DNA from: Micromonospora radicis
Lineage (GTDB): Bacteria > Actinomycetota > Actinomycetes > Mycobacteriales > Micromonosporaceae
Assembly (NCBI RefSeq): GCF_003583405.1
Contig: NZ_QXEC01000013.1
Coordinates: 1 to 64,000 of the forward strand
DNA length: 64,000 nt
Direction: 5' to 3'
Below, piece after piece: positions 1-64,000 of this stretch. The position numbers and the translations under genes were made by a program. Each line of letters begins with the position of its first letter. Position 1 is the first letter of the stretch. Below the pieces are notes generated by a model. The model searched no databases, was not told the origin of the DNA, and was given only the letters and a program-made list of their open reading frames with translations.

Positions 1-3000
1 CCCGCCGACGGCCACGCCGCGAGCACGGCGTCGACCGGCTCGGGCGACAGGAACGAGCGCAGCAGGTCGTACAGCGGCTCCTGCCGGTGGTCACCCGGAC
101 GCCGTCGGTCGGCCACCTGCTGGATCTCGGCGATCGCGCCGTCGGCGTCGCCGATCAGCAACCGGGCGATGGATCGCAGCTCGCCGTGCCGGAACGGCGA
201 GATGTTCGCCTGCATCCGGCACGTCAGCCCCTGGCGCGCGAGGCGGTCGGCCTCGTCGACGTCTCGTGGATGGACCGTGATCGCGAGCAGCACGATCGCT
301 TCGATCTCGTTGTTGGGCCCGATCCGGATGGCCTCGCGTAGTTCGCGTTCCGCGTCCGCCGGCCGGCCGCTGAGGATCAGCGCCTCGCCGTAGTTGGCCC
401 GGCTCCCACTCAGCGTCGGGTTCAGCCGCACCGCCTCGGCCAGCGCCTCGGCCGCCTCGGCATACCGTCCCAGGTTGTTGAGGACGATGCCGTGCACGTC
501 GTGCGTGATCGGATCGGTCGGGTCGGCGGCGAGCGCGTCAGCGACGGTGGCGAGCGCGTCCTCCGGGCGGTCCAGTTCCAGTTGGGCGTAGATCAAGGAA
601 CGCCGCAGCTGTGGTGCCTTGGGGCGTAGCGCGATGGCCCCGTGCAGCATCTCCATCGCCTCGTCAACGCGGCCGACTGCCCGCAACGCGGAGGCGAAGT
701 TGGCCGTGTGGTACGGGTTGGTCGGGGCCAACCGGGTCGCTTCGGCGTACGCCTCGACCGCCTCCTGCGCGCGGCCGAGCCCGATGAGGACTCCGCCGCG
801 GATCCCGTGCGCGAGGTGGTCGGACCGGTCCAGTTCGAGCACGATGTCCACCTCGGTCAGGGCTTCTTCGTGCCGGCCGGTCTCCGACAGCGCGTGGGCC
901 AGCGCCCGACGCTGCCTCGCGTCCGGCAGGATCTCGACCGCCCGACGGTAGGCCTCGACGGCTTCGGCGTGCCGGCCGGCGCGTTGCAGGGCGATACCGA
1001 GGTTGAAGTGGTTCACCGATGACGTCGGGTCGCGCTCGACCGCCCGCTCGTAGGCGCCCAGCGGTGTCGTCTCCACACCCCGGACGTACGCCTTCATCAG
1101 CTCACCGGCCACCTCGTCGCTCCAGCCGAGGCTGAGTTGGAGCTGTTCGAGAGCCGCGAGGCCGTTCTGCTTCTCCGCCGGGGGACCGTACTGGCCGGCC
1201 CACCGCACGAACTGCAGCGCCAGGTCGTGTTTGCCGTGCTGTTCGGCGCCGATCGCCGCGTACAGCCAGCTCTCCGCGTACTCCTCGAAGCGGAGCGTGG
1301 CGAAGGTTCCGCCGTAGAGCACCTCGGCGGAGTCCCCGTCCTCGAGCCGGCCCTTCAACCAGTCGATCAGCTGGGAGTGGCCGAAGACCAGCTCGGCATC
1401 GTTCTGGGCGAGGCGTGCGGCGACGAACTGCGCGGCCTCGTAGCGGCCCCACCCCGGGTCGAAGGACGTGCTGGTCCTGAGGATCTGCCTGGCCAGCGGA
1501 GATCCGATGAGCTGGGCGTTGCGGAGCGTCAGCTTGTCCCACTGGTCCCACTGTCCGGCGTCGGCCGCGGCGACCCACTCGGACAGTACGGCGGCCACGT
1601 GCGAGATGTTGGTCAGGATGGCGGAGCCCGACGCTGGGTCGACGTCGTGGCGCGGTGGCTTGAGCGCTCCGCTACGCAGCTGCTCCACGATCTCGGTGTA
1701 CGTCGCGTCGACGACGTGCCGGTACTCGGGGAACTCGTGCTCGAGGAAGCCGAGCGCGCCGGCCTCGTCGTTCGTCTCGATGAACGCCTCGAACTCGTCC
1801 ATCTGCTCGGCGAGCATGAGCCGTGCCAGCTTGAGGCCAACCTGCTTCTCAAGATGGTCGAGGATCCAGTCGAGCAGCTGGCGGGCCTCCGCCTCGGACC
1901 CGTACTCGATGCCCACCTCCTTCAGTAGGTTGGGGCCAAGAGAGATGCGTTCCCCCGTCGGCTCCTCCAACGTCTGGCTGTGCTGAAGTTCCCGCGCGGT
2001 GGCTACCAGTTCCTCCACCACGCGGAGATCCACCGCGGCTCGCTGGAGGAACTCGAAGATGATGCGGTACCCGGCGCGCTGGGCGCGTGCTATCGACACG
2101 AACTCGGCGAGATCGGGCGCGAGCCCGTTGCGCGCGAGGCCGAGAACCAGCCGGCCGTGCCACATCGGCGGCATCGCGGCGACGGTATCGGCGAGCACGC
2201 CGGTGCTGAGCGGGGCCGCGGACGTCTTCCTGATGGCCAGCACCGCTTCGCAGCGCACACTCCAGTGCAGCTCCGGGTCGCTGCCGGCCGCCTCCAGGCA
2301 GCGCAGACCGGTTCGGCCCGCCTCGGCCAGTCGCTTCGAGGCGTCCGGCCAGAAGTCCACCCCGTCGCCGCGCTCCCGAAGCACGCTCATCAGCGCCATC
2401 TCGGTCGACGGCAGCGCATGCCGGGCCATCTCCGTGATCAGTTCGAGTCGCTGCGGCTGACTCAGATCGTCGGACGTGGCCAGCTGGATCAGCGTCTCCT
2501 CGTCGGCGAGCGAGGGGTCGTTGCGTAGCAGGTTGTCGGCCAGCCGGAGTCGCATCCACGCCGGTACGCCGTCGTCGCTGTGCAGGTTCAGGGCGGCGGT
2601 GAGGCCGCGCTGGTCGTGCACCTCCACGAGAGCGCAGAGATGACGCAGCTTCAGGTCGAGCGCGACACCGCCGTGGTCGAGCTGTGCCGCGAGAAGGTCA
2701 CGCCCCGCCTCGCCCTGGCGGGCCAGCGCGCGGGCGAGCGACTCCCGGACGGTCCAGTTGACGTATCTGTTCGCCAGGGCGTGGGCGGCGTAGGTGACCG
2801 CATCGGTGACGCCATCCTCGATGAGCGCCAGAGCAAGCTCGGCGCGGTCTTCGTACCGCGGTTGCGGCGCGGCCAGCAGCCGCATGCTGGGTCCGACGAC
2901 GTCGGGAACCGCGGCCCGGATCAACTCGGCGTACAGCCGGCAGCGAAGTCCCCATTCCATGATGCGGTCCCCGGCGGTGTCACGGACGGCCGCCACGCCG

Positions 3001-5720
3001 GTCGTACCGCACTCCAGCAGTGCCCGCCCGATTTCCAGCCTGGCGTCGGTGTGCATCCGCCGGTTACGCAGCAGCCTGATCGCCGCGGCGACCGCGGGGC
3101 GGGAATGCGGGCGCAACACGGCGAGGAACGCGGTCAGGTCCTCCCTGCTCGCTGTCTGCCGTTCGAGCAGCTCGCGGACGAGGTCGGCGTCCTGGCGGGT
3201 ACCGAGGGCGACGAGGCCGCTGATGAGGCGTAGCCGCAGCTGCCGCGGGCAGTTGTCCGCGACGACGAGCGCGCGGGCCCGCCGCAGCGCGGCCTCGTCT
3301 CCGGCTTCGATGAGGGTGGACATGGCGATGTAGGCGATCTCCGCCTCGACGTCGGTACCGGTCTTCTGGCCCGACGACTCCTCCAACGCGGCCACCCGTT
3401 CGCCGGCCCAATCACGCAGTGGGCGCACCGAGGACCGCAGCAGGACGCTCAACGCGGCGAGCGCCCGGCGGCGTTCGAAGACCAGCGGGGACTGGGTGGC
3501 GGCCAGGATGGCGTCTCGTACCGCGGCTGCCGACGCCTCGTCCCGATAGTCCGGCACCTCGGCGATGATCTGCGCCGCCAGGGTGCGCTGGGTGACCCAG
3601 GGATCGCCCTCCTCGGACAGGATGTGGGCCACCAGGGCGGCGGGATCCGTGACGCGGCTGGCCGCCGCCACGAAGACCCGCGTCCAACTGGGGTCCATCC
3701 ACCGATGCTCGTCGATGCACTTCCGCTGGCCGTCGAGGGTCAGCCCGGCGAAGTAGGTGGCCAGGAGAGTCTCCCGCAGGAGCGGGTGGATGAAACGAAC
3801 GGTGGGCCGCATCGACGAGTCGCTGGCCTCCACCAGGATCCCGTCGTGGAGCAGTTCCCAGACGACCGGTTCGGCCAGGTCGGCGATGGGGTTGGGGGCG
3901 GACTCGAGCTGGGTGGTCAGACGAATCTTGGCCGTCGTCGCCACCGCGTCGTAGTCGGGATGGCGACGGATGGCGGCCCGAAGTTCCGCCTTCGGGATGT
4001 CCTCGACGCCGCCGCGCCAGGAGTCCTGTAGGCCACCGAGAACCTCGGCGAGTACCCGCATCCGCAGGAAGGCGTCCGGCATGGCCTCCCGGTCGGCCGG
4101 GCTGCGGGGGCCGCGCCAGCGGCCGGACAACAGGTGCAGGGCGACGTCGTAGTACAACTGGGGCAGCGTGGAGCGGCGGTAGTCCTGATGCTGAGCGGTA
4201 TCGGCCAGCCGGCACAGGAACGACAGCAGTAGCGGAACCTCGGCCAACTGTTCCAGTTCTGGCCGGTCGGCGAAGGCGGCCAGTAGCGAGTCGGCGGCAT
4301 CCGATCGGTCGTGCAACCAGGCGTGCACGAAGTTGACCGTCTCCCGGGAGGAGAAGCCGACCAACTGGAGATCCTCGCGATTGCCCACGGCAAGCTCGTC
4401 GATGATCGCCAGCGCGGCCGGGCGCGACGCCACCAGTAGGGTGTTGTTCACCGAGAGCAGCGTGACCAGGATCTGCTTGAACCGACCGGCCAGGCCGGTC
4501 GGCATCTCGTCCAGCCCGTCGACACACAGGAGTACCCGCCCGTCGTTGAGGGCGCGTTCGACCACGGCCACGTACCCACGGCCGTCGTCCTCCTCGGCCT
4601 GCGCGGGCGAGAGAGTCGCGGCGACCAATGTGCGGGCCAACCCGCGCACACCCATGCCGTGATCATTCTCGGACGCGAGCGTGGTGCAGGTCAGGCGCAC
4701 GGGAATGGTGCAGTCGTCGAGGGACCGACCGTCGTCCAGCAGCGCCACGGCGCGCTGGGCGGCCCGCATCGCATGGTGCTTGAGCAGCCACGACTTGCCG
4801 AATCCGGGATCACCGCTGACGACGGTCAAGCTGGACATGCTCCGGGCGACCTGCCACCGCTGCCGGACCGGGACACTCTCGCCGGACAACCGGGCGGGGG
4901 CGAGGCTACGGCGCAACCAGATGGTCTGGTGCAGCGCCTCGGCGTCGACGCCCTCCGGCATCGTGTCACGCTGAGACCCCGCCTCCCGGATCACCGCGTC
5001 GAGAATGTCGCGGGTGGCGGCTACCGGATCCGGCCCTTCGAAGTCGCCGGCCACCGCCGAACGCCACGCCGGATTCTTGCGATGATGGAGATCGTTCAAC
5101 GCCCAGACCGAATGCTCGAGCTGTTGCAGCATGGCTGCGGCGACGATCCAGGCGCCGTGCGGCTTTCCCGCGCCCCGGGTGGCCTTCACCACGCCGACGA
5201 TCCGCCCGGCCTCGCGATCCAGGACCGGCGAGCCGCTCATCCCGGGATCGACCGCGCCAAGCTTGACCTTCAGGACGTCGACGCCCTGCACCTCGACGAC
5301 CCCCTCGAACTCGAGGGTCGCCACATCGGGACCGAAGGAGCCCGGCGCGTCCACGGGCCGCTTGCTGTACCCGATCGCCATCAGTTCCCTGGCGGTGCCC
5401 GGCCGACCGAGCAGCACGCACGGCGTGTCCTCGAACTCACCGGCGCGGGCGGCGAGCACCGCCAGGTCGGGCATGGGGTACATGAACGCCTCGATGCCCG
5501 GGGCGATGTCCCGCGGATGCTTGTTCCAGACCAGCAGCGCTCGCAGCACGCCCTGCCGGTCCGGCGCGTAGACCACTCTGTCCACGGCGTCGTGCACCAC
5601 GTGAGCGGCCGTCACCGCGACGCCGGGCGCCACGAAGAAGGCTGTTCCAAGAAGGACGCCGGCCGCATCGGTCAATGGAACAGTCGCAATCCTGACAAGA
5701 CTTTCCAGCTTTGTCGTCAC
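1..5720 (-). CDS. Trypsin-like protease / P-loop NTPase / HEAT / TPR giant protein (C-terminus outside window)
   Basis: One uninterrupted minus-strand frame of 1906 codons runs from a GTG at 5718-5720 off the left edge; an in-frame TAG lies directly upstream of the GTG, which fixes the earliest start. Residues 1-185 are a trypsin-like (S1) protease with H40 in TAAH, D85 in MPDLAVL and S162 in GMSGSP. Residues about 295-600 are a STAND/NACHT-like NTPase: Walker A GDPGFGKS at 303-310 and Walker B LLCVDGLDEM at 397-406. About 620-1250 are HEAT/ARM-like helical pairs, and about 1550-1800 hold six or more TPRs (for example HFNLGIALQRAGRHAEAV). This architecture matches the protease-plus-NTPase conflict proteins known in multicellular bacteria, where an NTPase with repeat sensors gates an effector. 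By inference it is a regulated protease in phage defence or programmed death. The substrate and trigger are unknown, and the protein is incomplete here. Confidence 0.88.
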   Translation of the reverse strand, partial: MTTKLESLVRIATVPLTDAAGVLLGTAFFVAPGVAVTAAHVVHDAVDRVVYAPDRQGVLRALLVWNKHPRDIAPGIEAFMYPMPDLAVLAARAGEFEDTPCVLLGRPGTARELMAIGYSKRPVDAPGSFGPDVATLEFEGVVEVQGVDVLKVKLGAVDPGMSGSPVLDREAGRIVGVVKATRGAGKPHGAWIVAAAMLQQLEHSVWALNDLHHRKNPAWRSAVAGDFEGPDPVAATRDILDAVIREAGSQRDTMPEGVDAEALHQTIWLRRSLAPARLSGESVPVRQRWQVARSMSSLTVVSGDPGFGKSWLLKHHAMRAAQRAVALLDDGRSLDDCTIPVRLTCTTLASENDHGMGVRGLARTLVAATLSPAQAEEDDGRGYVAVVERALNDGRVLLCVDGLDEMPTGLAGRFKQILVTLLSVNNTLLVASRPAALAIIDELAVGNREDLQLVGFSSRETVNFVHAWLHDRSDAADSLLAAFADRPELEQLAEVPLLLSFLCRLADTAQHQDYRRSTLPQLYYDVALHLLSGRWRGPRSPADREAMPDAFLRMRVLAEVLGGLQDSWRGGVEDIPKAELRAAIRRHPDYDAVATTAKIRLTTQLESAPNPIADLAEPVVWELLHDGILVEASDSSMRPTVRFIHPLLRETLLATYFAGLTLDGQRKCIDEHRWMDPSWTRVFVAAASRVTDPAALVAHILSEEGDPWVTQRTLAAQIIAEVPDYRDEASAAAVRDAILAATQSPLVFERRRALAALSVLLRSSVRPLRDWAGERVAALEESSGQKTGTDVEAEIAYIAMSTLIEAGDEAALRRARALVVADNCPRQLRLRLISGLVALGTRQDADLVRELLERQTASREDLTAFLAVLRPHSRPAVAAAIRLLRNRRMHTDARLEIGRALLECGTTGVAAVRDTAGDRIMEWGLRCRLYAELIRAAVPDVVGPSMRLLAAPQPRYEDRAELALALIEDGVTDAVTYAAHALANRYVNWTVRESLARALARQGEAGRDLLAAQLDHGGVALDLKLRHLCALVEVHDQRGLTAALNLHSDDGVPAWMRLRLADNLLRNDPSLADEETLIQLATSDDLSQPQRLELITEMARHALPSTEMALMSVLRERGDGVDFWPDASKRLAEAGRTGLRCLEAAGSDPELHWSVRCEAVLAIRKTSAAPLSTGVLADTVAAMPPMWHGRLVLGLARNGLAPDLAEFVSIARAQRAGYRIIFEFLQRAAVDLRVVEELVATARELQHSQTLEEPTGERISLGPNLLKEVGIEYGSEAEARQLLDWILDHLEKQVGLKLARLMLAEQMDEFEAFIETNDEAGALGFLEHEFPEYRHVVDATYTEIVEQLRSGALKPPRHDVDPASGSAILTNISHVAAVLSEWVAAADAGQWDQWDKLTLRNAQLIGSPLARQILRTSTSFDPGWGRYEAAQFVAARLAQNDAELVFGHSQLIDWLKGRLEDGDSAEVLYGGTFATLRFEEYAESWLYAAIGAEQHGKHDLALQFVRWAGQYGPPAEKQNGLAALEQLQLSLGWSDEVAGELMKAYVRGVETTPLGAYERAVERDPTSSVNHFNLGIALQRAGRHAEAVEAYRRAVEILPDARQRRALAHALSETGRHEEALTEVDIVLELDRSDHLAHGIRGGVLIGLGRAQEAVEAYAEATRLAPTNPYHTANFASALRAVGRVDEAMEMLHGAIALRPKAPQLRRSLIYAQLELDRPEDALATVADALAADPTDPITHDVHGIVLNNLGRYAEAAEALAEAVRLNPTLSGSRANYGEALILSGRPADAERELREAIRIGPNNEIEAIVLLAITVHPRDVDEADRLARQGLTCRMQANISPFRHGELRSIARLLIGDADGAIAEIQQVADRRRPGDHRQEPLYDLLRSFLSPEPVDAVLAAWPSA

Positions 5721-5930
5721 CTACGTCGCCACCCATCCGGAGCACGCACGGCAGGAATACACAGCACTCTATTGTCGGTACACCGAACCGTCGCGCCCCT
5801 CGTCGCACTCGCACCGATCGGCCGATCCACACAGGTCAAGGGGTTCGCATCTCTGTCCAAACTGACCGGGCGCAGGATATGGGCACTGGTGTACGCAAGC
5901 TTCTATTCGACTCACACCCGAAAGGTGGCC

Positions 5931-6401
5931 ATGCAGATTCCCCACGCCCGCCGGCTACTGGGCGCACCGGTCAGTTCGTCCGACGGACAGTTCCTCGGCC
6001 GAATCGGCGCCGTCTACCTGCCGGAGGGACGAACCCAGCCGCTGCTGGTCGCCCTGCCGGTCGAGAAAGCCACCCCCTGGGTGGTACCCCTGCTCGGCGC
6101 CCGGCTCACGGCCGACGGTCTGGTGCTCGGCTACCCGACCGCACTGATCACTACCGGGCCGACCGTCGACCCGGACACGCCACTGTCGCTTGGCGAAGTC
6201 CGCGCAGTGCTCGCGCACTACCAGCCGGCCGCCGCCGAGGCCGTGCACGGAATGCCGCTGACCGAACGCGCCTCCGAGGGCGCTGACGTCAGCGCGACGG
6301 CCGGCTTCCTGCACCGGATCCCGGTGTTCCCCGGAATCGGCGACGACGACCTACCACCCATCGTGATCACCATCCCCGGCGCAACCGGGTTGCCGGGATG
6401 A
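5931..6401 (+). CDS. PRC-barrel-like small protein
   Basis: A 156-residue protein. Its N-terminal half (RRLLGAPVSSSDGQFLGRIG, then predicted beta strands ending near residue 75) resembles a PRC barrel, a small beta-barrel used in photosynthetic reaction centre H subunits and in RNA or protein binding. The remainder is acidic and proline-rich with no motif I recognise. The ATG at 5931 is preceded by AAAGGTGG at a good distance. The stop overlaps the next start by four bases (ATGA), so the two genes are surely cotranscribed. The pair is divergent from the protease-NTPase gene, with 210 bp between the start codons. Function is unassigned; it could be a cytoplasmic adaptor for the downstream membrane protein. 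Confidence 0.7.
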   Translation: MQIPHARRLLGAPVSSSDGQFLGRIGAVYLPEGRTQPLLVALPVEKATPWVVPLLGARLTADGLVLGYPTALITTGPTVDPDTPLSLGEVRAVLAHYQPAAAEAVHGMPLTERASEGADVSATAGFLHRIPVFPGIGDDDLPPIVITIPGATGLPG

Positions 6402-7258
6402 CCGTCCCCGAGCCGGCGTCGTCCCCGTTGTCGGCCGCCAACCAGCGAATCCGGGACACCGCCAAGTGGCTCATCGGCAGCGCCGCGGCGGTAGGCGCCG
6501 CCCTCATCGCCGGCAGCCAACTATCCAACATCGGGCGACTCAGCGTCGGATGGCCCACCTCGATGGAGACCGCACGGCTCTGGGTTGCCGCAGCTGGTGT
6601 CCTGTTGGGCTTGGCCGGGGTGGGGTTCGCGATCGCCGCTGCGGTGCGCGTGCTGCTGCCGGTCCAGGTGCTCATCTCCGACCTCGCCGAGAACTGGCAC
6701 GAGCCCGCCGCTGAGCTGCGGCCGGTGGTCGCGTTCTTCCAGCGACGCACGAAGTACCTCCAGGGCAGCAAGAACCCGGAGGAACTGATCAGGCGCCGTG
6801 ACGAGCTGGTGGAGAGGCTGCCGCAGCCCGACCAGGCTGCCGAGGCGCGTGCCGCGGTCCGCGCCGGCATCGCCTCGTACGACCGGCGCATCGCCGCGAT
6901 CGAGGAGATGGCCAACCACGAGGCGCTGAAGGCCACCTTCGAACGCGCCCTCCGCCGGGTGTTCCTGGCCACGATCGTCTCCGGCGCGGGAATCGTCGGG
7001 TTCGCCTGGGCCGCCAACCCGCCGAGTCCGCCCGCCGGTGCCGACCTGCGCAACGCCCGGTTGATCGGCGCGCAACTGCGCGACGTCGACCTCCGTGGGG
7101 CGAAACTCGACGGCGCCGACCTCACCGGTGCCGACCTGCGGGGCGCCGACCTGACCGGCGCCTCGATGATCCAGGTGACGTGGTCCAACACGATCTGTCC
7201 GGACGGCACGCTGAGCGATGCTGACGGCGGCACCTGCCAGGGGCACCTCCAGCCATAG
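6398..7258 (+). CDS. Pentapeptide-repeat membrane protein
   Basis: 286 residues. Two predicted membrane segments lie near residues 24-43 and 64-87. A charged helical stretch (about 95-185, rich in E, R and A) follows, with a third hydrophobic segment at about 190-207. The C-terminal part is a run of A(D/N)Lxx pentapeptide repeats (ADLRNARLIGAQLRDVDL and similar) of about ten units. Pentapeptide repeats form a right-handed quadrilateral beta helix, usually a protein-binding surface. The tail ends with a short Cys-containing segment (TICPDGTLSDADGGTC) often seen after such repeats. It overlaps the PRC-barrel gene by four bases. Topology suggests a membrane-anchored scaffold. The link to the divergent protease-NTPase gene is only positional. 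Confidence 0.75.
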   Translation: MTVPEPASSPLSAANQRIRDTAKWLIGSAAAVGAALIAGSQLSNIGRLSVGWPTSMETARLWVAAAGVLLGLAGVGFAIAAAVRVLLPVQVLISDLAENWHEPAAELRPVVAFFQRRTKYLQGSKNPEELIRRRDELVERLPQPDQAAEARAAVRAGIASYDRRIAAIEEMANHEALKATFERALRRVFLATIVSGAGIVGFAWAANPPSPPAGADLRNARLIGAQLRDVDLRGAKLDGADLTGADLRGADLTGASMIQVTWSNTICPDGTLSDADGGTCQGHLQP

Positions 7259-7349
7259 TCCGTAGCCCATCGTTGTCCACTCGGGCGAGCGGCCCACCGC
7301 CAACAGGTGCGCGATGGAGCCGGAAGGCCAGCGCCACGAGCCAGGCCGG

Positions 7350-7450
7350 TTACTCGCCGGCGCGCAGTACCTCGCTCAGCCGGTCGCGTCGGCGCAGCGC
7401 CGCCGCGACCGGTACGACCGCGGCGGCTGTCGCCACCAGCGCCACCCGGC
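7350..7450 (-). pseudogene. C-terminal remnant of an FtsX-type ABC permease
   Basis: Read on the minus strand, this frame gives RVALVATAAAVVPVAAALRR followed by RDRLSEVLRAGE and a TAA stop at 7350-7352. A hydrophobic helix, a basic junction and an ALRxxxPxxxLRAGE-like tail are typical of the last 35 residues of FtsX-like (MacB-type) permeases. No upstream part of such a gene exists here: the frame meets the aminotransferase remnant at about 7450. I read it as the surviving end of a deleted gene; the family call rests on a short stretch. Confidence 0.45.
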
Positions 7451-7558
7451 ATGGGAAGCACCTGCCGGATCGCGCCACCCCTCACCGCGACGCGCGAGGA
7501 GTTGGCCCTCGGGCTGGAGATCCTGGACCAGGCGATCGGCGAGGCGACGCCGGCCTGA
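7451..7558 (+). pseudogene. C-terminal remnant of a class III aminotransferase
   Basis: From the ATG at 7451 the frame reads MGSTCRIAPPLTATREELAL and then GLEILDQAIGEATPA before the stop. RIAPPLTAT-x-EEL-x-x-GL-x-IL is the characteristic C-terminal strand and helix of class III PLP-dependent aminotransferases (4-aminobutyrate and related enzymes). The catalytic lysine domain and everything else upstream are missing, so it cannot be an active enzyme. It abuts the oppositely oriented permease remnant, which suggests a recombination or deletion scar. Confidence 0.55.
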
Positions 7559-7697
7559 CCGGTCGCGTCACCCGTTCGCGTCGCGCCGACAGCGACGCCC
7601 GCAGGACGGTGATCGGGGGATAGGCTGCGGGGCGGCGTGCCACCGACCTAAGGGGACGGATGACGGGCGACGCGGTCTCGACCTGCGGAGGCTTGGC

Positions 7698-9227
7698 GTG
7701 AACGATGGGCTGCGTCCCGGTGACCCGACCCGACTCGGCGGGTACGAGCTGCTCGCCCGGCTCGGTGAGGGTGGCATGGGTACGGTCTTCCTGGCCCGGT
7801 CGTCGCAGGGACGGCGGGTGGCGGTCAAGGTCGTCCACCCGGAGCTGTCCTCCGACGACGAGTTCCGGGGCCGGTTCCGCAGTGAGGTGAACCGGGCGCG
7901 GCAGGTGCCGCCGTTCTGCACCGCCGAGGTGCTCGACGCCGACCCCGATCACGATCCGCCGTACCTGGTCGTGGAGTACGTCGAGGGGCCCAACCTGGCG
8001 CAGGTGATCCGGGCGCAGGGGCCGCAGGGGGCGGCGAGAACACACAGCATCGCGGTGGGGGTGGCCACCGCGCTCGCCGCGATCCACGGTGCCGGCGTGA
8101 TCCACCGGGATCTGAAGCCGGCGAACGTCCTGATCGCTCCGGGCGGGATCAAGGTCATCGACTTCGGTATCGCTCGCGCGTTCGAGGCGACGAGCCAGTA
8201 CACCCGGACCAACCAGGTGGTGGGAACCGTCGCGTACATGGCCCCGGAGCGGCTCGACACGTCGGCCGGCGTGCCGGTGGGTCCGGCGGCGGACATCTTC
8301 GCCTGGGGCCTGGTGGTCGCCCATGCCGCGACCGGCCGCAACCCCTTCGGTGGCGACTCGGCCACCGCCACCGCGATCCGGATCCTCACCCAACCGCCGG
8401 ACCTGACCGGGCTCGACGGGCCGCTGCGGGATCTGATCTCCCGGGCGTTGGAGAAGGATCCCGCCGCCCGGCCCACCGCCCGGGAACTGCTCGACGGACT
8501 GCTGACCGCGACGGACCCGCCGGCCGCCGGTGGCGACCCGGGTGGCTGGTCGACGCCGGCAGGGCCGGTCGACGGCGCGGGCGCGAAGCGGCGTGGGCTG
8601 CTCGCCGCGCTGGGCGCCACCGCCGCGGTGCTCGCGGTGCTGGTGCCCGCCTTCCTGTTCGGCCCGCAACTGCTGACCGCCCGTACCGATCCGGACCCCA
8701 CCGGCGCGCCGGTAACCGGCGGCGCCACACCCACGCCCACCTGGAGCACGCCCGCCGCGTCACCGGCTGCTGGCGCCGACCACACCCGGGCCGCCCTGTC
8801 CGGGCACCGACGGATCCTGCTGCACCTGGTGGAGGCCGACCGCAACCTGTCGATGGCGTACGGCGACGAGGTGAGCGCCGGCACCGGAACCGGCCCGGAA
8901 GCCCTCTTCGCCCTCGATCCGGTCGGCGTCGACTACATGATCAGATCGTTGAACCCGGACACCGCGGGCCGCCCCTGCCTCGGCGTGAAGATCGACTCCA
9001 CGGGGTACGCGTCGCTGATCGGCGCCGACTGTGAGCCGACTGTGGCGACCATGTTCAGGATCTTGCGGGAGGCCGAGGACGACGAGGGGCGCACCTCCTA
9101 CGCCATCCTCAACGACACGTACGGCGTGGTGGAGTGGGACCCGGACGAGAAGGAGATCTACGTGCAGGAGATCGGCGACGCCGAGGTCGGCACCACGTTC
9201 GTCCTGGTCGATCGCGGTGCGCTCTGA
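7698..9227 (+). CDS. Membrane-anchored Ser/Thr protein kinase
   Basis: 509 residues from a GTG at 7698 with GGAGG about seven bases upstream. The kinase domain (about 16-275) is complete: glycine loop GEGGMG at 23-28, ATP lysine K44 in VAVK, HRDLKPAN with catalytic D138, DFG with D155, an APE-type motif (APER) and PKN-like spacing. A proline/glycine-rich linker leads to one membrane helix at about 298-325, then a Pro/Thr-rich stalk. A roughly 145-residue extracellular domain follows, with two cysteines (CLGVKID and ADCEP) that may form a disulfide. That domain is neither PASTA nor another sensor I recognise. It phosphorylates Ser/Thr of unknown cytoplasmic targets, presumably in response to an external signal. 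It stands alone, without a phosphatase neighbour. Confidence 0.9.
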   Translation: MNDGLRPGDPTRLGGYELLARLGEGGMGTVFLARSSQGRRVAVKVVHPELSSDDEFRGRFRSEVNRARQVPPFCTAEVLDADPDHDPPYLVVEYVEGPNLAQVIRAQGPQGAARTHSIAVGVATALAAIHGAGVIHRDLKPANVLIAPGGIKVIDFGIARAFEATSQYTRTNQVVGTVAYMAPERLDTSAGVPVGPAADIFAWGLVVAHAATGRNPFGGDSATATAIRILTQPPDLTGLDGPLRDLISRALEKDPAARPTARELLDGLLTATDPPAAGGDPGGWSTPAGPVDGAGAKRRGLLAALGATAAVLAVLVPAFLFGPQLLTARTDPDPTGAPVTGGATPTPTWSTPAASPAAGADHTRAALSGHRRILLHLVEADRNLSMAYGDEVSAGTGTGPEALFALDPVGVDYMIRSLNPDTAGRPCLGVKIDSTGYASLIGADCEPTVATMFRILREAEDDEGRTSYAILNDTYGVVEWDPDEKEIYVQEIGDAEVGTTFVLVDRGAL

Positions 9228-9367
9228 GACGCACCCCGGCGACCCGGGCAGCGAGGTCGTGCGCCGGTCGGTGCGTGAGGCGGGTCCGGCGGTCGGCCCG
9301 GCCCGCGAGCGCCGTCGACCGCGCCGAGGCGGAGCAGCCTCGCAGCGGCCGGCCCGGCGGGCGAACG

Positions 9368-10384
9368 TCAGCGGCTGCCGTCCCCGACGATGGCGGCCGG
9401 TAGGGGAGCGTCGGCGCGGAGCAACCCCTCGGCCACCAGCTCCGCCCAGAACTGCGGCGGCGGGGGCGTGGCGGTCAGTAGCGCGGCGTTGCGGCGTACC
9501 TGCTCCGGGTGGTCGGCGCCGACCACCACGGCGGCGACCGCCGGATGCGCGGCGGCGAAGGCCAGCGCCGCCGCCGGCAGCGACGTGTCGTGTCGGGCGC
9601 AGACCTCGACGATCGCGTGGACCCGGGCGAGTACCGACTGCGGCACGTGCGCGTACTCGTAGCGCAGTCCGGCGTGCGGCCGGGGCACGGCCAGCAGGCC
9701 GCTGTTGAACACACCGGCGTTGAGCACCGACACCCCACGCCGCTGGCAGTCCGGCAGCAACTCGTCCAGCGCCGGCTGTTCCAGCAGGGTGTACCGGCCG
9801 GCGATCATGATCGCGTCGATGTCGGTGTCGGTGACGAAGCGGTGCAGCACGGGCCAGTGCTTCGAGCCGACCCCGATCGCGCCGACGACGCCCTGGGCCC
9901 GCAGCTCGTGCAGGGCCGGGTAGGCCTGGGCCAGGGCCTGCGCCTGGTGGTCCTCCGGATCGTGGATCAACACCAGGTCGACGCGGTCCACGCCGAGCCG
10001 GTCCAGGCTCGACTCCAGGCAGCGGTGCGTCCCGTCGGCGCTGAAGTCCCACACCCGCCGGTGGTCGGCCGGGACGTGGAAACCCTCCGGGTCGCGTCGG
10101 TGCGACCCGGACCGTACCGGTACCAGCCGCCGTCCCACCTTGGTGCTGATCGCGTACGCCTCGCGGGGCAGCGTACGCAGCGCGGCGCCGAGCCGGCGCT
10201 CGGAGAGCCCGAGCCCGTAGTGCGGTGCGGTGTCGAAGTACCGGACACCGCACTCCCAGGCCGCCCGTACCGTGTCGGTGGCCTCGGCGTCGTCGATCGC
10301 GGCCCAGAGGTTGCCCAACTGGGCGCAGCCCAGACCGAGGCGGCTGACGGTCGCCGCCGACCGACCCAGGCGCACGCCGGTCAT
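9368..10384 (-). CDS. Aldo/keto reductase, L-fucose (D-threo-aldose) 1-dehydrogenase-like
   Basis: 338 residues with the AKR barrel motifs: FDTAPHYG (catalytic D and Y), STKVGR (lysine) and LVLIHDPEDH (histidine). The stretch between KVGR and the histidine, including GFHVPADHRRVWDFSADG, is typical of D-threo-aldose 1-dehydrogenases (EC 1.1.1.122). These oxidise L-fucose and related sugars to lactones using NAD(P). It is the last gene of a three-gene operon, and its ATG overlaps the SDR stop by four bases. Operon company supports a sugar-oxidation role. The exact sugar (L-fucose, L-galactose or D-arabinose) cannot be read from sequence. Confidence 0.82.
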   Translation of the reverse strand: MTGVRLGRSAATVSRLGLGCAQLGNLWAAIDDAEATDTVRAAWECGVRYFDTAPHYGLGLSERRLGAALRTLPREAYAISTKVGRRLVPVRSGSHRRDPEGFHVPADHRRVWDFSADGTHRCLESSLDRLGVDRVDLVLIHDPEDHQAQALAQAYPALHELRAQGVVGAIGVGSKHWPVLHRFVTDTDIDAIMIAGRYTLLEQPALDELLPDCQRRGVSVLNAGVFNSGLLAVPRPHAGLRYEYAHVPQSVLARVHAIVEVCARHDTSLPAAALAFAAAHPAVAAVVVGADHPEQVRRNAALLTATPPPPQFWAELVAEGLLRADAPLPAAIVGDGSR

Positions 10385-11145
10385 GTCGCGCCGGCGGGCA
10401 GCCGCAGCCCGTGCATGCCGCCGTCGACGGCGAGCACGCTGCCGGTGGTCGAGCCGGCCAGCGGACCGGCCAGGTAGGCGACGGCGGCAGCCACCTCCTG
10501 CGGGGTGGTGAGCCGGCCGGTGGGCTGCCGGGCCCGCAGCGCGGCCAACTCGGCTGCCGGGTCCGCGGCGGCGGCCAGCAGCCGGCGTACCCACGGGGTG
10601 TCGGCCGTACCCGGGTTGACGCAGTTGACCCGGATGCCCGCCGACACGTAGTCGGCGGCCATCGCCAGGGTGAGCGCCTGGACGGCGCCCTTGCTGGCGC
10701 TGTAGAGCGCCCGTTGCGGCAACCCGAGCCAGGCGGCGATCGAACCGATGTTGACGACGGCGGCGTGCGACGACGCCCGCAGGTACGGCAGCGCGGCCCG
10801 GGTGACCCGGACGATGCCGACCACGTTGACGTCGAGCACCCGGTGCCACTCGTCGTCGTCGTTGCTCTCGATGGTGCCGAGCGCACCGACGGCGGCGTTG
10901 TTGACCAGGACGTCGAGGCCGCCGAACGCGTCGTGGGCGGCGGCGATCGCGGCCCGCACCGACGCGTCGTCGGCCACGTCGGCCGCCAGGCCGAGCAACG
11001 GCTCCGGTACCTCAGGGTTGACGTCCAGGCAGGCGACCCGCGCGCCCCGCTCGGCGAGCAGGGTGGCGGTGGCCAGGCCGATGCCGGAGGCGCCGCCGGT
11101 GACCACCGCCGTCAGACCGGTGAACTCCCGCCCGCCGCCGCTCAT
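10381..11145 (-). CDS. SDR-family dehydrogenase, probable 2-keto-3-deoxy-L-fuconate dehydrogenase type
   Basis: 254 residues, a classical short-chain dehydrogenase. It has the nucleotide-binding TGGASGIG at 17-24, an acidic residue (LDVN) after the second strand favouring NAD, the NNAA motif, a catalytic serine in NIGSIAAW, YSASK with the Tyr-Lys pair, and the PG motif in VNPGTADTPW. In the L-fucose catabolic pathway of Xanthomonas and similar bacteria, an SDR oxidises 2-keto-3-deoxy-L-fuconate before an FAH-family hydrolase acts. The same partners overlap it here by four bases on each side. SDR substrates are not readable from sequence, so the specific assignment is contextual. Confidence 0.8.
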   Translation of the reverse strand: MSGGGREFTGLTAVVTGGASGIGLATATLLAERGARVACLDVNPEVPEPLLGLAADVADDASVRAAIAAAHDAFGGLDVLVNNAAVGALGTIESNDDDEWHRVLDVNVVGIVRVTRAALPYLRASSHAAVVNIGSIAAWLGLPQRALYSASKGAVQALTLAMAADYVSAGIRVNCVNPGTADTPWVRRLLAAAADPAAELAALRARQPTGRLTTPQEVAAAVAYLAGPLAGSTTGSVLAVDGGMHGLRLPAGAT

Positions 11146-11990
11146 GCCGGCGCCAGCGTCTGCCGCTGCCGACCCAGGCCGTCGATCTCCAACTCGACCA
11201 CGTCCCCGGCGGCCAGGTACGGCTTGGGCTCCGGCAGCCCGAGCGCGACGCCGGCCGGAGTGCCGGTGTTGATGACGTCACCGGGGTAGAGCACCATGAA
11301 CTGACTCAGGTAGCGCACCACCTCCACCACCGGGAAGATCATGTCCTTGGTGCTGCCGTCCTGGCGCAGCACGCCGTTGACCCACAGCCGTAGCCGCAGA
11401 TCCTGCGGGTCCGGTATCTCGTCGGCGGTCACCAGCCACGGGCCGAACGGGTTGAACGTCTCGCACGACTTGCCCTTGTCCCACTGGCCGCCGCGTTCCA
11501 GCTGGAACTCCCGCTCGGAGACGTCGTGGGAGATGGCGTATCCGGCGATGCAGTCCCGTGCGGCCTGCGTCGACGGCAGGTAGCGTGCCTGGCGGCCGAT
11601 GACGACGGCCAGTTCCACCTCCCAGTCCGTCTTGGTGCTGCCGCGGGGCACCAGCACGGCGTCGTCGGGGCCGACCACAGTGTCCGCTGCCTTCAGGAAG
11701 ACCACCGGCTCGGCGGGCAGCGCCGCCCCGGTCTCGGCGGCGTGGTCGCGGTAGTTGAGGCCGACGCAGACGATCTTGCCCGGGCGCAGCGGGGGACCGG
11801 TCCGCAGCCCGGTGTCGTCGAGCACCGGCAGGTCGTCCGGGTGCACCGCGGCCAACCGGGCGAGTCCGTCGGCCGCCAGGAACGCGGCGTCCAGGTCGTC
11901 GACCACGGTACGCAGGTCACGCAGCCGTCCGGTGTCGTCGAGCAGCGCCGGGAACTCCCGTCCCGGCGGGCCCACCCGCAGCAGCTTCAC
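11142..11990 (-). CDS. Fumarylacetoacetate hydrolase family protein, 2,4-diketo-3-deoxy-L-fuconate hydrolase-like
   Basis: 282 residues with the FAH fold: the catalytic domain opens with KIVCVGLNYRDHAAE, the metal-binding acidic pair lies in DWEVELAVVIG, and GDVINTGTPAGVALG is the conserved loop near the end. I chose the GTG at 11988-11990 (VKLLRVG) because the family begins with this strand and a G-rich site precedes it; the frame remains open further upstream without homology. It is the first gene of the operon and would cleave a diketo-deoxy sugar acid into pyruvate or lactate plus a hydroxy acid. The L-fuconate dehydratase step is not encoded in the window. Confidence 0.82.
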   Translation of the reverse strand: MKLLRVGPPGREFPALLDDTGRLRDLRTVVDDLDAAFLAADGLARLAAVHPDDLPVLDDTGLRTGPPLRPGKIVCVGLNYRDHAAETGAALPAEPVVFLKAADTVVGPDDAVLVPRGSTKTDWEVELAVVIGRQARYLPSTQAARDCIAGYAISHDVSEREFQLERGGQWDKGKSCETFNPFGPWLVTADEIPDPQDLRLRLWVNGVLRQDGSTKDMIFPVVEVVRYLSQFMVLYPGDVINTGTPAGVALGLPEPKPYLAAGDVVELEIDGLGRQRQTLAPA

Positions 11991-12027
11991 CCGTCGCCCC
12001 CAGACATCACGTCGCAATGAGTCGGCA

Positions 12028-12042
12028 ATACATCCGATGTCT
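12028..12042. promoter_or_regulatory. Palindromic operator candidate upstream of the sugar-oxidation operon
   Basis: The palindrome ACATC-C-GATGT (12030-12040) inside ATACATCCGATGTCT sits 38 bp upstream of the FAH start, in an otherwise GC-rich gap. A 15-base relative with 12 matches, ATACATCTGATGATT, occurs in front of the GH2 gene at 49009. It is likely a transcription-factor site; the factor is not identified. Confidence 0.45.
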
Positions 12043-12166
12043 ACCAGGTGATCGTGATGGCTCACAAGGCCGGCGGCCGGTCCTGGCCGGACCACGACCG
12101 GGCAGACATCGGACCGGCTCGTCCGGCAGCCGGCGGGCGGCGCGGGTCGCCTTGTCGTCGTCTGCC

Positions 12167-12814
12167 ATGCTCTGGGCCGTGACGACCGGCCACCCCCGAT
12201 CCCACCGTCGTAGCCGCCACCGTCTACCGCGCCTGCTGCTCGCCGTCGGCCTGGTGGCCGCGCTCGCCGCCGCTGCCGTGCTGGTGGTGCCGTACCTGCT
12301 GCCGCCGGGCCCGCGTCCGCTGTTCCAGCTCCCCGTGGCCTGCGGCGAGACCTGGCAGGCGGGCACCTATCCCGGCCACGACGACTACGACGTGGACTTC
12401 TTCCCGATCGAGGGAGAGTCGTGGGGGCGGCCGGTGCTCGCCTCCTACGAGGGCACGGTCACCGTGGCGGGGATCAACGGGACGCTCGGCGGCCGTACCC
12501 CCGATGACCCGGACGGCCCCCGGGGTCGGGGCGGCGGCTACTGGGTCAAGATCGACCACGGCGGTCGCTGGGAGACGCAGTACCTGCACCTGCTCGAACC
12601 GCCGCTGGTGCGGGTGGGGCAGCGGGTCGCCCAGGGCGAGCAGATCGGGCGCCTGGGCAGCACCGGCAACTCCGGCGCGCCGCACCTGCACTACGAGCAG
12701 CGCCGGGGCTGGGAGAAGGTCGAGGCCTGGTTCGACGGCCAGCCGTCGGGCATCACCCACGACGACTTCGAGTACACCGTGCGGCTGACCAGCAACAACT
12801 GCGTCAGCGGATAG
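12167..12814 (+). CDS. M23-family (LytM) metallopeptidase, membrane anchored
   Basis: 215 residues. After a basic N-terminus a single hydrophobic segment (about 24-46) anchors or exports the protein. The domain then carries the M23 signatures: H-x(n)-D (GHDDYDVDF), a long glycine-rich loop, and GSTGNSGAPHLHYE with the HLH zinc ligands. M23 enzymes cut peptidoglycan cross-bridges, or act as inactive adaptors. Both metal-binding motifs are present here, so it may be active. The start is uncertain: ATG 12167 is used, and GTG 12179 is equally possible. It is divergent from the FAH operon and has no obvious partner. Confidence 0.78.
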   Translation: MLWAVTTGHPRSHRRSRHRLPRLLLAVGLVAALAAAAVLVVPYLLPPGPRPLFQLPVACGETWQAGTYPGHDDYDVDFFPIEGESWGRPVLASYEGTVTVAGINGTLGGRTPDDPDGPRGRGGGYWVKIDHGGRWETQYLHLLEPPLVRVGQRVAQGEQIGRLGSTGNSGAPHLHYEQRRGWEKVEAWFDGQPSGITHDDFEYTVRLTSNNCVSG

Positions 12815-12979
12815 GCCGGCGGCGACGCGGCCGACCCGATGCCGTACCCCGGCGATGCAGTGTGCGGCATTGCGGCGGGCGGCTCGCCCTCCGCCGGGCC
12901 GCCCTCCGCCGGACTGCCGGCTGCCGGGTTTGCGGTTAACGTGGGCTCAGGCAACGGCCGGAAGGATCCAGGGAGGACC

Positions 12980-14515
12980 ATGTCCAGCACCAGATTCGGG
13001 TTGGCCGGCGCGACGCTCGCGCTGCTGCTCACGGCGGTCGCCGGCTGCAGCGCGGGTGAGGGCGTCGAGGTGGACGGAGCCGACGGCGGGGCCGCCGGTG
13101 GGGTCCTCAACGCCGCCATCGGCGGCGAGCCCGACCAACTCGACCCGCACAAGACCTCGGCCTACTACAGCTTCCAGGTGTTGGAGAACGTGTTCGACAC
13201 CCTCGTCGAACCGGACGCGAACCTGGAGATGAAGCCGTCCCTGGCCACCGACTGGACCACCAGCGACGACCAGCTGACCTGGACCTTCACCCTCCGCGAG
13301 GGGGTGAAGTTCGCCGATGGGTCGCCGCTGACCGCCGAGGACGTCGTCTACTCCTACCAGCGGATCATCGACGAGCAGCTGAACACCGCGTACAAGTTCG
13401 GCACCGTCGAGTCGATCACCGCGCCCGAACCGACCACCGTGGTCGTCAAGCTGAGCGCGCCCACCCCGAACCTGCTGGCCAATCTCGGCGGCTTCAAGGG
13501 CGTGGCGATCGTGCAGAAGGCCAACGTCGAGTCCGGCGAGATCACCACCAGGCCGGTCGGCAGCGGCCCGTTCGCCGTCGCCGGCTACACCTCCGGCGAC
13601 AACATCCAGCTGGTTCGCAACGACAACTACTGGGGCGAGAAACCGAAGCTCGACGGGGTGCGGTTCACCTTCGTCAGCGACCCCACGGTGGCCCTGCAGA
13701 ACCTGCGCGGCGGTGAGGTGCAGTGGACCGACAACCTGCCGCCGCAGCAGGTGCCCGCCCTGCGTGACGCCGACGACCCGACTGTGCAGTCGGTGCCGTC
13801 GACCGACTACTGGTACCTGGCCCTCAACCAGGCCCGCAAGCCCTACGACGACGTCAACGTGCGGCGGGCGATCGCCTTCGCGCTGGACCGGGAAGCGATC
13901 ACCCGGGCCGCCAAGTTCGGGCTGGCCACGGTCAACCAGGCCGCCATCCCGCAGAACAGCGCCTTCTACTACGAGTACGCGCCGTACTCCCACGACCCCA
14001 ACCAGGCCCGGCAACTGCTCGACCGGGCCGGGGTCGGCGACCTGACGATGGACCTGATGGTCACCAGCGAGTACCCCGAGACGGTCACCGCCGCGCAGGT
14101 CATCGCCGCACAGCTGGAGGGCATCGGCGTCACCGTCCGGATCCGCACCCTGGACTTCGCGCAGTGGCTCGACGAACAGGGCAACGGCAACTTCGACTCG
14201 TTCATGCTCGGCTGGCTGGGCAACATCGACCCGGACGAGTTCTACTACGCCCAGCACCACAGCGGCGGCACGTTCAACTTCCACAAGTACCGCAACCCCG
14301 CCGTGGACCAGCTGCTCGACCGGGCCCGTACGGAGACCGACCAGGCCGCGCGCAAGCAGCAGTACGAGCAGGTCGCGAAGCAGATCGTCGACGACGCCAG
14401 CTACATCTACCTCTACAACCCCGACGTCGCGCAGGGCTGGTCGACGAAGGTGTCCGGCTACGAGGTACGCACCGACCGGGCGATCCGCTTCCGCGACGTG
14501 TCCCTCGCCAGGTGA
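12980..14515 (+). CDS. Peptide/nickel-type ABC transporter substrate-binding lipoprotein (SBP family 5)
   Basis: 511 residues with a lipoprotein signal (TAVAGCSAG lipobox, lipidated Cys about 20 residues in) and the family-5 core (GGEPDQLDPHKT, LREGVKFADGSPLTAEDVVYS, VGSGPF, NDNYWGEKP). The ATG at 12980 follows GGGAGGA. It captures an oligopeptide or similar ligand outside the membrane and delivers it to the permeases encoded just downstream (18 bp gap, then overlapping genes). The family binds very varied ligands, so the substrate is undetermined. A short direct repeat of GCCCTCCGCCGG precedes the gene. Confidence 0.9.
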   Translation: MSSTRFGLAGATLALLLTAVAGCSAGEGVEVDGADGGAAGGVLNAAIGGEPDQLDPHKTSAYYSFQVLENVFDTLVEPDANLEMKPSLATDWTTSDDQLTWTFTLREGVKFADGSPLTAEDVVYSYQRIIDEQLNTAYKFGTVESITAPEPTTVVVKLSAPTPNLLANLGGFKGVAIVQKANVESGEITTRPVGSGPFAVAGYTSGDNIQLVRNDNYWGEKPKLDGVRFTFVSDPTVALQNLRGGEVQWTDNLPPQQVPALRDADDPTVQSVPSTDYWYLALNQARKPYDDVNVRRAIAFALDREAITRAAKFGLATVNQAAIPQNSAFYYEYAPYSHDPNQARQLLDRAGVGDLTMDLMVTSEYPETVTAAQVIAAQLEGIGVTVRIRTLDFAQWLDEQGNGNFDSFMLGWLGNIDPDEFYYAQHHSGGTFNFHKYRNPAVDQLLDRARTETDQAARKQQYEQVAKQIVDDASYIYLYNPDVAQGWSTKVSGYEVRTDRAIRFRDVSLAR

Positions 14516-14533
14516 GCCGGCGGGGGACATCCG

Positions 14534-15478
14534 ATGGCCCGGTTCGTCATCCGGCGGCTGCTGCAGTCCGCCGTCGTGCTGCTCGGCGTGACCCTGGTCG
14601 TGTTCCTGCTGCTGCAACTGGTCCCCGGTGACCCGGTCCGGGTCGCGCTGGGCACCCGGTTCGACCCGCAGACCTATGAGGCGCTGCGGGCTCGGGCCGG
14701 GCTGGACCAGCCACTGGTGGTGCAGTACTTCGACTACCTGCGGCGGGCGTTGACCGGCGACCTCGGGGTCAGCTTCCGCAGCGGCCGCCCGGTCACCTCG
14801 ATCGTGTTGGAGCGGCTGCCCGCGACGCTGTCGCTGGCGGTCACCGCCGTGCTGTTCGCGCTGCTGATCGCCGTACCACTCGGCATTCTCTCGGCCGTGC
14901 GCAGCGGCTCGTTCATCGACCACGCGGCACGGGTGTTCAGCCAGTTCGGGGTCTCGGTGCCCGACTTCTGGATGGGCATCATGGGCATTCTGCTCTTCGC
15001 CGGGGTCCTCGGCTGGCTGCCGCCCTCGGGCTACGTGGCGCTCACCGAGGATCCGGCCAGGTGGGCCTCGCACGTCGCGCTACCGGCAGCCACGGTGGGA
15101 CTGGTCACCGCCGCCATCCTCACCCGCTTCATCCGTTCCTCGATGCTGGAGGTGCTCGCCGAGGACTACGTGCGCACCGCCGAGGCGAAGGGCCTGCGCA
15201 CCCGTACGGTGGTGCGGCGGCACGTGCTGCGCAACGCCCTGATCCCGGTGGTGACCGTGGTCGCCGTGCAACTGGCCAGCCTGCTCGGTGGCGTCATCGT
15301 CATCGAGGTGCTGTTCGCCTGGCCCGGCATCGGTCGGCTCACCTACGACGCGGTCCAGGCCCGGGACTACCCCGTGCTACAGGGGGCCGTACTGCTGGTG
15401 GCCGCCCTGTTCCTGCTGATGAACCTCCTGGTGGACATCCTCTACGCCCGCCTCGACCCGAGGATCACGGTCGAATGA
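14534..15478 (+). CDS. ABC transporter permease, DppB/OppB type
   Basis: 314 residues with six predicted membrane helices and the DppB-type N-terminus (RLLQSAVVLLGVTLVVFLLL, then VPGDPV). The EAA loop reads YVRTAEAKGLRTRTVVRRHVL, the ATPase-docking motif. It is the first of two heteromeric permeases and its stop overlaps the DppC-type gene by four bases. It forms the channel for the ligand of the upstream family-5 binding protein. Confidence 0.92.
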   Translation: MARFVIRRLLQSAVVLLGVTLVVFLLLQLVPGDPVRVALGTRFDPQTYEALRARAGLDQPLVVQYFDYLRRALTGDLGVSFRSGRPVTSIVLERLPATLSLAVTAVLFALLIAVPLGILSAVRSGSFIDHAARVFSQFGVSVPDFWMGIMGILLFAGVLGWLPPSGYVALTEDPARWASHVALPAATVGLVTAAILTRFIRSSMLEVLAEDYVRTAEAKGLRTRTVVRRHVLRNALIPVVTVVAVQLASLLGGVIVIEVLFAWPGIGRLTYDAVQARDYPVLQGAVLLVAALFLLMNLLVDILYARLDPRITVE

Positions 15479-16368
15479 GCGAGACGACCGGGCGCAGCAG
15501 CGAGGGGCAACTACGCCGGACGCTGTCGGCCCTGCGGCACGACCCGCTCGCCTTCACCGGCAGCGCGGTGCTCGTACTGCTGGTCGTGGTGGGTGTCGCC
15601 GGAACGTGGCTGGCGCCCGCCGGCGTCAACGAGGTGGACGTCGACCGGATGCTGCAGGCGCCCAGTTGGGCACACCCGTTCGGCACCGACGAACTCGGCC
15701 GCGACGTACTGAGCCGGGTCATGATCGCGGCCCGGGTCTCGCTCCAGGTCGGTCTGGTCAGCGTCGGCATCGCCCTGACCGTGGGCACCACTCTCGGGCT
15801 GCTCGCCGGCTACTACCGGGGCTGGCTCGACAACGTCCTGATGCGCTGCATGGACGTCCTGTTCGCCTTCCCGGTGCTGCTGCTCGCGGTGGCCATCGTG
15901 GCGGTGCTCGGTCCGGGGCTGCTGACCGCGACGATCGCCGTCGGGGTGGTCTACACCCCGATCTTCGCCCGGGTCACCCGCGCCGGCGTGCTCTCCGTGC
16001 GGGAACAGGTCTTCGTCCGGGCGGCGATCTCCATCGGCGCCTCCGACCTGCGGATCATGCGCCGGCACGTGCTGCCGAACATCGCGGCGCCGCTGATCGT
16101 GCAGACCTCCCTGTCGCTGGCCTTCGCGATCCTGTCCGAGGCGGCCCTGTCCTTCCTCGGTCTCGGCGTGCAGCCGCCGGAACCCGCCTGGGGACGGATG
16201 CTGTACGACGGCCGGGGTTTCGTCACCGAGGCGTGGTGGCTGGGTGTCTTCCCCGGCGCTGCCATCTTCCTCACCGTCCTGGCGTTCAACCTGGTCGGCG
16301 ACGCACTGCGCGACGTGCTCGACCCCCGTCAGCTCACCGTCAGCGAGGCCAGGAGAAGCAGCACATGA
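15475..16368 (+). CDS. ABC transporter permease, DppC/OppC type
   Basis: 297 residues. It opens with a cytoplasmic segment and a first helix (about 26-46), then the DppC signature HPFGTDELGRDVLSRVM, followed by five more helices. The docking loop is around RAAISIGASDLRIMRRHVLP and the LSFLGLG motif lies near the end. ATG 15475 overlaps the previous stop (ATGA). It partners the DppB-type permease in one importer. Confidence 0.92.
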   Translation: MSETTGRSSEGQLRRTLSALRHDPLAFTGSAVLVLLVVVGVAGTWLAPAGVNEVDVDRMLQAPSWAHPFGTDELGRDVLSRVMIAARVSLQVGLVSVGIALTVGTTLGLLAGYYRGWLDNVLMRCMDVLFAFPVLLLAVAIVAVLGPGLLTATIAVGVVYTPIFARVTRAGVLSVREQVFVRAAISIGASDLRIMRRHVLPNIAAPLIVQTSLSLAFAILSEAALSFLGLGVQPPEPAWGRMLYDGRGFVTEAWWLGVFPGAAIFLTVLAFNLVGDALRDVLDPRQLTVSEARRSST

Positions 16369-17354
16369 GCGACTCGCCGGTGTTGGACGTCGAGGGTCTC
16401 GCCGTGACGATCGGTACCCGTCGGGGACCGGCCCGGGCGGTGGCCGGCGTCGACTGGTCCGTCCAGGCCGGACAGACCCTCGCCCTGGTCGGCGAGTCGG
16501 GCAGCGGCAAGAGCATGAGCGTGCTCGCCGCGACCGGCCTGGCACCCCGTACGGCGCGGGTGACCGGGCGGGTCCGGCTGCTCGGCACCGACCTGACCGA
16601 GGTGTCGCCGGAGCGTCGACGCCGGCTACGCGGACGGCACGTCGGCTTCGTCTTCCAGGATCCGATGACTTCGCTCAACCCGGTGCTGACCGTGGGCCGG
16701 CAGGTCAGCGAGGCGGGGGAGGAGCACCTCGGCCTGACCCGCCGCGCCGCCCGCGCCCGCGCCGTCGAACTGCTCGACCTGGTCGGCATCCCCTCGGCCG
16801 CGCAGCGGGTCGACGCCTACCCGCACCAGTTCTCCGGTGGCATGCGCCAGCGGGTGGTGATCGCCATGGCGTTGGCCTGCGAGCCGGATCTGCTGATCGC
16901 CGACGAGCCGACCACCGCCCTGGACGTCACCACCCAGGCCCAGATCGTCGAGTTGGTGGCCGACCTGCAACACCGGCTGGGTACCGCGGTCGTCTGGATC
17001 ACCCACGACCTCGGGGTGGTGGCCGGCATCGCGGACACGGTGGCGGTGATGTACGCCGGCCGGATCGTCGAACAGGGGCCGGTGGACGCGGTCTTCGCCC
17101 ACCCCGCCCACCCGTACACGGTGGCGCTGCTCGCCGCCCGACCCGACCCGGCGGCGCGCGGAGCGGACCTGGTCACCATCCCGGGCGCGCCGCCCAGCCC
17201 GTGGGAGCTGCCGACCGGCTGCGCGTTCTTCCCCCGCTGCCCGGTGCGCGGCGACGCCCGGTGCGAACACGAACTGCCGCCGCTGGTGCCGGTCTCCGGG
17301 CGGCACCAGGTCCGCACCTTCTACCCGCAGGCCACCGACGGGGAGGACCGATGA
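16365..17354 (+). CDS. ABC transporter ATPase, DppD/OppD type
   Basis: 329 residues. Walker A is GESGSGKS, the Q-loop [12 protein letters not shown], the signature FSGGMRQR, Walker B LLIADEPT and the H-loop WITHD. The C-terminal oligopeptide-transporter extension carries a Cys-rich region ([17 protein letters not shown]) that binds an iron-sulfur cluster in some homologues. It has an AGGAGAAG site and an ATGA overlap with the permease. It energises import together with the DppF-type ATPase. Confidence 0.92.
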
Positions 17355-18397
17355 CCGAGTACGCCGCGGTGCCGCGGCAGCGCGAACCGGCCGAGGTGGT
17401 GGCCGAACTCGACCGGTTGAACGTGTGGTTTCCGACCCGGGCCGGTGTGGTCCGCGCCGTGGACGGGGTGTCGCTACGTATCCGCCGGGGCGAGACGCTG
17501 GGCCTGGTCGGTGAGTCCGGTAGCGGGAAGTCCACCGCCGGTCTCGCGCTGCTGCGGCTGGTCGACCCGAGCGCCGGTACGGTACGGGTGGCCGGGCAGG
17601 ACGTGACCCGCTGGTCCCGGCGACGGCTGCGGGCGCTGCGCCGGCGGGTGGCGATGGTGTTCCAGGATCCGCAGGCGTCCCTCGATCCGCGCCGCACCAT
17701 CGGCGCGAGCATCGCCGAGCCGCTGATCGTGCACCGGCTCGTCGACGGTGCCGCCGCCCGGAGACAACGGGTTGCGGAACTGCTGGACCTGGTCGGCCTG
17801 CGTCGCGAGCTGGCCGACCGGCATCCGCACGAACTCTCCGGGGGCCAGCGGCAGCGGGTGGGGATCGCCCGCGCGCTGGCCGGTGAGCCGGATCTGATCG
17901 TCCTGGACGAACCGATCGCCTCGCTGGATCTCAGCGTGCAGGCGCAGATCATGAACCTGCTTCGCCGGTTGCAGCGGGATCTGGGGCTGACCTACCTGTT
18001 CATCGCCCACGACCTCGCCGCCGTGGAGCACATGAGTGACCGGTTGGCGGTGATGTACCTCGGGCGGATCGTGGAGACCGGGACGCCGGCCCAGATCTGG
18101 CGGCGGCCCGCTCATCCGTACACCGCCGCCCTGCTGTCGGCGATTCCGGTGGCCGATCCGCAGGTCGAGCGGCGCCGCCGCCGGATCATCCTGCGTGGCG
18201 ACGTGCCCAGCCCGGTTGATCCGCCGGCCGGGTGCCGGTTCCGTACCCGCTGCCCGCAGGCCCGGGCCGAGTGTGCCGAGACCGACCCGGTGCTCGTCGA
18301 GGTCGACCCGGGGCACCGGGCGGCGTGCCTGTTCGCCGGGGATGCGGTGCGGGCGATGTCGGTCACCGAGCCTCGCCGAGCAGGCGGGTCGGACTAG
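17351..18397 (+). CDS. ABC transporter ATPase, DppF/OppF type
   Basis: 348 residues with Walker [11 protein letters not shown]-loop VFQDPQASLDPR, signature LSGGQRQR, Walker B LIVLDEPIASLD and H-loop IAHD. The C-terminal region has the Cys motif (GCRFRTRCPQARAEC) seen in DppD/DppF proteins. It completes the five-gene importer that begins at 12980. It overlaps dppD by four bases. No terminator-like hairpin is seen after it. Confidence 0.92.
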   Translation: MTEYAAVPRQREPAEVVAELDRLNVWFPTRAGVVRAVDGVSLRIRRGETLGLVGESGSGKSTAGLALLRLVDPSAGTVRVAGQDVTRWSRRRLRALRRRVAMVFQDPQASLDPRRTIGASIAEPLIVHRLVDGAAARRQRVAELLDLVGLRRELADRHPHELSGGQRQRVGIARALAGEPDLIVLDEPIASLDLSVQAQIMNLLRRLQRDLGLTYLFIAHDLAAVEHMSDRLAVMYLGRIVETGTPAQIWRRPAHPYTAALLSAIPVADPQVERRRRRIILRGDVPSPVDPPAGCRFRTRCPQARAECAETDPVLVEVDPGHRAACLFAGDAVRAMSVTEPRRAGGSD

Positions 18398-18444
18398 CCC
18401 GTCGGTCGGTCTGTCTTGACGTGTCGGCCAACGCTGTCCACTAT

Positions 18445-18472
18445 CCCTATATGTTTGATGGAGTATGTAGGG
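18445..18472. promoter_or_regulatory. Imperfect inverted repeat before the Rrf2 gene
   Basis: Arms CCCTATATG and (G)TATGTAGGG flank a short AT-rich centre, 17 bp upstream of the Rrf2 start, in the only AT-rich patch of this gap. Position and symmetry fit an autoregulatory operator overlapping the promoter. TCCCTAT recurs before sbp at 19136. Confidence 0.5.
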
Positions 18473-18488
18473 CATCGGGGGCCTAGTC

Positions 18489-18923
18489 GTGTACGTCTCC
18501 GCGCGATCGGACTACGCCGTACGGGCCATGCTGGCGGTGGCGCAGCGTCACCCGGAGGTGGTGAAGGCGGCCGCGCTGGCGGCGAGTCAGGACATTCCGT
18601 ACTCCTTCCTGCAGGGGATCCTGCTGGACTTGCGCCGCGCCGGCCTGCTGCACAGCCTGCGCGGCGCCGACGGGGGTTATGCGCTGACCCGTGACCCCGG
18701 GCAGATCACCGTGGGTGACGTGCTGCGGGCCACGGGTGGAGCGCTGACGACGGTGCGGGGGGCGCCGGCCGGGGTGGCGACGTACCACGGGGTGGCCGCC
18801 GGGCTGGGCGAGGTGTGGCTGTCGGTGCACCGGGCCATCGAGGGTGTCGTCGATCGGGCCAGCCTGGCCGACCTGCTCGAACCGGGGGCCGGGGCCGCCG
18901 GCCGCGCGCCACGGGTGGCGTGA
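18489..18923 (+). CDS. Rrf2-family transcriptional regulator
   Basis: 144 residues from a GTG (18489). The winged helix-turn-helix is typical: SARSDYAVRAMLAVAQ, then PYSFLQGILLDLRRAGLL and the wing RGADGGYALTRDPGQITVGDVLRA. The three cysteines that hold an iron-sulfur cluster in IscR and NsrR are absent, so it is not an Fe-S sensor. It more likely resembles CymR-like members that control sulfur metabolism through protein or small-molecule signals. It sits directly before the sulfate transporter operon in the same direction, 274 bp away, which supports a sulfur role. Whether it represses or activates is not visible. Confidence 0.85.
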   Translation: MYVSARSDYAVRAMLAVAQRHPEVVKAAALAASQDIPYSFLQGILLDLRRAGLLHSLRGADGGYALTRDPGQITVGDVLRATGGALTTVRGAPAGVATYHGVAAGLGEVWLSVHRAIEGVVDRASLADLLEPGAGAAGRAPRVA

Positions 18924-19130
18924 GCCCGACTCTGCCGCGTCGCTAAGGCTTGAAAACCTGTCGAGTTGGTGGGATATTCGGTGCGCGGTCGGCGCGGACG
19001 ATCGAAGCTGCCGCGCCGGCACCTGCTGGGCGCGGCGACCGTTCGCCGCCTTCGGCGTCGCTGGTGGGGCATCGTGGCCCGACCGTGACCGCAAACCCTG
19101 TAGCACCTTCCCGCGGTAACCCAAATCGGG

Positions 19131-19163
19131 CGTATTCCCTATTTAATTGGTCGGATTTATATA
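19131..19163 (+). promoter_or_regulatory. AT-rich promoter/operator region of the sulfate transporter operon
   Basis: An AT-rich block (TATTCCCTATTTAATTGG, then TTTATATAGT) lies 35-67 bp before the sbp start in otherwise about 70 percent GC DNA. It shares TCCCTAT with the inverted repeat before the Rrf2 gene. A -10-like TATATA is included. The role is inferred from position and composition. Confidence 0.45.
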
Positions 19164-19197
19164 GTGCGGCGCGCACTGGATGGAGGACACGACTGCG

Positions 19198-20217
19198 ATG
19201 AGGCACCGGATCAGAACGGCCCTCGCTCTCGCCATGGTCACCGGACTGGCCCTGTCGGGCTGCGGCGGCGGCAGCGCGGCCGGCGACTCCACCACGTTGA
19301 ACATCGTCGGGTTCGCGGTCCCCGAGGCGGCGAACAAGGCCATCGCCGCGGAGTGGAACAAGACCGAGGCCGGCGACGGAGTCCGCTTCAAGACCTCGTA
19401 CGGCGCCTCCGGCGACCAGTCCCGGGCCGTGGTGTCCGGCCTGAAGGCCGACTACGTGCACTTCTCGGTGACCAGCGACGTCACCCGGCTGGTCGAGTCC
19501 GGGCAGGTGGACGAGGCCTGGGACGACGGCCCGAACAAGGGCATCGTCTCCTCCTCGGTCGTGGTGCTCGCGGTGCGCAAGGGCAACCCCAAGAACATCC
19601 AGGGCTGGGACGACCTGATCAAACCCGGCATCGGCATCGTGACGCCCAACCCCGCCTCGTCCGGCGCCGCCCGGTGGAACGCCCTCGCCGCCTGGGGGCA
19701 CATCTCCGCCAACGGCGGCACCGACGCCCAGGCCGAGGAGTTCCTGACCAAGCTCTTCGCCAACGTCGTGTCGCTGCCCAACAGCGGCCGGGACGCCACC
19801 ACGACCTTCCTCGGTGGCACCGGCGACGTGCTGCTCGCCTACGAGAACGAGACCATCCTGGCCCGGCAGAACGGCGAGGAACTCGACTGGGTGCTGCCCG
19901 ACACCACCATCCTGATCCAGAACCCCGGCGCGATCCTGAAGGACGCCGATCCGAAGGCCAAGGAGTGGCTGGAGTTCGTACTCGGTCCGCAGGGTCAGCG
20001 GCAGTTCGCGCTCACCGGCTTCCGGCCGATCATCGACGGCGTCGACACCAGCGGCATCGAGGGTGCGAACGACCCGAACAACCCGTTCCCCGCCCCGAAG
20101 CAGCTGCTCACCGTCGACCAGGACTTCGAGAGCTGGTCGGCGCTGTCCAAGAAGTTCTTCGACGAGAACGACGGCATCATCACCAAGGTCATCGCGGCCT
20201 CCGGGAAGGCGAAGTGA
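19198..20217 (+). CDS. sbp: Sulfate/thiosulfate ABC transporter substrate-binding lipoprotein
   Basis: 339 residues with a lipobox (TGLALSGCGGG). Sbp/CysP family motifs include YGASGDQSRAVVSGLKADYV near the ligand site, TPNPASSGAARWN and GTGDVLLAYENE. I start at ATG 19198, because GGAGG lies ten bases before it; the ATG at 19180 sits upstream of that site. It binds sulfate or thiosulfate for the CysT-CysW permease encoded next (four-base overlap). It is the first gene of a tightly coupled four-gene operon. Confidence 0.93.
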   Translation: MRHRIRTALALAMVTGLALSGCGGGSAAGDSTTLNIVGFAVPEAANKAIAAEWNKTEAGDGVRFKTSYGASGDQSRAVVSGLKADYVHFSVTSDVTRLVESGQVDEAWDDGPNKGIVSSSVVVLAVRKGNPKNIQGWDDLIKPGIGIVTPNPASSGAARWNALAAWGHISANGGTDAQAEEFLTKLFANVVSLPNSGRDATTTFLGGTGDVLLAYENETILARQNGEELDWVLPDTTILIQNPGAILKDADPKAKEWLEFVLGPQGQRQFALTGFRPIIDGVDTSGIEGANDPNNPFPAPKQLLTVDQDFESWSALSKKFFDENDGIITKVIAASGKAK

Positions 20218-21062
20218 CCTCGTCCACGCTCGCCCCGCAGCGACCGGCGGCCCACCGCCGGTCGCTGCGGGGCGGCCTGCCGCTGACCCGGGTCTCCGGG
20301 CTGGGCCTCGGCGTGGCGATGGTGTGGTTCAGCCTGCTCGTGCTGATCCCACTGGCCGCCGTCGCGGTGGCCGCGGCCGACGGCGGGTGGGCCGGCTTCT
20401 GGCGTACGGTCACCAACGACCAGACCGCCGCCACCATCCGGCTCACCGTGGGCACCGCGCTGCTCGTCACCCTGGTCAACATCGTCATGGGCACCCTGAT
20501 CGCCTGGGTGCTGGTGCGGGACCGCTTCTTCGGCAAACGCGCGTTGGAGATCCTCATCGACGTGCCGTTCGCGCTGCCGACGATCGTCGCCGGCCTGGTG
20601 CTGCTGGCGCTGTACGGGCCGGGCAGCCCGCTCGGGGTGAACATCGCCAACACCCGGATCGCCGTGTTCCTGGCCTTCCTCTTCGTCACGCTGCCGTTCA
20701 TCGTGCGCACCGTGCAGCCGGTGCTGGCCGAACTCGACCCCGAGATCGAGGAGGCGGCGGCGTCGCTGGGCGCCAGCCGGTTCACCACCTTCCGCCGGAT
20801 CATCCTGCCGAGCCTCACCCCGGCCATCGCGGCCGGCGCCGCACTGTCGTTCGCCCGCGCGGTCGGCGAGTACGGCTCACTGGTCCTGCTCACCGGCAAC
20901 CTGCCGATGCGTACCGAGGTGGCCTCGGTACGCATCCTCAGCAGCATCGAGAACGACAACCTCGACAGCGCGGCGGCGGTCGCGGTGGTGCTGCTGGCCA
21001 TCTCGTTGGCCGTCATCGTCGTACTCGACGTCATCCAGCGGAGGGTGATGCGCCGTGGCTGA
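20214..21062 (+). CDS. cysT: Sulfate ABC transporter permease CysT (CysU)
   Basis: 282 residues from a GTG overlapping the sbp stop by four bases. About six membrane helices, with the sulfate-permease pattern EILIDVPFALPTIVAGLVLL and the docking loop EEAAASLGASRFTTFRRIILP. It forms the inner-membrane channel with CysW. Confidence 0.93.
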   Translation: MTSSTLAPQRPAAHRRSLRGGLPLTRVSGLGLGVAMVWFSLLVLIPLAAVAVAAADGGWAGFWRTVTNDQTAATIRLTVGTALLVTLVNIVMGTLIAWVLVRDRFFGKRALEILIDVPFALPTIVAGLVLLALYGPGSPLGVNIANTRIAVFLAFLFVTLPFIVRTVQPVLAELDPEIEEAAASLGASRFTTFRRIILPSLTPAIAAGAALSFARAVGEYGSLVLLTGNLPMRTEVASVRILSSIENDNLDSAAAVAVVLLAISLAVIVVLDVIQRRVMRRG

Positions 21063-21891
21063 ACACTCGATCGTCACCCGTACCCAGGTCGGCCGCCGTC
21101 CCGGCCGTTACGTCCTGCGGGCCGTGGTCACGGCCTACCTGTTCCTCCTGGTCGCCTGGCCGCTGTACCTGGTCGCCCGCAACGCGTTCGCCGACGGCTT
21201 CACCAGCCTCAACGACATCCTCACCGATCCCGATGTCACCCACGCGCTGCGGCTCACCGTCGTCATCGCGGTGACCGCCGTCGTGATCAACACGGTGTTC
21301 GGCGTCGGCATCTCGATTCTGCTGGTCCGCTACGACTTCCCCGGCAAGCGGACCCTCAACGCCCTGCTCGACGTGCCGCTGTCGGTCTCACCCATCGTCG
21401 TCGGCCTCGCGCTGGTCCTGGTCTACGGCGGCCGCGAAGGCTGGTTCGGCCCGACTCTCGAATCGGCCGGTCTGCAGATCATCTTCGCCACGCCGGGCAT
21501 GGTGATGGCCACCGTCTTCGTGGCGCTGCCGCTGGTCATCCGGGAGGTCGTACCGATCCTGCAGGAGGTCGGCGACGAACAGGAACAGGCCGCCCGCAGC
21601 CTCGGCGCCAACGCCGTACAGACGTTCCGCCGGATCACCCTGCCGGCGATCAAGTGGGGGGTGATCTACGGAGTCGTGCTCAGCCTCGCCCGATCCCTCG
21701 GCGAGTTCGGCGCGGTCAAGGTCGTCTCCGGCAACGTGCTGGGCGAGACCCGTACGGCCACCCTCGTGGTCGAGGAGAAGTACCTGAACTTCGACAAGGG
21801 CGGCTCGTACGCCACCGCCTTCCTCCTCGCCCTCGTCGCCGTCGCCTGCATCATCGTCGTATCCGTCCTCAGGCCGAAGGAAGACCGTTGA
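21055..21891 (+). CDS. cysW: Sulfate ABC transporter permease CysW
   Basis: 278 residues from a GTG that lies eight bases inside cysT. Six predicted helices, the CysW-type [20 protein letters not shown] segment, the docking loop [21 protein letters not shown], and [18 protein letters not shown]. It is the second half of the sulfate channel. Confidence 0.93.
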
Positions 21892-22895
21892 GCATCGAGA
21901 TTGTCAACGTCGGCAAGCGTTTCGGCGACTTCGTCGCGCTGGACGACGTGTCGGTGAGCATCCCCTCCGGCCGGCTCACGGCCCTGCTCGGTCCCTCCGG
22001 CGGCGGCAAGTCCACGCTGCTGCGGATCATCGCGGGCCTGGAACGCGCCGACACCGGGAAGGTGGACATCGAGGGTGTGGACGCCACCCGACTGCCACCG
22101 CAGAAGCGCAACGTCGGTTTCGTGTTCCAGCACTACGCGGCGTTCAAACACCTGACGGTACGCCGCAACGTGGCGTTCGGCCTGGAGATCCGCAAGCGGC
22201 CCAAGGACGAGATCCGTGGTCGGGTCGACGAACTGCTCGCCCTGGTCCACCTGGAACAGTTCGCCGACCGGCTGCCGTCACAGCTCTCCGGCGGCCAGCG
22301 GCAGCGGATGGCGCTGGCCCGGGCACTGGCCGTCGAACCGACCGTGCTGCTGCTCGACGAACCGTTCGGCGCCCTCGACGCCAAGGTCCGCAAGGAACTG
22401 CGTGACTGGCTGCGCCGGCTGCACGACGAGGTGCACGTCACCACCGTCTTCGTCACCCACGACCAGGAGGAGGCCCTGGAGGTGGCCGACGAGATCGTCG
22501 TCATCAACGAGGGGCGGGTGGAGCAGATCGGCTCACCCGACGACCTGTACGACCGGCCGGCGAACGAGTTCGTGATGCGCTTCCTCGGCCCGGTCACCCA
22601 GCTCGGCGACCAGTTGGTGCGTCCGCACGACCTGCAACTGTCCACCGACCCGACCGGCATCGGTGTGCTCGGTCGGGTCGCCCGGGTGACCCGGATCGGT
22701 TTCGAGATCCGGGTCGACCTGAGCACGACCGACGGCCAGTCGGTGACGGTGACGCTGACCCGCAACGAGTTCCTCGCCCTGGGCATCCAGGTCGACTCGG
22801 AGGTGCGGGTCCGGCTCGCGCCGGGCAGCCCCGCCACGACGGTGAGCGCACCCGCCGCGCGGCCCGCGACGCCGACCCTGGCCGCGGCCGGCTGA
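21888..22895 (+). CDS. cysA: Sulfate ABC transporter ATPase CysA
   Basis: 335 residues starting at TTG 21888, which overlaps the cysW stop by four bases and follows GAAGGAAGA. Walker A is [10 protein letters not shown]-loop [13 protein letters not shown], signature LSGGQRQR, Walker [15 protein letters not shown] and H-loop [10 protein letters not shown]. The C-terminal 100 residues form a TOBE-like domain, with PHDLQL and beta strands. The HYA-F Q-loop and sbp/cysTW neighbours identify it as the sulfate ATPase. Confidence 0.93.
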
Positions 22896-22993
22896 CCCCC
22901 CGAGACATCGGCGGCCCCGGCGATCGAACCCGGCCACCGGCGAGGGCCATCATCCCCACCCCGGCGGCTACCGGCGGCGGCCATCATCGCAGC

Positions 22994-23035
22994 GGCTGGC
23001 GGCTGGCGGCTGGCGGCTGGCGGCTGGCGGCTGGC
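22994..23035. repeat. Six tandem copies of a GC-rich heptamer
   Basis: GGCTGGC is repeated six times without change, just before the hairpin at 23038. Because seven is not a multiple of three, it would not be tolerated in a reading frame; it lies between genes. Such a run is prone to slippage and may vary in copy number between strains. Confidence 0.9.
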
Positions 23036-23037
23036 GG

Positions 23038-23078
23038 CCCTGTCGAGCTGACAGCGCGAACGGTTCAGCTCGACAGGG
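23038..23078 (+). terminator. Hairpin terminator after cysA
   Basis: A perfect 14-bp inverted repeat (CCCTGTCGAGCTGA at 23038-23051, complement at 23065-23078) with a 13-base loop, 143 bp after cysA. There is no U-tract, as is usual in actinobacteria. It likely ends the sulfate operon. Confidence 0.7.
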
Positions 23079-23178
23079 CGCGCGGCAGCGGCTATGCGGT
23101 GGCGGGTACGTGGTGCGCTACCACGACCGGTACGCCGCGCGGCGGCGCATTGACGGCGGCTCCCGGCAGGCGGGACAC

Positions 23179-23204
23179 TATGCCTATCTGGCAGGTAGGA
23201 ATAG
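23179..23204. promoter_or_regulatory. Operator-like site before the SfnB-type gene
   Basis: TGCCTATCTGGCAGGTAGGA contains the near-palindrome CCTATC-TGGCA-GGTAGG, about 50 bp before the GTG of the monooxygenase gene. It resembles the CCTAT-type elements before the Rrf2 and sulfate genes. Shared control is an inference. Confidence 0.4.
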
Positions 23205-23253
23205 AGTGCCGTCTGCCAGGGGCGATGACGCCGTGGTCGGAGGAGGGTGGCCT

Positions 23254-24510
23254 GTGTCGACGACCCAGCTGATCCGTACGGACGAGCAGGCCACCGAGAC
23301 CGCCCGGAAGCTGGCTGCCGGGTACGCGGCACATGCCGCCACCCGGGACCGGGAACGACGCCTGCCCGAGGCGGAACTGGCCGAGTTGTCCGCCTCCGGC
23401 CTGCTCGGGATCACCGTACCCAGGGCCTTCGGTGGCGCCGATGTCTCCGTCGCGACGCTGACCGAGGTGTTCCGGACTCTCGCGGTGGCGGACGCCAGCC
23501 TGGCCCAGATCCCGCACAGTCACGTCGTCTTCCTCCAGGCGTTGCGCCTGCAGGGCACGCAGAGCCAGCAGCGACGCTACTTCGAGGCGGCGCTGGCCGG
23601 GCAGCGCTTCGCCAACGCCCAGGCGGAGCGCGGCGGCCGTACGGCCGCCGCCGACGCCACCACGCTGCGTCCCCGGGCCGGCGGCGGGTACCTGCTGGAC
23701 GGCGAGAAGTTCTACTGTACCGGCGCGCTGTTCGCCGACTGGCTGGTCGTCCGCGCGGTGCTGGCCGACGCGGCGGTGGCCCGGACCGGCTCGGGGGCGG
23801 CGACACCCGCGGGGGAGGCACGGGACATCCCCGCCGCGCCCACGACCAAGGTGCTCGCCTACCTGCCCCGCGACACCCCCGGGGTGACGGTGCGCGACGA
23901 CTGGGACGGGATGGGGCAACGCACCACCGCCAGCGGGACGGTACTGCTGGACCGGGTGCCGGTCGACGAGACGCAGGTGGTGCCGTACACGCCGATCTTC
24001 GCCCGGGCGACCACCTACGGTGCGCGGGCGCAGGTGCTGCACGCCGCGCTCGACGCCGGCATCGCCCGCGGGGCGTTGGACGCCGCGGTCACCCAGGTCG
24101 CCCGGGCGCGGCCCTGGTGGGAGTCCGGGGTGGCGCGGGCCGCCGAGGAACCACTGCTCGTCCAACAGGCCGGCGAGTTGGAGATCCTGGTGCGGGCAGC
24201 GGAGGCGCTGCTGCGGGAGGCGGCCCTCACCATCGACGCGGCCGAGGCTGACCTGACCGACGACAGCGCCGCGGGTGCCTCCGTCGCCACCGCGATTGCC
24301 AAGGTGGCCACCGCCCGGGCCTCGGTGCAAGCCTCCTCGGCCCTGTTCGAACTCGGCGGCACCAGGTCCGCTGCGGACTCGCTGAACCTGTCCCGCTACT
24401 GGCGGGACGCGCGTACCCACACCCTGCACGACCCGGCGCGGTGGAAGGTGCAGCACGTGGGCCGCTGGCTGCTCGACGGTACGCCGCCGCCCCGGCACGG
24501 GCAGTTGTAG
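23254..24510 (+). CDS. SfnB/DszC-like acyl-CoA dehydrogenase-fold flavin monooxygenase (sulfur acquisition)
   Basis: 418 residues. GTG 23254 is preceded by GGAGGAGGG; the frame is open further upstream but lacks homology. The fold is acyl-CoA dehydrogenase: N-terminal helices (LPEAELAELSASGLLGITVP), the middle beta domain (GRFANAQAERG-like stretch, LDGEKFYCTGA, DDWDGMGQRTTASGTVLL) and a C-terminal helical bundle ending in FELGGTRSAADSLNLSRYWRDARTHTLHDP. That ending is typical of the SfnB and DszC groups, which use FMNH2 and oxygen to oxidise sulfones or dibenzothiophene rather than acyl-CoA. It lies between the sulfate operon and the large organosulfur operon, which supports this reading. Substrate unknown. 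Confidence 0.85.
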   Translation: MSTTQLIRTDEQATETARKLAAGYAAHAATRDRERRLPEAELAELSASGLLGITVPRAFGGADVSVATLTEVFRTLAVADASLAQIPHSHVVFLQALRLQGTQSQQRRYFEAALAGQRFANAQAERGGRTAAADATTLRPRAGGGYLLDGEKFYCTGALFADWLVVRAVLADAAVARTGSGAATPAGEARDIPAAPTTKVLAYLPRDTPGVTVRDDWDGMGQRTTASGTVLLDRVPVDETQVVPYTPIFARATTYGARAQVLHAALDAGIARGALDAAVTQVARARPWWESGVARAAEEPLLVQQAGELEILVRAAEALLREAALTIDAAEADLTDDSAAGASVATAIAKVATARASVQASSALFELGGTRSAADSLNLSRYWRDARTHTLHDPARWKVQHVGRWLLDGTPPPRHGQL

Positions 24511-24629
24511 CGCCGGTCCTCGGGAGTTCCGTGCCCACCGCGGCGGCAGCGGTGATCCGTTCGCGCCGGCGGGGAGTGCGACACTCATCGGCTGTCCTCT
24601 CCCTCGCGCGGTCCGGAGGTGGCCTCACG

Positions 24630-24708
24630 ATACCCATATAACCCACCGGCTGGATAGGTTATACCCGGCGACGCCGATTCGACATGCATAGATTGAATGA
24701 TGGGTATA
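24630..24708 (+). promoter_or_regulatory. Promoter/operator region of the organosulfur operon
   Basis: The 598-bp gap from 24511 to 25108 holds this AT-rich patch and the leader peptide. Within the patch, TATAACC (24637-24643) and GGTTATA (24657-24663) form a perfect inverted repeat with a 13-base spacer. ATACCC occurs at 24630 and 24661 and its reverse, GGGTAT, at 24702. TTGAAT (24693) and TATAAG (24705) could act as promoter boxes, although they are closer than normal. Low GC and symmetry suggest regulation; the regulator is unproven. Confidence 0.45.
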
Positions 24709-24847
24709 AGCGCAGTTGGATGGCGCTTCGATAGCCGCCTTGCCGCGCTTGGTGGGCGCTCGATCGGTGCCCGGAGGCGAGGTCCGCTGCTGTGAGCGGG
24801 GTCACAGTGGGCGTGACGGTTCGGCGGCGTCACGTTACCGTCCAGGT

Positions 24848-24919
24848 ATGTATCGGAGCACGCGTCTCGTCCGGCGCCGCTTCGTCGACTTCCTCCGGGT
24901 GTGCAGCAGCGCCTGTTGA
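24848..24919 (+). CDS. 23-residue Arg-rich, Cys-ending leader peptide of a sulfur operon
   Basis: ATG 24848 opens MYRSTRLVRRRFVDFLRVCS, continuing SAC and a TGA stop. The R-R-R-x-V-D-x-L-R-V-x-S-x-x-C pattern matches the small leader peptides annotated before sulfur-assimilation genes in many actinobacteria. There, cysteine codons near the end of the peptide are thought to sense cysteinyl-tRNA supply and set downstream expression. Two Cys codons (TGC and TGT) occur within the last five codons. It lies 189 bp before the DUF1684 gene and is preceded by a CGTGACG/CGTCACG hairpin (24812-24834). A GGCGCCG/CGGCGCC stem (25046-25072) follows and could take part in attenuation. No strong ribosome site is visible. 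Confidence 0.72.
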   Translation: MYRSTRLVRRRFVDFLRVCSSAC

Positions 24920-25108
24920 GCCGACGTCGCCGCTGAGCGACCCCTCTTCTGAATCGCCTCGCGCCTGGCATGCAGCGGCGTGAGGAATCGGTGTGGGCAC
25001 CGTGGCCCCACCTCCGCGAACGCCTTCACCAGCCCACGCCGCCCGGGCGCCGCCCTGCCTCCCCCCGGCGCCGCGCCGCGAATCGTCCACATCAGACGGA
25101 GGACCGCC

Positions 25109-25966
25109 ATGACCGCCGCCGCCCCACCGAGCGCTCCCACGACGCCACCAGCCGGCCCGGCCGGCGACCCGGCAGAGCAGGCCTTCGCCCGCGAGTGGCA
25201 GCAATGGCACCTCGCGCACGAGCGATCCCTCGCCGCCCCGCACGGCTTCCTCGCCGTGACCGGACTGCACTGGCTCACCACCGGGCCGCAACGCTTCCCG
25301 GGTGTGCCGGGCCGGTGGCGCACCGGCCCGACGGGTGTCGCCGTCGAACTGGCGCACGGCGAGAAGCTCGTCGTCGGCGGCGAGACGGTGACCGGACGGC
25401 ACGACTTCGGCACGATCGCCGAACGCGACGGCGTGACCGTCGGCATCGACGGTGGGGTGCTGGAGATCGCCCGCCGGGGCGGACACGACATCCTGCGCCC
25501 GCGCGATCCGGACCATCCACTGCGCACCGGCTTCCGCGGCACACCCGCGTACCCACCGACGAGCCGTTGGGTGCTCAGCGGACGGTTCGTGCCGTTCGAC
25601 AGTCCCCGACCGACCACCGTAGGCGCCGCCGTGGAGGGACTCCAGCACGTCTACGACGCACCCGGCCGGATCGAGTTCACCGTGGACGGTCGGCGGTTGC
25701 GGCTGACCGCCTTCAACGGTGCCACCCCCGCAAGCCTGTCGGTGCTGTTCACCGACGCCACCTCCGGCCGCACCACCTACGCGGCCAACCGGTCGTTGGC
25801 GATCGATCCACCCGACGCGCAGGGGCGGGTCACCGTGGACTTCAACCGGGCCACGAACCTGCCGTGCGCCTACACCGACTTCGCCACCTGCCCGCTGCCG
25901 CCGGCCGAGAACCGGCTCCCGATCGCGGTCGAGGCCGGCGAGAAGATCCCGTACGAGCGGCTCTAG
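25109..25966 (+). CDS. DUF1684 family protein
   Basis: 285 residues; ATG 25109 follows GACGGAGGACC. The family pattern is clear: an N-terminal helix (EWQQWHLAHERSLAAPHGFLAVTGLHWL), a beta-rich middle, FVPFDSPRPTTVGAAVEGLQ, and the conserved ending VDFNRATNLPCAYTDFATCPLPPAENRLPIAVEAGEK. DUF1684 proteins have no established biochemical activity. The invariant P-x-CAYT-x-FATCPLPP-x-EN motif, with two Cys, looks like a binding or catalytic site. Here it is the first long gene after the Cys-rich leader, in an operon with a flavin reductase and monooxygenases, so a role in organosulfur use is likely. Confidence 0.8.
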   Translation: MTAAAPPSAPTTPPAGPAGDPAEQAFAREWQQWHLAHERSLAAPHGFLAVTGLHWLTTGPQRFPGVPGRWRTGPTGVAVELAHGEKLVVGGETVTGRHDFGTIAERDGVTVGIDGGVLEIARRGGHDILRPRDPDHPLRTGFRGTPAYPPTSRWVLSGRFVPFDSPRPTTVGAAVEGLQHVYDAPGRIEFTVDGRRLRLTAFNGATPASLSVLFTDATSGRTTYAANRSLAIDPPDAQGRVTVDFNRATNLPCAYTDFATCPLPPAENRLPIAVEAGEKIPYERL

Positions 25967-25995
25967 CCACTCCGAACCCCGCCGGGGAGGCCCCC

Positions 25996-26535
25996 ATGGC
26001 ACCGCCCATCGACGATCTGTCCGCCGTCGACGCCGACGCCGAGGAGATCCGTAACCTACTGCGCCACCAGGCCAGCACCGTCACCGTGGTCACCGCACCC
26101 GGCGCACCCGCGGTCGGATTCACCGCCACCTCCTTCACCTCGGTGTCGCTGGACCCACCTGTGGTGTCGTTCTGCGTGAACAACGGCTCGTCGAGCTGGC
26201 CCACCGTGGCCACCGCCCGACACGTCGGCGTGCATCTGCTCGCCCACCACCAGCAGGGTCTCGCGGACACCTTCGCCACCAGCGGAATCGACCGGTTCGC
26301 CGCGCCGACCCGCTGGCGTACGGGGCCGGCAGGGGTGCCGATCCTGGACGGCACGCTCGCCTGGCTGCTGTGCCGCGTGATCGACCGGGTGACGGTCGGC
26401 AGCCACGCCATCGTGCTGGCCGAGCCGGAACTGATCCGCCGGGCGCAGGCCGGCTCGCCGCTGCTCTACCACCGAGGCCGCTACACCGGCCTGGCAACCG
26501 CGGCCGAGGCATGGGCCGCCCACGCGGCCGCCTGA
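25996..26535 (+). CDS. Flavin reductase-like FMN-binding protein
   Basis: 179 residues of the flavin-reductase (split-barrel) family: VTVVTAPGAPAVGFTATSFTSVSLDPPVVSFCVNN is the flavin-binding N-terminal region. Then come HVGVHLLAHHQQGLADTFA and a final YHRGRYTGL. Such proteins reduce FMN with NAD(P)H and pass it to two-component monooxygenases. The four luciferase-like enzymes and the SfnB-type enzyme in this region all need reduced flavin, so this is probably their supplier. ATG 25996 follows GGGGAGG. Confidence 0.88.
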   Translation: MAPPIDDLSAVDADAEEIRNLLRHQASTVTVVTAPGAPAVGFTATSFTSVSLDPPVVSFCVNNGSSSWPTVATARHVGVHLLAHHQQGLADTFATSGIDRFAAPTRWRTGPAGVPILDGTLAWLLCRVIDRVTVGSHAIVLAEPELIRRAQAGSPLLYHRGRYTGLATAAEAWAAHAAA

Positions 26536-26591
26536 CCCGCGGCACACCGGATCCACCGCACCCCTCGCGCTGCCCGACAGGAGACCTCGTC

Positions 26592-28232
26592 ATGCCCGCC
26601 CGCCGGACATCCGCCCTGACCGCCATCGTCGTACCGATCCTGCTGCTGGCCGGCTGCTCCACCGCCACCAGCACCGCCCCCGCCGAGGCAGCCGGCGAGC
26701 CACGCTCCGGCGGCACCCTGACCTGGGCCATCGAGACCGAACCGATCACCCTCAACCCGCACCAGTACGCCCAGGCCAAGGCCCGGCTGCTGGTGTGGAA
26801 CAGCTTCGAGTCGCTGCTCACCTACGACGAACAGGGCAGGCTCGTACCCTGGCTGGCCACCGGCTGGCAGGCCGGCGCCGACGGGCTCGCCTACACCGTG
26901 ACGTTGCGCGACGGGGTCAGGTTCACCGACGGCACGCCGCTGGACGCCGACGCGGTCAAGGCCAACTTCGACAAGCTCCGCGAGGAGGGCTACGCCCCCG
27001 GCGTCGCCGCCGTGCAACTGCGCAACCTCAAGGCCGTCGAGGTGGTCGACCCGCGCACCGTACGCCTGGTGCTGACCGCACCGGACGTGCTGATCCTGGA
27101 CTTCCTCGCCTCTCCCCAGGGCGCCCTGATCTCACCCAGGTCGTTGCGGGAGGCGACGAACCTCAAAGCCGGTGGGCTCGACGTCGTCGGCACCGGCCCG
27201 TTCATCCTCGACCGCTACCTCCCCGGCCAGGAACTGCACTACAAGCGCAACCCCGACTACGACTGGGCGCCGCCGACGGCCAGCCACACCGGCCCGGCGC
27301 ACCTCGACGGCATCACCTACCGCTTCCTCAAGGAGTCCGCGGTCCGCGTCGGTGCGCTCACCTCCGGCCAGGTGCAGCTCGTGGAGGGGGTGCCCGCCAC
27401 CGATGTCCCGCTGATCGACGGCCACCCGCAGCTGCGGCTCATCCGCGAACTCAACTCCGGCTCCGCCTTCTCGTACTACTTCAACGTCTCCCGGGCACCC
27501 TTCGACGACCTGCGGGTCCGGCAGGCGTTCCGGGAGGCCGTCGACGTGCCGACCCTGCTGACCGCCGTCTACCAGGACACCGCCACCCGAGCCTGGAGCG
27601 TGATCAGCCCCGCCAGCCCGTTCTACGACAAGCGCCTCGAAGGCAGCTACGGCGGCGATGCCGCCAAGGCCAACAACCTGCTCGACGCGGCCGGCTGGAC
27701 CCAGCGCGACGCCGACGGTTACCGCACCAAGGACGGCAAACGACTCACCGTACGACTGATCCAGGCCGCGCCGTTCGTCCGCGACCGCCGCGACGTGCTC
27801 GCCCAGGCCGTCCAGGCTGCCGTCAAGCAGAGCGCCGGCATCGACCTCAAGGTCAGCCTGGTCGACCAGGGCACCGCCGTGAAGGCCTTCGACACCAACG
27901 AGTACGAGGTGTTCGAGAACTCCCGGGCCGACACCGACGCCGGCGCCGCGCTGAACCTGCTGCTGCACTCCGCCGGCGGGATCAACCGGACCCGGGTCCA
28001 CGACGCCCGGGTCGACGAACTGCTGGAGCAGGGGCAGGCCACCGCCGACCCGGCCGCACGCGCCGACATCTACGCCCAACTGCAACAGGTGGTCGTCGCC
28101 GAACAGGCCCTCGTCCTGCCGCTCTACGCCCCGGCCGACCAGATCGCCGCCAGCAACACCGTGGGCGGAGTGCGGTTCGAACCCACCGCCGGGGTGCCGG
28201 CCAGCGCGTACGACCTGTGGATCGGCCAGTGA
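26592..28232 (+). CDS. ABC transporter substrate-binding lipoprotein (SBP family 5)
   Basis: 546 residues with lipobox LLLAGCSTAT, and family-5 motifs GGTLTWAIETEPITLNPHQ, LRDGVRFTDGTPLDADAVKANFDKL and VGTGPFILDRY. AGGAGA precedes ATG 26592. It lies in an operon of monooxygenases and resembles the peptide-type binding proteins found beside luciferase-like monooxygenases in enteric and actinobacterial sulfur loci. The ligand is therefore probably a sulfur-containing small molecule rather than a peptide. That is inferred from context only. The stop overlaps the permease start by four bases. Confidence 0.85.
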   Translation: MPARRTSALTAIVVPILLLAGCSTATSTAPAEAAGEPRSGGTLTWAIETEPITLNPHQYAQAKARLLVWNSFESLLTYDEQGRLVPWLATGWQAGADGLAYTVTLRDGVRFTDGTPLDADAVKANFDKLREEGYAPGVAAVQLRNLKAVEVVDPRTVRLVLTAPDVLILDFLASPQGALISPRSLREATNLKAGGLDVVGTGPFILDRYLPGQELHYKRNPDYDWAPPTASHTGPAHLDGITYRFLKESAVRVGALTSGQVQLVEGVPATDVPLIDGHPQLRLIRELNSGSAFSYYFNVSRAPFDDLRVRQAFREAVDVPTLLTAVYQDTATRAWSVISPASPFYDKRLEGSYGGDAAKANNLLDAAGWTQRDADGYRTKDGKRLTVRLIQAAPFVRDRRDVLAQAVQAAVKQSAGIDLKVSLVDQGTAVKAFDTNEYEVFENSRADTDAGAALNLLLHSAGGINRTRVHDARVDELLEQGQATADPAARADIYAQLQQVVVAEQALVLPLYAPADQIAASNTVGGVRFEPTAGVPASAYDLWIGQ

Positions 28233-29170
28233 CCATGGGACGGGTGCAACTGCGGGCCGTGCTCCGCCGCGTCGCCGCCGGGGTGGTCGTGCTCTGGGTG
28301 GCGGCCACCGCCGCGTACCTCGCCGTGCTCGCCGCACCGGGAGACACCGTCGACACCCTGATCGGCGACGGCGCCGACACCCCGCAGATCCGGGCCGCCA
28401 TCATCGCCGAGTGGGGACTGGACCGTCCCGCCCTGCTGCAGTACCTGGACTACCTGTGGCGACTCGCCCACGGCGATCTGGGCCGGTCCTATCTGCTGCA
28501 GCGGCCGGTGGCCGAGGTGATCGGGGAACAACTCGCCCCGACGCTGATCCTCTCGCTCGCCGCCGCGACGCTCGGTGTGCTGCTGGCGCTGATCATCGCC
28601 GCGGTCACCGCCGGTGACCGCCGACCCTGGCTGCGCCGGCTCAGCTCCGGCACCGAACTGCTGCTGGTCTCCACCCCGCCGTTCCTTATCGGACTGGTGC
28701 TGCTCAGCGTGCTGTCGTTCCGCCTCGGGCTGTTCCCCGTGGCCGGCGACGCAGGCCCACGCGCACTGGTGTTACCGGCGGTCACCCTGGCCCTGCCGAT
28801 CGCCGGGCTGCTCGCCCAGGTGCTCCGCGACGGCGTCGACCGGGCGCTGGACGAACCGTTCGTCCTCACCGCCCGCGCCCGTGGTCTGCGTGAAGGCGTG
28901 GTGCTGGCGCGGCACGCGCTGCGCCACGCCCTGCTGCCGGCGGTCACCCTCGCCGGCTGGCTGTTCGGCACCCTGCTCGGCGGCGCCGTCATCATCGAGC
29001 AGGTCTTCGGCCGACCCGGCCTGGGCCAGGTCACCCTCACCGCGGTGACCGGCAAGGACATGCCCGTCGTGCTGGCCGTGGTGACGCTGTCGGCCGCCGT
29101 CTACGTGGTGGTCAACACCGCCGCCGACCTGGTCTCCCTACTCGTCGACCCCCGGCTGCGAAGGAGCTGA
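28229..29170 (+). CDS. ABC transporter permease, DppB type
   Basis: 313 residues from GTG 28229 (overlapping the SBP stop); ATG 28235 is an alternative. It has the DppB-like first helix, then LAAPGDTVDTL, GLDRPALLQYLDYLWRLAHGDLG and five further helices. The docking loop is LTARARGLREGVVLARHALRHALLPA. It partners the permease that follows two bases later. Confidence 0.9.
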   Translation: MTMGRVQLRAVLRRVAAGVVVLWVAATAAYLAVLAAPGDTVDTLIGDGADTPQIRAAIIAEWGLDRPALLQYLDYLWRLAHGDLGRSYLLQRPVAEVIGEQLAPTLILSLAAATLGVLLALIIAAVTAGDRRPWLRRLSSGTELLLVSTPPFLIGLVLLSVLSFRLGLFPVAGDAGPRALVLPAVTLALPIAGLLAQVLRDGVDRALDEPFVLTARARGLREGVVLARHALRHALLPAVTLAGWLFGTLLGGAVIIEQVFGRPGLGQVTLTAVTGKDMPVVLAVVTLSAAVYVVVNTAADLVSLLVDPRLRRS

Positions 29171-29172
29171 CC

Positions 29173-30054
29173 ATGACCGTGACCCTGGACGGTCTCCCCG
29201 CCGGTGCCACCGTCACGACCAGCGGACAGGCGGCCACCCGCCCCCGCCGTCGCCTCGACATCGGGTTGCTCGCCGCCGGGGCGTACCTGACGGTGCTGCT
29301 GGTCGCCGTGCTCTGGCCGGCGGCGCTGGCCCCCGGCGACCCGCTCGCCGCAGATCCGCGCAACGTACTGTCCGCACCGGACAGCGGCCACTGGTTCGGC
29401 ACCGACAACCTCGGCCGGGACGTGTGGACCCGGGTGGTGCACGGTGCCGGCCACTCGATCACCATCGCCGTCGCCGCGACCGCCATCGCGGTCGGTGGCG
29501 GAGTACTGCTCGGTCTGCTCGCCGGACTGACCCACCGGGTCGCGGACGAGACACTCAGCCGTACCCTCGACGCGCTGTCGGCGTTCCCCACCCTGCTGCT
29601 GGCCATGCTCTTCATCGCGATCGTCGGCCCGGGCACGGTCAGCCTGATCATCGCCATCGGGCTGGTCACCCTGCCCCGGCACGCGCGGGTGGTCCGGGGC
29701 CTGACCCAGCTGGTACGCCGCTGCGGCTACGTCGAACAGGCCGTCACCTTCGGACTGTCCCGCCCCCGCCTGGTGCTGCGGCACATCCTGCCGAACGCGA
29801 TCGGACCGATCCCGGTGCTCGCCGTCATCGGTCTCGGCGAAGCGGTTCTCATCGCCGCCGGCCTCAGCTTCCTCGGCATGGGACCGCAACCACCGTCACC
29901 GGAATGGGGCGCGATGCTCTCCGAAGGCCGCAACTACCTGCACGTCGCCTGGTGGATGACCATCCTGCCGGGCCTCGCGGTCACCGCGACCGTGGTGTCG
30001 CTGACCGTCCTCGGCCGGCACTGGCAGCGTCGACTCGACGGGCGGCAGCGCTGA
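29173..30054 (+). CDS. ABC transporter permease, DppC type
   Basis: 293 residues; AAGGAG precedes ATG 29173. It contains the DppC motif HWFGTDNLGRDVWTRVV, six predicted helices, the docking loop QAVTFGLSRPRLVLRHILPNA, and GLSFLGMGPQPPSPEWG. The stop shares one base with the next start. It makes up the channel of the organosulfur-linked importer. Confidence 0.9.
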   Translation: MTVTLDGLPAGATVTTSGQAATRPRRRLDIGLLAAGAYLTVLLVAVLWPAALAPGDPLAADPRNVLSAPDSGHWFGTDNLGRDVWTRVVHGAGHSITIAVAATAIAVGGGVLLGLLAGLTHRVADETLSRTLDALSAFPTLLLAMLFIAIVGPGTVSLIIAIGLVTLPRHARVVRGLTQLVRRCGYVEQAVTFGLSRPRLVLRHILPNAIGPIPVLAVIGLGEAVLIAAGLSFLGMGPQPPSPEWGAMLSEGRNYLHVAWWMTILPGLAVTATVVSLTVLGRHWQRRLDGRQR

Positions 30055-31676
30055 TGGGCGACCTCGTCGCGGTCGAGGACCTGCACGTCACCTTCGACAC
30101 CCCGGCCGGCGAGGTGGCCGCCGTACGCGGGATCGACCTGACCGTCGCCACCGGCGAGTGCGTGGCGATCGTCGGCGAATCCGGCTCCGGCAAGAGCGTC
30201 ACCGCCCGCACCCTGGTCGGTCTCGCCGGCCGGGACGCCCGGATCGAAGCGTCCCGACTGGAACTGGCCGGCACCGACGTACGTGAGCACCGCCCCCGCG
30301 ACTGGCGGCGGGTCCGCGGCCGGATCGCCGCGCTGGTCCTGCAGGACGCCCTGGTCTCGCTCGACCCGCTGCGCACCGTCGGTGCCGAGATCGCCGAGGT
30401 ACTGGCCAGCCACGACATCGTCCGACGACGGGAACGCGCCGGCCGGGTCGGGCATCTGCTGGACCTGGTGCGTGTGCCGGAACCCCAGCGGCGGGCCCGG
30501 CAGTACCCGCACCAACTCTCCGGCGGCCTCCGCCAGCGGGCGCTGATCGCCTCCGCCCTCGCGGGCGAACCGGCGCTGCTGATCGCCGACGAACCGACCA
30601 CCGCACTGGACGTCACCGTCCAGGCGCAGATCCTGGCGCTGCTCGCCGAACGGCTCGCCGCCGGGCTGAGCCTGCTGCTGATCAGTCACGACCTCGCGGT
30701 GGTCGCCCAGGTCGCCGACCGGGTGCTGGTGATGCGGGACGGACGCGTGGTCGAGCAGGGGCCCACCGACCGGCTACTGCGCGCGCCCGAGCACCCCTAC
30801 ACCCGGCAACTGCTCGACGCGGTCCCGTCGGCCTCCTCGCGCGGCCGACGGCTCAGCACGACCACCACATCCGCCCGGGTGGAACTGCCGACCCGCACCG
30901 AGACCCGCCCGACCGACACCGTCCTGGAGGCCGTCGGCCTCACCAAACGGTACGGCGCCCACACCGTCGTCCGCGACGTGGGTTTCCGCATCGGGCAGGG
31001 CGAGACCCTCGGCCTGGTCGGCGAGTCCGGCTCCGGCAAGAGCACCGTCGCCCGGATCGTGGCCGGTCTGCTCCACCCCGACGCCGGCACCGTGACCTTC
31101 GAACGGACACCCTGGACCGGCATACCGGAACGGGCCCGCCGGACCCTGCGCCGCCAGCTTCAGGTGATCTCGCAGGACCCACTCAGCTCGTTCGACCCCC
31201 GGTGGACCGTCCGCCAGGTGATCGCCGAGAATCTCGACTCCGGCATCGCCCGGACCGACCGGACCGACCACGTCGTCGAACTGCTGCACCGGGTCGGTCT
31301 CGACCGCAACCTGCTGCACCGCCACCCCCGCGCACTCTCCGGCGGGCAACGGCAGCGGGTCGCCATCGCCCGCGCCATCGCCCCCCGACCCAGCCTGATC
31401 GTCTGCGACGAACCGGTCTCCGCACTCGACGTCTCGGTACAGGCCCAGGTCCTCGACCTGCTGGCCGACCTGCGCGCCGCCGACGGCACCGCCCTGCTGT
31501 TCATCTCCCACGACCTGGGTGTGGTGCACCACCTCGCCGACCGGGTGCTGGTGATGGCCGACGGCGAGGTGGTCGAGCAGGGACCGGTCGGCGACGTCTT
31601 CACCTATCCCCGACACGACTACACCCGCGCCCTGCTCGCCGCGCTGCCGGCACTCGTCACCGCCGGCCGACCGTAG
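30054..31676 (+). CDS. Fused double ATPase of a peptide-type ABC importer (DppD-DppF in one chain)
   Basis: 540 residues carrying two complete nucleotide-binding domains. Domain 1 (about 1-265): Walker A GESGSGKS, signature LSGGLRQR, Walker [10 protein letters not shown]-loop ISHD. Domain 2 (about 295-535): [34 protein letters not shown] Ser/Thr/Arg-rich linker of about 25 residues joins them. Most such importers encode the two ATPases separately, as the other importer in this window does (16365-18397). The C-terminal Cys motif found after DppD/DppF domains is missing from both halves. Confidence 0.92.
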   Translation: MGDLVAVEDLHVTFDTPAGEVAAVRGIDLTVATGECVAIVGESGSGKSVTARTLVGLAGRDARIEASRLELAGTDVREHRPRDWRRVRGRIAALVLQDALVSLDPLRTVGAEIAEVLASHDIVRRRERAGRVGHLLDLVRVPEPQRRARQYPHQLSGGLRQRALIASALAGEPALLIADEPTTALDVTVQAQILALLAERLAAGLSLLLISHDLAVVAQVADRVLVMRDGRVVEQGPTDRLLRAPEHPYTRQLLDAVPSASSRGRRLSTTTTSARVELPTRTETRPTDTVLEAVGLTKRYGAHTVVRDVGFRIGQGETLGLVGESGSGKSTVARIVAGLLHPDAGTVTFERTPWTGIPERARRTLRRQLQVISQDPLSSFDPRWTVRQVIAENLDSGIARTDRTDHVVELLHRVGLDRNLLHRHPRALSGGQRQRVAIARAIAPRPSLIVCDEPVSALDVSVQAQVLDLLADLRAADGTALLFISHDLGVVHHLADRVLVMADGEVVEQGPVGDVFTYPRHDYTRALLAALPALVTAGRP

Positions 31677-31685
31677 GAGGCATCC

Positions 31686-32891
31686 GTGCCCGACACCCTG
31701 CACCTCGCCGTCGCCCTCGACGGCCTCGGCTGGCATCCCGCCGCCTGGCGGCTGTCCGCGGCCGAACCGAGCGCACCATGGCAGGCCACCTGGTGGACCG
31801 CGTTGGCCGCCGAGGCGGAACGCGGCACGCTGGACCTGCTCACCGTCGAGGACAGCCTCGCCATGCAGTCGTCGCGCCCGGACGGCCCCGACGGTCGTAC
31901 CGACCAGCAGCGCGGACGACTCGACGCGGTGCAGATCCTCGCCCGGGTCGCCCCGACGACCCGGCACATCGGGCTCGTGCCGACGGCCACCGTCACGCAC
32001 ACCGAACCGTTCCACCTCTCCACCGCCGTGGCCACCCTCGACCACGTCAGCGGCGGGCGGGCCGGCTGGCGGCCCCGCGTCTCCGCCACGTCCGCCGAGG
32101 CCCGGCACTTCGGCCGCCGGGACATCCCACCGGTCGATCCGCTCCGGCTCGACGCGCCGCAGACGGCGCAACTGGTCGACGACCTGTTCGCCGAGGCGAC
32201 CGACGTGGTCGAGGTGGTCCGCAGGCTGTGGGACAGCTGGCAGGACGACGCGGTGATCCGGGACACCGCGACCGGCCGGTTCGTCGACCGGGACCGGTTG
32301 CACTACATCGACTTCACCGGGCGGTGGTTCTCGGTCAAGGGACCGTCCATCGTGCCCCGGCCGCCGCAGGGACAGCCGCCCGTCGCCGTGCTGGCCCACG
32401 TGCCGGCCGCCTACGCCTTCGCGGCCCGGCAGGCCGACGTCGTCTTCGTCACCCCGGCCGACACCACGCGGGCCGTCGAGATCGTCGCCGAGGTGCGGGC
32501 CGCCGAAGCCGCCGCCGGCCGGGTCGACCCGCCGCTGCGGATCCTCGCCGACCTGGTCGTGCTGCTCGACGAGACACCCACGCTGGCCCGCCGACGCCGC
32601 GACCGGCTCGACGAACTGGCCGGCGCGGCGTACGCATCGGACGCGGCGTTGTTCACCGGCAGCCCGGCGCAACTGGCCGACCTGCTCACCGACTGGCACC
32701 GGGCCGGCGTGGACGGCTTCCGGCTGCGCCCCGCCGTGCTGCCCGACGACCTCAGCACGATCGTCCGGGGGCTCGTGCCGGCGCTGCGCGACCGCGGACT
32801 GTTCCGGACCCGCTATCCCGGTGGGACGTTGCGAGACCTGCTCGGCCTGCCCCGACCGGTGAACCGCCACGTCGCCGCGTCGCCGGCCTGA
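31686..32891 (+). CDS. Luciferase-like (LLM) flavin-dependent monooxygenase 1
   Basis: 401 residues from GTG 31686 with AGGAGG five bases upstream. The bacterial-luciferase barrel is recognisable: LTVEDSLAMQ after strand 2, HIGLVPTATVTHTEPFHLSTAVATLDHVSGGRAGW, and the C-terminal LFTGSPAQLADLLTDWHRAGVDGF. It would use FMNH2 and oxygen to oxidise a small organic, probably organosulfur, substrate. It begins a run of four such genes directly after the transporter ATPase gene (9 bp gap). Confidence 0.85.
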   Translation: MPDTLHLAVALDGLGWHPAAWRLSAAEPSAPWQATWWTALAAEAERGTLDLLTVEDSLAMQSSRPDGPDGRTDQQRGRLDAVQILARVAPTTRHIGLVPTATVTHTEPFHLSTAVATLDHVSGGRAGWRPRVSATSAEARHFGRRDIPPVDPLRLDAPQTAQLVDDLFAEATDVVEVVRRLWDSWQDDAVIRDTATGRFVDRDRLHYIDFTGRWFSVKGPSIVPRPPQGQPPVAVLAHVPAAYAFAARQADVVFVTPADTTRAVEIVAEVRAAEAAAGRVDPPLRILADLVVLLDETPTLARRRRDRLDELAGAAYASDAALFTGSPAQLADLLTDWHRAGVDGFRLRPAVLPDDLSTIVRGLVPALRDRGLFRTRYPGGTLRDLLGLPRPVNRHVAASPA

Positions 32892-32907
32892 CCGTCAGGA
32901 GACCGAC

Positions 32908-34260
32908 ATGCCCAAACAGCTCATCCTCGCCGCGCACTTTCCCGGCGTGAACAACACCACCGTGTGGAGCGACCCCGCCGCCGGCAGCCAGATCGACTTC
33001 GCCTCGTTCGTGCACCTCGCGCGAACCGCCGAGCGCGGCAAGTTCGACTTCTTCTTCCTCGCCGAAGGGCTGCGGCTACGCGAACAACGCGGCCGTATTC
33101 ACGACCTGGACGTGGTCGGTCGGCCCGACACGTTGACCCTGCTGGCCGCCCTCGCCGGGGTCACCACCCACCTCGGGCTGGCCGGCACGCTGAACACCAC
33201 CTTCCGGGAGCCCTACGAGCTGGCCCGGCAGCTGGCCAGCCTGGACCACCTCTCCGGCGGCCGGGCCGCCTGGAACGTGGTGACCAGTTCGGACGCGTTC
33301 ACCGGCGAGAACTTCCGACGCGGCGGCTACCTGGACCGGTCGCTGCGCTACGAGCGGGCCACGGAGTTCGTCCGGACCGCCCGCGAACTGTGGGACTCGT
33401 GGCACCCGGACGCGGTGCTGGGGGATCGTGCCGCCGGACGGTACCTGCGCGACGCCGACGTGGGCGCCTTCGCTCACCAGGGCGATCAGTTCGACATCTC
33501 CGGGCAGTTCACGGTGCCCCGCAGCCCGCAGGGACATCCGGTCGTCCTGCAGGCCGGCGACTCGCCGCAGGGCCGGGAGTTCGCCGCGTCGAGCGCGGAC
33601 GCGATCTTCTCCCGGCACAGCACCCCCGAAGACGGCCGGCAGTTCTACCGCGACGTGAAGGCACGCCTGGCCCGGTACGGCCGCGGCCCCGACGACCTGA
33701 AGATCATCCCCGGGGTCACCTTCGTACTCGGCGACACCGATGCCGAGGCCAGGGAACGCGCTCACCACATCCGCCGGCAGCAGGTCTCCCCGCAGACCGC
33801 GATCCTGCTGCTCGAACAGCTCTGGAACCGGGACCTGTCCGGCTACGACCCGGACGGGCCGCTGCCCGCCGAGGACCCACAGCTCGACGACGACTCGATC
33901 ATCAAGGGCCGGACGCGGCTCACCGACGACCCGATCACCACCGCCCGCCGCTGGCGGGCGTTGGCCGAGGAGAAGCACCTCGGCATCCGTGACCTGGTCA
34001 TCGAGGTGACCGGCCGGCAGTCCTTCATCGGCACCCCGGAACACGTCGCCGAGAGCATGAACCACTTCGTGCAGACCGACGCCGCCGACGGCTTCATCCT
34101 GGTGCCGCACCTGACCCCCGGCGGCCTGGACGAGTTCGTCGACCGGGTGGTGCCGTTGCTGCAGGAACGCGGCGTCTTCCGGGCCGAGTACACCGGCACC
34201 ACCCTCCGCGATCATCTGAACCTGCCCGCGGCCCGGACCCCATCGGCGGTGGCGGCATGA
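32908..34260 (+). CDS. LLM flavin-dependent monooxygenase 2, NtaA/SnaA/DszA type
   Basis: 450 residues, the length of the NtaA/SnaA/DszA group (about 440-460), longer than simple luciferase-like proteins. Motifs: FDFFFLAEGL, LAGTLNTTFREPYELARQLASLDHLSGGRAAWNVVTS, FRRGGYLDRSLRYERATEFV, and SPQGHPVVLQAGDSPQGREFAASSADAIF. Members oxidise nitrilotriacetate, pristinamycin intermediates or dibenzothiophene sulfone with FMNH2. In a sulfur operon a sulfone-type substrate is the best guess. Its stop overlaps the next gene by four bases. Confidence 0.9.
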   Translation: MPKQLILAAHFPGVNNTTVWSDPAAGSQIDFASFVHLARTAERGKFDFFFLAEGLRLREQRGRIHDLDVVGRPDTLTLLAALAGVTTHLGLAGTLNTTFREPYELARQLASLDHLSGGRAAWNVVTSSDAFTGENFRRGGYLDRSLRYERATEFVRTARELWDSWHPDAVLGDRAAGRYLRDADVGAFAHQGDQFDISGQFTVPRSPQGHPVVLQAGDSPQGREFAASSADAIFSRHSTPEDGRQFYRDVKARLARYGRGPDDLKIIPGVTFVLGDTDAEARERAHHIRRQQVSPQTAILLLEQLWNRDLSGYDPDGPLPAEDPQLDDDSIIKGRTRLTDDPITTARRWRALAEEKHLGIRDLVIEVTGRQSFIGTPEHVAESMNHFVQTDAADGFILVPHLTPGGLDEFVDRVVPLLQERGVFRAEYTGTTLRDHLNLPAARTPSAVAA

Positions 34261-35324
34261 AGTTCCTGCTCATCACGCTGATCACCCACCTGCCGGATCC
34301 GGTCACCGGCCGGATCCGCAGCACTACCGAACGATTCCGCGAGGTGGTCGAGGGCGCCGTCCTCGCCGAGGAACTGGGCTTCGACGGCTTCGGTGTCGGC
34401 GAACGCCACGAGCGGCCGTTCATCTCCTCCTCGCCGCCGGTGGTGCTGAGCCACATCGCGGCCAGGACCAGCACCATCCGGCTGTTCACGGCGGTCACCA
34501 CGCTGAGCCTGCTCGACCCGGTACGCGCCTATGAGGACTACGCCACCCTCGACCACCTCTCCGGCGGCCGGCTCGAATTGATCATCGGCAAGGGCAACGG
34601 TGCCGCCCAGGCGCAGCTGTTCCACGTCACCCCCGACGACCAGTGGGACCGCAACCGGGAGGGCTACGAGCTGTTCCGCCGGCTCTGGCGGGAGGAGAAG
34701 GTCACCTGGACCGGCCGGTACCGGCCGTCGCTGACCGAGGCGGAGACGTGGCCACGTCCGCTGCAACAACCCATCCGGATCTGGCACGGCAGCGCCACCA
34801 GCCGGGACTCCGTCGACCTCGCCGCCCGGCACGGCGACCCGATCTTCTCCGCCAACGTCACCAACCCCGTCGAACCGTACGCCGAACTCGTCCGGCACTA
34901 CCGGGACCGCTGGGCGCACTACGGCCACGATCCCGCCGACGCACTGGTCGGTGCCGGCACCGCCGGCTTCTACGTCGCCCGTACCTCCCAGCAGGCGATC
35001 GACACCTACCGGCCGATCTACCAGGCCCGCCTGGCCGCGTTTCGTCGCCTCGGTGTCGAACCGGTCTTCCCGACCCTGGAAGACGCCGTCGAACGCAGTT
35101 CGATCCTCGTCGGCAGCCCGCAGCAGATCGTCGACAAGGTGCTGCGCTACCACGCCGAACTCGGCCACGAGGTGATCCACCTGCAGGCCGACCGGGACGG
35201 GCTCACCGACGCCCAGCACCGGGCCAGCCTGGAGCTGTTCCAGTCCGAGATCGCGCCGGTGCTGCGGCGCGAGATCCCCAGCCGCACCCTGCACCACCCC
35301 TCGACCGTCGCCACCACGGCCTGA
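34257..35324 (+). CDS. LLM flavin-dependent monooxygenase 3, KPN_01858-like
   Basis: 355 residues: MKFLLITLITHLPDPVTG, GFDGFGVGERHERPFISSSPPVVL, TLDHLSGGRLELIIGKGN and a C-terminal SSILVGSPQQIVDKVLRYH. The opening and the ISSSPPVVL segment resemble the FMN-dependent luciferase-like family first noted in Klebsiella. There it travels with a peptide-type ABC importer, the same partnership as here. ATG 34257 overlaps the preceding stop (ATGA). Substrate unknown. Confidence 0.85.
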   Translation: MKFLLITLITHLPDPVTGRIRSTTERFREVVEGAVLAEELGFDGFGVGERHERPFISSSPPVVLSHIAARTSTIRLFTAVTTLSLLDPVRAYEDYATLDHLSGGRLELIIGKGNGAAQAQLFHVTPDDQWDRNREGYELFRRLWREEKVTWTGRYRPSLTEAETWPRPLQQPIRIWHGSATSRDSVDLAARHGDPIFSANVTNPVEPYAELVRHYRDRWAHYGHDPADALVGAGTAGFYVARTSQQAIDTYRPIYQARLAAFRRLGVEPVFPTLEDAVERSSILVGSPQQIVDKVLRYHAELGHEVIHLQADRDGLTDAQHRASLELFQSEIAPVLRREIPSRTLHHPSTVATTA

Positions 35325-35342
35325 ACTCGCCACGGGAGCCCC

Positions 35343-36464
35343 ATGCCACCCACCCCGCTGTCCGTTCTCGATCTCGCACCGGTATCGGCCGGAAGCAGCG
35401 TCGGTGACGCCCTACGCGCCACCCTCGACCTGGCCCGCCACGTCGAGGACTTCGGCTATCACCGCTACTGGCTGGCCGAACACCATCTCGTCCGGGGCGT
35501 GGCCAGCTCCGCGCCCGCCGTGCTCATCGGGCAGGTGGCCGCCGCCACCAGCACCATCCGGGTCGGCTCCGGTGCGGTCCAGACCGGGCACCGCAGCGCG
35601 CTGTCCGTGGTCGAGGAGTTCGGCACGCTGGCCACTCTCTACCCCGGCCGTATCGACCTCGGACTCGGCCGCTCCGGACAGCGCCGGGTCGAGGCGGGCC
35701 AGGCACCGCTCGTACCCACCCCGGCGACGCCCGCCCGGGTGGTCGACGGGCTACTCATCCCGCCGCAGTTCTCCTACGCCAAGGTCCTCGCCTCGCCCCG
35801 ATTCGCCCAGATCAGCGCCCTGCTGTACCAGCCCGGCGCGGTGCCGCCACCGTTCGCCGAGCAGGTCGCCGACGTCCTCGCCCTGATCCGGGGTGACTAC
35901 CACGACGCGGACGGCCTCGACGCGCACGCCGTGCCGGGGGAGGGCACCGACCTGGAAGTCTGGCTACTGGGCAGCAGCGGTGGGGAGAGCGCCCGGCTGG
36001 CCGGCGCGCTGGGCCTGCCGTTCGCCGCCAACTACCACGTCAGCCCGGCCACCGTCCTGGACGCGGTGACCGCCTACCGGGACGCGTTCCAGCCCTCGTC
36101 CACGCTGGCCGAGCCGTACGTGGTCGTCGCCGTCGACGTGGTGGTGGCACCCACCGACGACGCGGCCCGGCAACTGGCCGCGCCGTATCCGGTCTGGGTG
36201 CGCAGCATCCGCACCGGTGAGGGCGCCATCCCGTTCCCCCGTCCCGCGGACGTGGTCGGGCTGCCCTGGAGCGACGCCGACCAGGAACTGGTCGCGGACC
36301 GGGTGGACACCCAGTTCGTGGGCGCACCGGAGACGGTCGCCGGACTGCTGGGCACGCTGCGCGACGTCACCGGCGCCGACGAGCTGCTGGTGACCACCAT
36401 CACCCACGACCCTGCCGACCGGGTCGCCTCCTACCGACTCCTGGCCGAACAATGGCTCGGATGA
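35343..36464 (+). CDS. LLM oxidoreductase 4, luciferase family group 1
   Basis: 373 residues: [75 protein letters not shown]. These are the marks of the group 1 luciferase-family oxidoreductases. [24 protein letters not shown] is the conserved central loop. It is the last gene of the operon, 18 bp after LLM 3 with GGGAGC before the ATG. It differs from the other three, so the set is not a recent duplication. Confidence 0.85.
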
Positions 36465-36575
36465 GTGGGAAAGCGTCGTTTCCGACCCGTCGTCGCCGGC
36501 CGGGGCCACCGACCGACGGTACGTCCGGCCGGTCGGCTGAGGTGGCCGCCGACCCCGCTGTGGCAGGTTAGAGCC

Positions 36576-37022
36576 GTGCAGGAGCTCTCGTTGACCGGGC
36601 TGGCCGTGGTGGTCGGTGTGCTACTGGCGGCCACCGCCTTCGGGTGGTGGCACCGGCGCAGGGACGGGCGGATCAGGTCGGTCGCGCCCACGCCCACCGC
36701 CGCTGCGGCTGCCACGCTTGTCGGTCTCGGCCTGACCCCCGGTGCGCCGACGCTGCTGCAGTTCTCCTCGGCGGTCTGCGCGCCGTGCCGGGCGACCCGA
36801 CGGGTCCTGGAGCGGGTCAGCGCCACGGTCGACGGGGTGCGGCTGCTGGAGGTCGAGGCCGAGCAGCAGTTGGCAGCCGCCCGGGAGTTGGGTGTCTGGC
36901 GTACGCCGACGGTCTTGCTGGTGGACGGCGAAGGTCGGGTCGCGCGGCGGGTCTCCGGGGTGCCGGACCTCGGCGAGCTTGTCGCCGCGGTGCGCGAACT
37001 GACCGCCGGGGCGAACCGGTGA
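36576..37022 (+). CDS. Membrane-anchored thioredoxin-like protein
   Basis: 148 residues from GTG 36576 (VQELSLTG). One N-terminal membrane helix (about 6-24) is followed by a thioredoxin fold with the redox motif C68-A-P-C71. Next come a strand with acidic residues and the cis-proline segment GVWRTPTVLLVDGEGRVARR. CAPC and the anchor suggest a dithiol oxidoreductase acting at the cell surface or on the inner membrane face. It precedes a DUF4395 membrane protein, a pairing common in actinobacteria next to sulfur genes. Confidence 0.85.
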   Translation: MQELSLTGLAVVVGVLLAATAFGWWHRRRDGRIRSVAPTPTAAAAATLVGLGLTPGAPTLLQFSSAVCAPCRATRRVLERVSATVDGVRLLEVEAEQQLAAARELGVWRTPTVLLVDGEGRVARRVSGVPDLGELVAAVRELTAGANR

Positions 37023-37165
37023 AGCCGGTGGCGTTGACCCGCCGCCGGACGGTGGATCACGGTCGGCTGGCGGCCAGCCTCTGTCGTCGCGCGCGTACCC
37101 GCTGACCACCTCGCCACCCCGCCGCGAAGGTGCCCCCGCCGCGGTCCGACCCGTCAGGAACGGTC

Positions 37166-37603
37166 ATGCTTCTCGACCCTCGCGCGCCCCGGTTCGCCGC
37201 GGCCGTCACCACCGTCGTGCTCGCCGGAGCGCTGCTCGTCGGCGGCACCCCGCTGTTGGTCGGCCAGGCGGTGGTGTTCGCGATCACCGCGGCCGACCCC
37301 CGCCTCGGCCCGTACGGATGGCTCTACCGCACGCTCGTCGCTCCCCGGCTCGCTGCGCCCACCGAACTGGAGCCGGCCGCCCCGGTCCGCTTCGCTCAGC
37401 TGGTCGGCCTGCTCTTCGTCGCGGTGGCGCTGGTCGGCCAGTTCACCGGGCTGCCGGTGCTGGCCCTGGCCGCGACCGGGGCGGCCCTGGCCGCGGCCTT
37501 CCTGAACGCCACGTTCGGTCTCTGCCTAGGTTGCCTGGGCTACCTGACGTTGCGCCGGCTGATCGGCCGTCCGATGACGGCCCGGGTGCCGGCGAGTTCC
37601 TGA
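37166..37603 (+). CDS. DUF4395 membrane protein
   Basis: 145 residues from ATG 37166 with AGGAA eight bases upstream; GTG 37130 in the same frame is less likely, since LLDPRAPRF is the usual family start. Four hydrophobic segments (about 10-30, 33-48, 80-100, 102-125). The last contains the conserved CLGC pair (FGLCLGCLGYL), which may exchange electrons with the CAPC motif of the thioredoxin gene upstream. Family function is not established. Confidence 0.8.
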   Translation: MLLDPRAPRFAAAVTTVVLAGALLVGGTPLLVGQAVVFAITAADPRLGPYGWLYRTLVAPRLAAPTELEPAAPVRFAQLVGLLFVAVALVGQFTGLPVLALAATGAALAAAFLNATFGLCLGCLGYLTLRRLIGRPMTARVPASS

Positions 37604-37746
37604 CCAGCTGCTCGTCTGGGGCAGCCGGGATGGGCGGTGTCCCGGTCTTCCGCGAACCGCCCCGTGGCGAGGTGGTTGCTGCCTAGCATCCTTCCTGGAA
37701 CCGCAGTTCGCGGTGGGTTCGGCAAACCGGGGGAAGGGCGTGGGGC

Positions 37747-38568
37747 ATGGCTTACGTCACGGCGAAGGACGGCACCCAGATCTACTACAAGGACTGGGGC
37801 GACGGCCCAGCGGTGGTGTTCTCGCACGGCTGGCCGTTGAACGCCGACGCCTGGGACGCGCAGCTGCTGTTCCTGTCGCAGCAGGGCTACCGGGTGGTGG
37901 CGCACGACCGGCGAGGACACGGCCGGTCCGGTCAGGCGGCCGGCGGCAACGACATGAACGGGTACGCCGACGACCTCGCCTCGCTCGTCGAGACACTGGA
38001 CCTGTCCGACGTCACCCTGGTCGGCCACTCCACCGGCGGCGGTGAGGTGACCCGCTACATCGGTCGGCACGGCACCGGTCGGGTCGCCAAGGCGGTGCTG
38101 ATGTCCGCGGTACCGCCGATCATGGTGCAGACGCCGGACAATCCCGAGGGTCTGCCGATCAAGGTCTTCGACGAGATGCGGGCGAACCTGGTGGCCGACC
38201 GGTCGCAGTTCTACCAGGACCTCGCGTTGATGTTCTACGGCGCCAACCGGCCCGACGGGAAGGTCTCCAAGGGCGTGCTCGACCAGTTCTGGCTGTGGAG
38301 CATGCAGTGCGGGCTGTGGAACGCCTACGCCAGCATCCAGGCCTTCTCCGAGACCGACTTCCGGGACGACCTGGCCAAGTTCGACATCCCCACGCTCGTC
38401 CTGCACGGCGAGGACGACCAGATCGTGCCGGTGAAGGACTCGGCGCACAAGACCGCGGAGCTGGTCCCGGGTGCGCAGGAGATCTACTACCCGGGTGCCC
38501 CGCACGGTCTCAGCGACACCCACCAGGAGCGGGTCAACCAGGATCTGCTCGCCTTCCTGCGCGGCTGA
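37747..38568 (+). CDS. Alpha/beta hydrolase, cofactor-free haloperoxidase-like
   Basis: 273 residues. The alpha/beta-hydrolase core includes the oxyanion strand [23 protein letters not shown], the nucleophile elbow GHSTGG, an acid in [11 protein letters not shown] and the final histidine in [28 protein letters not shown] and GAPHG together are typical of the non-haem chloroperoxidase (perhydrolase/esterase) group. Physiological substrates of that group are unclear. It seems to stand alone; GGGAAGGGCG precedes the ATG. Confidence 0.87.
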
Positions 38569-38579
38569 GCCGCACCGCG

Positions 38580-39791
38580 GTGGGTCGTCGCTGGTGGGCG
38601 GCCCGCCCGGCGGCGGGCCGTGGGCTGCCGACCGTCACCCCCTTCGAGATCTTCTTCGATCTGGTCTTCGTCTTCACGCTCACCCGGATCGTCGCCTTCA
38701 TGGGCAAGCCACCGGACCCGGTGGCGATGGGCCGTGGCCTGCTGCTGTTGACGCTGCTCTGGTTCGCCTGGTCGGGGTACCTCTGGCTGGGCAACCAGAC
38801 CCGTGTCGACGTCCCGCCGATACGCCTGCTGGTGCTGGTCGCGATGGCGGGGTTCTTCGTGGCCGCCCTGGTGATGCCGAGCGCCTGGGACGTCGGGCCG
38901 GGTCTGGACGGGCCGCTGCTGCTGGCCCTGTCGTACGTGCTGCTGCGCGCCGTGCACCTGGCGCTGTACCACTGGGTGGGCGAGCCGGTGCTGCGGCTGC
39001 GGATCCGGCGCTTCGCCGTGGCGAGCGTGCTGTCCTGGGTGCCGCTGCTGGTCGGCGCGGTCCTCGGCGGCTGGGCGCAGACCTGGCTGTGGGCGCTGGC
39101 CTTCGTGGTGGAGACCGGTGGGCAGCGGGGCGTCGTGCAGAACCGGCTGGGTGGGTGGCCGCTACGCAGCCCCGAGTACTTCGCCGAACGGCACGGACTG
39201 GTGTTGATCATCGCGCTGGGGGAGTCGTTCCTGGCGGCTGGCGTGGGTGTCGGCGTCATGGTCACCCGGATTCCCGTCCTGACCGCCGCGGTGATCGGGT
39301 TCGTCCTGATCGCGAGTCTGTGGTCGATCCACTTCGACCGGGTCAGCCCGGTCGCCCAGCAGGCACTGGCGCGGGCGCGCGGTGAGCGGCGGAACCGGAT
39401 CGGCGCCGACGTCTACTCCCTGGGGCACCTGCCGCTGATCGCGGGAGTGATCTACACGGCGCTCGGCTTCGAGGACGTACTCGCCTCGGTCACCGCCGCC
39501 GAGTCGCCCGGCGGGGCGGCACTGGGTTGGCCGGGCGGCGTCGCGCTCTACGGCGGCACCGCGCTCTACCTGCTGGGTAGCCTGCTGGTGCGCTACCTGT
39601 CCGGCTGCGGCACCCGAGTGAACCACCTGGCCGTCGCGGTCGTACCACTGCTCCTGCTGCCGGTCGGCCGGGCCGTGCCGGCGCTGGCTGCCATCGGCCT
39701 GCTCACCGCCTACCTGGTCGGGCTGGCCGTGCTGCCCCGGCGGTCACCGGCCGGCCGCAGGCCCGCCGGGGCGTCCGCGACCGACCGGTGA
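38580..39791 (+). CDS. ltrA: Low-temperature-requirement A (LtrA) family membrane protein
   Basis: 403 residues from GTG 38580, just after the hydrolase gene. PTVTPFEIFFDLVFVFTLTRI is the family signature at the N-terminus, and HGLVLIIALGESFLAAG is the conserved central motif. About eleven hydrophobic helices fill the protein. LtrA was named in Listeria for growth at low temperature; the molecular activity is unknown. There is no strong ribosome site, so translation may be coupled to the hydrolase gene 11 bp upstream. Confidence 0.85.
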   Translation: MGRRWWAARPAAGRGLPTVTPFEIFFDLVFVFTLTRIVAFMGKPPDPVAMGRGLLLLTLLWFAWSGYLWLGNQTRVDVPPIRLLVLVAMAGFFVAALVMPSAWDVGPGLDGPLLLALSYVLLRAVHLALYHWVGEPVLRLRIRRFAVASVLSWVPLLVGAVLGGWAQTWLWALAFVVETGGQRGVVQNRLGGWPLRSPEYFAERHGLVLIIALGESFLAAGVGVGVMVTRIPVLTAAVIGFVLIASLWSIHFDRVSPVAQQALARARGERRNRIGADVYSLGHLPLIAGVIYTALGFEDVLASVTAAESPGGAALGWPGGVALYGGTALYLLGSLLVRYLSGCGTRVNHLAVAVVPLLLLPVGRAVPALAAIGLLTAYLVGLAVLPRRSPAGRRPAGASATDR

Positions 39792-39797
39792 CGCCGG

Positions 39798-40748
39798 TCA
39801 GAGCGCAGTGAGCGGTCCGTCCGGACGCTCCGGCAACTCGTCGCGACGGGGCGGGTCGGCGCCCGCCCGGGTGCAGGTGACGGCGGCGACCTCGACCGCG
39901 TACCGCAGCGCGGTGGCGATCTCCTCGTCCGGCCAGCAGGTGGCGCGGCCGGACAGTCCGGCGAGCAGTCCGGCGGTGAACGCGTCACCGGCCCCGATCG
40001 TGTCGACCACGTCGACGACCGGCGCCGGTTGGCGGAACTCGCGGGTGCCGGAGACGGCCACCGCGCCGTCGCCGCCCAGCGTGACCACGGCCAGCGTGAC
40101 ACCCAGCTCCCGCCAGTGCCGCAGCACGTCCGTGACCGACCGGCCCGGGTAGAGCCAGTCGACGTCCTCCTCGCTGGCCTTGACCAGGTGGGCCAGCCGC
40201 ACCAGCTGCTCGGTACGGGCCCGCGCCTCGGCCACGGTACCGACCAGACCGGCTCGGATGTTCGGGTCGACGCTGACCAGCGCACCCCGCTGCCGGGCGG
40301 TACGCAGGGCGGCGGCCACCCGGTCGGCGCCGGGGGAGCGGAACACCGCCAGCGAGCCGGTGTGCACGATGCCCCGGCCGGTGAGCGCCGGGGTCAGCTC
40401 GTCGTCGCGCCACTGCCAGTCGGCGGTTCCCTCGACGTAGAAGTCGTAGGTGGCCACCCCGGCCTCGCTCAGCGAGGCGACCGCCAACGTCGCCGGGTCG
40501 TCGGTGTCGACGGCGTGGTGCAGGTCGACGCCGTTGCGCTCGGCGTGGGCGCGCAGCCGCCGACCGAACCGGCTGGTCGAGAAGCGGGCCAGCAACGTCG
40601 TCGGTACGCCGAGCCGGGCCAGCCCGACGGCGACGTTGAGCGGGCTGCCCCCGGGGTGGGCCGTGAACCGACCGTCCGGGGCCTGCACGAGGTCGACGAC
40701 CGCCTCACCGAGCACGGTGACCGCCGGTGCCGGGGGCACCTCAGTCAC
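39798..40748 (-). CDS. PfkB-family sugar kinase, probable fructokinase
   Basis: 316 residues from GTG 40748, overlapping the GH32 gene by eight bases. PfkB motifs: GEAVVDLV at the start, GGSPLNVAVGLARLG (substrate and first signature), VSVDPNIR, and DTIGAGDAFTAGLLAGL with the catalytic Asp and anion hole (second signature). Sugar and phosphate positions match bacterial fructokinases. Translation coupled to a beta-fructosidase-type gene supports D-fructose as substrate, giving fructose 6-phosphate. The operon opens with an operator shared by the neighbouring transporter. Confidence 0.88.
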   Translation of the reverse strand: MTEVPPAPAVTVLGEAVVDLVQAPDGRFTAHPGGSPLNVAVGLARLGVPTTLLARFSTSRFGRRLRAHAERNGVDLHHAVDTDDPATLAVASLSEAGVATYDFYVEGTADWQWRDDELTPALTGRGIVHTGSLAVFRSPGADRVAAALRTARQRGALVSVDPNIRAGLVGTVAEARARTEQLVRLAHLVKASEEDVDWLYPGRSVTDVLRHWRELGVTLAVVTLGGDGAVAVSGTREFRQPAPVVDVVDTIGAGDAFTAGLLAGLSGRATCWPDEEIATALRYAVEVAAVTCTRAGADPPRRDELPERPDGPLTAL

Positions 40749-41682
40749 CGGCTTCCGCCGGCCGGGCGACCAGGCCGCCGGTGCGGTCGTACCGGACCGG
40801 GATCGGGTCGCTGATCTCGCCGACGAACCGGCCGTCGGCGTGGTCGACGAAGCCCAGCAGGGACCAGCCGTCGCCGTCGGGCACCAGCCGTGGCGCGTAC
40901 AGGTTCGGCAGCGGGACCGGCTGGGCGGCGGCCATGTCCCACGGACCCCGCACGGTCGCCGACGGCACCGTCCAGAGCTGGTGCTCCGACCCGCGACCAG
41001 CGGCGACGGCGTTGGTGCAGAACAGCAGCAGCGGCTGCCCGTCCACGACGGCGACCTGGGGCACCTCGAGGTGTCCGAAGTCGCCCGGTGCGGACAGCGG
41101 TGGCCGGACCGTCCAGTTGACCAGGTCCGGGGAGGTGGCGTGGCCGACGACGCCGCGCGCGTCCGCCGGGCCCTGGTTCGACCGGGCGGTGATGAGCATG
41201 TGCCAGCCGTCGCCGTCCGGGTCCGGGAACACCCAGGGGTCCCGCCAGGCATGCTCGTACCACATCTCCCGGTCGAGCAGTTCGTACCAGGTGGGGTCGG
41301 CCTCCACGAGCAGGCCGTCGCCGTGCCGGTGCCAGGTGACCAGGTCGTCGGAGACGGCCAGGCCGATGCGTTGGACCAGACCGTCCTCCGCGCGCCCGAC
41401 CCCGGTGTAGAACAGATACCACCGCTGGTCCGGGCCGCGGACGGTGCAGCCGGTCCAGGTGGCCAGGTCGTCCCAGCCCGCGTCGGCGGGTACCAGGGCG
41501 TCCGGGACCAACTGCCAGGAACGCAGGTCGGTGGAGACGGCGTGGCCGATCGAGGCGCGGCGGTGACGACGGTGCGGGTCGAGCAGGGCCCGGGAGGCGC
41601 GCAGGAAGAACGCGTGCCACCGACCGTCGTCGTCCTGGGCGTACCAGCTGTCCCACACCCAGTGGTCGGGCAGACGTAACAT
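40741..41682 (-). CDS. GH32-like beta-fructosidase (intracellular)
   Basis: 313 residues, a five-bladed propeller of the GH32/43/68 clan. The nucleophile is D11 in WVWDSWYA (the usual WMNDPNG motif is altered), the transition-state Asp is D148 in WRDPWVF, and the acid/base is likely E206 in HLEVPQV. No signal peptide is present, so it would act on imported sucrose or fructo-oligosaccharides. I use ATG 41682; TTG 41691 is an in-frame alternative and neither has a good ribosome site. At about 310 residues it lacks the C-terminal beta-sandwich of classical invertases. It is cotranscribed with fructokinase. Confidence 0.82.
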   Translation of the reverse strand: MLRLPDHWVWDSWYAQDDDGRWHAFFLRASRALLDPHRRHRRASIGHAVSTDLRSWQLVPDALVPADAGWDDLATWTGCTVRGPDQRWYLFYTGVGRAEDGLVQRIGLAVSDDLVTWHRHGDGLLVEADPTWYELLDREMWYEHAWRDPWVFPDPDGDGWHMLITARSNQGPADARGVVGHATSPDLVNWTVRPPLSAPGDFGHLEVPQVAVVDGQPLLLFCTNAVAAGRGSEHQLWTVPSATVRGPWDMAAAQPVPLPNLYAPRLVPDGDGWSLLGFVDHADGRFVGEISDPIPVRYDRTGGLVARPAEAGD

Positions 41683-41698
41683 GGCGGGCAACGTACCA

Positions 41699-41715
41699 GT
41701 GAATCGGTTTAGCGG
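41699..41715 (-). promoter_or_regulatory. Degenerate LacI operator at the GH32 start
   Basis: On the minus strand CGCTAAACCGATT matches 12 of 13 bases of the left part of the operator at 54413 (CGCTAAACTGATTTAGC); the right half has decayed. It lies 17-33 bp before the GH32 ATG, so a bound repressor would cover the transcription start. Confidence 0.6.
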
Positions 41716-41803
41716 CGACCCCGGGGTCTGCGCCCGCCCCCGGAGGTCCGGTCCCGAACCGAGTGTCCGGTGCCGTGCCGGACGGGACGACCGGGTACCC
41801 GGA

Positions 41804-42829
41804 TCAGCCGGCCGGCGGGGCGACGGAGCGGCGTCGGCGCAGCGGCATCGGCACCAGCGAGGCGTCGTGCTCGTCGCCGTCGAGCAGCAGTTCGACCGCC
41901 CGGCGACCCATCTGCTCGTGCGGCAGCGCGGCCGTGGCCAGCCCCGGGCGGACCCAGGAGGCGATCGGGTCGTCGTCGAAGGAGATCACCGAGATGTCGT
42001 CGGGGATGGTCAGGCCGGCCTCGCCGAGCGCCTGGTAGGCGCCGAACGCCAGCCGGTCGTTCATGCAGATGATCGCGCTGGGCCGGGTCGGCCGGCGCAG
42101 CAGCGCCCGGGTCGCCGTGTAGCCGTGCTCGGGCAGCCACTCCGGGCAGAAGCCCTCGACGGCCAGCTCCACCCCGCTGGCGGCGAGCGTGTCCCGGATG
42201 CCGCGCAGCCGGGCCTGCGCCGCCAGCGAGATCTCCGGGTCGTGTTCCTTGGGGCGGTTGCGGCCGATCAGGGCGATCCGGTCCCGGTGGCCGTACGCCA
42301 GCAGCGTCTCGGCGATCGTGCCGCCGGCCCGCTCGTCGTCGGGCAGTACGCAGGGCAGCTCCTCCGAACTGGTGGCGTTGAGCAGCACCACTCGACCGGC
42401 GAGGATCGCCGGTGGCACCGCCAGCCGGCGGGTCGCCATGGCCGCGTAGATCACCCCGTCGACCTGGCGGTCGAGCATGGTCTCGATGGCGTACTGCTCG
42501 AAGGCCGCGTCGCCCTGGGTCTCGGTGATCAGCAGGACGTGGTCGCGTTCGCGGGCGGCATCCAGCGCGCCGCGGATCAGGCCACCGGCGAAGCGGGTGG
42601 TGGCGACGATGTCGGAGACGAAGGCGATGGTGGCGGTCTTGCGGGTACGCAGGCTGCGCGCGGCGATGTTGGGTCGGTAACCGAGTTCCTCCGCGGCCGC
42701 GAAGACCCGCTGGTGCGCCTCGGCGGAGAGTCTGGTCCCCTCCCGCCCGTTGAGCACCATCGACGCCGCGGTCTTGGACAGCCCGGCCCGCGCGGCCACG
42801 TCGGCTAGGGTTGCTCGGTTGCGGCCCAT
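41804..42829 (-). CDS. LacI-family transcriptional repressor of fructoside use
   Basis: 341 residues. The N-terminal LacI helix-turn-helix is complete (ATLADVAARAGLSKTAASMV, then the hinge helix region YRPNIAARSLRT). It is followed by a periplasmic-binding-protein-like ligand domain (TIAFVSD, QVDGVIYAAM, AIICMNDRLAFGAYQALGE, ISFDDDPIASWVRPGL). It lies between the GH32/kinase operon and the divergent sugar ABC operon, both of which carry a matching operator. It is the obvious regulator of both. The inducer is probably a fructoside, judged from the enzymes. Confidence 0.9.
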   Translation of the reverse strand: MGRNRATLADVAARAGLSKTAASMVLNGREGTRLSAEAHQRVFAAAEELGYRPNIAARSLRTRKTATIAFVSDIVATTRFAGGLIRGALDAARERDHVLLITETQGDAAFEQYAIETMLDRQVDGVIYAAMATRRLAVPPAILAGRVVLLNATSSEELPCVLPDDERAGGTIAETLLAYGHRDRIALIGRNRPKEHDPEISLAAQARLRGIRDTLAASGVELAVEGFCPEWLPEHGYTATRALLRRPTRPSAIICMNDRLAFGAYQALGEAGLTIPDDISVISFDDDPIASWVRPGLATAALPHEQMGRRAVELLLDGDEHDASLVPMPLRRRRSVAPPAG

Positions 42830-42973
42830 CAGTCCTCCGATCGCGGCGATTCACTGCCGCAGTTGCTCCCCATCATGATGCGTGGCGCCGCCCAGCCGGT
42901 CGTCGCCGGGCGGTCCCGGACCACCGAGTCCATCTCGTGAACCTGTTGTTTCCGGACCGTTGCGAACTCCTTC

Positions 42974-43021
42974 TTGACAGCCCCGACCCCTGGGCGCATG
43001 CTCTGCTAAATCAGTTTAGCG
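42974..43021 (+). promoter_or_regulatory. Promoter and LacI operator of the sugar ABC operon
   Basis: TTGACA (42974-42979), a 17-base spacer and CATGCT (42997-43002) form the promoter. Directly downstream is the palindrome GCTAAATCAGTTTAGCG (43005-43021), over the expected transcription start. A 23-base stretch (43001-43023) is identical to the reverse complement of 54411-54433. The 368-bp gap 42830-43197 otherwise holds only the untranslated leaders of the two divergent genes. Confidence 0.8.
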
Positions 43022-43197
43022 ACGGGGTTTAGCCGCTGGCGGAGGCCCAAACCGCCGAGTTTCTATTGGTACCGCGAGCTGCCAAGCCGGATCGGACGGC
43101 ACGTACGAGACGTGACGTCCGACGGCCGAAGCGTGGCAACCACCATGCCCGGCCGTCAACCGACGAGGTACGCGGAATAGTCAAGGGAGCCTTTGAG

Positions 43198-44559
43198 GTG
43201 TCGGAGTTCTCGACGAGATTCACCCGCCGACGGCTGGCACTGCTGGTGCCGATGCTGGCCGCGGGCCTGACCATCACCGCCTGTAGCGCGCCCGGATCCG
43301 AGCAGCCCACGTCGGAGGACTCCGGCGCCCCGGTCAGCACGGAGTTGGGCACCGACCCGATCACCCTGGAGATGTACGCCGAGACCGGCTTCCCGCTGGC
43401 CAAGGCGCTGGCCGACGAGTTCACCAAGCAGCACCCGAACGTCAAGTTCAACGTCCGCGAGGACCAGTTCACCGTCATCGTGGAGAACGCGCCCCGGGTG
43501 CTCGCCTCGGACAACGCGCCCGACATCATCCGGCTGCCCACCATGGTCGACCTGGTCAAGGACGGGCTGCTGAAGAACCTCGACCCGTACTTCGACGCGC
43601 ACGGCTGGGACAAGTTCCCCGCCTCCCAGCTGGTGCAGCTGCGGCTCACCGACGGCGGGGCGGAGCGGGGCAGCGGCTCCCTGTACGGCATGGGACTGGG
43701 CTACAGCGTCACCGGCGTCTTCTACAACAAGAAGCAGGCCGAGCAGATCGGCATGACCCAGCCGCCGGCCACCATCGCCGAGTTCGAGGACCTGCTGGTC
43801 AAGGCCAAGGCCGCCAACCTGCTGCCGATCATGCAGTTCAACAAGAACACCGCGGGCATCAACTTCCCGTACCAGGCGCTGCAGAACCAGTACGGCGACG
43901 CCAGCCAGATCGCTGACTGGATCTTCCAGAAGCAGGGTGCCACCTTCGACACCCCCGCCTCGCTCAAGGCCGCGCAGACCATCGAGAAGTGGGCCAAGGC
44001 CGGCTACTTCCCCAAGGACGCCAACGCCATCGACTACACCGCGATGATGGGCGAGTTCCAGAAGGGCAACGGGCTGTTCATGTTCAACGGCGACTGGGAG
44101 TCGGCGAACCTGGACAAGAACATGGCCGGTGACGTCGGGTTCTTCCTGTTCCCCGGCGAGACGGCCGACGCCAAGCACGTCGCGATGTCCGCCCCGAACA
44201 CCTTCGGCGTGGGCGCCCGGGCGAAGAACCCCGACGCCGCGGCCTACTTCCTGAACTGGGTGCACACCAACGACAAGGCCCGGGAGATCTCGGTCAACGT
44301 CGGCGGCTCGCACCCCGGCGGCCCGGCCGACCTGCCGCTGCCGCCGGTGGCCGACGGCACCGTGCTGGCCGAGACCCTGAAGGCCTCGCAGCAGCTCGGC
44401 GCCGACAACGGCGCGGTCGACTTCACCGCGAACGCGACCGGCGGCATCTTCGCCGCGGCCATCACCCCGGAGATGCAGAAGCTGATCGCCGGTCAGCAGA
44501 CCCCCGAGGGGTACGTGAAGGCGGTCCAGGCCGAGTACGAGAAGGAACTGTCCCGATGA
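43198..44559 (+). CDS. Sugar ABC transporter substrate-binding lipoprotein (family 1)
   Basis: 453 residues from GTG 43198 with AGGGAG upstream; lipobox TITACSAPG. The family-1 core: ITLEMYAETGFPLAKALADEFTKQHPNVKF, APDIIRLPTMVDLVKDGLLKNL, GYSVTGVFYNKKQAEQIG and FNGDWESANL. It binds an oligosaccharide or polyol outside the membrane. Its operator pairs it with GH32 and fructokinase, so a fructoside such as sucrose or a short fructan is the likely ligand. ATGA overlap with the permease follows. Confidence 0.92.
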   Translation: MSEFSTRFTRRRLALLVPMLAAGLTITACSAPGSEQPTSEDSGAPVSTELGTDPITLEMYAETGFPLAKALADEFTKQHPNVKFNVREDQFTVIVENAPRVLASDNAPDIIRLPTMVDLVKDGLLKNLDPYFDAHGWDKFPASQLVQLRLTDGGAERGSGSLYGMGLGYSVTGVFYNKKQAEQIGMTQPPATIAEFEDLLVKAKAANLLPIMQFNKNTAGINFPYQALQNQYGDASQIADWIFQKQGATFDTPASLKAAQTIEKWAKAGYFPKDANAIDYTAMMGEFQKGNGLFMFNGDWESANLDKNMAGDVGFFLFPGETADAKHVAMSAPNTFGVGARAKNPDAAAYFLNWVHTNDKAREISVNVGGSHPGGPADLPLPPVADGTVLAETLKASQQLGADNGAVDFTANATGGIFAAAITPEMQKLIAGQQTPEGYVKAVQAEYEKELSR

Positions 44560-45527
44560 CGTCTGCCCTCGGCAGCGTCCCCGCCGGGTCGGGCACCGCG
44601 CCCCGGCCCGGCGGGGCGGACCCACAACTCCCCGTGCGGCCCCACCGGAAGCGGTGGGGCCGCACGGCCCGGTGGGTCGGGTGGCTGTGGGTCCTGCCCG
44701 CCCTGATCATGTACGGCGTCTTCGTGCTGCGCCCACTCGTGCTGACGGTGCAGTACTCCCTGTACCGCTGGAACGGCATCGGGACCGCACAGTGGGTCGG
44801 GTTCGACAACTACCTGACCGTGTTCACCGACCGCGACCTGCTGAAGATCATCACCAACGCGTTCGTACTGATCATCTTCTTCAGCTTCATCCCGGTCGCC
44901 CTCGGTCTGCTGGTGGCCAGCCTGGTCCGGCGCATCACCACCGGCCCCGGCGGCACCCTGGTCCGTACCGTGCTGTTCCTGCCCCAGGTCATCCCGCTGG
45001 TCGCCGCCGGTATCGCCTGGAGCTGGGTGCTGTCCAGCAACGGTCTGGTCAACCAGCTGCTCCGGGCCGTCGGACTGGAACGGATCACCCGGCCCTGGCT
45101 CGGCGAGTTCAGCACGGCGCTACCGTCGGTCGGCGTGATCGGCACCTGGATCATGCTCGGCCTCTGCACCATCCTGCTGGTCACCGGCATGAGCAAGATC
45201 GACCCCTCGCTCTACGAGGCGGCCCGGATGGACGGCGCCGGCCCGATCCGGGAGTTCTTCGCGGTCACCCTGCCCAGCCTGCGCCAGGAGATCGGGGTCT
45301 GCCTCACCGTGACCGTGATCGCGGCCCTGGCCAGCTTCGACATCGTCTACATCTCCACCAGCGGCGGCCCGGGCATCCAGACCACCGTGCCCGGCCTGGA
45401 GATCTACCGGCTGGCCTTCTCCCAGCGGCAGGTCGGGCTCGCCTCCGCCCTGGGCGTGGTGCTGATGCTGCTGGTCCTGGTGTGTGTGCTGCCGATCCAG
45501 CGGCTGACCCGAGGAGAGAAGGCGTGA
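44556..45527 (+). CDS. Sugar ABC transporter permease, MalF type
   Basis: 323 residues. After a Pro/Gly-rich cytoplasmic start, six helices follow, with FVLRPLVLTVQYSLYRWNGIG in the first periplasmic region. The docking loop is LYEAARMDGAGPIREFFAVTLPSL. It pairs with the MalG-type permease encoded next, with a four-base overlap. No ATPase gene follows, so the system probably borrows a shared MsiK-type ATPase, as many actinobacterial sugar importers do. Confidence 0.92.
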   Translation: MTSALGSVPAGSGTAPRPGGADPQLPVRPHRKRWGRTARWVGWLWVLPALIMYGVFVLRPLVLTVQYSLYRWNGIGTAQWVGFDNYLTVFTDRDLLKIITNAFVLIIFFSFIPVALGLLVASLVRRITTGPGGTLVRTVLFLPQVIPLVAAGIAWSWVLSSNGLVNQLLRAVGLERITRPWLGEFSTALPSVGVIGTWIMLGLCTILLVTGMSKIDPSLYEAARMDGAGPIREFFAVTLPSLRQEIGVCLTVTVIAALASFDIVYISTSGGPGIQTTVPGLEIYRLAFSQRQVGLASALGVVLMLLVLVCVLPIQRLTRGEKA

Positions 45528-46351
45528 ACCTGACCAGTCGCAGCGAACGCGTCAGCGGACGGATCTTCCTGATCGCGCTGGTCGTGGTCACCCTGCTGCC
45601 GTTCCTGAGCATGCTGTCGGCGGCCCTGCAACCCCGCGGCACCGTACCCACCGGCCTGGCCTGGCCGTCGGACCCGCAGTGGGGCAACTTCGCCGACGCC
45701 TTCACCGCCGCCAACATGGGCGCCCTGCTCAAGTCCAGCATGCTGATCGTCGCCGGGGTGGTGCCGATCGGCGTGCTCATCGCGACCATGGCCGGCTTCG
45801 GGCTCGGCCACCTGCGGGTACCCGGCGGACACATCGCCTTCGGGCTGCTGCTGCTCGGCCTGACCCTGCCCTTCGAGGCCGTGGTCACCCCGCTGTACTA
45901 CCAGATGCGGGACCTCGGCCTGCTCAACACCCGGTGGGCGATCATCCTGCCGCTGATCGGCCTCTACATGCCGTTCGCGGTCTTCTGGATGCGGGCCCAC
46001 TTCACCAACGTGCCCCGCGAACTGTCCGAGGCGGCGCGGGTCGACGGCAGCAACACCTGGCAGCTGTTCTGGCGGGTGCACGTACCGCTGGCCCGACCGG
46101 CGATCGCCTCGCTGACCATCCTGCTGTTCCTCTGGACCTGGAACCAGTTCCTGCTGGCCATCGTCATGGTCGACGACGCCACCAAACGGACCATGGCCGG
46201 TGCGCTGGGCGCGTTCCAGGGGCAGTGGGGGACGGACCTGGTGTTGCTCTGCGCCGGCTCGCTGCTCATCCTCACCCCGACCCTCATCGTGTTCATGATC
46301 TTCCAGCGGCAGTTCATCAAGGCCCTGCTCCAGGGCTCCGTGAAGGGATAG
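45524..46351 (+). CDS. Sugar ABC transporter permease, MalG type
   Basis: 275 residues from GTG 45524 preceded by GAGGAGAGAAGG. Six helices; docking loop ELSEAARVDGSNTWQLFWRVHVPLARPA; ending FMIFQRQFIKALLQGSVKG, which is typical for MalG-type subunits. It is the second membrane subunit of the fructoside importer. Confidence 0.93.
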   Translation: MNLTSRSERVSGRIFLIALVVVTLLPFLSMLSAALQPRGTVPTGLAWPSDPQWGNFADAFTAANMGALLKSSMLIVAGVVPIGVLIATMAGFGLGHLRVPGGHIAFGLLLLGLTLPFEAVVTPLYYQMRDLGLLNTRWAIILPLIGLYMPFAVFWMRAHFTNVPRELSEAARVDGSNTWQLFWRVHVPLARPAIASLTILLFLWTWNQFLLAIVMVDDATKRTMAGALGAFQGQWGTDLVLLCAGSLLILTPTLIVFMIFQRQFIKALLQGSVKG

Positions 46352-46355
46352 CGAG

Positions 46356-47504
46356 TTGACCGTCCCGCAGCTTGGCGGACACGCCGACGACGGCTTCGGC
46401 CCGGTCGCCGACGTGTTCCGCGCCAACTTCACCCACCGCGGGGAGGTGGGTGCCGCGGTCGCCGTCTACGTACGCGGCCGCAAGGTCGTCGACCTGCACG
46501 GCGGACTGGCCGACCCCCGGTCCGGTCGACCGTGGACCGCCGACACCCCCGCCGTGGTCTTCTCCGTCACCAAGGGGATCATGGCGATCTGCACCTACCT
46601 GCTGGTGCAGGAGGGCCGCCTCGACCTCGACGCCCCGGTCACCCGCTACTGGCCCGAGTTCGGGCGCAACGGCAAGGCGGACATCCCGGTACGGTGGCTG
46701 CTCACCCACCAGTCCGGCCTGCCGGCGCTGGACAAGCCGTTCACCCGCGAGGAAGTCATCGCCTGGGATCCGGTGATCGAGGCGATCGAGGCGCAGACCC
46801 CGTTGTGGCAGCCCGGCACCGCACACAGCTACCACCCGATCACCTACGGCTGGCTGATCGGCGAGGTGGTCCGCCGGATCACCGGCGAACTGCCCGGCGC
46901 CTACTTCGCCCGGGCCCTCGCCGAGCCCCTCGGCCTGCGTACCTGGATCGGCCTGCCGGCGCGGGAACGGGACGCCGTCGCCTGGATGCTGGCGCCGATC
47001 GGCGATCTCGGCCCGGCCGGCCACCCGGTCGCCGAACGCGGGATCACCATGGGCGGCGCGTTCGCCTTCCCCGCCGACGACGACGGCCTGGTCAGCTTCA
47101 ACGACCCGGCCATCCAGGCGGCCCAGATCCCGGGTGCCGGCGCGGTCAGCACGGCCGAGAGCCTGGCCCGCCTCTACGCCGCCTGCGTCAGCGAGGTCGG
47201 CGGACCCCGGCTGCTCAGCACCGCTTCCGTCGACGACGCGATCACCGTCCGCGCCGCCGGGCAGCAGGTGTACGGGCACCCCGACGTCGGTCACCGGTGG
47301 GGCACCGGTTTCCTCGTGCAGTCGACACCACGGCCGATGGTCGGCGCCCGCAGCTTCGGTCACGACGGCGCGGGCGGGCACCTCGCCTTCGCCGACGACA
47401 CCCACCAGGTCGGCTTCGGGTACGTGGTCAACCAGATGGGCGGCATCGACGACGAGCGGGCCAACCTGCTCAGCGCCGCGGTCCGCCGCTGCCTGGGGGA
47501 GTAA
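46356..47504 (+). CDS. Serine hydrolase of the beta-lactamase/esterase family
   Basis: 382 residues from TTG 46356, four bases after the permease gene and covered by its AAGGGA site. Motifs of class C-type serine hydrolases: S70-V-T-K73 (SxxK), YHPITYGW in place of YxN, and HDGAGG in place of the KTG box. No signal peptide is seen, so it acts in the cytoplasm. Relatives are carboxylesterases (EstB-like) rather than true beta-lactamases. As the last gene of the sugar transporter operon it may remove acyl groups from imported oligosaccharides; this is an inference. Confidence 0.85.
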   Translation: MTVPQLGGHADDGFGPVADVFRANFTHRGEVGAAVAVYVRGRKVVDLHGGLADPRSGRPWTADTPAVVFSVTKGIMAICTYLLVQEGRLDLDAPVTRYWPEFGRNGKADIPVRWLLTHQSGLPALDKPFTREEVIAWDPVIEAIEAQTPLWQPGTAHSYHPITYGWLIGEVVRRITGELPGAYFARALAEPLGLRTWIGLPARERDAVAWMLAPIGDLGPAGHPVAERGITMGGAFAFPADDDGLVSFNDPAIQAAQIPGAGAVSTAESLARLYAACVSEVGGPRLLSTASVDDAITVRAAGQQVYGHPDVGHRWGTGFLVQSTPRPMVGARSFGHDGAGGHLAFADDTHQVGFGYVVNQMGGIDDERANLLSAAVRRCLGE

Positions 47505-47519
47505 CGGCCTTCTCCGCCG

Positions 47520-47571
47520 CCGGTCCCCCGGTGTCCGCGCCACCGTGTCGGCGCGGACACCGGGGGACCGG
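47520..47571. terminator. Long perfect hairpin terminator
   Basis: A perfect 22-bp inverted repeat (47520-47541 and 47550-47571) with an eight-base loop, 16 bp after the serine hydrolase gene. Symmetric, GC-rich and without a U-tract, it probably ends the sugar operon. The converging minus-strand gene ends more than 200 bp further on. Confidence 0.85.
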
Positions 47572-47781
47572 CGTCCGGCGCCTAACCGACCTGGCCCAGC
47601 GCCGCGACGGACTGCCCCCCGGGACAACGACTCCGCGATCTCGCCGCGCCGACGAAGCGCGGCACGCCACCCCACCACCTCGGCGTCGATGCTCCCGCCG
47701 CCGCCACGTCACCGCCGACACGCCAACCGGCGACAGCAATGGGCGGGATCATCGGGCCGGTCGCGGCGCGGCGGTGCGAGG

Positions 47782-48126
47782 TCAGCCGGTCAGGCGTACG
47801 GTGACGGTCACCCGTCCCCGGTCGTCGCGACGGGCGACGGCGTGCCCGGCCCGGTCGACGCCGTCGAGTTGCACCGTGATCGGGCCGCCCTCGTCGAGGA
47901 AGTTCCGCCACCAGTTCTTCGCGTCGGGCATCGCCACCCTGATCGTGACGGTGTCGCCGGTGCGCCGGAACGAGACCGGGGTGCTGAAGGTCCGGCCGGA
48001 GCGGCGCCCGGCGTACGTGATCACGGTCAGGTTCCGGCTGAGCAGGGGACCCAGACCGGGCGAGGAGCGCAGTGCCATGACGGTCGAGTTGACCCGTTCG
48101 ACGACTCGCCTGGTCCCCGTTCGCAT
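47782..48126 (-). CDS. Deazaflavin (F420)-dependent nitroreductase family protein
   Basis: 114 residues of the small split-barrel DDN-type family: an N-terminal helix, then LTVITYAGRRSGRTFSTPVSF, TVTIRVAMPDAKNWWRNFLDEG and strands to the end. LTYxGRKSGxxxxTPV and KNWWRNL are the family marks. Members bind F420 and reduce quinones or nitro compounds. The start is taken at ATG 48126, though the frame is open for some codons upstream (GTG alternatives nearby). It stands alone between two hairpin-free gaps. Confidence 0.75.
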   Translation of the reverse strand: MRTGTRRVVERVNSTVMALRSSPGLGPLLSRNLTVITYAGRRSGRTFSTPVSFRRTGDTVTIRVAMPDAKNWWRNFLDEGGPITVQLDGVDRAGHAVARRDDRGRVTVTVRLTG

Positions 48127-48401
48127 CCTTGCCACCACTGCCTCCACGCCCGACGGAAACGGTTGCCGGCGAAGGTAACACGCTGATCGGAAGAGCGACC
48201 GGGGCGCGTGCGCCGGCCCGATCCCTCGTCGGCCCGTGCGGTTTGCGGAGTTTCCGCTGGCCGGAGCCGGCCGTCGGGCCACGTGTGGCGCGACGGCCGG
48301 CTGGCTACCGCGCCATCGGAGGCGGCCGGGCGGCAAGATCAGGCAAGAACTCGCCCGTTCTGGGCAACGCCGCCCGGCCCGGTGGGGCACGCGAGGCGAG
48401 T

Positions 48402-48863
48402 TCAGTCCAGGCAGAACTCGTTGCCCTCCGGGTCGGTGAGCACGATGAAGCCGGCGCTGAACGGCGGTTCGGGTTCGAAGCGGCGTACCCGGGTGGCGCC
48501 GAGTGCGACCAGCCGGTCGCACTCGGCCTCCAGCGCGGCCATCCGCTCGTCGCCGTGCAGGCCGGGCGCGACGCGCAGGTCGAGGTGGACCCGGTTCTTG
48601 GCGACCTTGTCCTCCGGCACCTGCTGGAAGAACAGCCGGGGGCCGTGCCCTTCCGGATCCTCGATGGCCGAACGGGAGTTGCGCTCCTCGGGCGGCACCC
48701 CGATCCGGGCGAGGAAGTCGTCCCACGCGGCCAGCGGGTCGGCGCCGTCGGCCAGGTCGACGCCGGGGGGAGCGGGGTGGACGTAGCCGAGCGCCGCCCG
48801 CCAGAAGGACGACAGCGCGGCCGGATCGTGGGCGTCGAAGGTGACCTGGAACTGACGACTCAT
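48402..48863 (-). CDS. VOC-superfamily (glyoxalase-like) protein
   Basis: 153 residues: two glyoxalase-like half modules, beginning FQVTFDAHDPAALSSFWRAALGY and ending GFIVLTDPEGNEFCLD. RVHLDLRVAPGLHGDERMAALEAECDRLVALGATRVR is the typical second-module start. The His and Glu ligands of a metal site (HLDL and NEFC) are present. Function is not assignable; such proteins range from resistance proteins to dioxygenases. Confidence 0.83.
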   Translation of the reverse strand: MSRQFQVTFDAHDPAALSSFWRAALGYVHPAPPGVDLADGADPLAAWDDFLARIGVPPEERNSRSAIEDPEGHGPRLFFQQVPEDKVAKNRVHLDLRVAPGLHGDERMAALEAECDRLVALGATRVRRFEPEPPFSAGFIVLTDPEGNEFCLD

Positions 48864-49003
48864 GCCGCCCACCCTGCCACGTTCGGTCCCGGACGTGCGG
48901 CGTACGCGCGGATGAGCCGGGCAGTCATCAGACCAAGCCGTCGCCTCCGTACGCGGTCCGTGGGCTTGATGCGGGTTGATGTCCGGCACGTTGCATCGAG
49001 GCG

Positions 49004-52892
<3,889 letters not shown>

Positions 52893-52900
52893 GAACCCGT

Positions 52901-52931
52901 CCGCCCGGCGGGTCCAGTACCCGCCGGGCGG
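52901..52931. terminator. Hairpin after the GH2 gene
   Basis: A perfect 13-bp stem (CCGCCCGGCGGGT at 52901-52913, complement at 52919-52931) with a five-base loop starts nine bases after the GH2 stop. It is a good candidate terminator. Confidence 0.8.
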
Positions 52932-52960
52932 CGCCGGTGACCGGCGTGCCGACAGGCCGG

Positions 52961-52989
52961 AGCCCCGACCGGGCGGACCGGTCGGGGCT
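52961..52989. terminator. Hairpin between convergent genes
   Basis: Perfect 10-bp stem AGCCCCGACC/GGTCGGGGCT with a nine-base loop, 27 bp beyond the stop of the minus-strand hydrolase gene. It is likely the terminator for that gene. Confidence 0.7.
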
Positions 52990-53015
52990 GCGGCGGTGCC
53001 GGTTCGCGCTGCCGG

Positions 53016-54326
53016 TCAGCTCTTGCGCTGGGCCAGCAGCCACTGCAGGATGCTGCGGTCCTCGTACGTCGGACCGTAGGCGGCGTGGTAGTCCGGCAGC
53101 GAGAACGCCTCGTTGCCGTACTCGGTGTAGCGCAGCAGCTCGGCGATCTGCTGCGGCGTCTTGCCCTGCGCCTCGTACGCCGAGCGCAGCGCCGTGTTGG
53201 AGCCGCGGGCCAGCGAGATGTTGAGCAGGTGGTCGTTGACGCCGTGGGTGATCCACAGCGGCACCTCGCCGGCCGCGATGGCCGTGGCCTGGCTCGCGCT
53301 GATCTGGAAGCCACCGGTGACCAGACCGGCGGTGAACAGGTCGGGGCGCTTGGCGAACGCCTCCCACAGCAGCCGGGAGCCGTACGAGACGGTGGTGGCG
53401 TACACCCGCTTGGTGTCCACCGCGAAGTCCTTGCTGAACTGCTCGACCAGCTTGATCAGCAGGTCACCCTCGGCGGGCAGGCCGACCCGCTGGTTCTGCG
53501 GTGCCAGCACGATGACGTCCTCGTTGCTGCCGGTCCAGCTGGACTGCAACCAGGCGGTCGCCGGGATGTCGGCCGCGATCTGCACGCCCAGGTTGTCGCC
53601 GTCCCAGCCCATGCCGTGACCGGGCAGGACCACCATCAGCGGGTACTTCTTGCCGGGCTGGTAGTTCTTCGGCAGGTTGTAGTGGTACGGCAGCACCATG
53701 CCGGCGTTGAGGTACGAGCCGTACTTGAAGTCGTCGACGAGCAGGTTGACCGGCTTCTCGGTGACCGTACGCGAGACCTTCGGCGTCGCCTTGGCCAGCA
53801 CCGGGCCGTTGCCCTTGCCCTTGCCGGGCTGGGCGTGCACGTCCTTGCGCTGCACCACTCGGGTCGGCAGGTCGGTGTTCACCTTGACGTGGCAGAGGAA
53901 GGTCGGGCACTTGGAGAGGATGACCGTCCAGCCGAGGTTCTCGTTCGGGTCCAGCTCGACGATGACGTACCGGCCGGGCACCGAACGCCGGTCGGCCCGG
54001 GGGGTCGGCGCGCTGTTGGTGTAGGTGTGGGTCACCTTCCGCTGCGCCAGCTTGGGCAGGTCCTCGATCGGGTTGAACCGGAAGTTGTACGTGGTGTCGG
54101 AGACCGCGAAGGTCGAGTTGTCCAGGGTGCGGGGGTTGACCGTCTGCGGGTACTCCACGGCGACCGCGGAGACCTTCTGGCCGTAGGTGTAGACGGTGGT
54201 GATCGGGGTGATGCTGCTGATGCCGCCGCCGCTGCCGTGCCGGTCGCTCGCCGCGGCGTAGGCCGTGCCGGACATGCCGATCGCCAGTGCCGCGGCGACG
54301 GCGATCAGCGTCCTTCGCAGTCTCAT
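53016..54326 (-). CDS. Secreted alpha/beta hydrolase (PHB depolymerase / peptidase-like esterase)
   Basis: 436 residues with a Sec signal (RRTLIAVAAALAIGMSGTAYA). An N-terminal Ig-like domain (about 35-165) resembles those before predicted peptidases and esterases. The hydrolase domain (about 195-436) has PLMVVLPGHGMGWDGDN (oxyanion loop), a nucleophile S314 in TVSYGS rather than GxSxG, an acid near THGVNDHLLN and a histidine in LPDYHAAYGP. GGAGG precedes ATG 54326. Its promoter carries the same operator as the fructoside importer, so it serves the same nutrient response, perhaps by removing ester groups from plant carbohydrate. Confidence 0.82.
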   Translation of the reverse strand: MRLRRTLIAVAAALAIGMSGTAYAAASDRHGSGGGISSITPITTVYTYGQKVSAVAVEYPQTVNPRTLDNSTFAVSDTTYNFRFNPIEDLPKLAQRKVTHTYTNSAPTPRADRRSVPGRYVIVELDPNENLGWTVILSKCPTFLCHVKVNTDLPTRVVQRKDVHAQPGKGKGNGPVLAKATPKVSRTVTEKPVNLLVDDFKYGSYLNAGMVLPYHYNLPKNYQPGKKYPLMVVLPGHGMGWDGDNLGVQIAADIPATAWLQSSWTGSNEDVIVLAPQNQRVGLPAEGDLLIKLVEQFSKDFAVDTKRVYATTVSYGSRLLWEAFAKRPDLFTAGLVTGGFQISASQATAIAAGEVPLWITHGVNDHLLNISLARGSNTALRSAYEAQGKTPQQIAELLRYTEYGNEAFSLPDYHAAYGPTYEDRSILQWLLAQRKS

Positions 54327-54412
54327 CGGTCCTCCTTGTGGCGCGTCCGTCCGGCTCGTCCTCCCTGGGGCGCGTGCCCCCGCAGCGGTTCGAGGGTGTC
54401 GGGCGAGACGGT

Positions 54413-54461
54413 CGCTAAACTGATTTAGCAGAGCATCTTCCTCCGGCGCTCGCGCTGTCAA
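54413..54461 (-). promoter_or_regulatory. Promoter and LacI operator of the secreted hydrolase
   Basis: On the minus strand: TTGACA (complement of 54456-54461), 18-base spacer, GATGCT (54432-54437), then GCTAAATCAGTTTAGCG (complement of 54413-54429). The operator and its flanks equal those at 43001-43023 over 23 bases. This is the same promoter-operator design as the ABC operon. Confidence 0.8.
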
Positions 54462-54777
54462 GAGCAGCTCGGTAATGCGCCGGAAACGTCGGGTTCACGC
54501 ATGTCGTAGGCCCGTCCCGGGTGCCGCACCCCGCCGGATCGAGGCGTCGAATCCGTGTCGAATCGGCGCCGTCGTCGCTCGTCGCGGTCGCCGGGGAGCA
54601 CTCCGTGTGGACCGTCGTCTGTGGCGTATCATCGCCCCTCGATGGGTGTCCCGGAACCGACTCGTCGCGTTCGCTGCCCTCGCCTCGGTGTGATGGCCCT
54701 GACCTGCGGCAACCTGGCCGATCGGGGGAACGTTTCGTTCGTTACGAGACCGTGACCGCTGGATTTCCAACCAGGTG

Positions 54778-54809
54778 TTGACCTAGCCAATGTGAGCGCT
54801 AACACTTGG
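54778..54809 (+). promoter_or_regulatory. Promoter with arabinose-type LacI operator before chvE
   Basis: TTGACC (54778-54783), a 16-base spacer and TAACAC (54800-54805) make the promoter. The palindrome TGTGAGCGCTAACACT (54791-54806) covers the -10 box, flanked by CCAA and TTGG. It differs by one base from the site at 61408. The 541-bp gap 54327-54867 shows nothing else beyond the operator at 54413. Confidence 0.75.
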
Positions 54810-54867
54810 CCTCCAAGTGCGACCCGCGCAGCCGTCCGACGGCGCGAGTTCCAGATTGGGGAAGCCA

Positions 54868-55998
54868 GTGAGCAAGAGAGTCCTGGCCGCTCTCGGTAGC
54901 GCCGTCCTGGCGCTGAGCATGGTGGCCTGTAGTGGTGACGGCGCCGGCAGCGGCGGTAACGACAGTGACAAACCCGCCGACCTGACCATCGGCGTCTCGA
55001 TGCCGACGCAGACCTCCGAGCGGTGGATCGCCGACGGCAACTCGGTGAAGGAGAAGCTGGAGGCCAAGGGCTACAAGGTCGACCTCCAGTACGCCGGCGA
55101 CGACATCCCCACCCAGTCGCAGCAGGTCGACCAGATGATCCTGCGCGGTGCCGACGTGCTCATCATCGCGGCGATCGACGGCACCGCGCTCAGCGGGCAG
55201 CTGCAGGCGGCGGCCGACGCCAAGATCCCGGTCATCGCCTACGACCGGCTCATCCGGGACAGCCCGAACGTCGACTTCTACGTCAGCTTCGACAACTACA
55301 AGGTCGGCGTCGCCCAGGCCACCGCCCTGCTGATCGGTCTCGGTCTGCAGAACAAGGACGGCTCGAAGGGCGACGCGACCGGGCCGTTCGACATCGAACT
55401 GTTCGCCGGCTCGCTCGACGACAACAACGCCCACTTCTTCTTCAACGGCGCGATGGACACCCTCAAGCCGTTCCTCGACGCCGGCACGCTGAAGGTCAAG
55501 TCCGGGCAGACCAAGATCGAGCAGGTGGCGATCCTGCGCTGGCAGCAGGAGGCCGCGCAGAAGCGGATGGAAGACCTGCTGACGTCGAGCTACAGCGGCA
55601 ACAGCAAGGTCGACGGCGTCCTCTCGCCGTACGACGGTCTGTCCCGCGGCATCATCACCGCCCTGCAGAACGCCGGCTACCGCAACGACATGCCGGTGGT
55701 GACCGGGCAGGACGCCGAGATCGCCTCGGTCAAGCTGATCAACGACGGGGTGCAGAACTCCACCATCTTCAAGGACACCCGGCTGCTGGCCGAGCAGGCC
55801 GTCATCGCCGGTGAGTCCTTCCTCCAGGAGAAGGCGCCGGAGGCCAACGACACCGAGACCTACAACAACGGGGTCAAGGTCGTCCCGTCGTACCTGCTGC
55901 CGGTGCAGACCGTCTTCAAGGACGACATCAAGCCGATCCTGATCGACTCGGGTTACTTCACCGACGCGGAGGTCGCCGCCGGCCAGGCCAAGGGCTGA
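54868..55998 (+). CDS. chvE: ChvE-type multiple sugar-binding lipoprotein
   Basis: 376 residues from GTG 54868 (GGGGAA upstream); lipobox LSMVACSGDG. Family motifs of ChvE: IGVSMPTQTSERWIADG, YAGDDIPTQSQQVDQMI, IPVIAYDRLI, GQDAEIASVKLINDGVQNSTIFKDTRLLAEQA. ChvE proteins bind L-arabinose, galactose, glucose and similar monosaccharides. The operator shared with araB points to L-arabinose. It is followed by a hairpin and then the ATPase and permease genes of the same system. Confidence 0.92.
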   Translation: MSKRVLAALGSAVLALSMVACSGDGAGSGGNDSDKPADLTIGVSMPTQTSERWIADGNSVKEKLEAKGYKVDLQYAGDDIPTQSQQVDQMILRGADVLIIAAIDGTALSGQLQAAADAKIPVIAYDRLIRDSPNVDFYVSFDNYKVGVAQATALLIGLGLQNKDGSKGDATGPFDIELFAGSLDDNNAHFFFNGAMDTLKPFLDAGTLKVKSGQTKIEQVAILRWQQEAAQKRMEDLLTSSYSGNSKVDGVLSPYDGLSRGIITALQNAGYRNDMPVVTGQDAEIASVKLINDGVQNSTIFKDTRLLAEQAVIAGESFLQEKAPEANDTETYNNGVKVVPSYLLPVQTVFKDDIKPILIDSGYFTDAEVAAGQAKG

Positions 55999-56005
55999 CG
56001 GTGAC

Positions 56006-56046
56006 AATCCGGGCTCGGCGGCGGTGCCCGCCGCCGAGCCCGGATT
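56006..56046 (+). promoter_or_regulatory. Intercistronic hairpin between chvE and mmsA
   Basis: A perfect 18-bp stem (56006-56023 and 56029-56046) with a five-base loop begins seven bases after chvE. Such structures between a binding-protein gene and its transporter genes usually protect the upstream message and reduce read-through. That yields more binding protein than channel. It could also be a partial terminator. Confidence 0.75.
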
Positions 56047-56096
56047 CCGTTGACTGACCACCTTGCCCCACCCGATCTAGACGCAGGACGGTGATC

Positions 56097-57631
<1,535 letters not shown>

Positions 57632-57635
<4 letters not shown>

Positions 57636-58879
57636 CCAGCACCAAGCCCTCCTCGGCGGAGAAGTCGACCGAGAGCGCTCCCGCCGCCGCACTGCACGCC
57701 GGCACCAGCGACCCCCGTACGCTGATCCTGAACAACCTGCGACAGAGTGGCATCTTCGTCGCCCTCGTCGTCATCGTCGCGCTCTTCGCCTTCCTGACCG
57801 ACGGCCTCTCGCTGAGCCCGGGCAACATCACCAACATCGTCCTGCAGTACTCGTACATCCTGGTGCTCGCCATCGGCATGGTCATCGTGATCATCGGTGG
57901 CCACATCGACCTGTCGGTCGGCTCGGTGGTGGCGCTGACCGGCGCGGTCTCCGCGGTGGTCGTCATCCGACAGGGCCAGCCCTGGTGGGTCGGCGTGCTG
58001 GCCGCGTTGGCCGTCGGGCTGGCGGTCGGCGCCTGGCACGGCTTCTGGGTGGCGTACGTCGGCATTCCCGCCTTCATCGTGACCCTGGCCGGCATGCTGC
58101 TGTTCCGTGGTCTCACCCTCCGGGTACTGGACAACATCTCGCTGTCGCCGTTCCCGACCGAGTACAACCAGATCGCCGCCGGGTTCCTCAACGGACTGCT
58201 GGGCGGCGACGGCTTCGACGCCTTCACCCTGCTCATCGGCGGCATCGCGGTGGCCGGCTACGTGGTGAGCTGCTTCCGTACCCGGGTGGCCCGGATCCGC
58301 TACCAGCAGCCCGTCGAGTCGTTCGTGCTGTTCGTCGCGCGGATGGCCCTGGTCGGCGGGGTGGTCATGTGGTTCGCCTGGCAGCTGGCCCACGCCCGCG
58401 GCCTGCCCATCGTGCTGATCATCCTCGCCGCGCTGGTGCTGGTGTACGGCCTGCTCACCCGCCGTACCGTGTTCGGCCGGCAGGTCTACGCGATCGGCGG
58501 CAACCTCTCCGCGGCGATGCTGTCCGGCGTGAAGGTCCGTACCGTCAACTTCTGGATCTTCGTCAACATGGGCTTCCTGTCCGCCGTGGCCGGCATCATC
58601 TTCTCCTCCCGCTCCAACGGTGCCCAGCCCGCGGCCGGCAACATGTTCGAACTCGACGCGATCGCCGCGGCGTTCATCGGCGGCGCGGCCGTCACGGGCG
58701 GCGTCGGGACGGTCGTCGGCGCCATGGTCGGTGGCCTCATCATGGCCGTGATGAGCAACGGTATGCAGATCATGGGCGTCGACCAGTCGATGCAGTCCGT
58801 GGTCAAGGGCCTGGTCCTGCTGGTCGCCGTGGCCTTCGACGTCTACAACAAACGCCGCGCCGCCGGGGCCTCCCGCTAA
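57632..58879 (+). CDS. mmsB: Sugar ABC transporter permease, MmsB/GguB type
   Basis: 415 residues with about ten hydrophobic helices and the family stretch [24 protein letters not shown], then [19 protein letters not shown]. The docking region is [37 protein letters not shown], followed by [19 protein letters not shown]. At over 400 residues it matches the long MmsB/GguB form rather than the 320-residue RbsC form. ATGA overlap with mmsA. Confidence 0.93.
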
Positions 58880-58928
58880 ACCCCCTTCCCCCGCACCCCT
58901 TCCCCCGCCTCCGCCCCTCCACCCCCTC

Positions 58929-58996
58929 GATCTTGCACTCGTGGTCGCCGTTTCGTCCGGCATGGCGGCACTTGCCGGGACAGCAAGTGCAAGATC
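58929..58996. repeat. Inverted GATCTTGCACT element between convergent genes
   Basis: GATCTTGCACT (58929-58939) is repeated inverted at 58986-58996 around a 46-base spacer with internal symmetry. From memory, similar GATCTTGCA-flanked intergenic elements are common between convergent genes in Micromonospora genomes. It could be a bidirectional terminator or a small dispersed repeat. Confidence 0.6.
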
Positions 58997-59054
58997 AGCG
59001 GGTCGGGCTGGGGTGGGGGCATCGGGGGAGGGGGAAGAGGGGTGGGGGGTGGGT

Positions 59055-60704
59055 TCAGGTGCGGGTCCAGCGCTGGTTGGGGGCGGTGTGGCAGGACCAG
59101 ACGATGACGGGGGTGCCGTTGGCGGTGCCGTTGTTGTTGACGTCCAGGCAGAGGTTCGGGAAGCGACCGTTGCTGATGGTGCCGTTGGCGTTGAAGGTCC
59201 ACTGCTGGTTGGTGCCGCCGTTGCAGTCCCAGATCTGTACCGGCGTACCGGACGTGGCGGTCGGCGCCAGGTCCAGGCACTTGCCGAGCACCTGCAACGC
59301 CTGACCGTTCTGGGTGAAGCTCTGGTTGCTGCCGGTGTGGCAGTCCCAGATCAGCGTGGCGGTGCCGTTGGCGGTGGCGCTGTTGTTGACGTCGAGACAA
59401 CGGCCGGCCGACTCGCTGCGTAGCCGGAAGGTGGTCGGGGGTGGCGGGTTGGTCGTGCCGCCGCCGCTGACCCGGTAGACGACGGTGCCGTGCGCCGGCA
59501 CGCTGGCGGAGATCGTACCGGTGCTGGTCGAGGTGCCGTTGGTCCACGCGTCGCGCAGAGTGAACGAGCTGCCCGACTTGCCGACCGCCGCCGCCGTGGT
59601 GGACACGGTGGTGGTGGCATTGCCCTGGTTGAACAGGGCGACCGCGACGTCGCCGTTGGCCAGCCGCTTGGCCAGCACCCGGCGGGTGCCGTCGTTGGAG
59701 ACCTGCACGGCCTGCAACGCCAGGGGATCCTGGTTGATCGCGACGAGGTTCTGGTTGCGCAGGATGTTCAGCGTCGCGGTGCTGGCGTTGCGGATGTCGT
59801 TACCGGCGATCAGCGGTGCCGCCATGACGGCCCAGAGGGCGAAGTGGCTGCGCATCTCGGTGTCGGTCATGCCGCCGTTGCCGACCACGAGCATGTCCGG
59901 GTCGTTGAACGACCCGGGCGAGGCGTACGAGGCCAGCGGCACGTTGACGTTGACGATGTTCTGGATGCCCATCGGGTAGCCGTTGGTCTGGCCGGTGTTC
60001 CACGCGTTGGTGATGTCCTCGGTGGTGCGCCACATGTTGGCGATGTCGCCCCAGTTGCGTTGTGGGCCGGTCTTCTCGTGGATGCTGTTGGGGTTGATGC
60101 TGTAGACGATGGGTCGGCCGGTGGCCGCCAGGGCGTCGCGCATCAGGGAGAAACCGGCGATCTGGTCGTTGATGGTGCCCCAGGGCGAGCACCAGTCGTA
60201 CTTGAGGAAGTCGACGCCCCAGGCGGCGAACTGCCGGGCGTCCTGGTACTCGTGGCCGAGGCTGCCGGTGGAACCGGGCCAGGCCCCGAAGTACTGGGCG
60301 CAGGTCTTCTCCCGGGGCACCTGGTACAGGCCGAAGAGCAGTCCCCGGGCGTGCAGGTAGTCGCCGAGGGCCTTCATCCCGCTGGGGAAGCGTCCCGGAT
60401 CGGCCTGCAGGTTGCCCTGCGCGTCGCGGTTCGGGTTGAACCAGCAGTCGTCGACGACGACGTACTTGTAGCCGAGGTCGCGCATGCCGGTGCTGACGAT
60501 GGCGTCCGCCATCTGCCGGATCAGTGCCTCGTTGATGTTGCAGCCGAAGGTGTTCCAGGTGTTCCAACCCATCGGCGGCGTGCGGGCCACGCCGTTGTTG
60601 AGGGCCTGGGCGGGTTGCGGGGAGTGCAGCCCGCCGACGACGCCGGCGGTGAGCGCCAACATCAGGACGCTCAGGACGGTCAGCCATCGTGGTCGTGCGC
60701 GCAT
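59055..60704 (-). CDS. Secreted GH27 enzyme (alpha-galactosidase / beta-L-arabinopyranosidase) with CBM13
   Basis: 549 residues with a Sec signal (about 1-34). The GH27 barrel begins ARTPPMGWNTWNTFGCNINE. The nucleophile is D170 in DFLKYDWCSP, and the acid/base is D270 in SFNDPDML. A beta-sandwich follows, then a GTTNPPPPT linker and a C-terminal ricin-type CBM13 (about 425-549) with repeats LCLDVNNNGTANGTP and endings NQQW/NQRW. GH27 plus CBM13 is the layout of Streptomyces beta-L-arabinopyranosidases. The araBD genes beside it favour release of L-arabinose, although alpha-galactosidase activity remains possible. AGGAGG precedes ATG 60704. Confidence 0.9.
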   Translation of the reverse strand: MRARPRWLTVLSVLMLALTAGVVGGLHSPQPAQALNNGVARTPPMGWNTWNTFGCNINEALIRQMADAIVSTGMRDLGYKYVVVDDCWFNPNRDAQGNLQADPGRFPSGMKALGDYLHARGLLFGLYQVPREKTCAQYFGAWPGSTGSLGHEYQDARQFAAWGVDFLKYDWCSPWGTINDQIAGFSLMRDALAATGRPIVYSINPNSIHEKTGPQRNWGDIANMWRTTEDITNAWNTGQTNGYPMGIQNIVNVNVPLASYASPGSFNDPDMLVVGNGGMTDTEMRSHFALWAVMAAPLIAGNDIRNASTATLNILRNQNLVAINQDPLALQAVQVSNDGTRRVLAKRLANGDVAVALFNQGNATTTVSTTAAAVGKSGSSFTLRDAWTNGTSTSTGTISASVPAHGTVVYRVSGGGTTNPPPPTTFRLRSESAGRCLDVNNSATANGTATLIWDCHTGSNQSFTQNGQALQVLGKCLDLAPTATSGTPVQIWDCNGGTNQQWTFNANGTISNGRFPNLCLDVNNNGTANGTPVIVWSCHTAPNQRWTRT

Positions 60705-60965
60705 TCGATCCTCCTCGGATCACGGGACGGGCGGTGCCGGTCTTCGCTGGCTGGACGCGATCGGGCGGCGGATTCCGGCATCGTCGAGGGGGAGTGGCGC
60801 GAGTTGCCTTGCCGGCCCGCCCTCAGGGTGAACGGTGCAACGGATCGTGGCGTAGTGGCCGCCGCCGACGGTCCGCTCGCGGTCGCGTCAGCCGTTACCG
60901 TCGCGCCGGCTGTGACCCGGTGACGGTGGTGGTACACCCGGACACGGGGGCGCATCGATGTCAGG

Positions 60966-60995
60966 GATGTTATCGCTGACATCTAATCCTGTAAA
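60966..60995 (-). promoter_or_regulatory. Promoter with overlapping LacI-type operator for the GH27 gene
   Basis: Minus strand: TTTACA (complement of 60990-60995), a 17-base spacer and TAACAT (60967-60972). The near-palindrome GATGTTATCGCTGACATC (60966-60983) covers the -10 box. It implies an untranslated leader of about 255 nucleotides before the GH27 ATG. The 746-bp gap 60705-61450 shows no credible gene; it holds this site and the two listed next. Confidence 0.65.
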
Positions 60996-61154
60996 TCGGC
61001 GCGGTTGGTCGCGGGTGGGTGCCGCGCCATCGTTGATCCGCCAGTCAGGAGCGAAGGAGCACGTCAGGGCGCTTGTGGCGCCTTCGAGGGCCGAGCCGAT
61101 TCCCGGTCGGCCGGGACGGTGGGTGCTCCCGCCCGCCCGTCCTGCGGATCGACG

Positions 61155-61171
61155 ATTGTTAACGCTCATGT
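61155..61171. promoter_or_regulatory. Auxiliary arabinose-type operator
   Basis: Reverse-strand ACATGAGCGTTAACAAT shares the 12-base core TGAGCGTTAACA with the araB operator 253 bp downstream. The spacing would allow looping by a tetrameric LacI-family protein. Confidence 0.5.
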
Positions 61172-61393
61172 GGATCCGGTCGGCCCGACGGCGGCTTCTG
61201 CTGGCGATGCCGCGCGACGCCGTGGGGCCGCATTGCGGCGGAGCGCGGGTCGGGGTGGCGACGGGGATCTCGATCACGACCCCGGCTTGCCGGGGTGGGT
61301 GCGGCGGCCGGTCGGTCGGCCGGCCGAAGCGGCCACTACGGGCGGCTGGACCAGGCAGTGCACTCCGTTACGGACCTGTTGCCGGCAGGTGTC

Positions 61394-61423
61394 TTGACGA
61401 CGCGGGATGTGAGCGTTAACACT
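61394..61423 (+). promoter_or_regulatory. Promoter and operator of araBD
   Basis: TTGACG (61394-61399), a 17-base spacer and TAACAC (61417-61422). TGTGAGCGTTAACACT (61408-61423) overlaps the -10 box and matches 15 of 16 bases of the chvE operator at 54791. The araB ATG is 28 bp downstream. Confidence 0.75.
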
Positions 61424-61450
61424 GAGGTCCGTCATCGGCCGGAGGTGAGC

Positions 61451-63136
61451 ATGAGCGGTGTGGACGAAGCGGGCGACCGGTACGTCGTCGGGGTTGACTA
61501 CGGCACCCTGTCCGGGCGGGCCCTGGTGGTCCGGGTACGCGACGGTGCCGAGCTGGGGACTGCGGTGCACGAGTACCGCAACGCGGTCATCGACCGCGCC
61601 CTGCCCGACGGCGGCACGCCCCTGCCACCCGACTGGGCGTTGCAGGACCCCGAGGACTACCGCGACGTGTTGCGGCACGCGGTGCCGGCGGCGGTCGCGG
61701 CCGCCGGCGTGGACCCGGCCGACGTGGTCGGCATCGGCATCGACTTCACCGCCTGCACGGTGCTGCCGACGCTCGCCGACGGCACCCCGCTGTGCGAGGT
61801 GCCCGAGCTGCGCCAGCGACCGCACTCCTGGGTGAAGCTCTGGAAGCACCACGCTGCACAGCCGCACGCCGACCGGATCAACGCGCTGGCCCACGAGCGC
61901 GAGGAGCCGTGGATCGGCCGGTACGGCGGCAAGATCTCCGCCGAGTGGCAGTTCGCCAAGGGCCTGCAACTCCTCGAGGAGGATCCGGAGGTCTACCGGC
62001 GCGCGGACCGCTTCATCGAGGCCGCCGACTGGATCGTGTGGCAACTCTGCGGTGTCGAGACCCGCAACGTCTGCACCGCCGGCTACAAGGGCATCCGGCA
62101 GGACGGGCAGTACCCGTCGAAGGAGTACCTGACCGCCCTCAATCCCGACTTCGGCGACTTCGTGGCCAAGCTGGACGGTCCGCTGCTGCCGCTGGGCGAC
62201 AAGGCCGGTGAACTGACCGCGCAGGCCGCGACCTGGACCGGCCTGCCGGCCGGGATCGCGGTGGCCGTCGGCAACGTCGACGCCCACGTCACCGCCGCCT
62301 CCGCCCAGGCGCTGCACCCGGGGCGGCTGGTGGCCATCATGGGCACCTCCACCTGCCACGTGGTCAACGGCGCCCATCCGGCCGAGGTGGCCGGGATGTG
62401 CGGTGTCGTCGACGGTGGCATCAGTGCCGGAGCCTGGGGCTACGAGGCCGGGCAGAGCGGCGTCGGGGACATCTTCGGCTGGTTCGTCAAGCACGCCGCC
62501 CCGGCCGGTGCCGACTCGCACGAGCGGCTCACCGAACTGGCCGCGGCCCAGCCGGTCGGCGCGCACGGGCTGGTCGCCCTGGACTGGTGGAACGGCAACC
62601 GCTCCCTGCTGGTCAACCACGATCTCAGCGGAATGATCGTCGGGCTCACCCTGGCCACCCGCCCGGAGGACGTCTACCGGGCACTGCTGGAGGCCACCGC
62701 GTACGGCACCCGGATGATCATCGAGGCGTTCGTCGAGGCGGGGGTGACCGTCGACGACCTGGTGATCGCCGGTGGCCTCACCTCGAACGAGCTGCTGATG
62801 CAGATCTACGCCGACGTCACCAACCGGCCCCTGGGCATCATCGGCTCGGCGCAGGGCCCCGCGCTCGGCTCGGCCATCCACGCGGCGGTGGCCGCCGGTG
62901 CGTACCCCTCGATCCACGAGGCGGCGCAGGCGATGGGCCGCGTCGACGAGGCGGTCTACCGGCCGGACCCGGAGCGGGTACGCGCCTACGACGCCCTCTA
63001 CGCCGAGTACCGAAGGCTGCACGACCACTTCGGTCGCGGCGCCAACGACGTGATGCTGCGCCTGCGGGCGATCCGGAACGCGGCCGTCGAGGCGACCGCG
63101 TCGCAGCAGGAGACCGCGTTGGAGGTGGTCGCATGA
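61451..63136 (+). CDS. araB: L-ribulokinase
   Basis: 561 residues, FGGY kinase superfamily, length normal for AraB (about 560). The opening phosphate-binding segment is VVGVDYGTLSGRALVVRV. The substrate region is GIGIDFTACTVLPT, with ADWIVWQLCGVETRNVCTAGYKGI following. The second ATPase half contains AIMGTSTCHVV, AGGLTSNELLMQIYADV and SAQGPALGSAIHAAVAAGAY. It phosphorylates L-ribulose to L-ribulose 5-phosphate. CGGAGG precedes ATG 61451, and araD overlaps it by four bases. The arabinose isomerase gene araA is not in the window. Confidence 0.94.
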   Translation: MSGVDEAGDRYVVGVDYGTLSGRALVVRVRDGAELGTAVHEYRNAVIDRALPDGGTPLPPDWALQDPEDYRDVLRHAVPAAVAAAGVDPADVVGIGIDFTACTVLPTLADGTPLCEVPELRQRPHSWVKLWKHHAAQPHADRINALAHEREEPWIGRYGGKISAEWQFAKGLQLLEEDPEVYRRADRFIEAADWIVWQLCGVETRNVCTAGYKGIRQDGQYPSKEYLTALNPDFGDFVAKLDGPLLPLGDKAGELTAQAATWTGLPAGIAVAVGNVDAHVTAASAQALHPGRLVAIMGTSTCHVVNGAHPAEVAGMCGVVDGGISAGAWGYEAGQSGVGDIFGWFVKHAAPAGADSHERLTELAAAQPVGAHGLVALDWWNGNRSLLVNHDLSGMIVGLTLATRPEDVYRALLEATAYGTRMIIEAFVEAGVTVDDLVIAGGLTSNELLMQIYADVTNRPLGIIGSAQGPALGSAIHAAVAAGAYPSIHEAAQAMGRVDEAVYRPDPERVRAYDALYAEYRRLHDHFGRGANDVMLRLRAIRNAAVEATASQQETALEVVA

Positions 63137-63807
63137 CCGAGCGAGAGTTGCGCGAGACCGTCGCCCGCCTGCACGGCGAGCTGACCCGCTACGGCCTGGT
63201 CGCCTGGACCGCCGGGAACGTCTCCGCGCGGGTACCCGGCCGCGATCTCATGATCATCAAGCCCAGCGGGGTCGACTACGACGACCTGTCGGCGGACAAC
63301 ATGGTGCTCTGCGACCTCGACGGGTTACCCGTCGAGGGGGAACTGTCCCCGTCGAGCGACACCGCCGCACACGCCTACGTCTACCGGGCGATGCCCGAGG
63401 TCGGCGGCGTGGTGCACACCCACAGCACGTACGCGACCGCCTGGGCGGCCCGCGGCGAGTCGATCCCCTGCTGGCTGACCGCGCAGGCCGACGAGTTCGG
63501 CGGGGAGATCCCCGTCGGACCGTTCGCCCTGATCGGCGGCGACGACATCGGCAAGGGGATCGTCAGCACCCTCACCGGACACCGCTCACCCGCGGTGCTC
63601 ATGCGCAACCACGGCGTCTTCACCATCGGACGTACCGCCCGCGCCGCCGTCAAGGCCGCGGTGATGTGTGAGGACGTCGCCCGTACCGCGCACCTGGCGC
63701 GCGCGCTCGGGCAACCGGTGCCGATGGCAGCGGCTGACATCGACGCCCTCTACGACCGCTACCAGAACGTCTACGGCCAACGTCCCTCGCCTCCGGCGAG
63801 CACCTAG
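63133..63807 (+). CDS. araD: L-ribulose-5-phosphate 4-epimerase
   Basis: 224 residues, class II aldolase/epimerase family. Phosphate and substrate loops TAGNVSARVPG and KPSGVDYDDL are present, followed by SPSSDTAAHAYVYRAMPEVGGVVHTHSTYATAWAARG (zinc histidines HTH) and the third zinc histidine in MRNHGVFTIG. It converts L-ribulose 5-phosphate to D-xylulose 5-phosphate, feeding the pentose phosphate pathway. It is translationally coupled to araB (ATGA overlap with GGAGG inside araB). Confidence 0.93.
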   Translation: MTERELRETVARLHGELTRYGLVAWTAGNVSARVPGRDLMIIKPSGVDYDDLSADNMVLCDLDGLPVEGELSPSSDTAAHAYVYRAMPEVGGVVHTHSTYATAWAARGESIPCWLTAQADEFGGEIPVGPFALIGGDDIGKGIVSTLTGHRSPAVLMRNHGVFTIGRTARAAVKAAVMCEDVARTAHLARALGQPVPMAAADIDALYDRYQNVYGQRPSPPAST

Positions 63808-63810
63808 CCG

Positions 63811-63837
63811 GGTCGCGGACCCCGGCGGTCCGCGACC
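63811..63837 (+). terminator. Hairpin after araD
   Basis: A perfect 11-bp stem GGTCGCGGACC/GGTCCGCGACC with a five-base loop lies three bases after the araD stop. It is a terminator or mRNA-stabilising hairpin before the next gene. Confidence 0.75.
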
Positions 63838-63937
63838 GAGTTCGCACCATCACGCACAGGATCCACACCACCGGTAACACCACGCCGCCCCACTTCGGTG
63901 GGCGGCGCGGAGACCCGCACCCACCCGAGGAGATCCG

Positions 63938-64000
63938 ATGAGAAACATGCGAATGTCCCTCGCGCCTCGGCGCGCTGTCGCGGCGCTCGCCGCCGTGCTG
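63938..64000 (+). CDS. Start of a secreted protein (cut by the window end)
   Basis: ATG 63938 follows CGAGGAGATCC and encodes MRNMRMSLAPRRAVAALAAV with one more Leu before the edge: a basic n-region and the beginning of a hydrophobic core, as in a signal peptide. The family cannot be told. Its place after araD suggests a secreted arabinose-releasing enzyme, but only the export signal is visible. Confidence 0.65.
   Translation, partial: MRNMRMSLAPRRAVAALAAVL

Follow-up and report, generated by a model that had tools for sequence, protein, structure and literature searches.

A predicted NLR-like receptor-protease of Micromonospora radicis and its candidate membrane partners

The giant gene and its product

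The DNA analysed here (64,000 nucleotides of Micromonospora radicis, hereafter the window) begins with a giant gene on the minus strand, from which two small plus-strand genes diverge. The features are as follows.

3..5720, minus strand: giant trypsin-NACHT-HEAT-DUF5663-TPR protein (open reading frame, Pfam, homologues)
5190..5648, minus strand: trypsin-like (HtrA-type) serine protease domain, residues 25-177, with H40, D85 and S162 (Trypsin_2, 7.1e-10)
4308..4829, minus strand: NACHT NTPase, residues 298-471 (Pfam NACHT, 2.1e-12; invariant residues; Foldseek matches to NOD2, NLRC4 and NLRP3)
Within the NACHT domain, minus strand: Walker A GDPGFGKS, residues 303-310, and Walker B LLLCVDGLDE, residues 396-405
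3783..3788, minus strand: invariant H645-P646 in FIHPLLRE, after the NACHT core (kept in 27/27 members)
2010..3692, minus strand: HEAT-like alpha-solenoid, ~residues 677-1237 (AlphaFold2 model, Foldseek, Pfam HEAT in relatives)
1683..1928, minus strand: DUF5663 domain (PF18908), residues 1265-1346 (Pfam, 4.2e-11; 2.2e-12 in the genome search; alignment)
3..1103, minus strand: TPR tail, ~residues 1540-1906 (Pfam TPR_2, 8e-23)
5931..6401, plus strand: 156-aa protein with LPPIV in its C-terminal tail, divergent from the giant gene (73% identical in locus L021 of genome G420)
6398..7258, plus strand: 286-aa TM-pentapeptide protein (Pfam Pentapeptide, 2.5e-23; hydropathy), its gene overlapping the preceding one by ATGA

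The giant frame has a GTG start and encodes 1906 residues with no interruption, in agreement with the original prediction of an unbroken chain of at least that length, which is found here on the minus strand. It runs open off base 1 of the window, where contig C5 also begins, so that the 3′ end of the gene is cut by the contig edge. The gene probably lacks only a few codons, because a homologue with 79% identity (P0003) has 1908 residues.

The domains had been predicted from the sequence as a trypsin-like protease with an intact H40/D85/S162 triad, a P-loop NTPase with Walker A and B, a HEAT-like superhelix and a TPR tail. The Trypsin_2, NACHT and TPR matches all exceeded the curated Pfam cut-offs, with TPR matches from ~residue 1550, and the NACHT match places the NTPase signature beyond chance. 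Among the Pfam matches listed for the giant protein (25 of 30 families) there was no HEAT model; the superhelix was confirmed by the AlphaFold2 solenoid and by Foldseek, and Pfam HEAT models are present in the distant relatives P0098, P0101 and P0118. All four predicted parts stand, and the list was incomplete: the DUF5663 domain and a conserved helical region between DUF5663 and the TPR tail (~residues 1350-1540) had been overlooked. The TPR tail is optional in the family. It is present in P0002-P0017 and P0065 (1907-2257 aa), and P0018-P0023 and P0066-P0069, for which no TPR is listed, stop before the tail (1537-1576 aa).

Residue conservation was analysed in 27 aligned sequences, the own protein included. 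The protein search contributed 22 of its 63 matches, P0024 to P0064 having been excluded as repeat or part matches before the counts, and the profile search, in which 120 of 145 matches were listed, added five new DUF5663-bearing members (P0065-P0069); P0070 and P0071, with a trypsin domain, 56 and 74% coverage and no listed DUF5663, were not included. These searches scored the best 7,990 and the best 7,992 candidates, and the family may be larger than 27 members. The triad residues H40, D85 and S162 and the GxSG motif were invariant in 27/27, as were G306, G308 and K309 of Walker A and D401, D404 and E405 of Walker B (22/22 in the first alignment). S310 of Walker A is replaced by T in one of the 27 members, and R433 and H645-P646 are kept in all. 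The FIHPLLRE motif around H645-P646 is presumably winged-helix-like, in line with the NLR-like fold match.

Residues 1-1200 were modelled with AlphaFold2 (pLDDT 83.2). The model begins with a single helix (residues 4-12) followed by the protease strands, and an alpha-solenoid extends from ~residue 660 onward. The best Foldseek matches were NOD2 (3.3e-9), NLRC4 (1.3e-8) and NLRP3 (2.8e-7), with low TM-scores (0.17-0.27) when normalised to all 1200 modelled residues. Foldseek also listed karyopherins, CAND1, importin-beta and PP2A-A for the solenoid, and the protease domain matched an HtrA-type protease. The giant protein thus has (i) the fold and complete catalytic triad of a trypsin/HtrA-like serine protease; and (ii) the NACHT domain with Walker A and B, the modelled NLR-like fold and the C-terminal superhelix of a STAND/NLR-like protein.

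Distribution of the giant gene and the three-gene cassette

Of the 354 family genomes searched, four have a near-full gene (residues 1-1540, almost end to end), namely the own genome, G420, G429 and G787; the other 78 genomes with a match in the same search had only the trypsin, NACHT or another part. The nine named members among the 27 aligned sequences belong without exception to Actinomycetota (Micromonospora, Dactylosporangium, Amycolatopsis, Streptomyces, Actinoplanes), and so do seven loci of the giant-protein family, Nonomuraea among these. No relative of the giant protein was found in the viral_contigs collection; on plasmids there was one distant NACHT piece and no DUF5663. The giant gene is a rare and patchy accessory gene. 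The housekeeping distribution that would speak against the original prediction was not encountered (near-full gene in 4/354 family genomes, DUF5663 in 1/396 Actinomycetota genomes).

When the 64-kb window was compared by blastn with 59.8 kb around the G420 copy, a single common block was obtained (window 2-7253, L021 10611-17858; 80.6% DNA identity over 7272 columns). The block spans the giant gene, the 156-aa gene and the 286-aa gene, its right end lying no more than 5 bases from the last stop codon; its left border in the window coincides with the contig edge and is not visible there. In G420 the copy is flanked on both sides by polyketide synthase genes (a stretch of ~180 kb, 4.03-4.21 Mb of C3). 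For this flank the own genome has short matches only (best 1.6e-6), and G420 has nothing beyond short matches (best 5.9e-13 over 197 bases) to the right flank of the window with its kinase gene. The three genes probably move as a unit, because they are 80.6% identical between the species while their surroundings differ. Judged from these alignments, transfer of the cassette would be the simplest reading, with differential loss of the surroundings as the alternative.

The eight genes Pfam-scanned to the right of the cassette (7314-21888) are kinase, regulator, transport and metabolic genes, and a defence-island neighbourhood, which the original prediction had named as a check, was not seen among them. 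A Ser/Thr kinase gene (7314-9227) adjoins the cassette; its PADLOC matches to PD-T4-6 kinase models look generic. PADLOC recognised no known anti-phage system in the giant protein. Part matches were obtained for the trypsin domain (RT-Protease_XI, 3.3e-6; PDC-M35A, 2e-4) and for the tail (a TPR model, 0.0083).

The own genome (5.96 Mb, 83 contigs) contains at least three long trypsin-NTPase proteins, in the window and on contigs C18 and C34. Trypco1 is absent at the window locus, and the only Trypco1 match in the genome lies on C18, where it accompanies a 1350-aa trypsin-NTPase-WD40 protein. The C18 locus (L026:6270-15167) also has a divergent pair that includes a 1132-aa protein with PADLOC mad8/HerA matches. 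It is likely a second conflict system of this genome.

Partner genes in relatives and the DUF5663 domain

The flanks of the giant gene were compared in nine distinct genomes: the window, G420 (L021), RHAY321 (L003, the same place as L022) and L004-L009. Three of the nine (L003, L004 and L007) have a Trypco1 gene that shares 4 to 17 bases with the beginning of the giant gene (Pfam, 7.5e-14, 9e-10 and 3.1e-11, respectively). At the orthologous site represented by L005 and L006, the end of a nucleoside phosphorylase gene lies ~60 bases upstream of the giant gene (PNP_UDP_1, 4.7e-34 for L005; the L006 counterpart is 72% identical). The divergent pair of 156-aa and TM-pentapeptide genes occurs in the window and L021, and neither small gene was found in the compared flanks of the remaining 7/9 loci. 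No such partner was seen adjoining the giant gene in L008 and L009, again one orthologous site. Trypco1 owes its definition to its position beside the trypsins of conflict systems (PMC7159879), and nucleoside phosphorylases are an effector class of conflict systems (PMC7159879, PMC8195603). The neighbours differ between close relatives (Trypco1 at 64-67% and the membrane pair at ~79% identity), which suggests that output parts are exchanged. Downstream, a peptide deformylase gene lies directly 3′ of the giant gene in Nonomuraea (L004:14590-15519; 4.8e-33) and Streptomyces (L006:14634-15509; 5.3e-31), overlapping its end by ORF call, and a shorter piece is present in L005.

The 156-aa protein had no Pfam match at E 0.1, and an initial assignment as a PRC barrel was rejected on that ground. 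The 286-aa protein has pentapeptide repeats at residues 214-249 and hydrophobic stretches at ~25-43, 68-86 and 188-206, the TM-like segments being predicted from hydropathy. Its N-terminal 210 residues were matched in 15 of 160 genomes of the genus. Eight of these have strong matches (nine places with E < 1e-58, two of them in the own genome), and the other seven match more weakly (E 2.9e-6 to 3e-4). In the order sample the family is restricted to one of 85 genera.

At all seven strong places away from the giant gene, the TM-pentapeptide gene lies between a 122-131-aa gene and a trypsin-NTPase gene, directly before the latter. The own copy is an operon on C34 (L076:5589-10514) encoding a 128-aa protein, the TM-pentapeptide protein and a trypsin-NTPase of 1231 aa. 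The trypsin-NTPase gene of L078 is cut by the end of its contig. Pfam searches on three of the seven loci gave Trypsin_2 at 2.2e-6, 2.1e-6 and, below the cut-off, 3.3e-5; AAA_16 was below the cut-off in all three trypsin-NTPases scanned, and a P-loop is visible in the sequence. The C34 operon has orthologues in six further Micromonospora genomes, where C-terminal internal repeats seem to vary in number (L081, L077). The seven loci count as one event, because their flanks are common and they form one orthologous site. The trypsin-NTPase and the giant protein have no alignable similarity except a 22-residue piece (E 0.16). A single membrane family thus accompanies two trypsin-NTPases that are unrelated to each other.

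The C34 128-aa protein resembles Trypco2, but was rejected as such: it had no Pfam match, and the Trypco2 model gave nothing over the cut-off genome-wide and nothing at C34. The unrelated small proteins that precede the two TM-pentapeptide genes (5931-6401 and L076:10131-10514) both carry a C-terminal LPPIV followed by PG. This LPPIV-PG tail is present in 9/9 small-protein sequences and is statistically weak (hhalign probability 6.3%; some common 5-mer arises in 5% of shuffles).

DUF5663 was detected in 7 of 397 genomes of the order (three giant proteins, one other NTPase protein and three short proteins) and in 6 of 160 genomes of the genus (three giant, two other NTPase proteins and one short). 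G787, with its near-full giant match, gave no DUF5663 hit in the genus search; the marker misses divergent members. In G531 and G864 the domain is part of P-loop NTPase proteins other than the giant one, which also match TPR-type models weakly. The stand-alone DUF5663 family is large (301 hits), and the few named ones among the 120 listed include two Saccharibacteria, one cyanobacterial MAG and Jatrophihabitans. The embedded DUF5663 of the window is 40% identical to that of the saccharibacterial P0254. In a FastTree phylogeny of 151 DUF5663 sequences (106-column alignment), 18 of the 27 giant-protein copies formed one clade (0.936); the origin of the embedded domain is unreadable from this tree, because the remaining nine copies do not group. 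A solved structure was sought as a match for DUF5663, and the best one (1.2e-9), a designed repeat protein of which no single stretch passed by itself, was taken as an artefact. The full-text literature search found two papers naming Trypco1 and none naming DUF5663, nor is DUF5663 named in the available part of PMC12102498.

In Jatrophihabitans (L024:4197-6988) a DUF5663 gene abuts that of a type IV coupling-protein-like ATPase (TrwB_AAD_bind, 2.7e-7). RADAR-like three-gene operons headed by DUF5663 were observed in two actinobacterial families (L030:4756-9648 and L025:1867-7090). In G778, which belongs to the same genus, and in G399, the DUF5663 gene overlaps a KAP-like NTPase gene by 4 bases; next comes an adenosine-deaminase gene, adjoining or overlapping the NTPase gene, and the G+C content of these stretches is lower (0.53-0.59). 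For the L030 and L025 operons, Pfam gave KAP_NTPase at 2.1e-7 and 1.2e-5 and A_deaminase at 1e-17 and 4.4e-15. The PADLOC matches were weak (RdrB, 3.7e-6 and 1.9e-8; RdrA, 0.0028 and 0.0043), and other models scored better.

Proposed mechanism and alternatives

Proteins of the trypsin-STAND type are already known (PMC7159879, PMC8195603, PMC10907252), and conflict systems with trypsin-like effectors are reportedly enriched in multicellular bacteria (PMC7159879). The literature search, supplements aside, found no description of the order protease-NACHT-HEAT-DUF5663-TPR, and no title describing the cassette was among the matches listed (pentapeptide repeat + trypsin + STAND; Micromonospora + NACHT). 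The giant protein shares with bNACHT/NLR proteins a central NACHT, an N-terminal effector and a C-terminal superhelical sensor. The effector of the defensive bNACHT25/32 is a PD-(D/E)XK nuclease (PMC12169576), whereas here it is an HtrA-like protease, and the sensor includes DUF5663 and TPR. In CARD-NLR/LypABC systems a trypsin-like protease and an NLR-like ATPase also work together, but they are encoded by separate genes and the protease carries an N-terminal CARD (PMC13236601), whereas the giant protein is one chain. It has no CARD: the protease begins near residue 13, leaving no space, and none is among the Pfam matches listed (25 of 30 families). Nor was VMAP, MoxR or vWA found among those matches or in the scanned neighbours. 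Trypco1-linked trypsin systems (Kaur et al. 2020) resemble the three relatives and the own C18 locus in having a trypsin with an adjacent Trypco1, but the window has an unrelated gene pair in its place. The likeness to RADAR (RdrA/RdrB) lies in the DUF5663 genes that head KAP-NTPase and adenosine-deaminase operons in two actinobacteria; the giant protein itself is no RADAR component, and those operons match RdrA/RdrB weakly.

We hold with good confidence that the giant protein is a STAND-gated protease of the conflict kind. The explanation as a whole, an NLR-like (STAND) receptor-protease perhaps acting through the membrane pair, appears likely. At rest, the NACHT domain would hold ADP and keep the protease inactive. 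Binding of a ligand to the HEAT, DUF5663 or TPR part would lead to nucleotide exchange and oligomerisation, which would gather the HtrA-like proteases and switch them on. The active protease would cut a partner of its own. In the window this would most likely be the 156-aa or the TM-pentapeptide protein, whose cleavage would set free a membrane effector that arrests the cell or kills it; relatives would have Trypco1 or the nucleoside phosphorylase in place of this partner. That the cassette genes are functional partners of the giant protein is, on balance, probable; both are transcribed away from it, and co-expression does not follow from this gene order. DUF5663 might be an adaptor or input domain, a tentative assignment, and membrane damage as the output is rather doubtful. 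A defence role of the giant protein is what we infer. The gated suicide or signalling protease of the original prediction is supported by the NLR-like layout, the patchy distribution and the Trypco1 and phosphorylase neighbours of relatives, but not by the scanned genes of the window, which do not look like a defence island, nor by PADLOC, which recognised no known system.

Other functions can be envisaged for the same layout. STAND NTPases in bacteria have been studied mainly as NTP-dependent transcription regulators (PMC7159879), and in G420 a polyketide synthase cluster surrounds the cassette, which in the window has Ser/Thr kinase and uptake genes beside it; a STAND-gated protease might regulate the cell's own development or secondary metabolism, its NACHT sensing a host signal and its protease cutting a regulator. 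This is improbable for a gene that is rare and patchy (4/354), has conflict-system neighbours in relatives and shares nothing between its window and G420 flanks. The invariance of H, D, S and the GxSG motif in 27/27 members argues against a scaffold or chaperone-like protein whose trypsin fold would bind peptides without cutting, as reported for most effector-position trypsins fused to vWA proteins, and we give that reading very little weight. Avs1 (AVAST type 1) also combines a trypsin-like protease with a STAND protein, and a trypsin fused to a defence protein beside an MBL pro-nuclease gene is the pattern of Avs1, Hachiman and Lamassu (PMC12799240). A nuclease-protease system of this type, whose protease would activate an MBL-fold pro-nuclease, is highly improbable here: in the nearby genes covered, namely the Pfam-scanned window genes and the seven adjacent genes in L003-L008, there was no MBL hydrolase, the partners are other genes, and PADLOC gave no Avs model hit.

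Within the preferred reading of a gated conflict protease, we also considered a more specific and unlikely proposal, in which the LPPIV-tail protein and the TM-pentapeptide protein form a two-gene membrane module fired proteolytically by unrelated STAND-gated trypsins, with DUF5663 as a common adaptor or integrated bait. Saccharibacteria live on actinobacteria. Since stand-alone DUF5663 also occurs in Saccharibacteria, the embedded domain could be a bait that mimics an epibiont protein. If the proposal is true, the membrane module would be the membrane counterpart of the known protease/pro-nuclease pairs, and both parts would be exchangeable in bacterial NLR biology.

DUF5663 gains a first functional context, that of NTPase-driven conflict systems. 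The targets of the protease are known for few systems of this kind, MBL pro-nucleases being one case (PMC12799240). A protease with a candidate membrane partner cassette, and the same partner family beside an unrelated trypsin-NTPase, provide a short and directly testable list.
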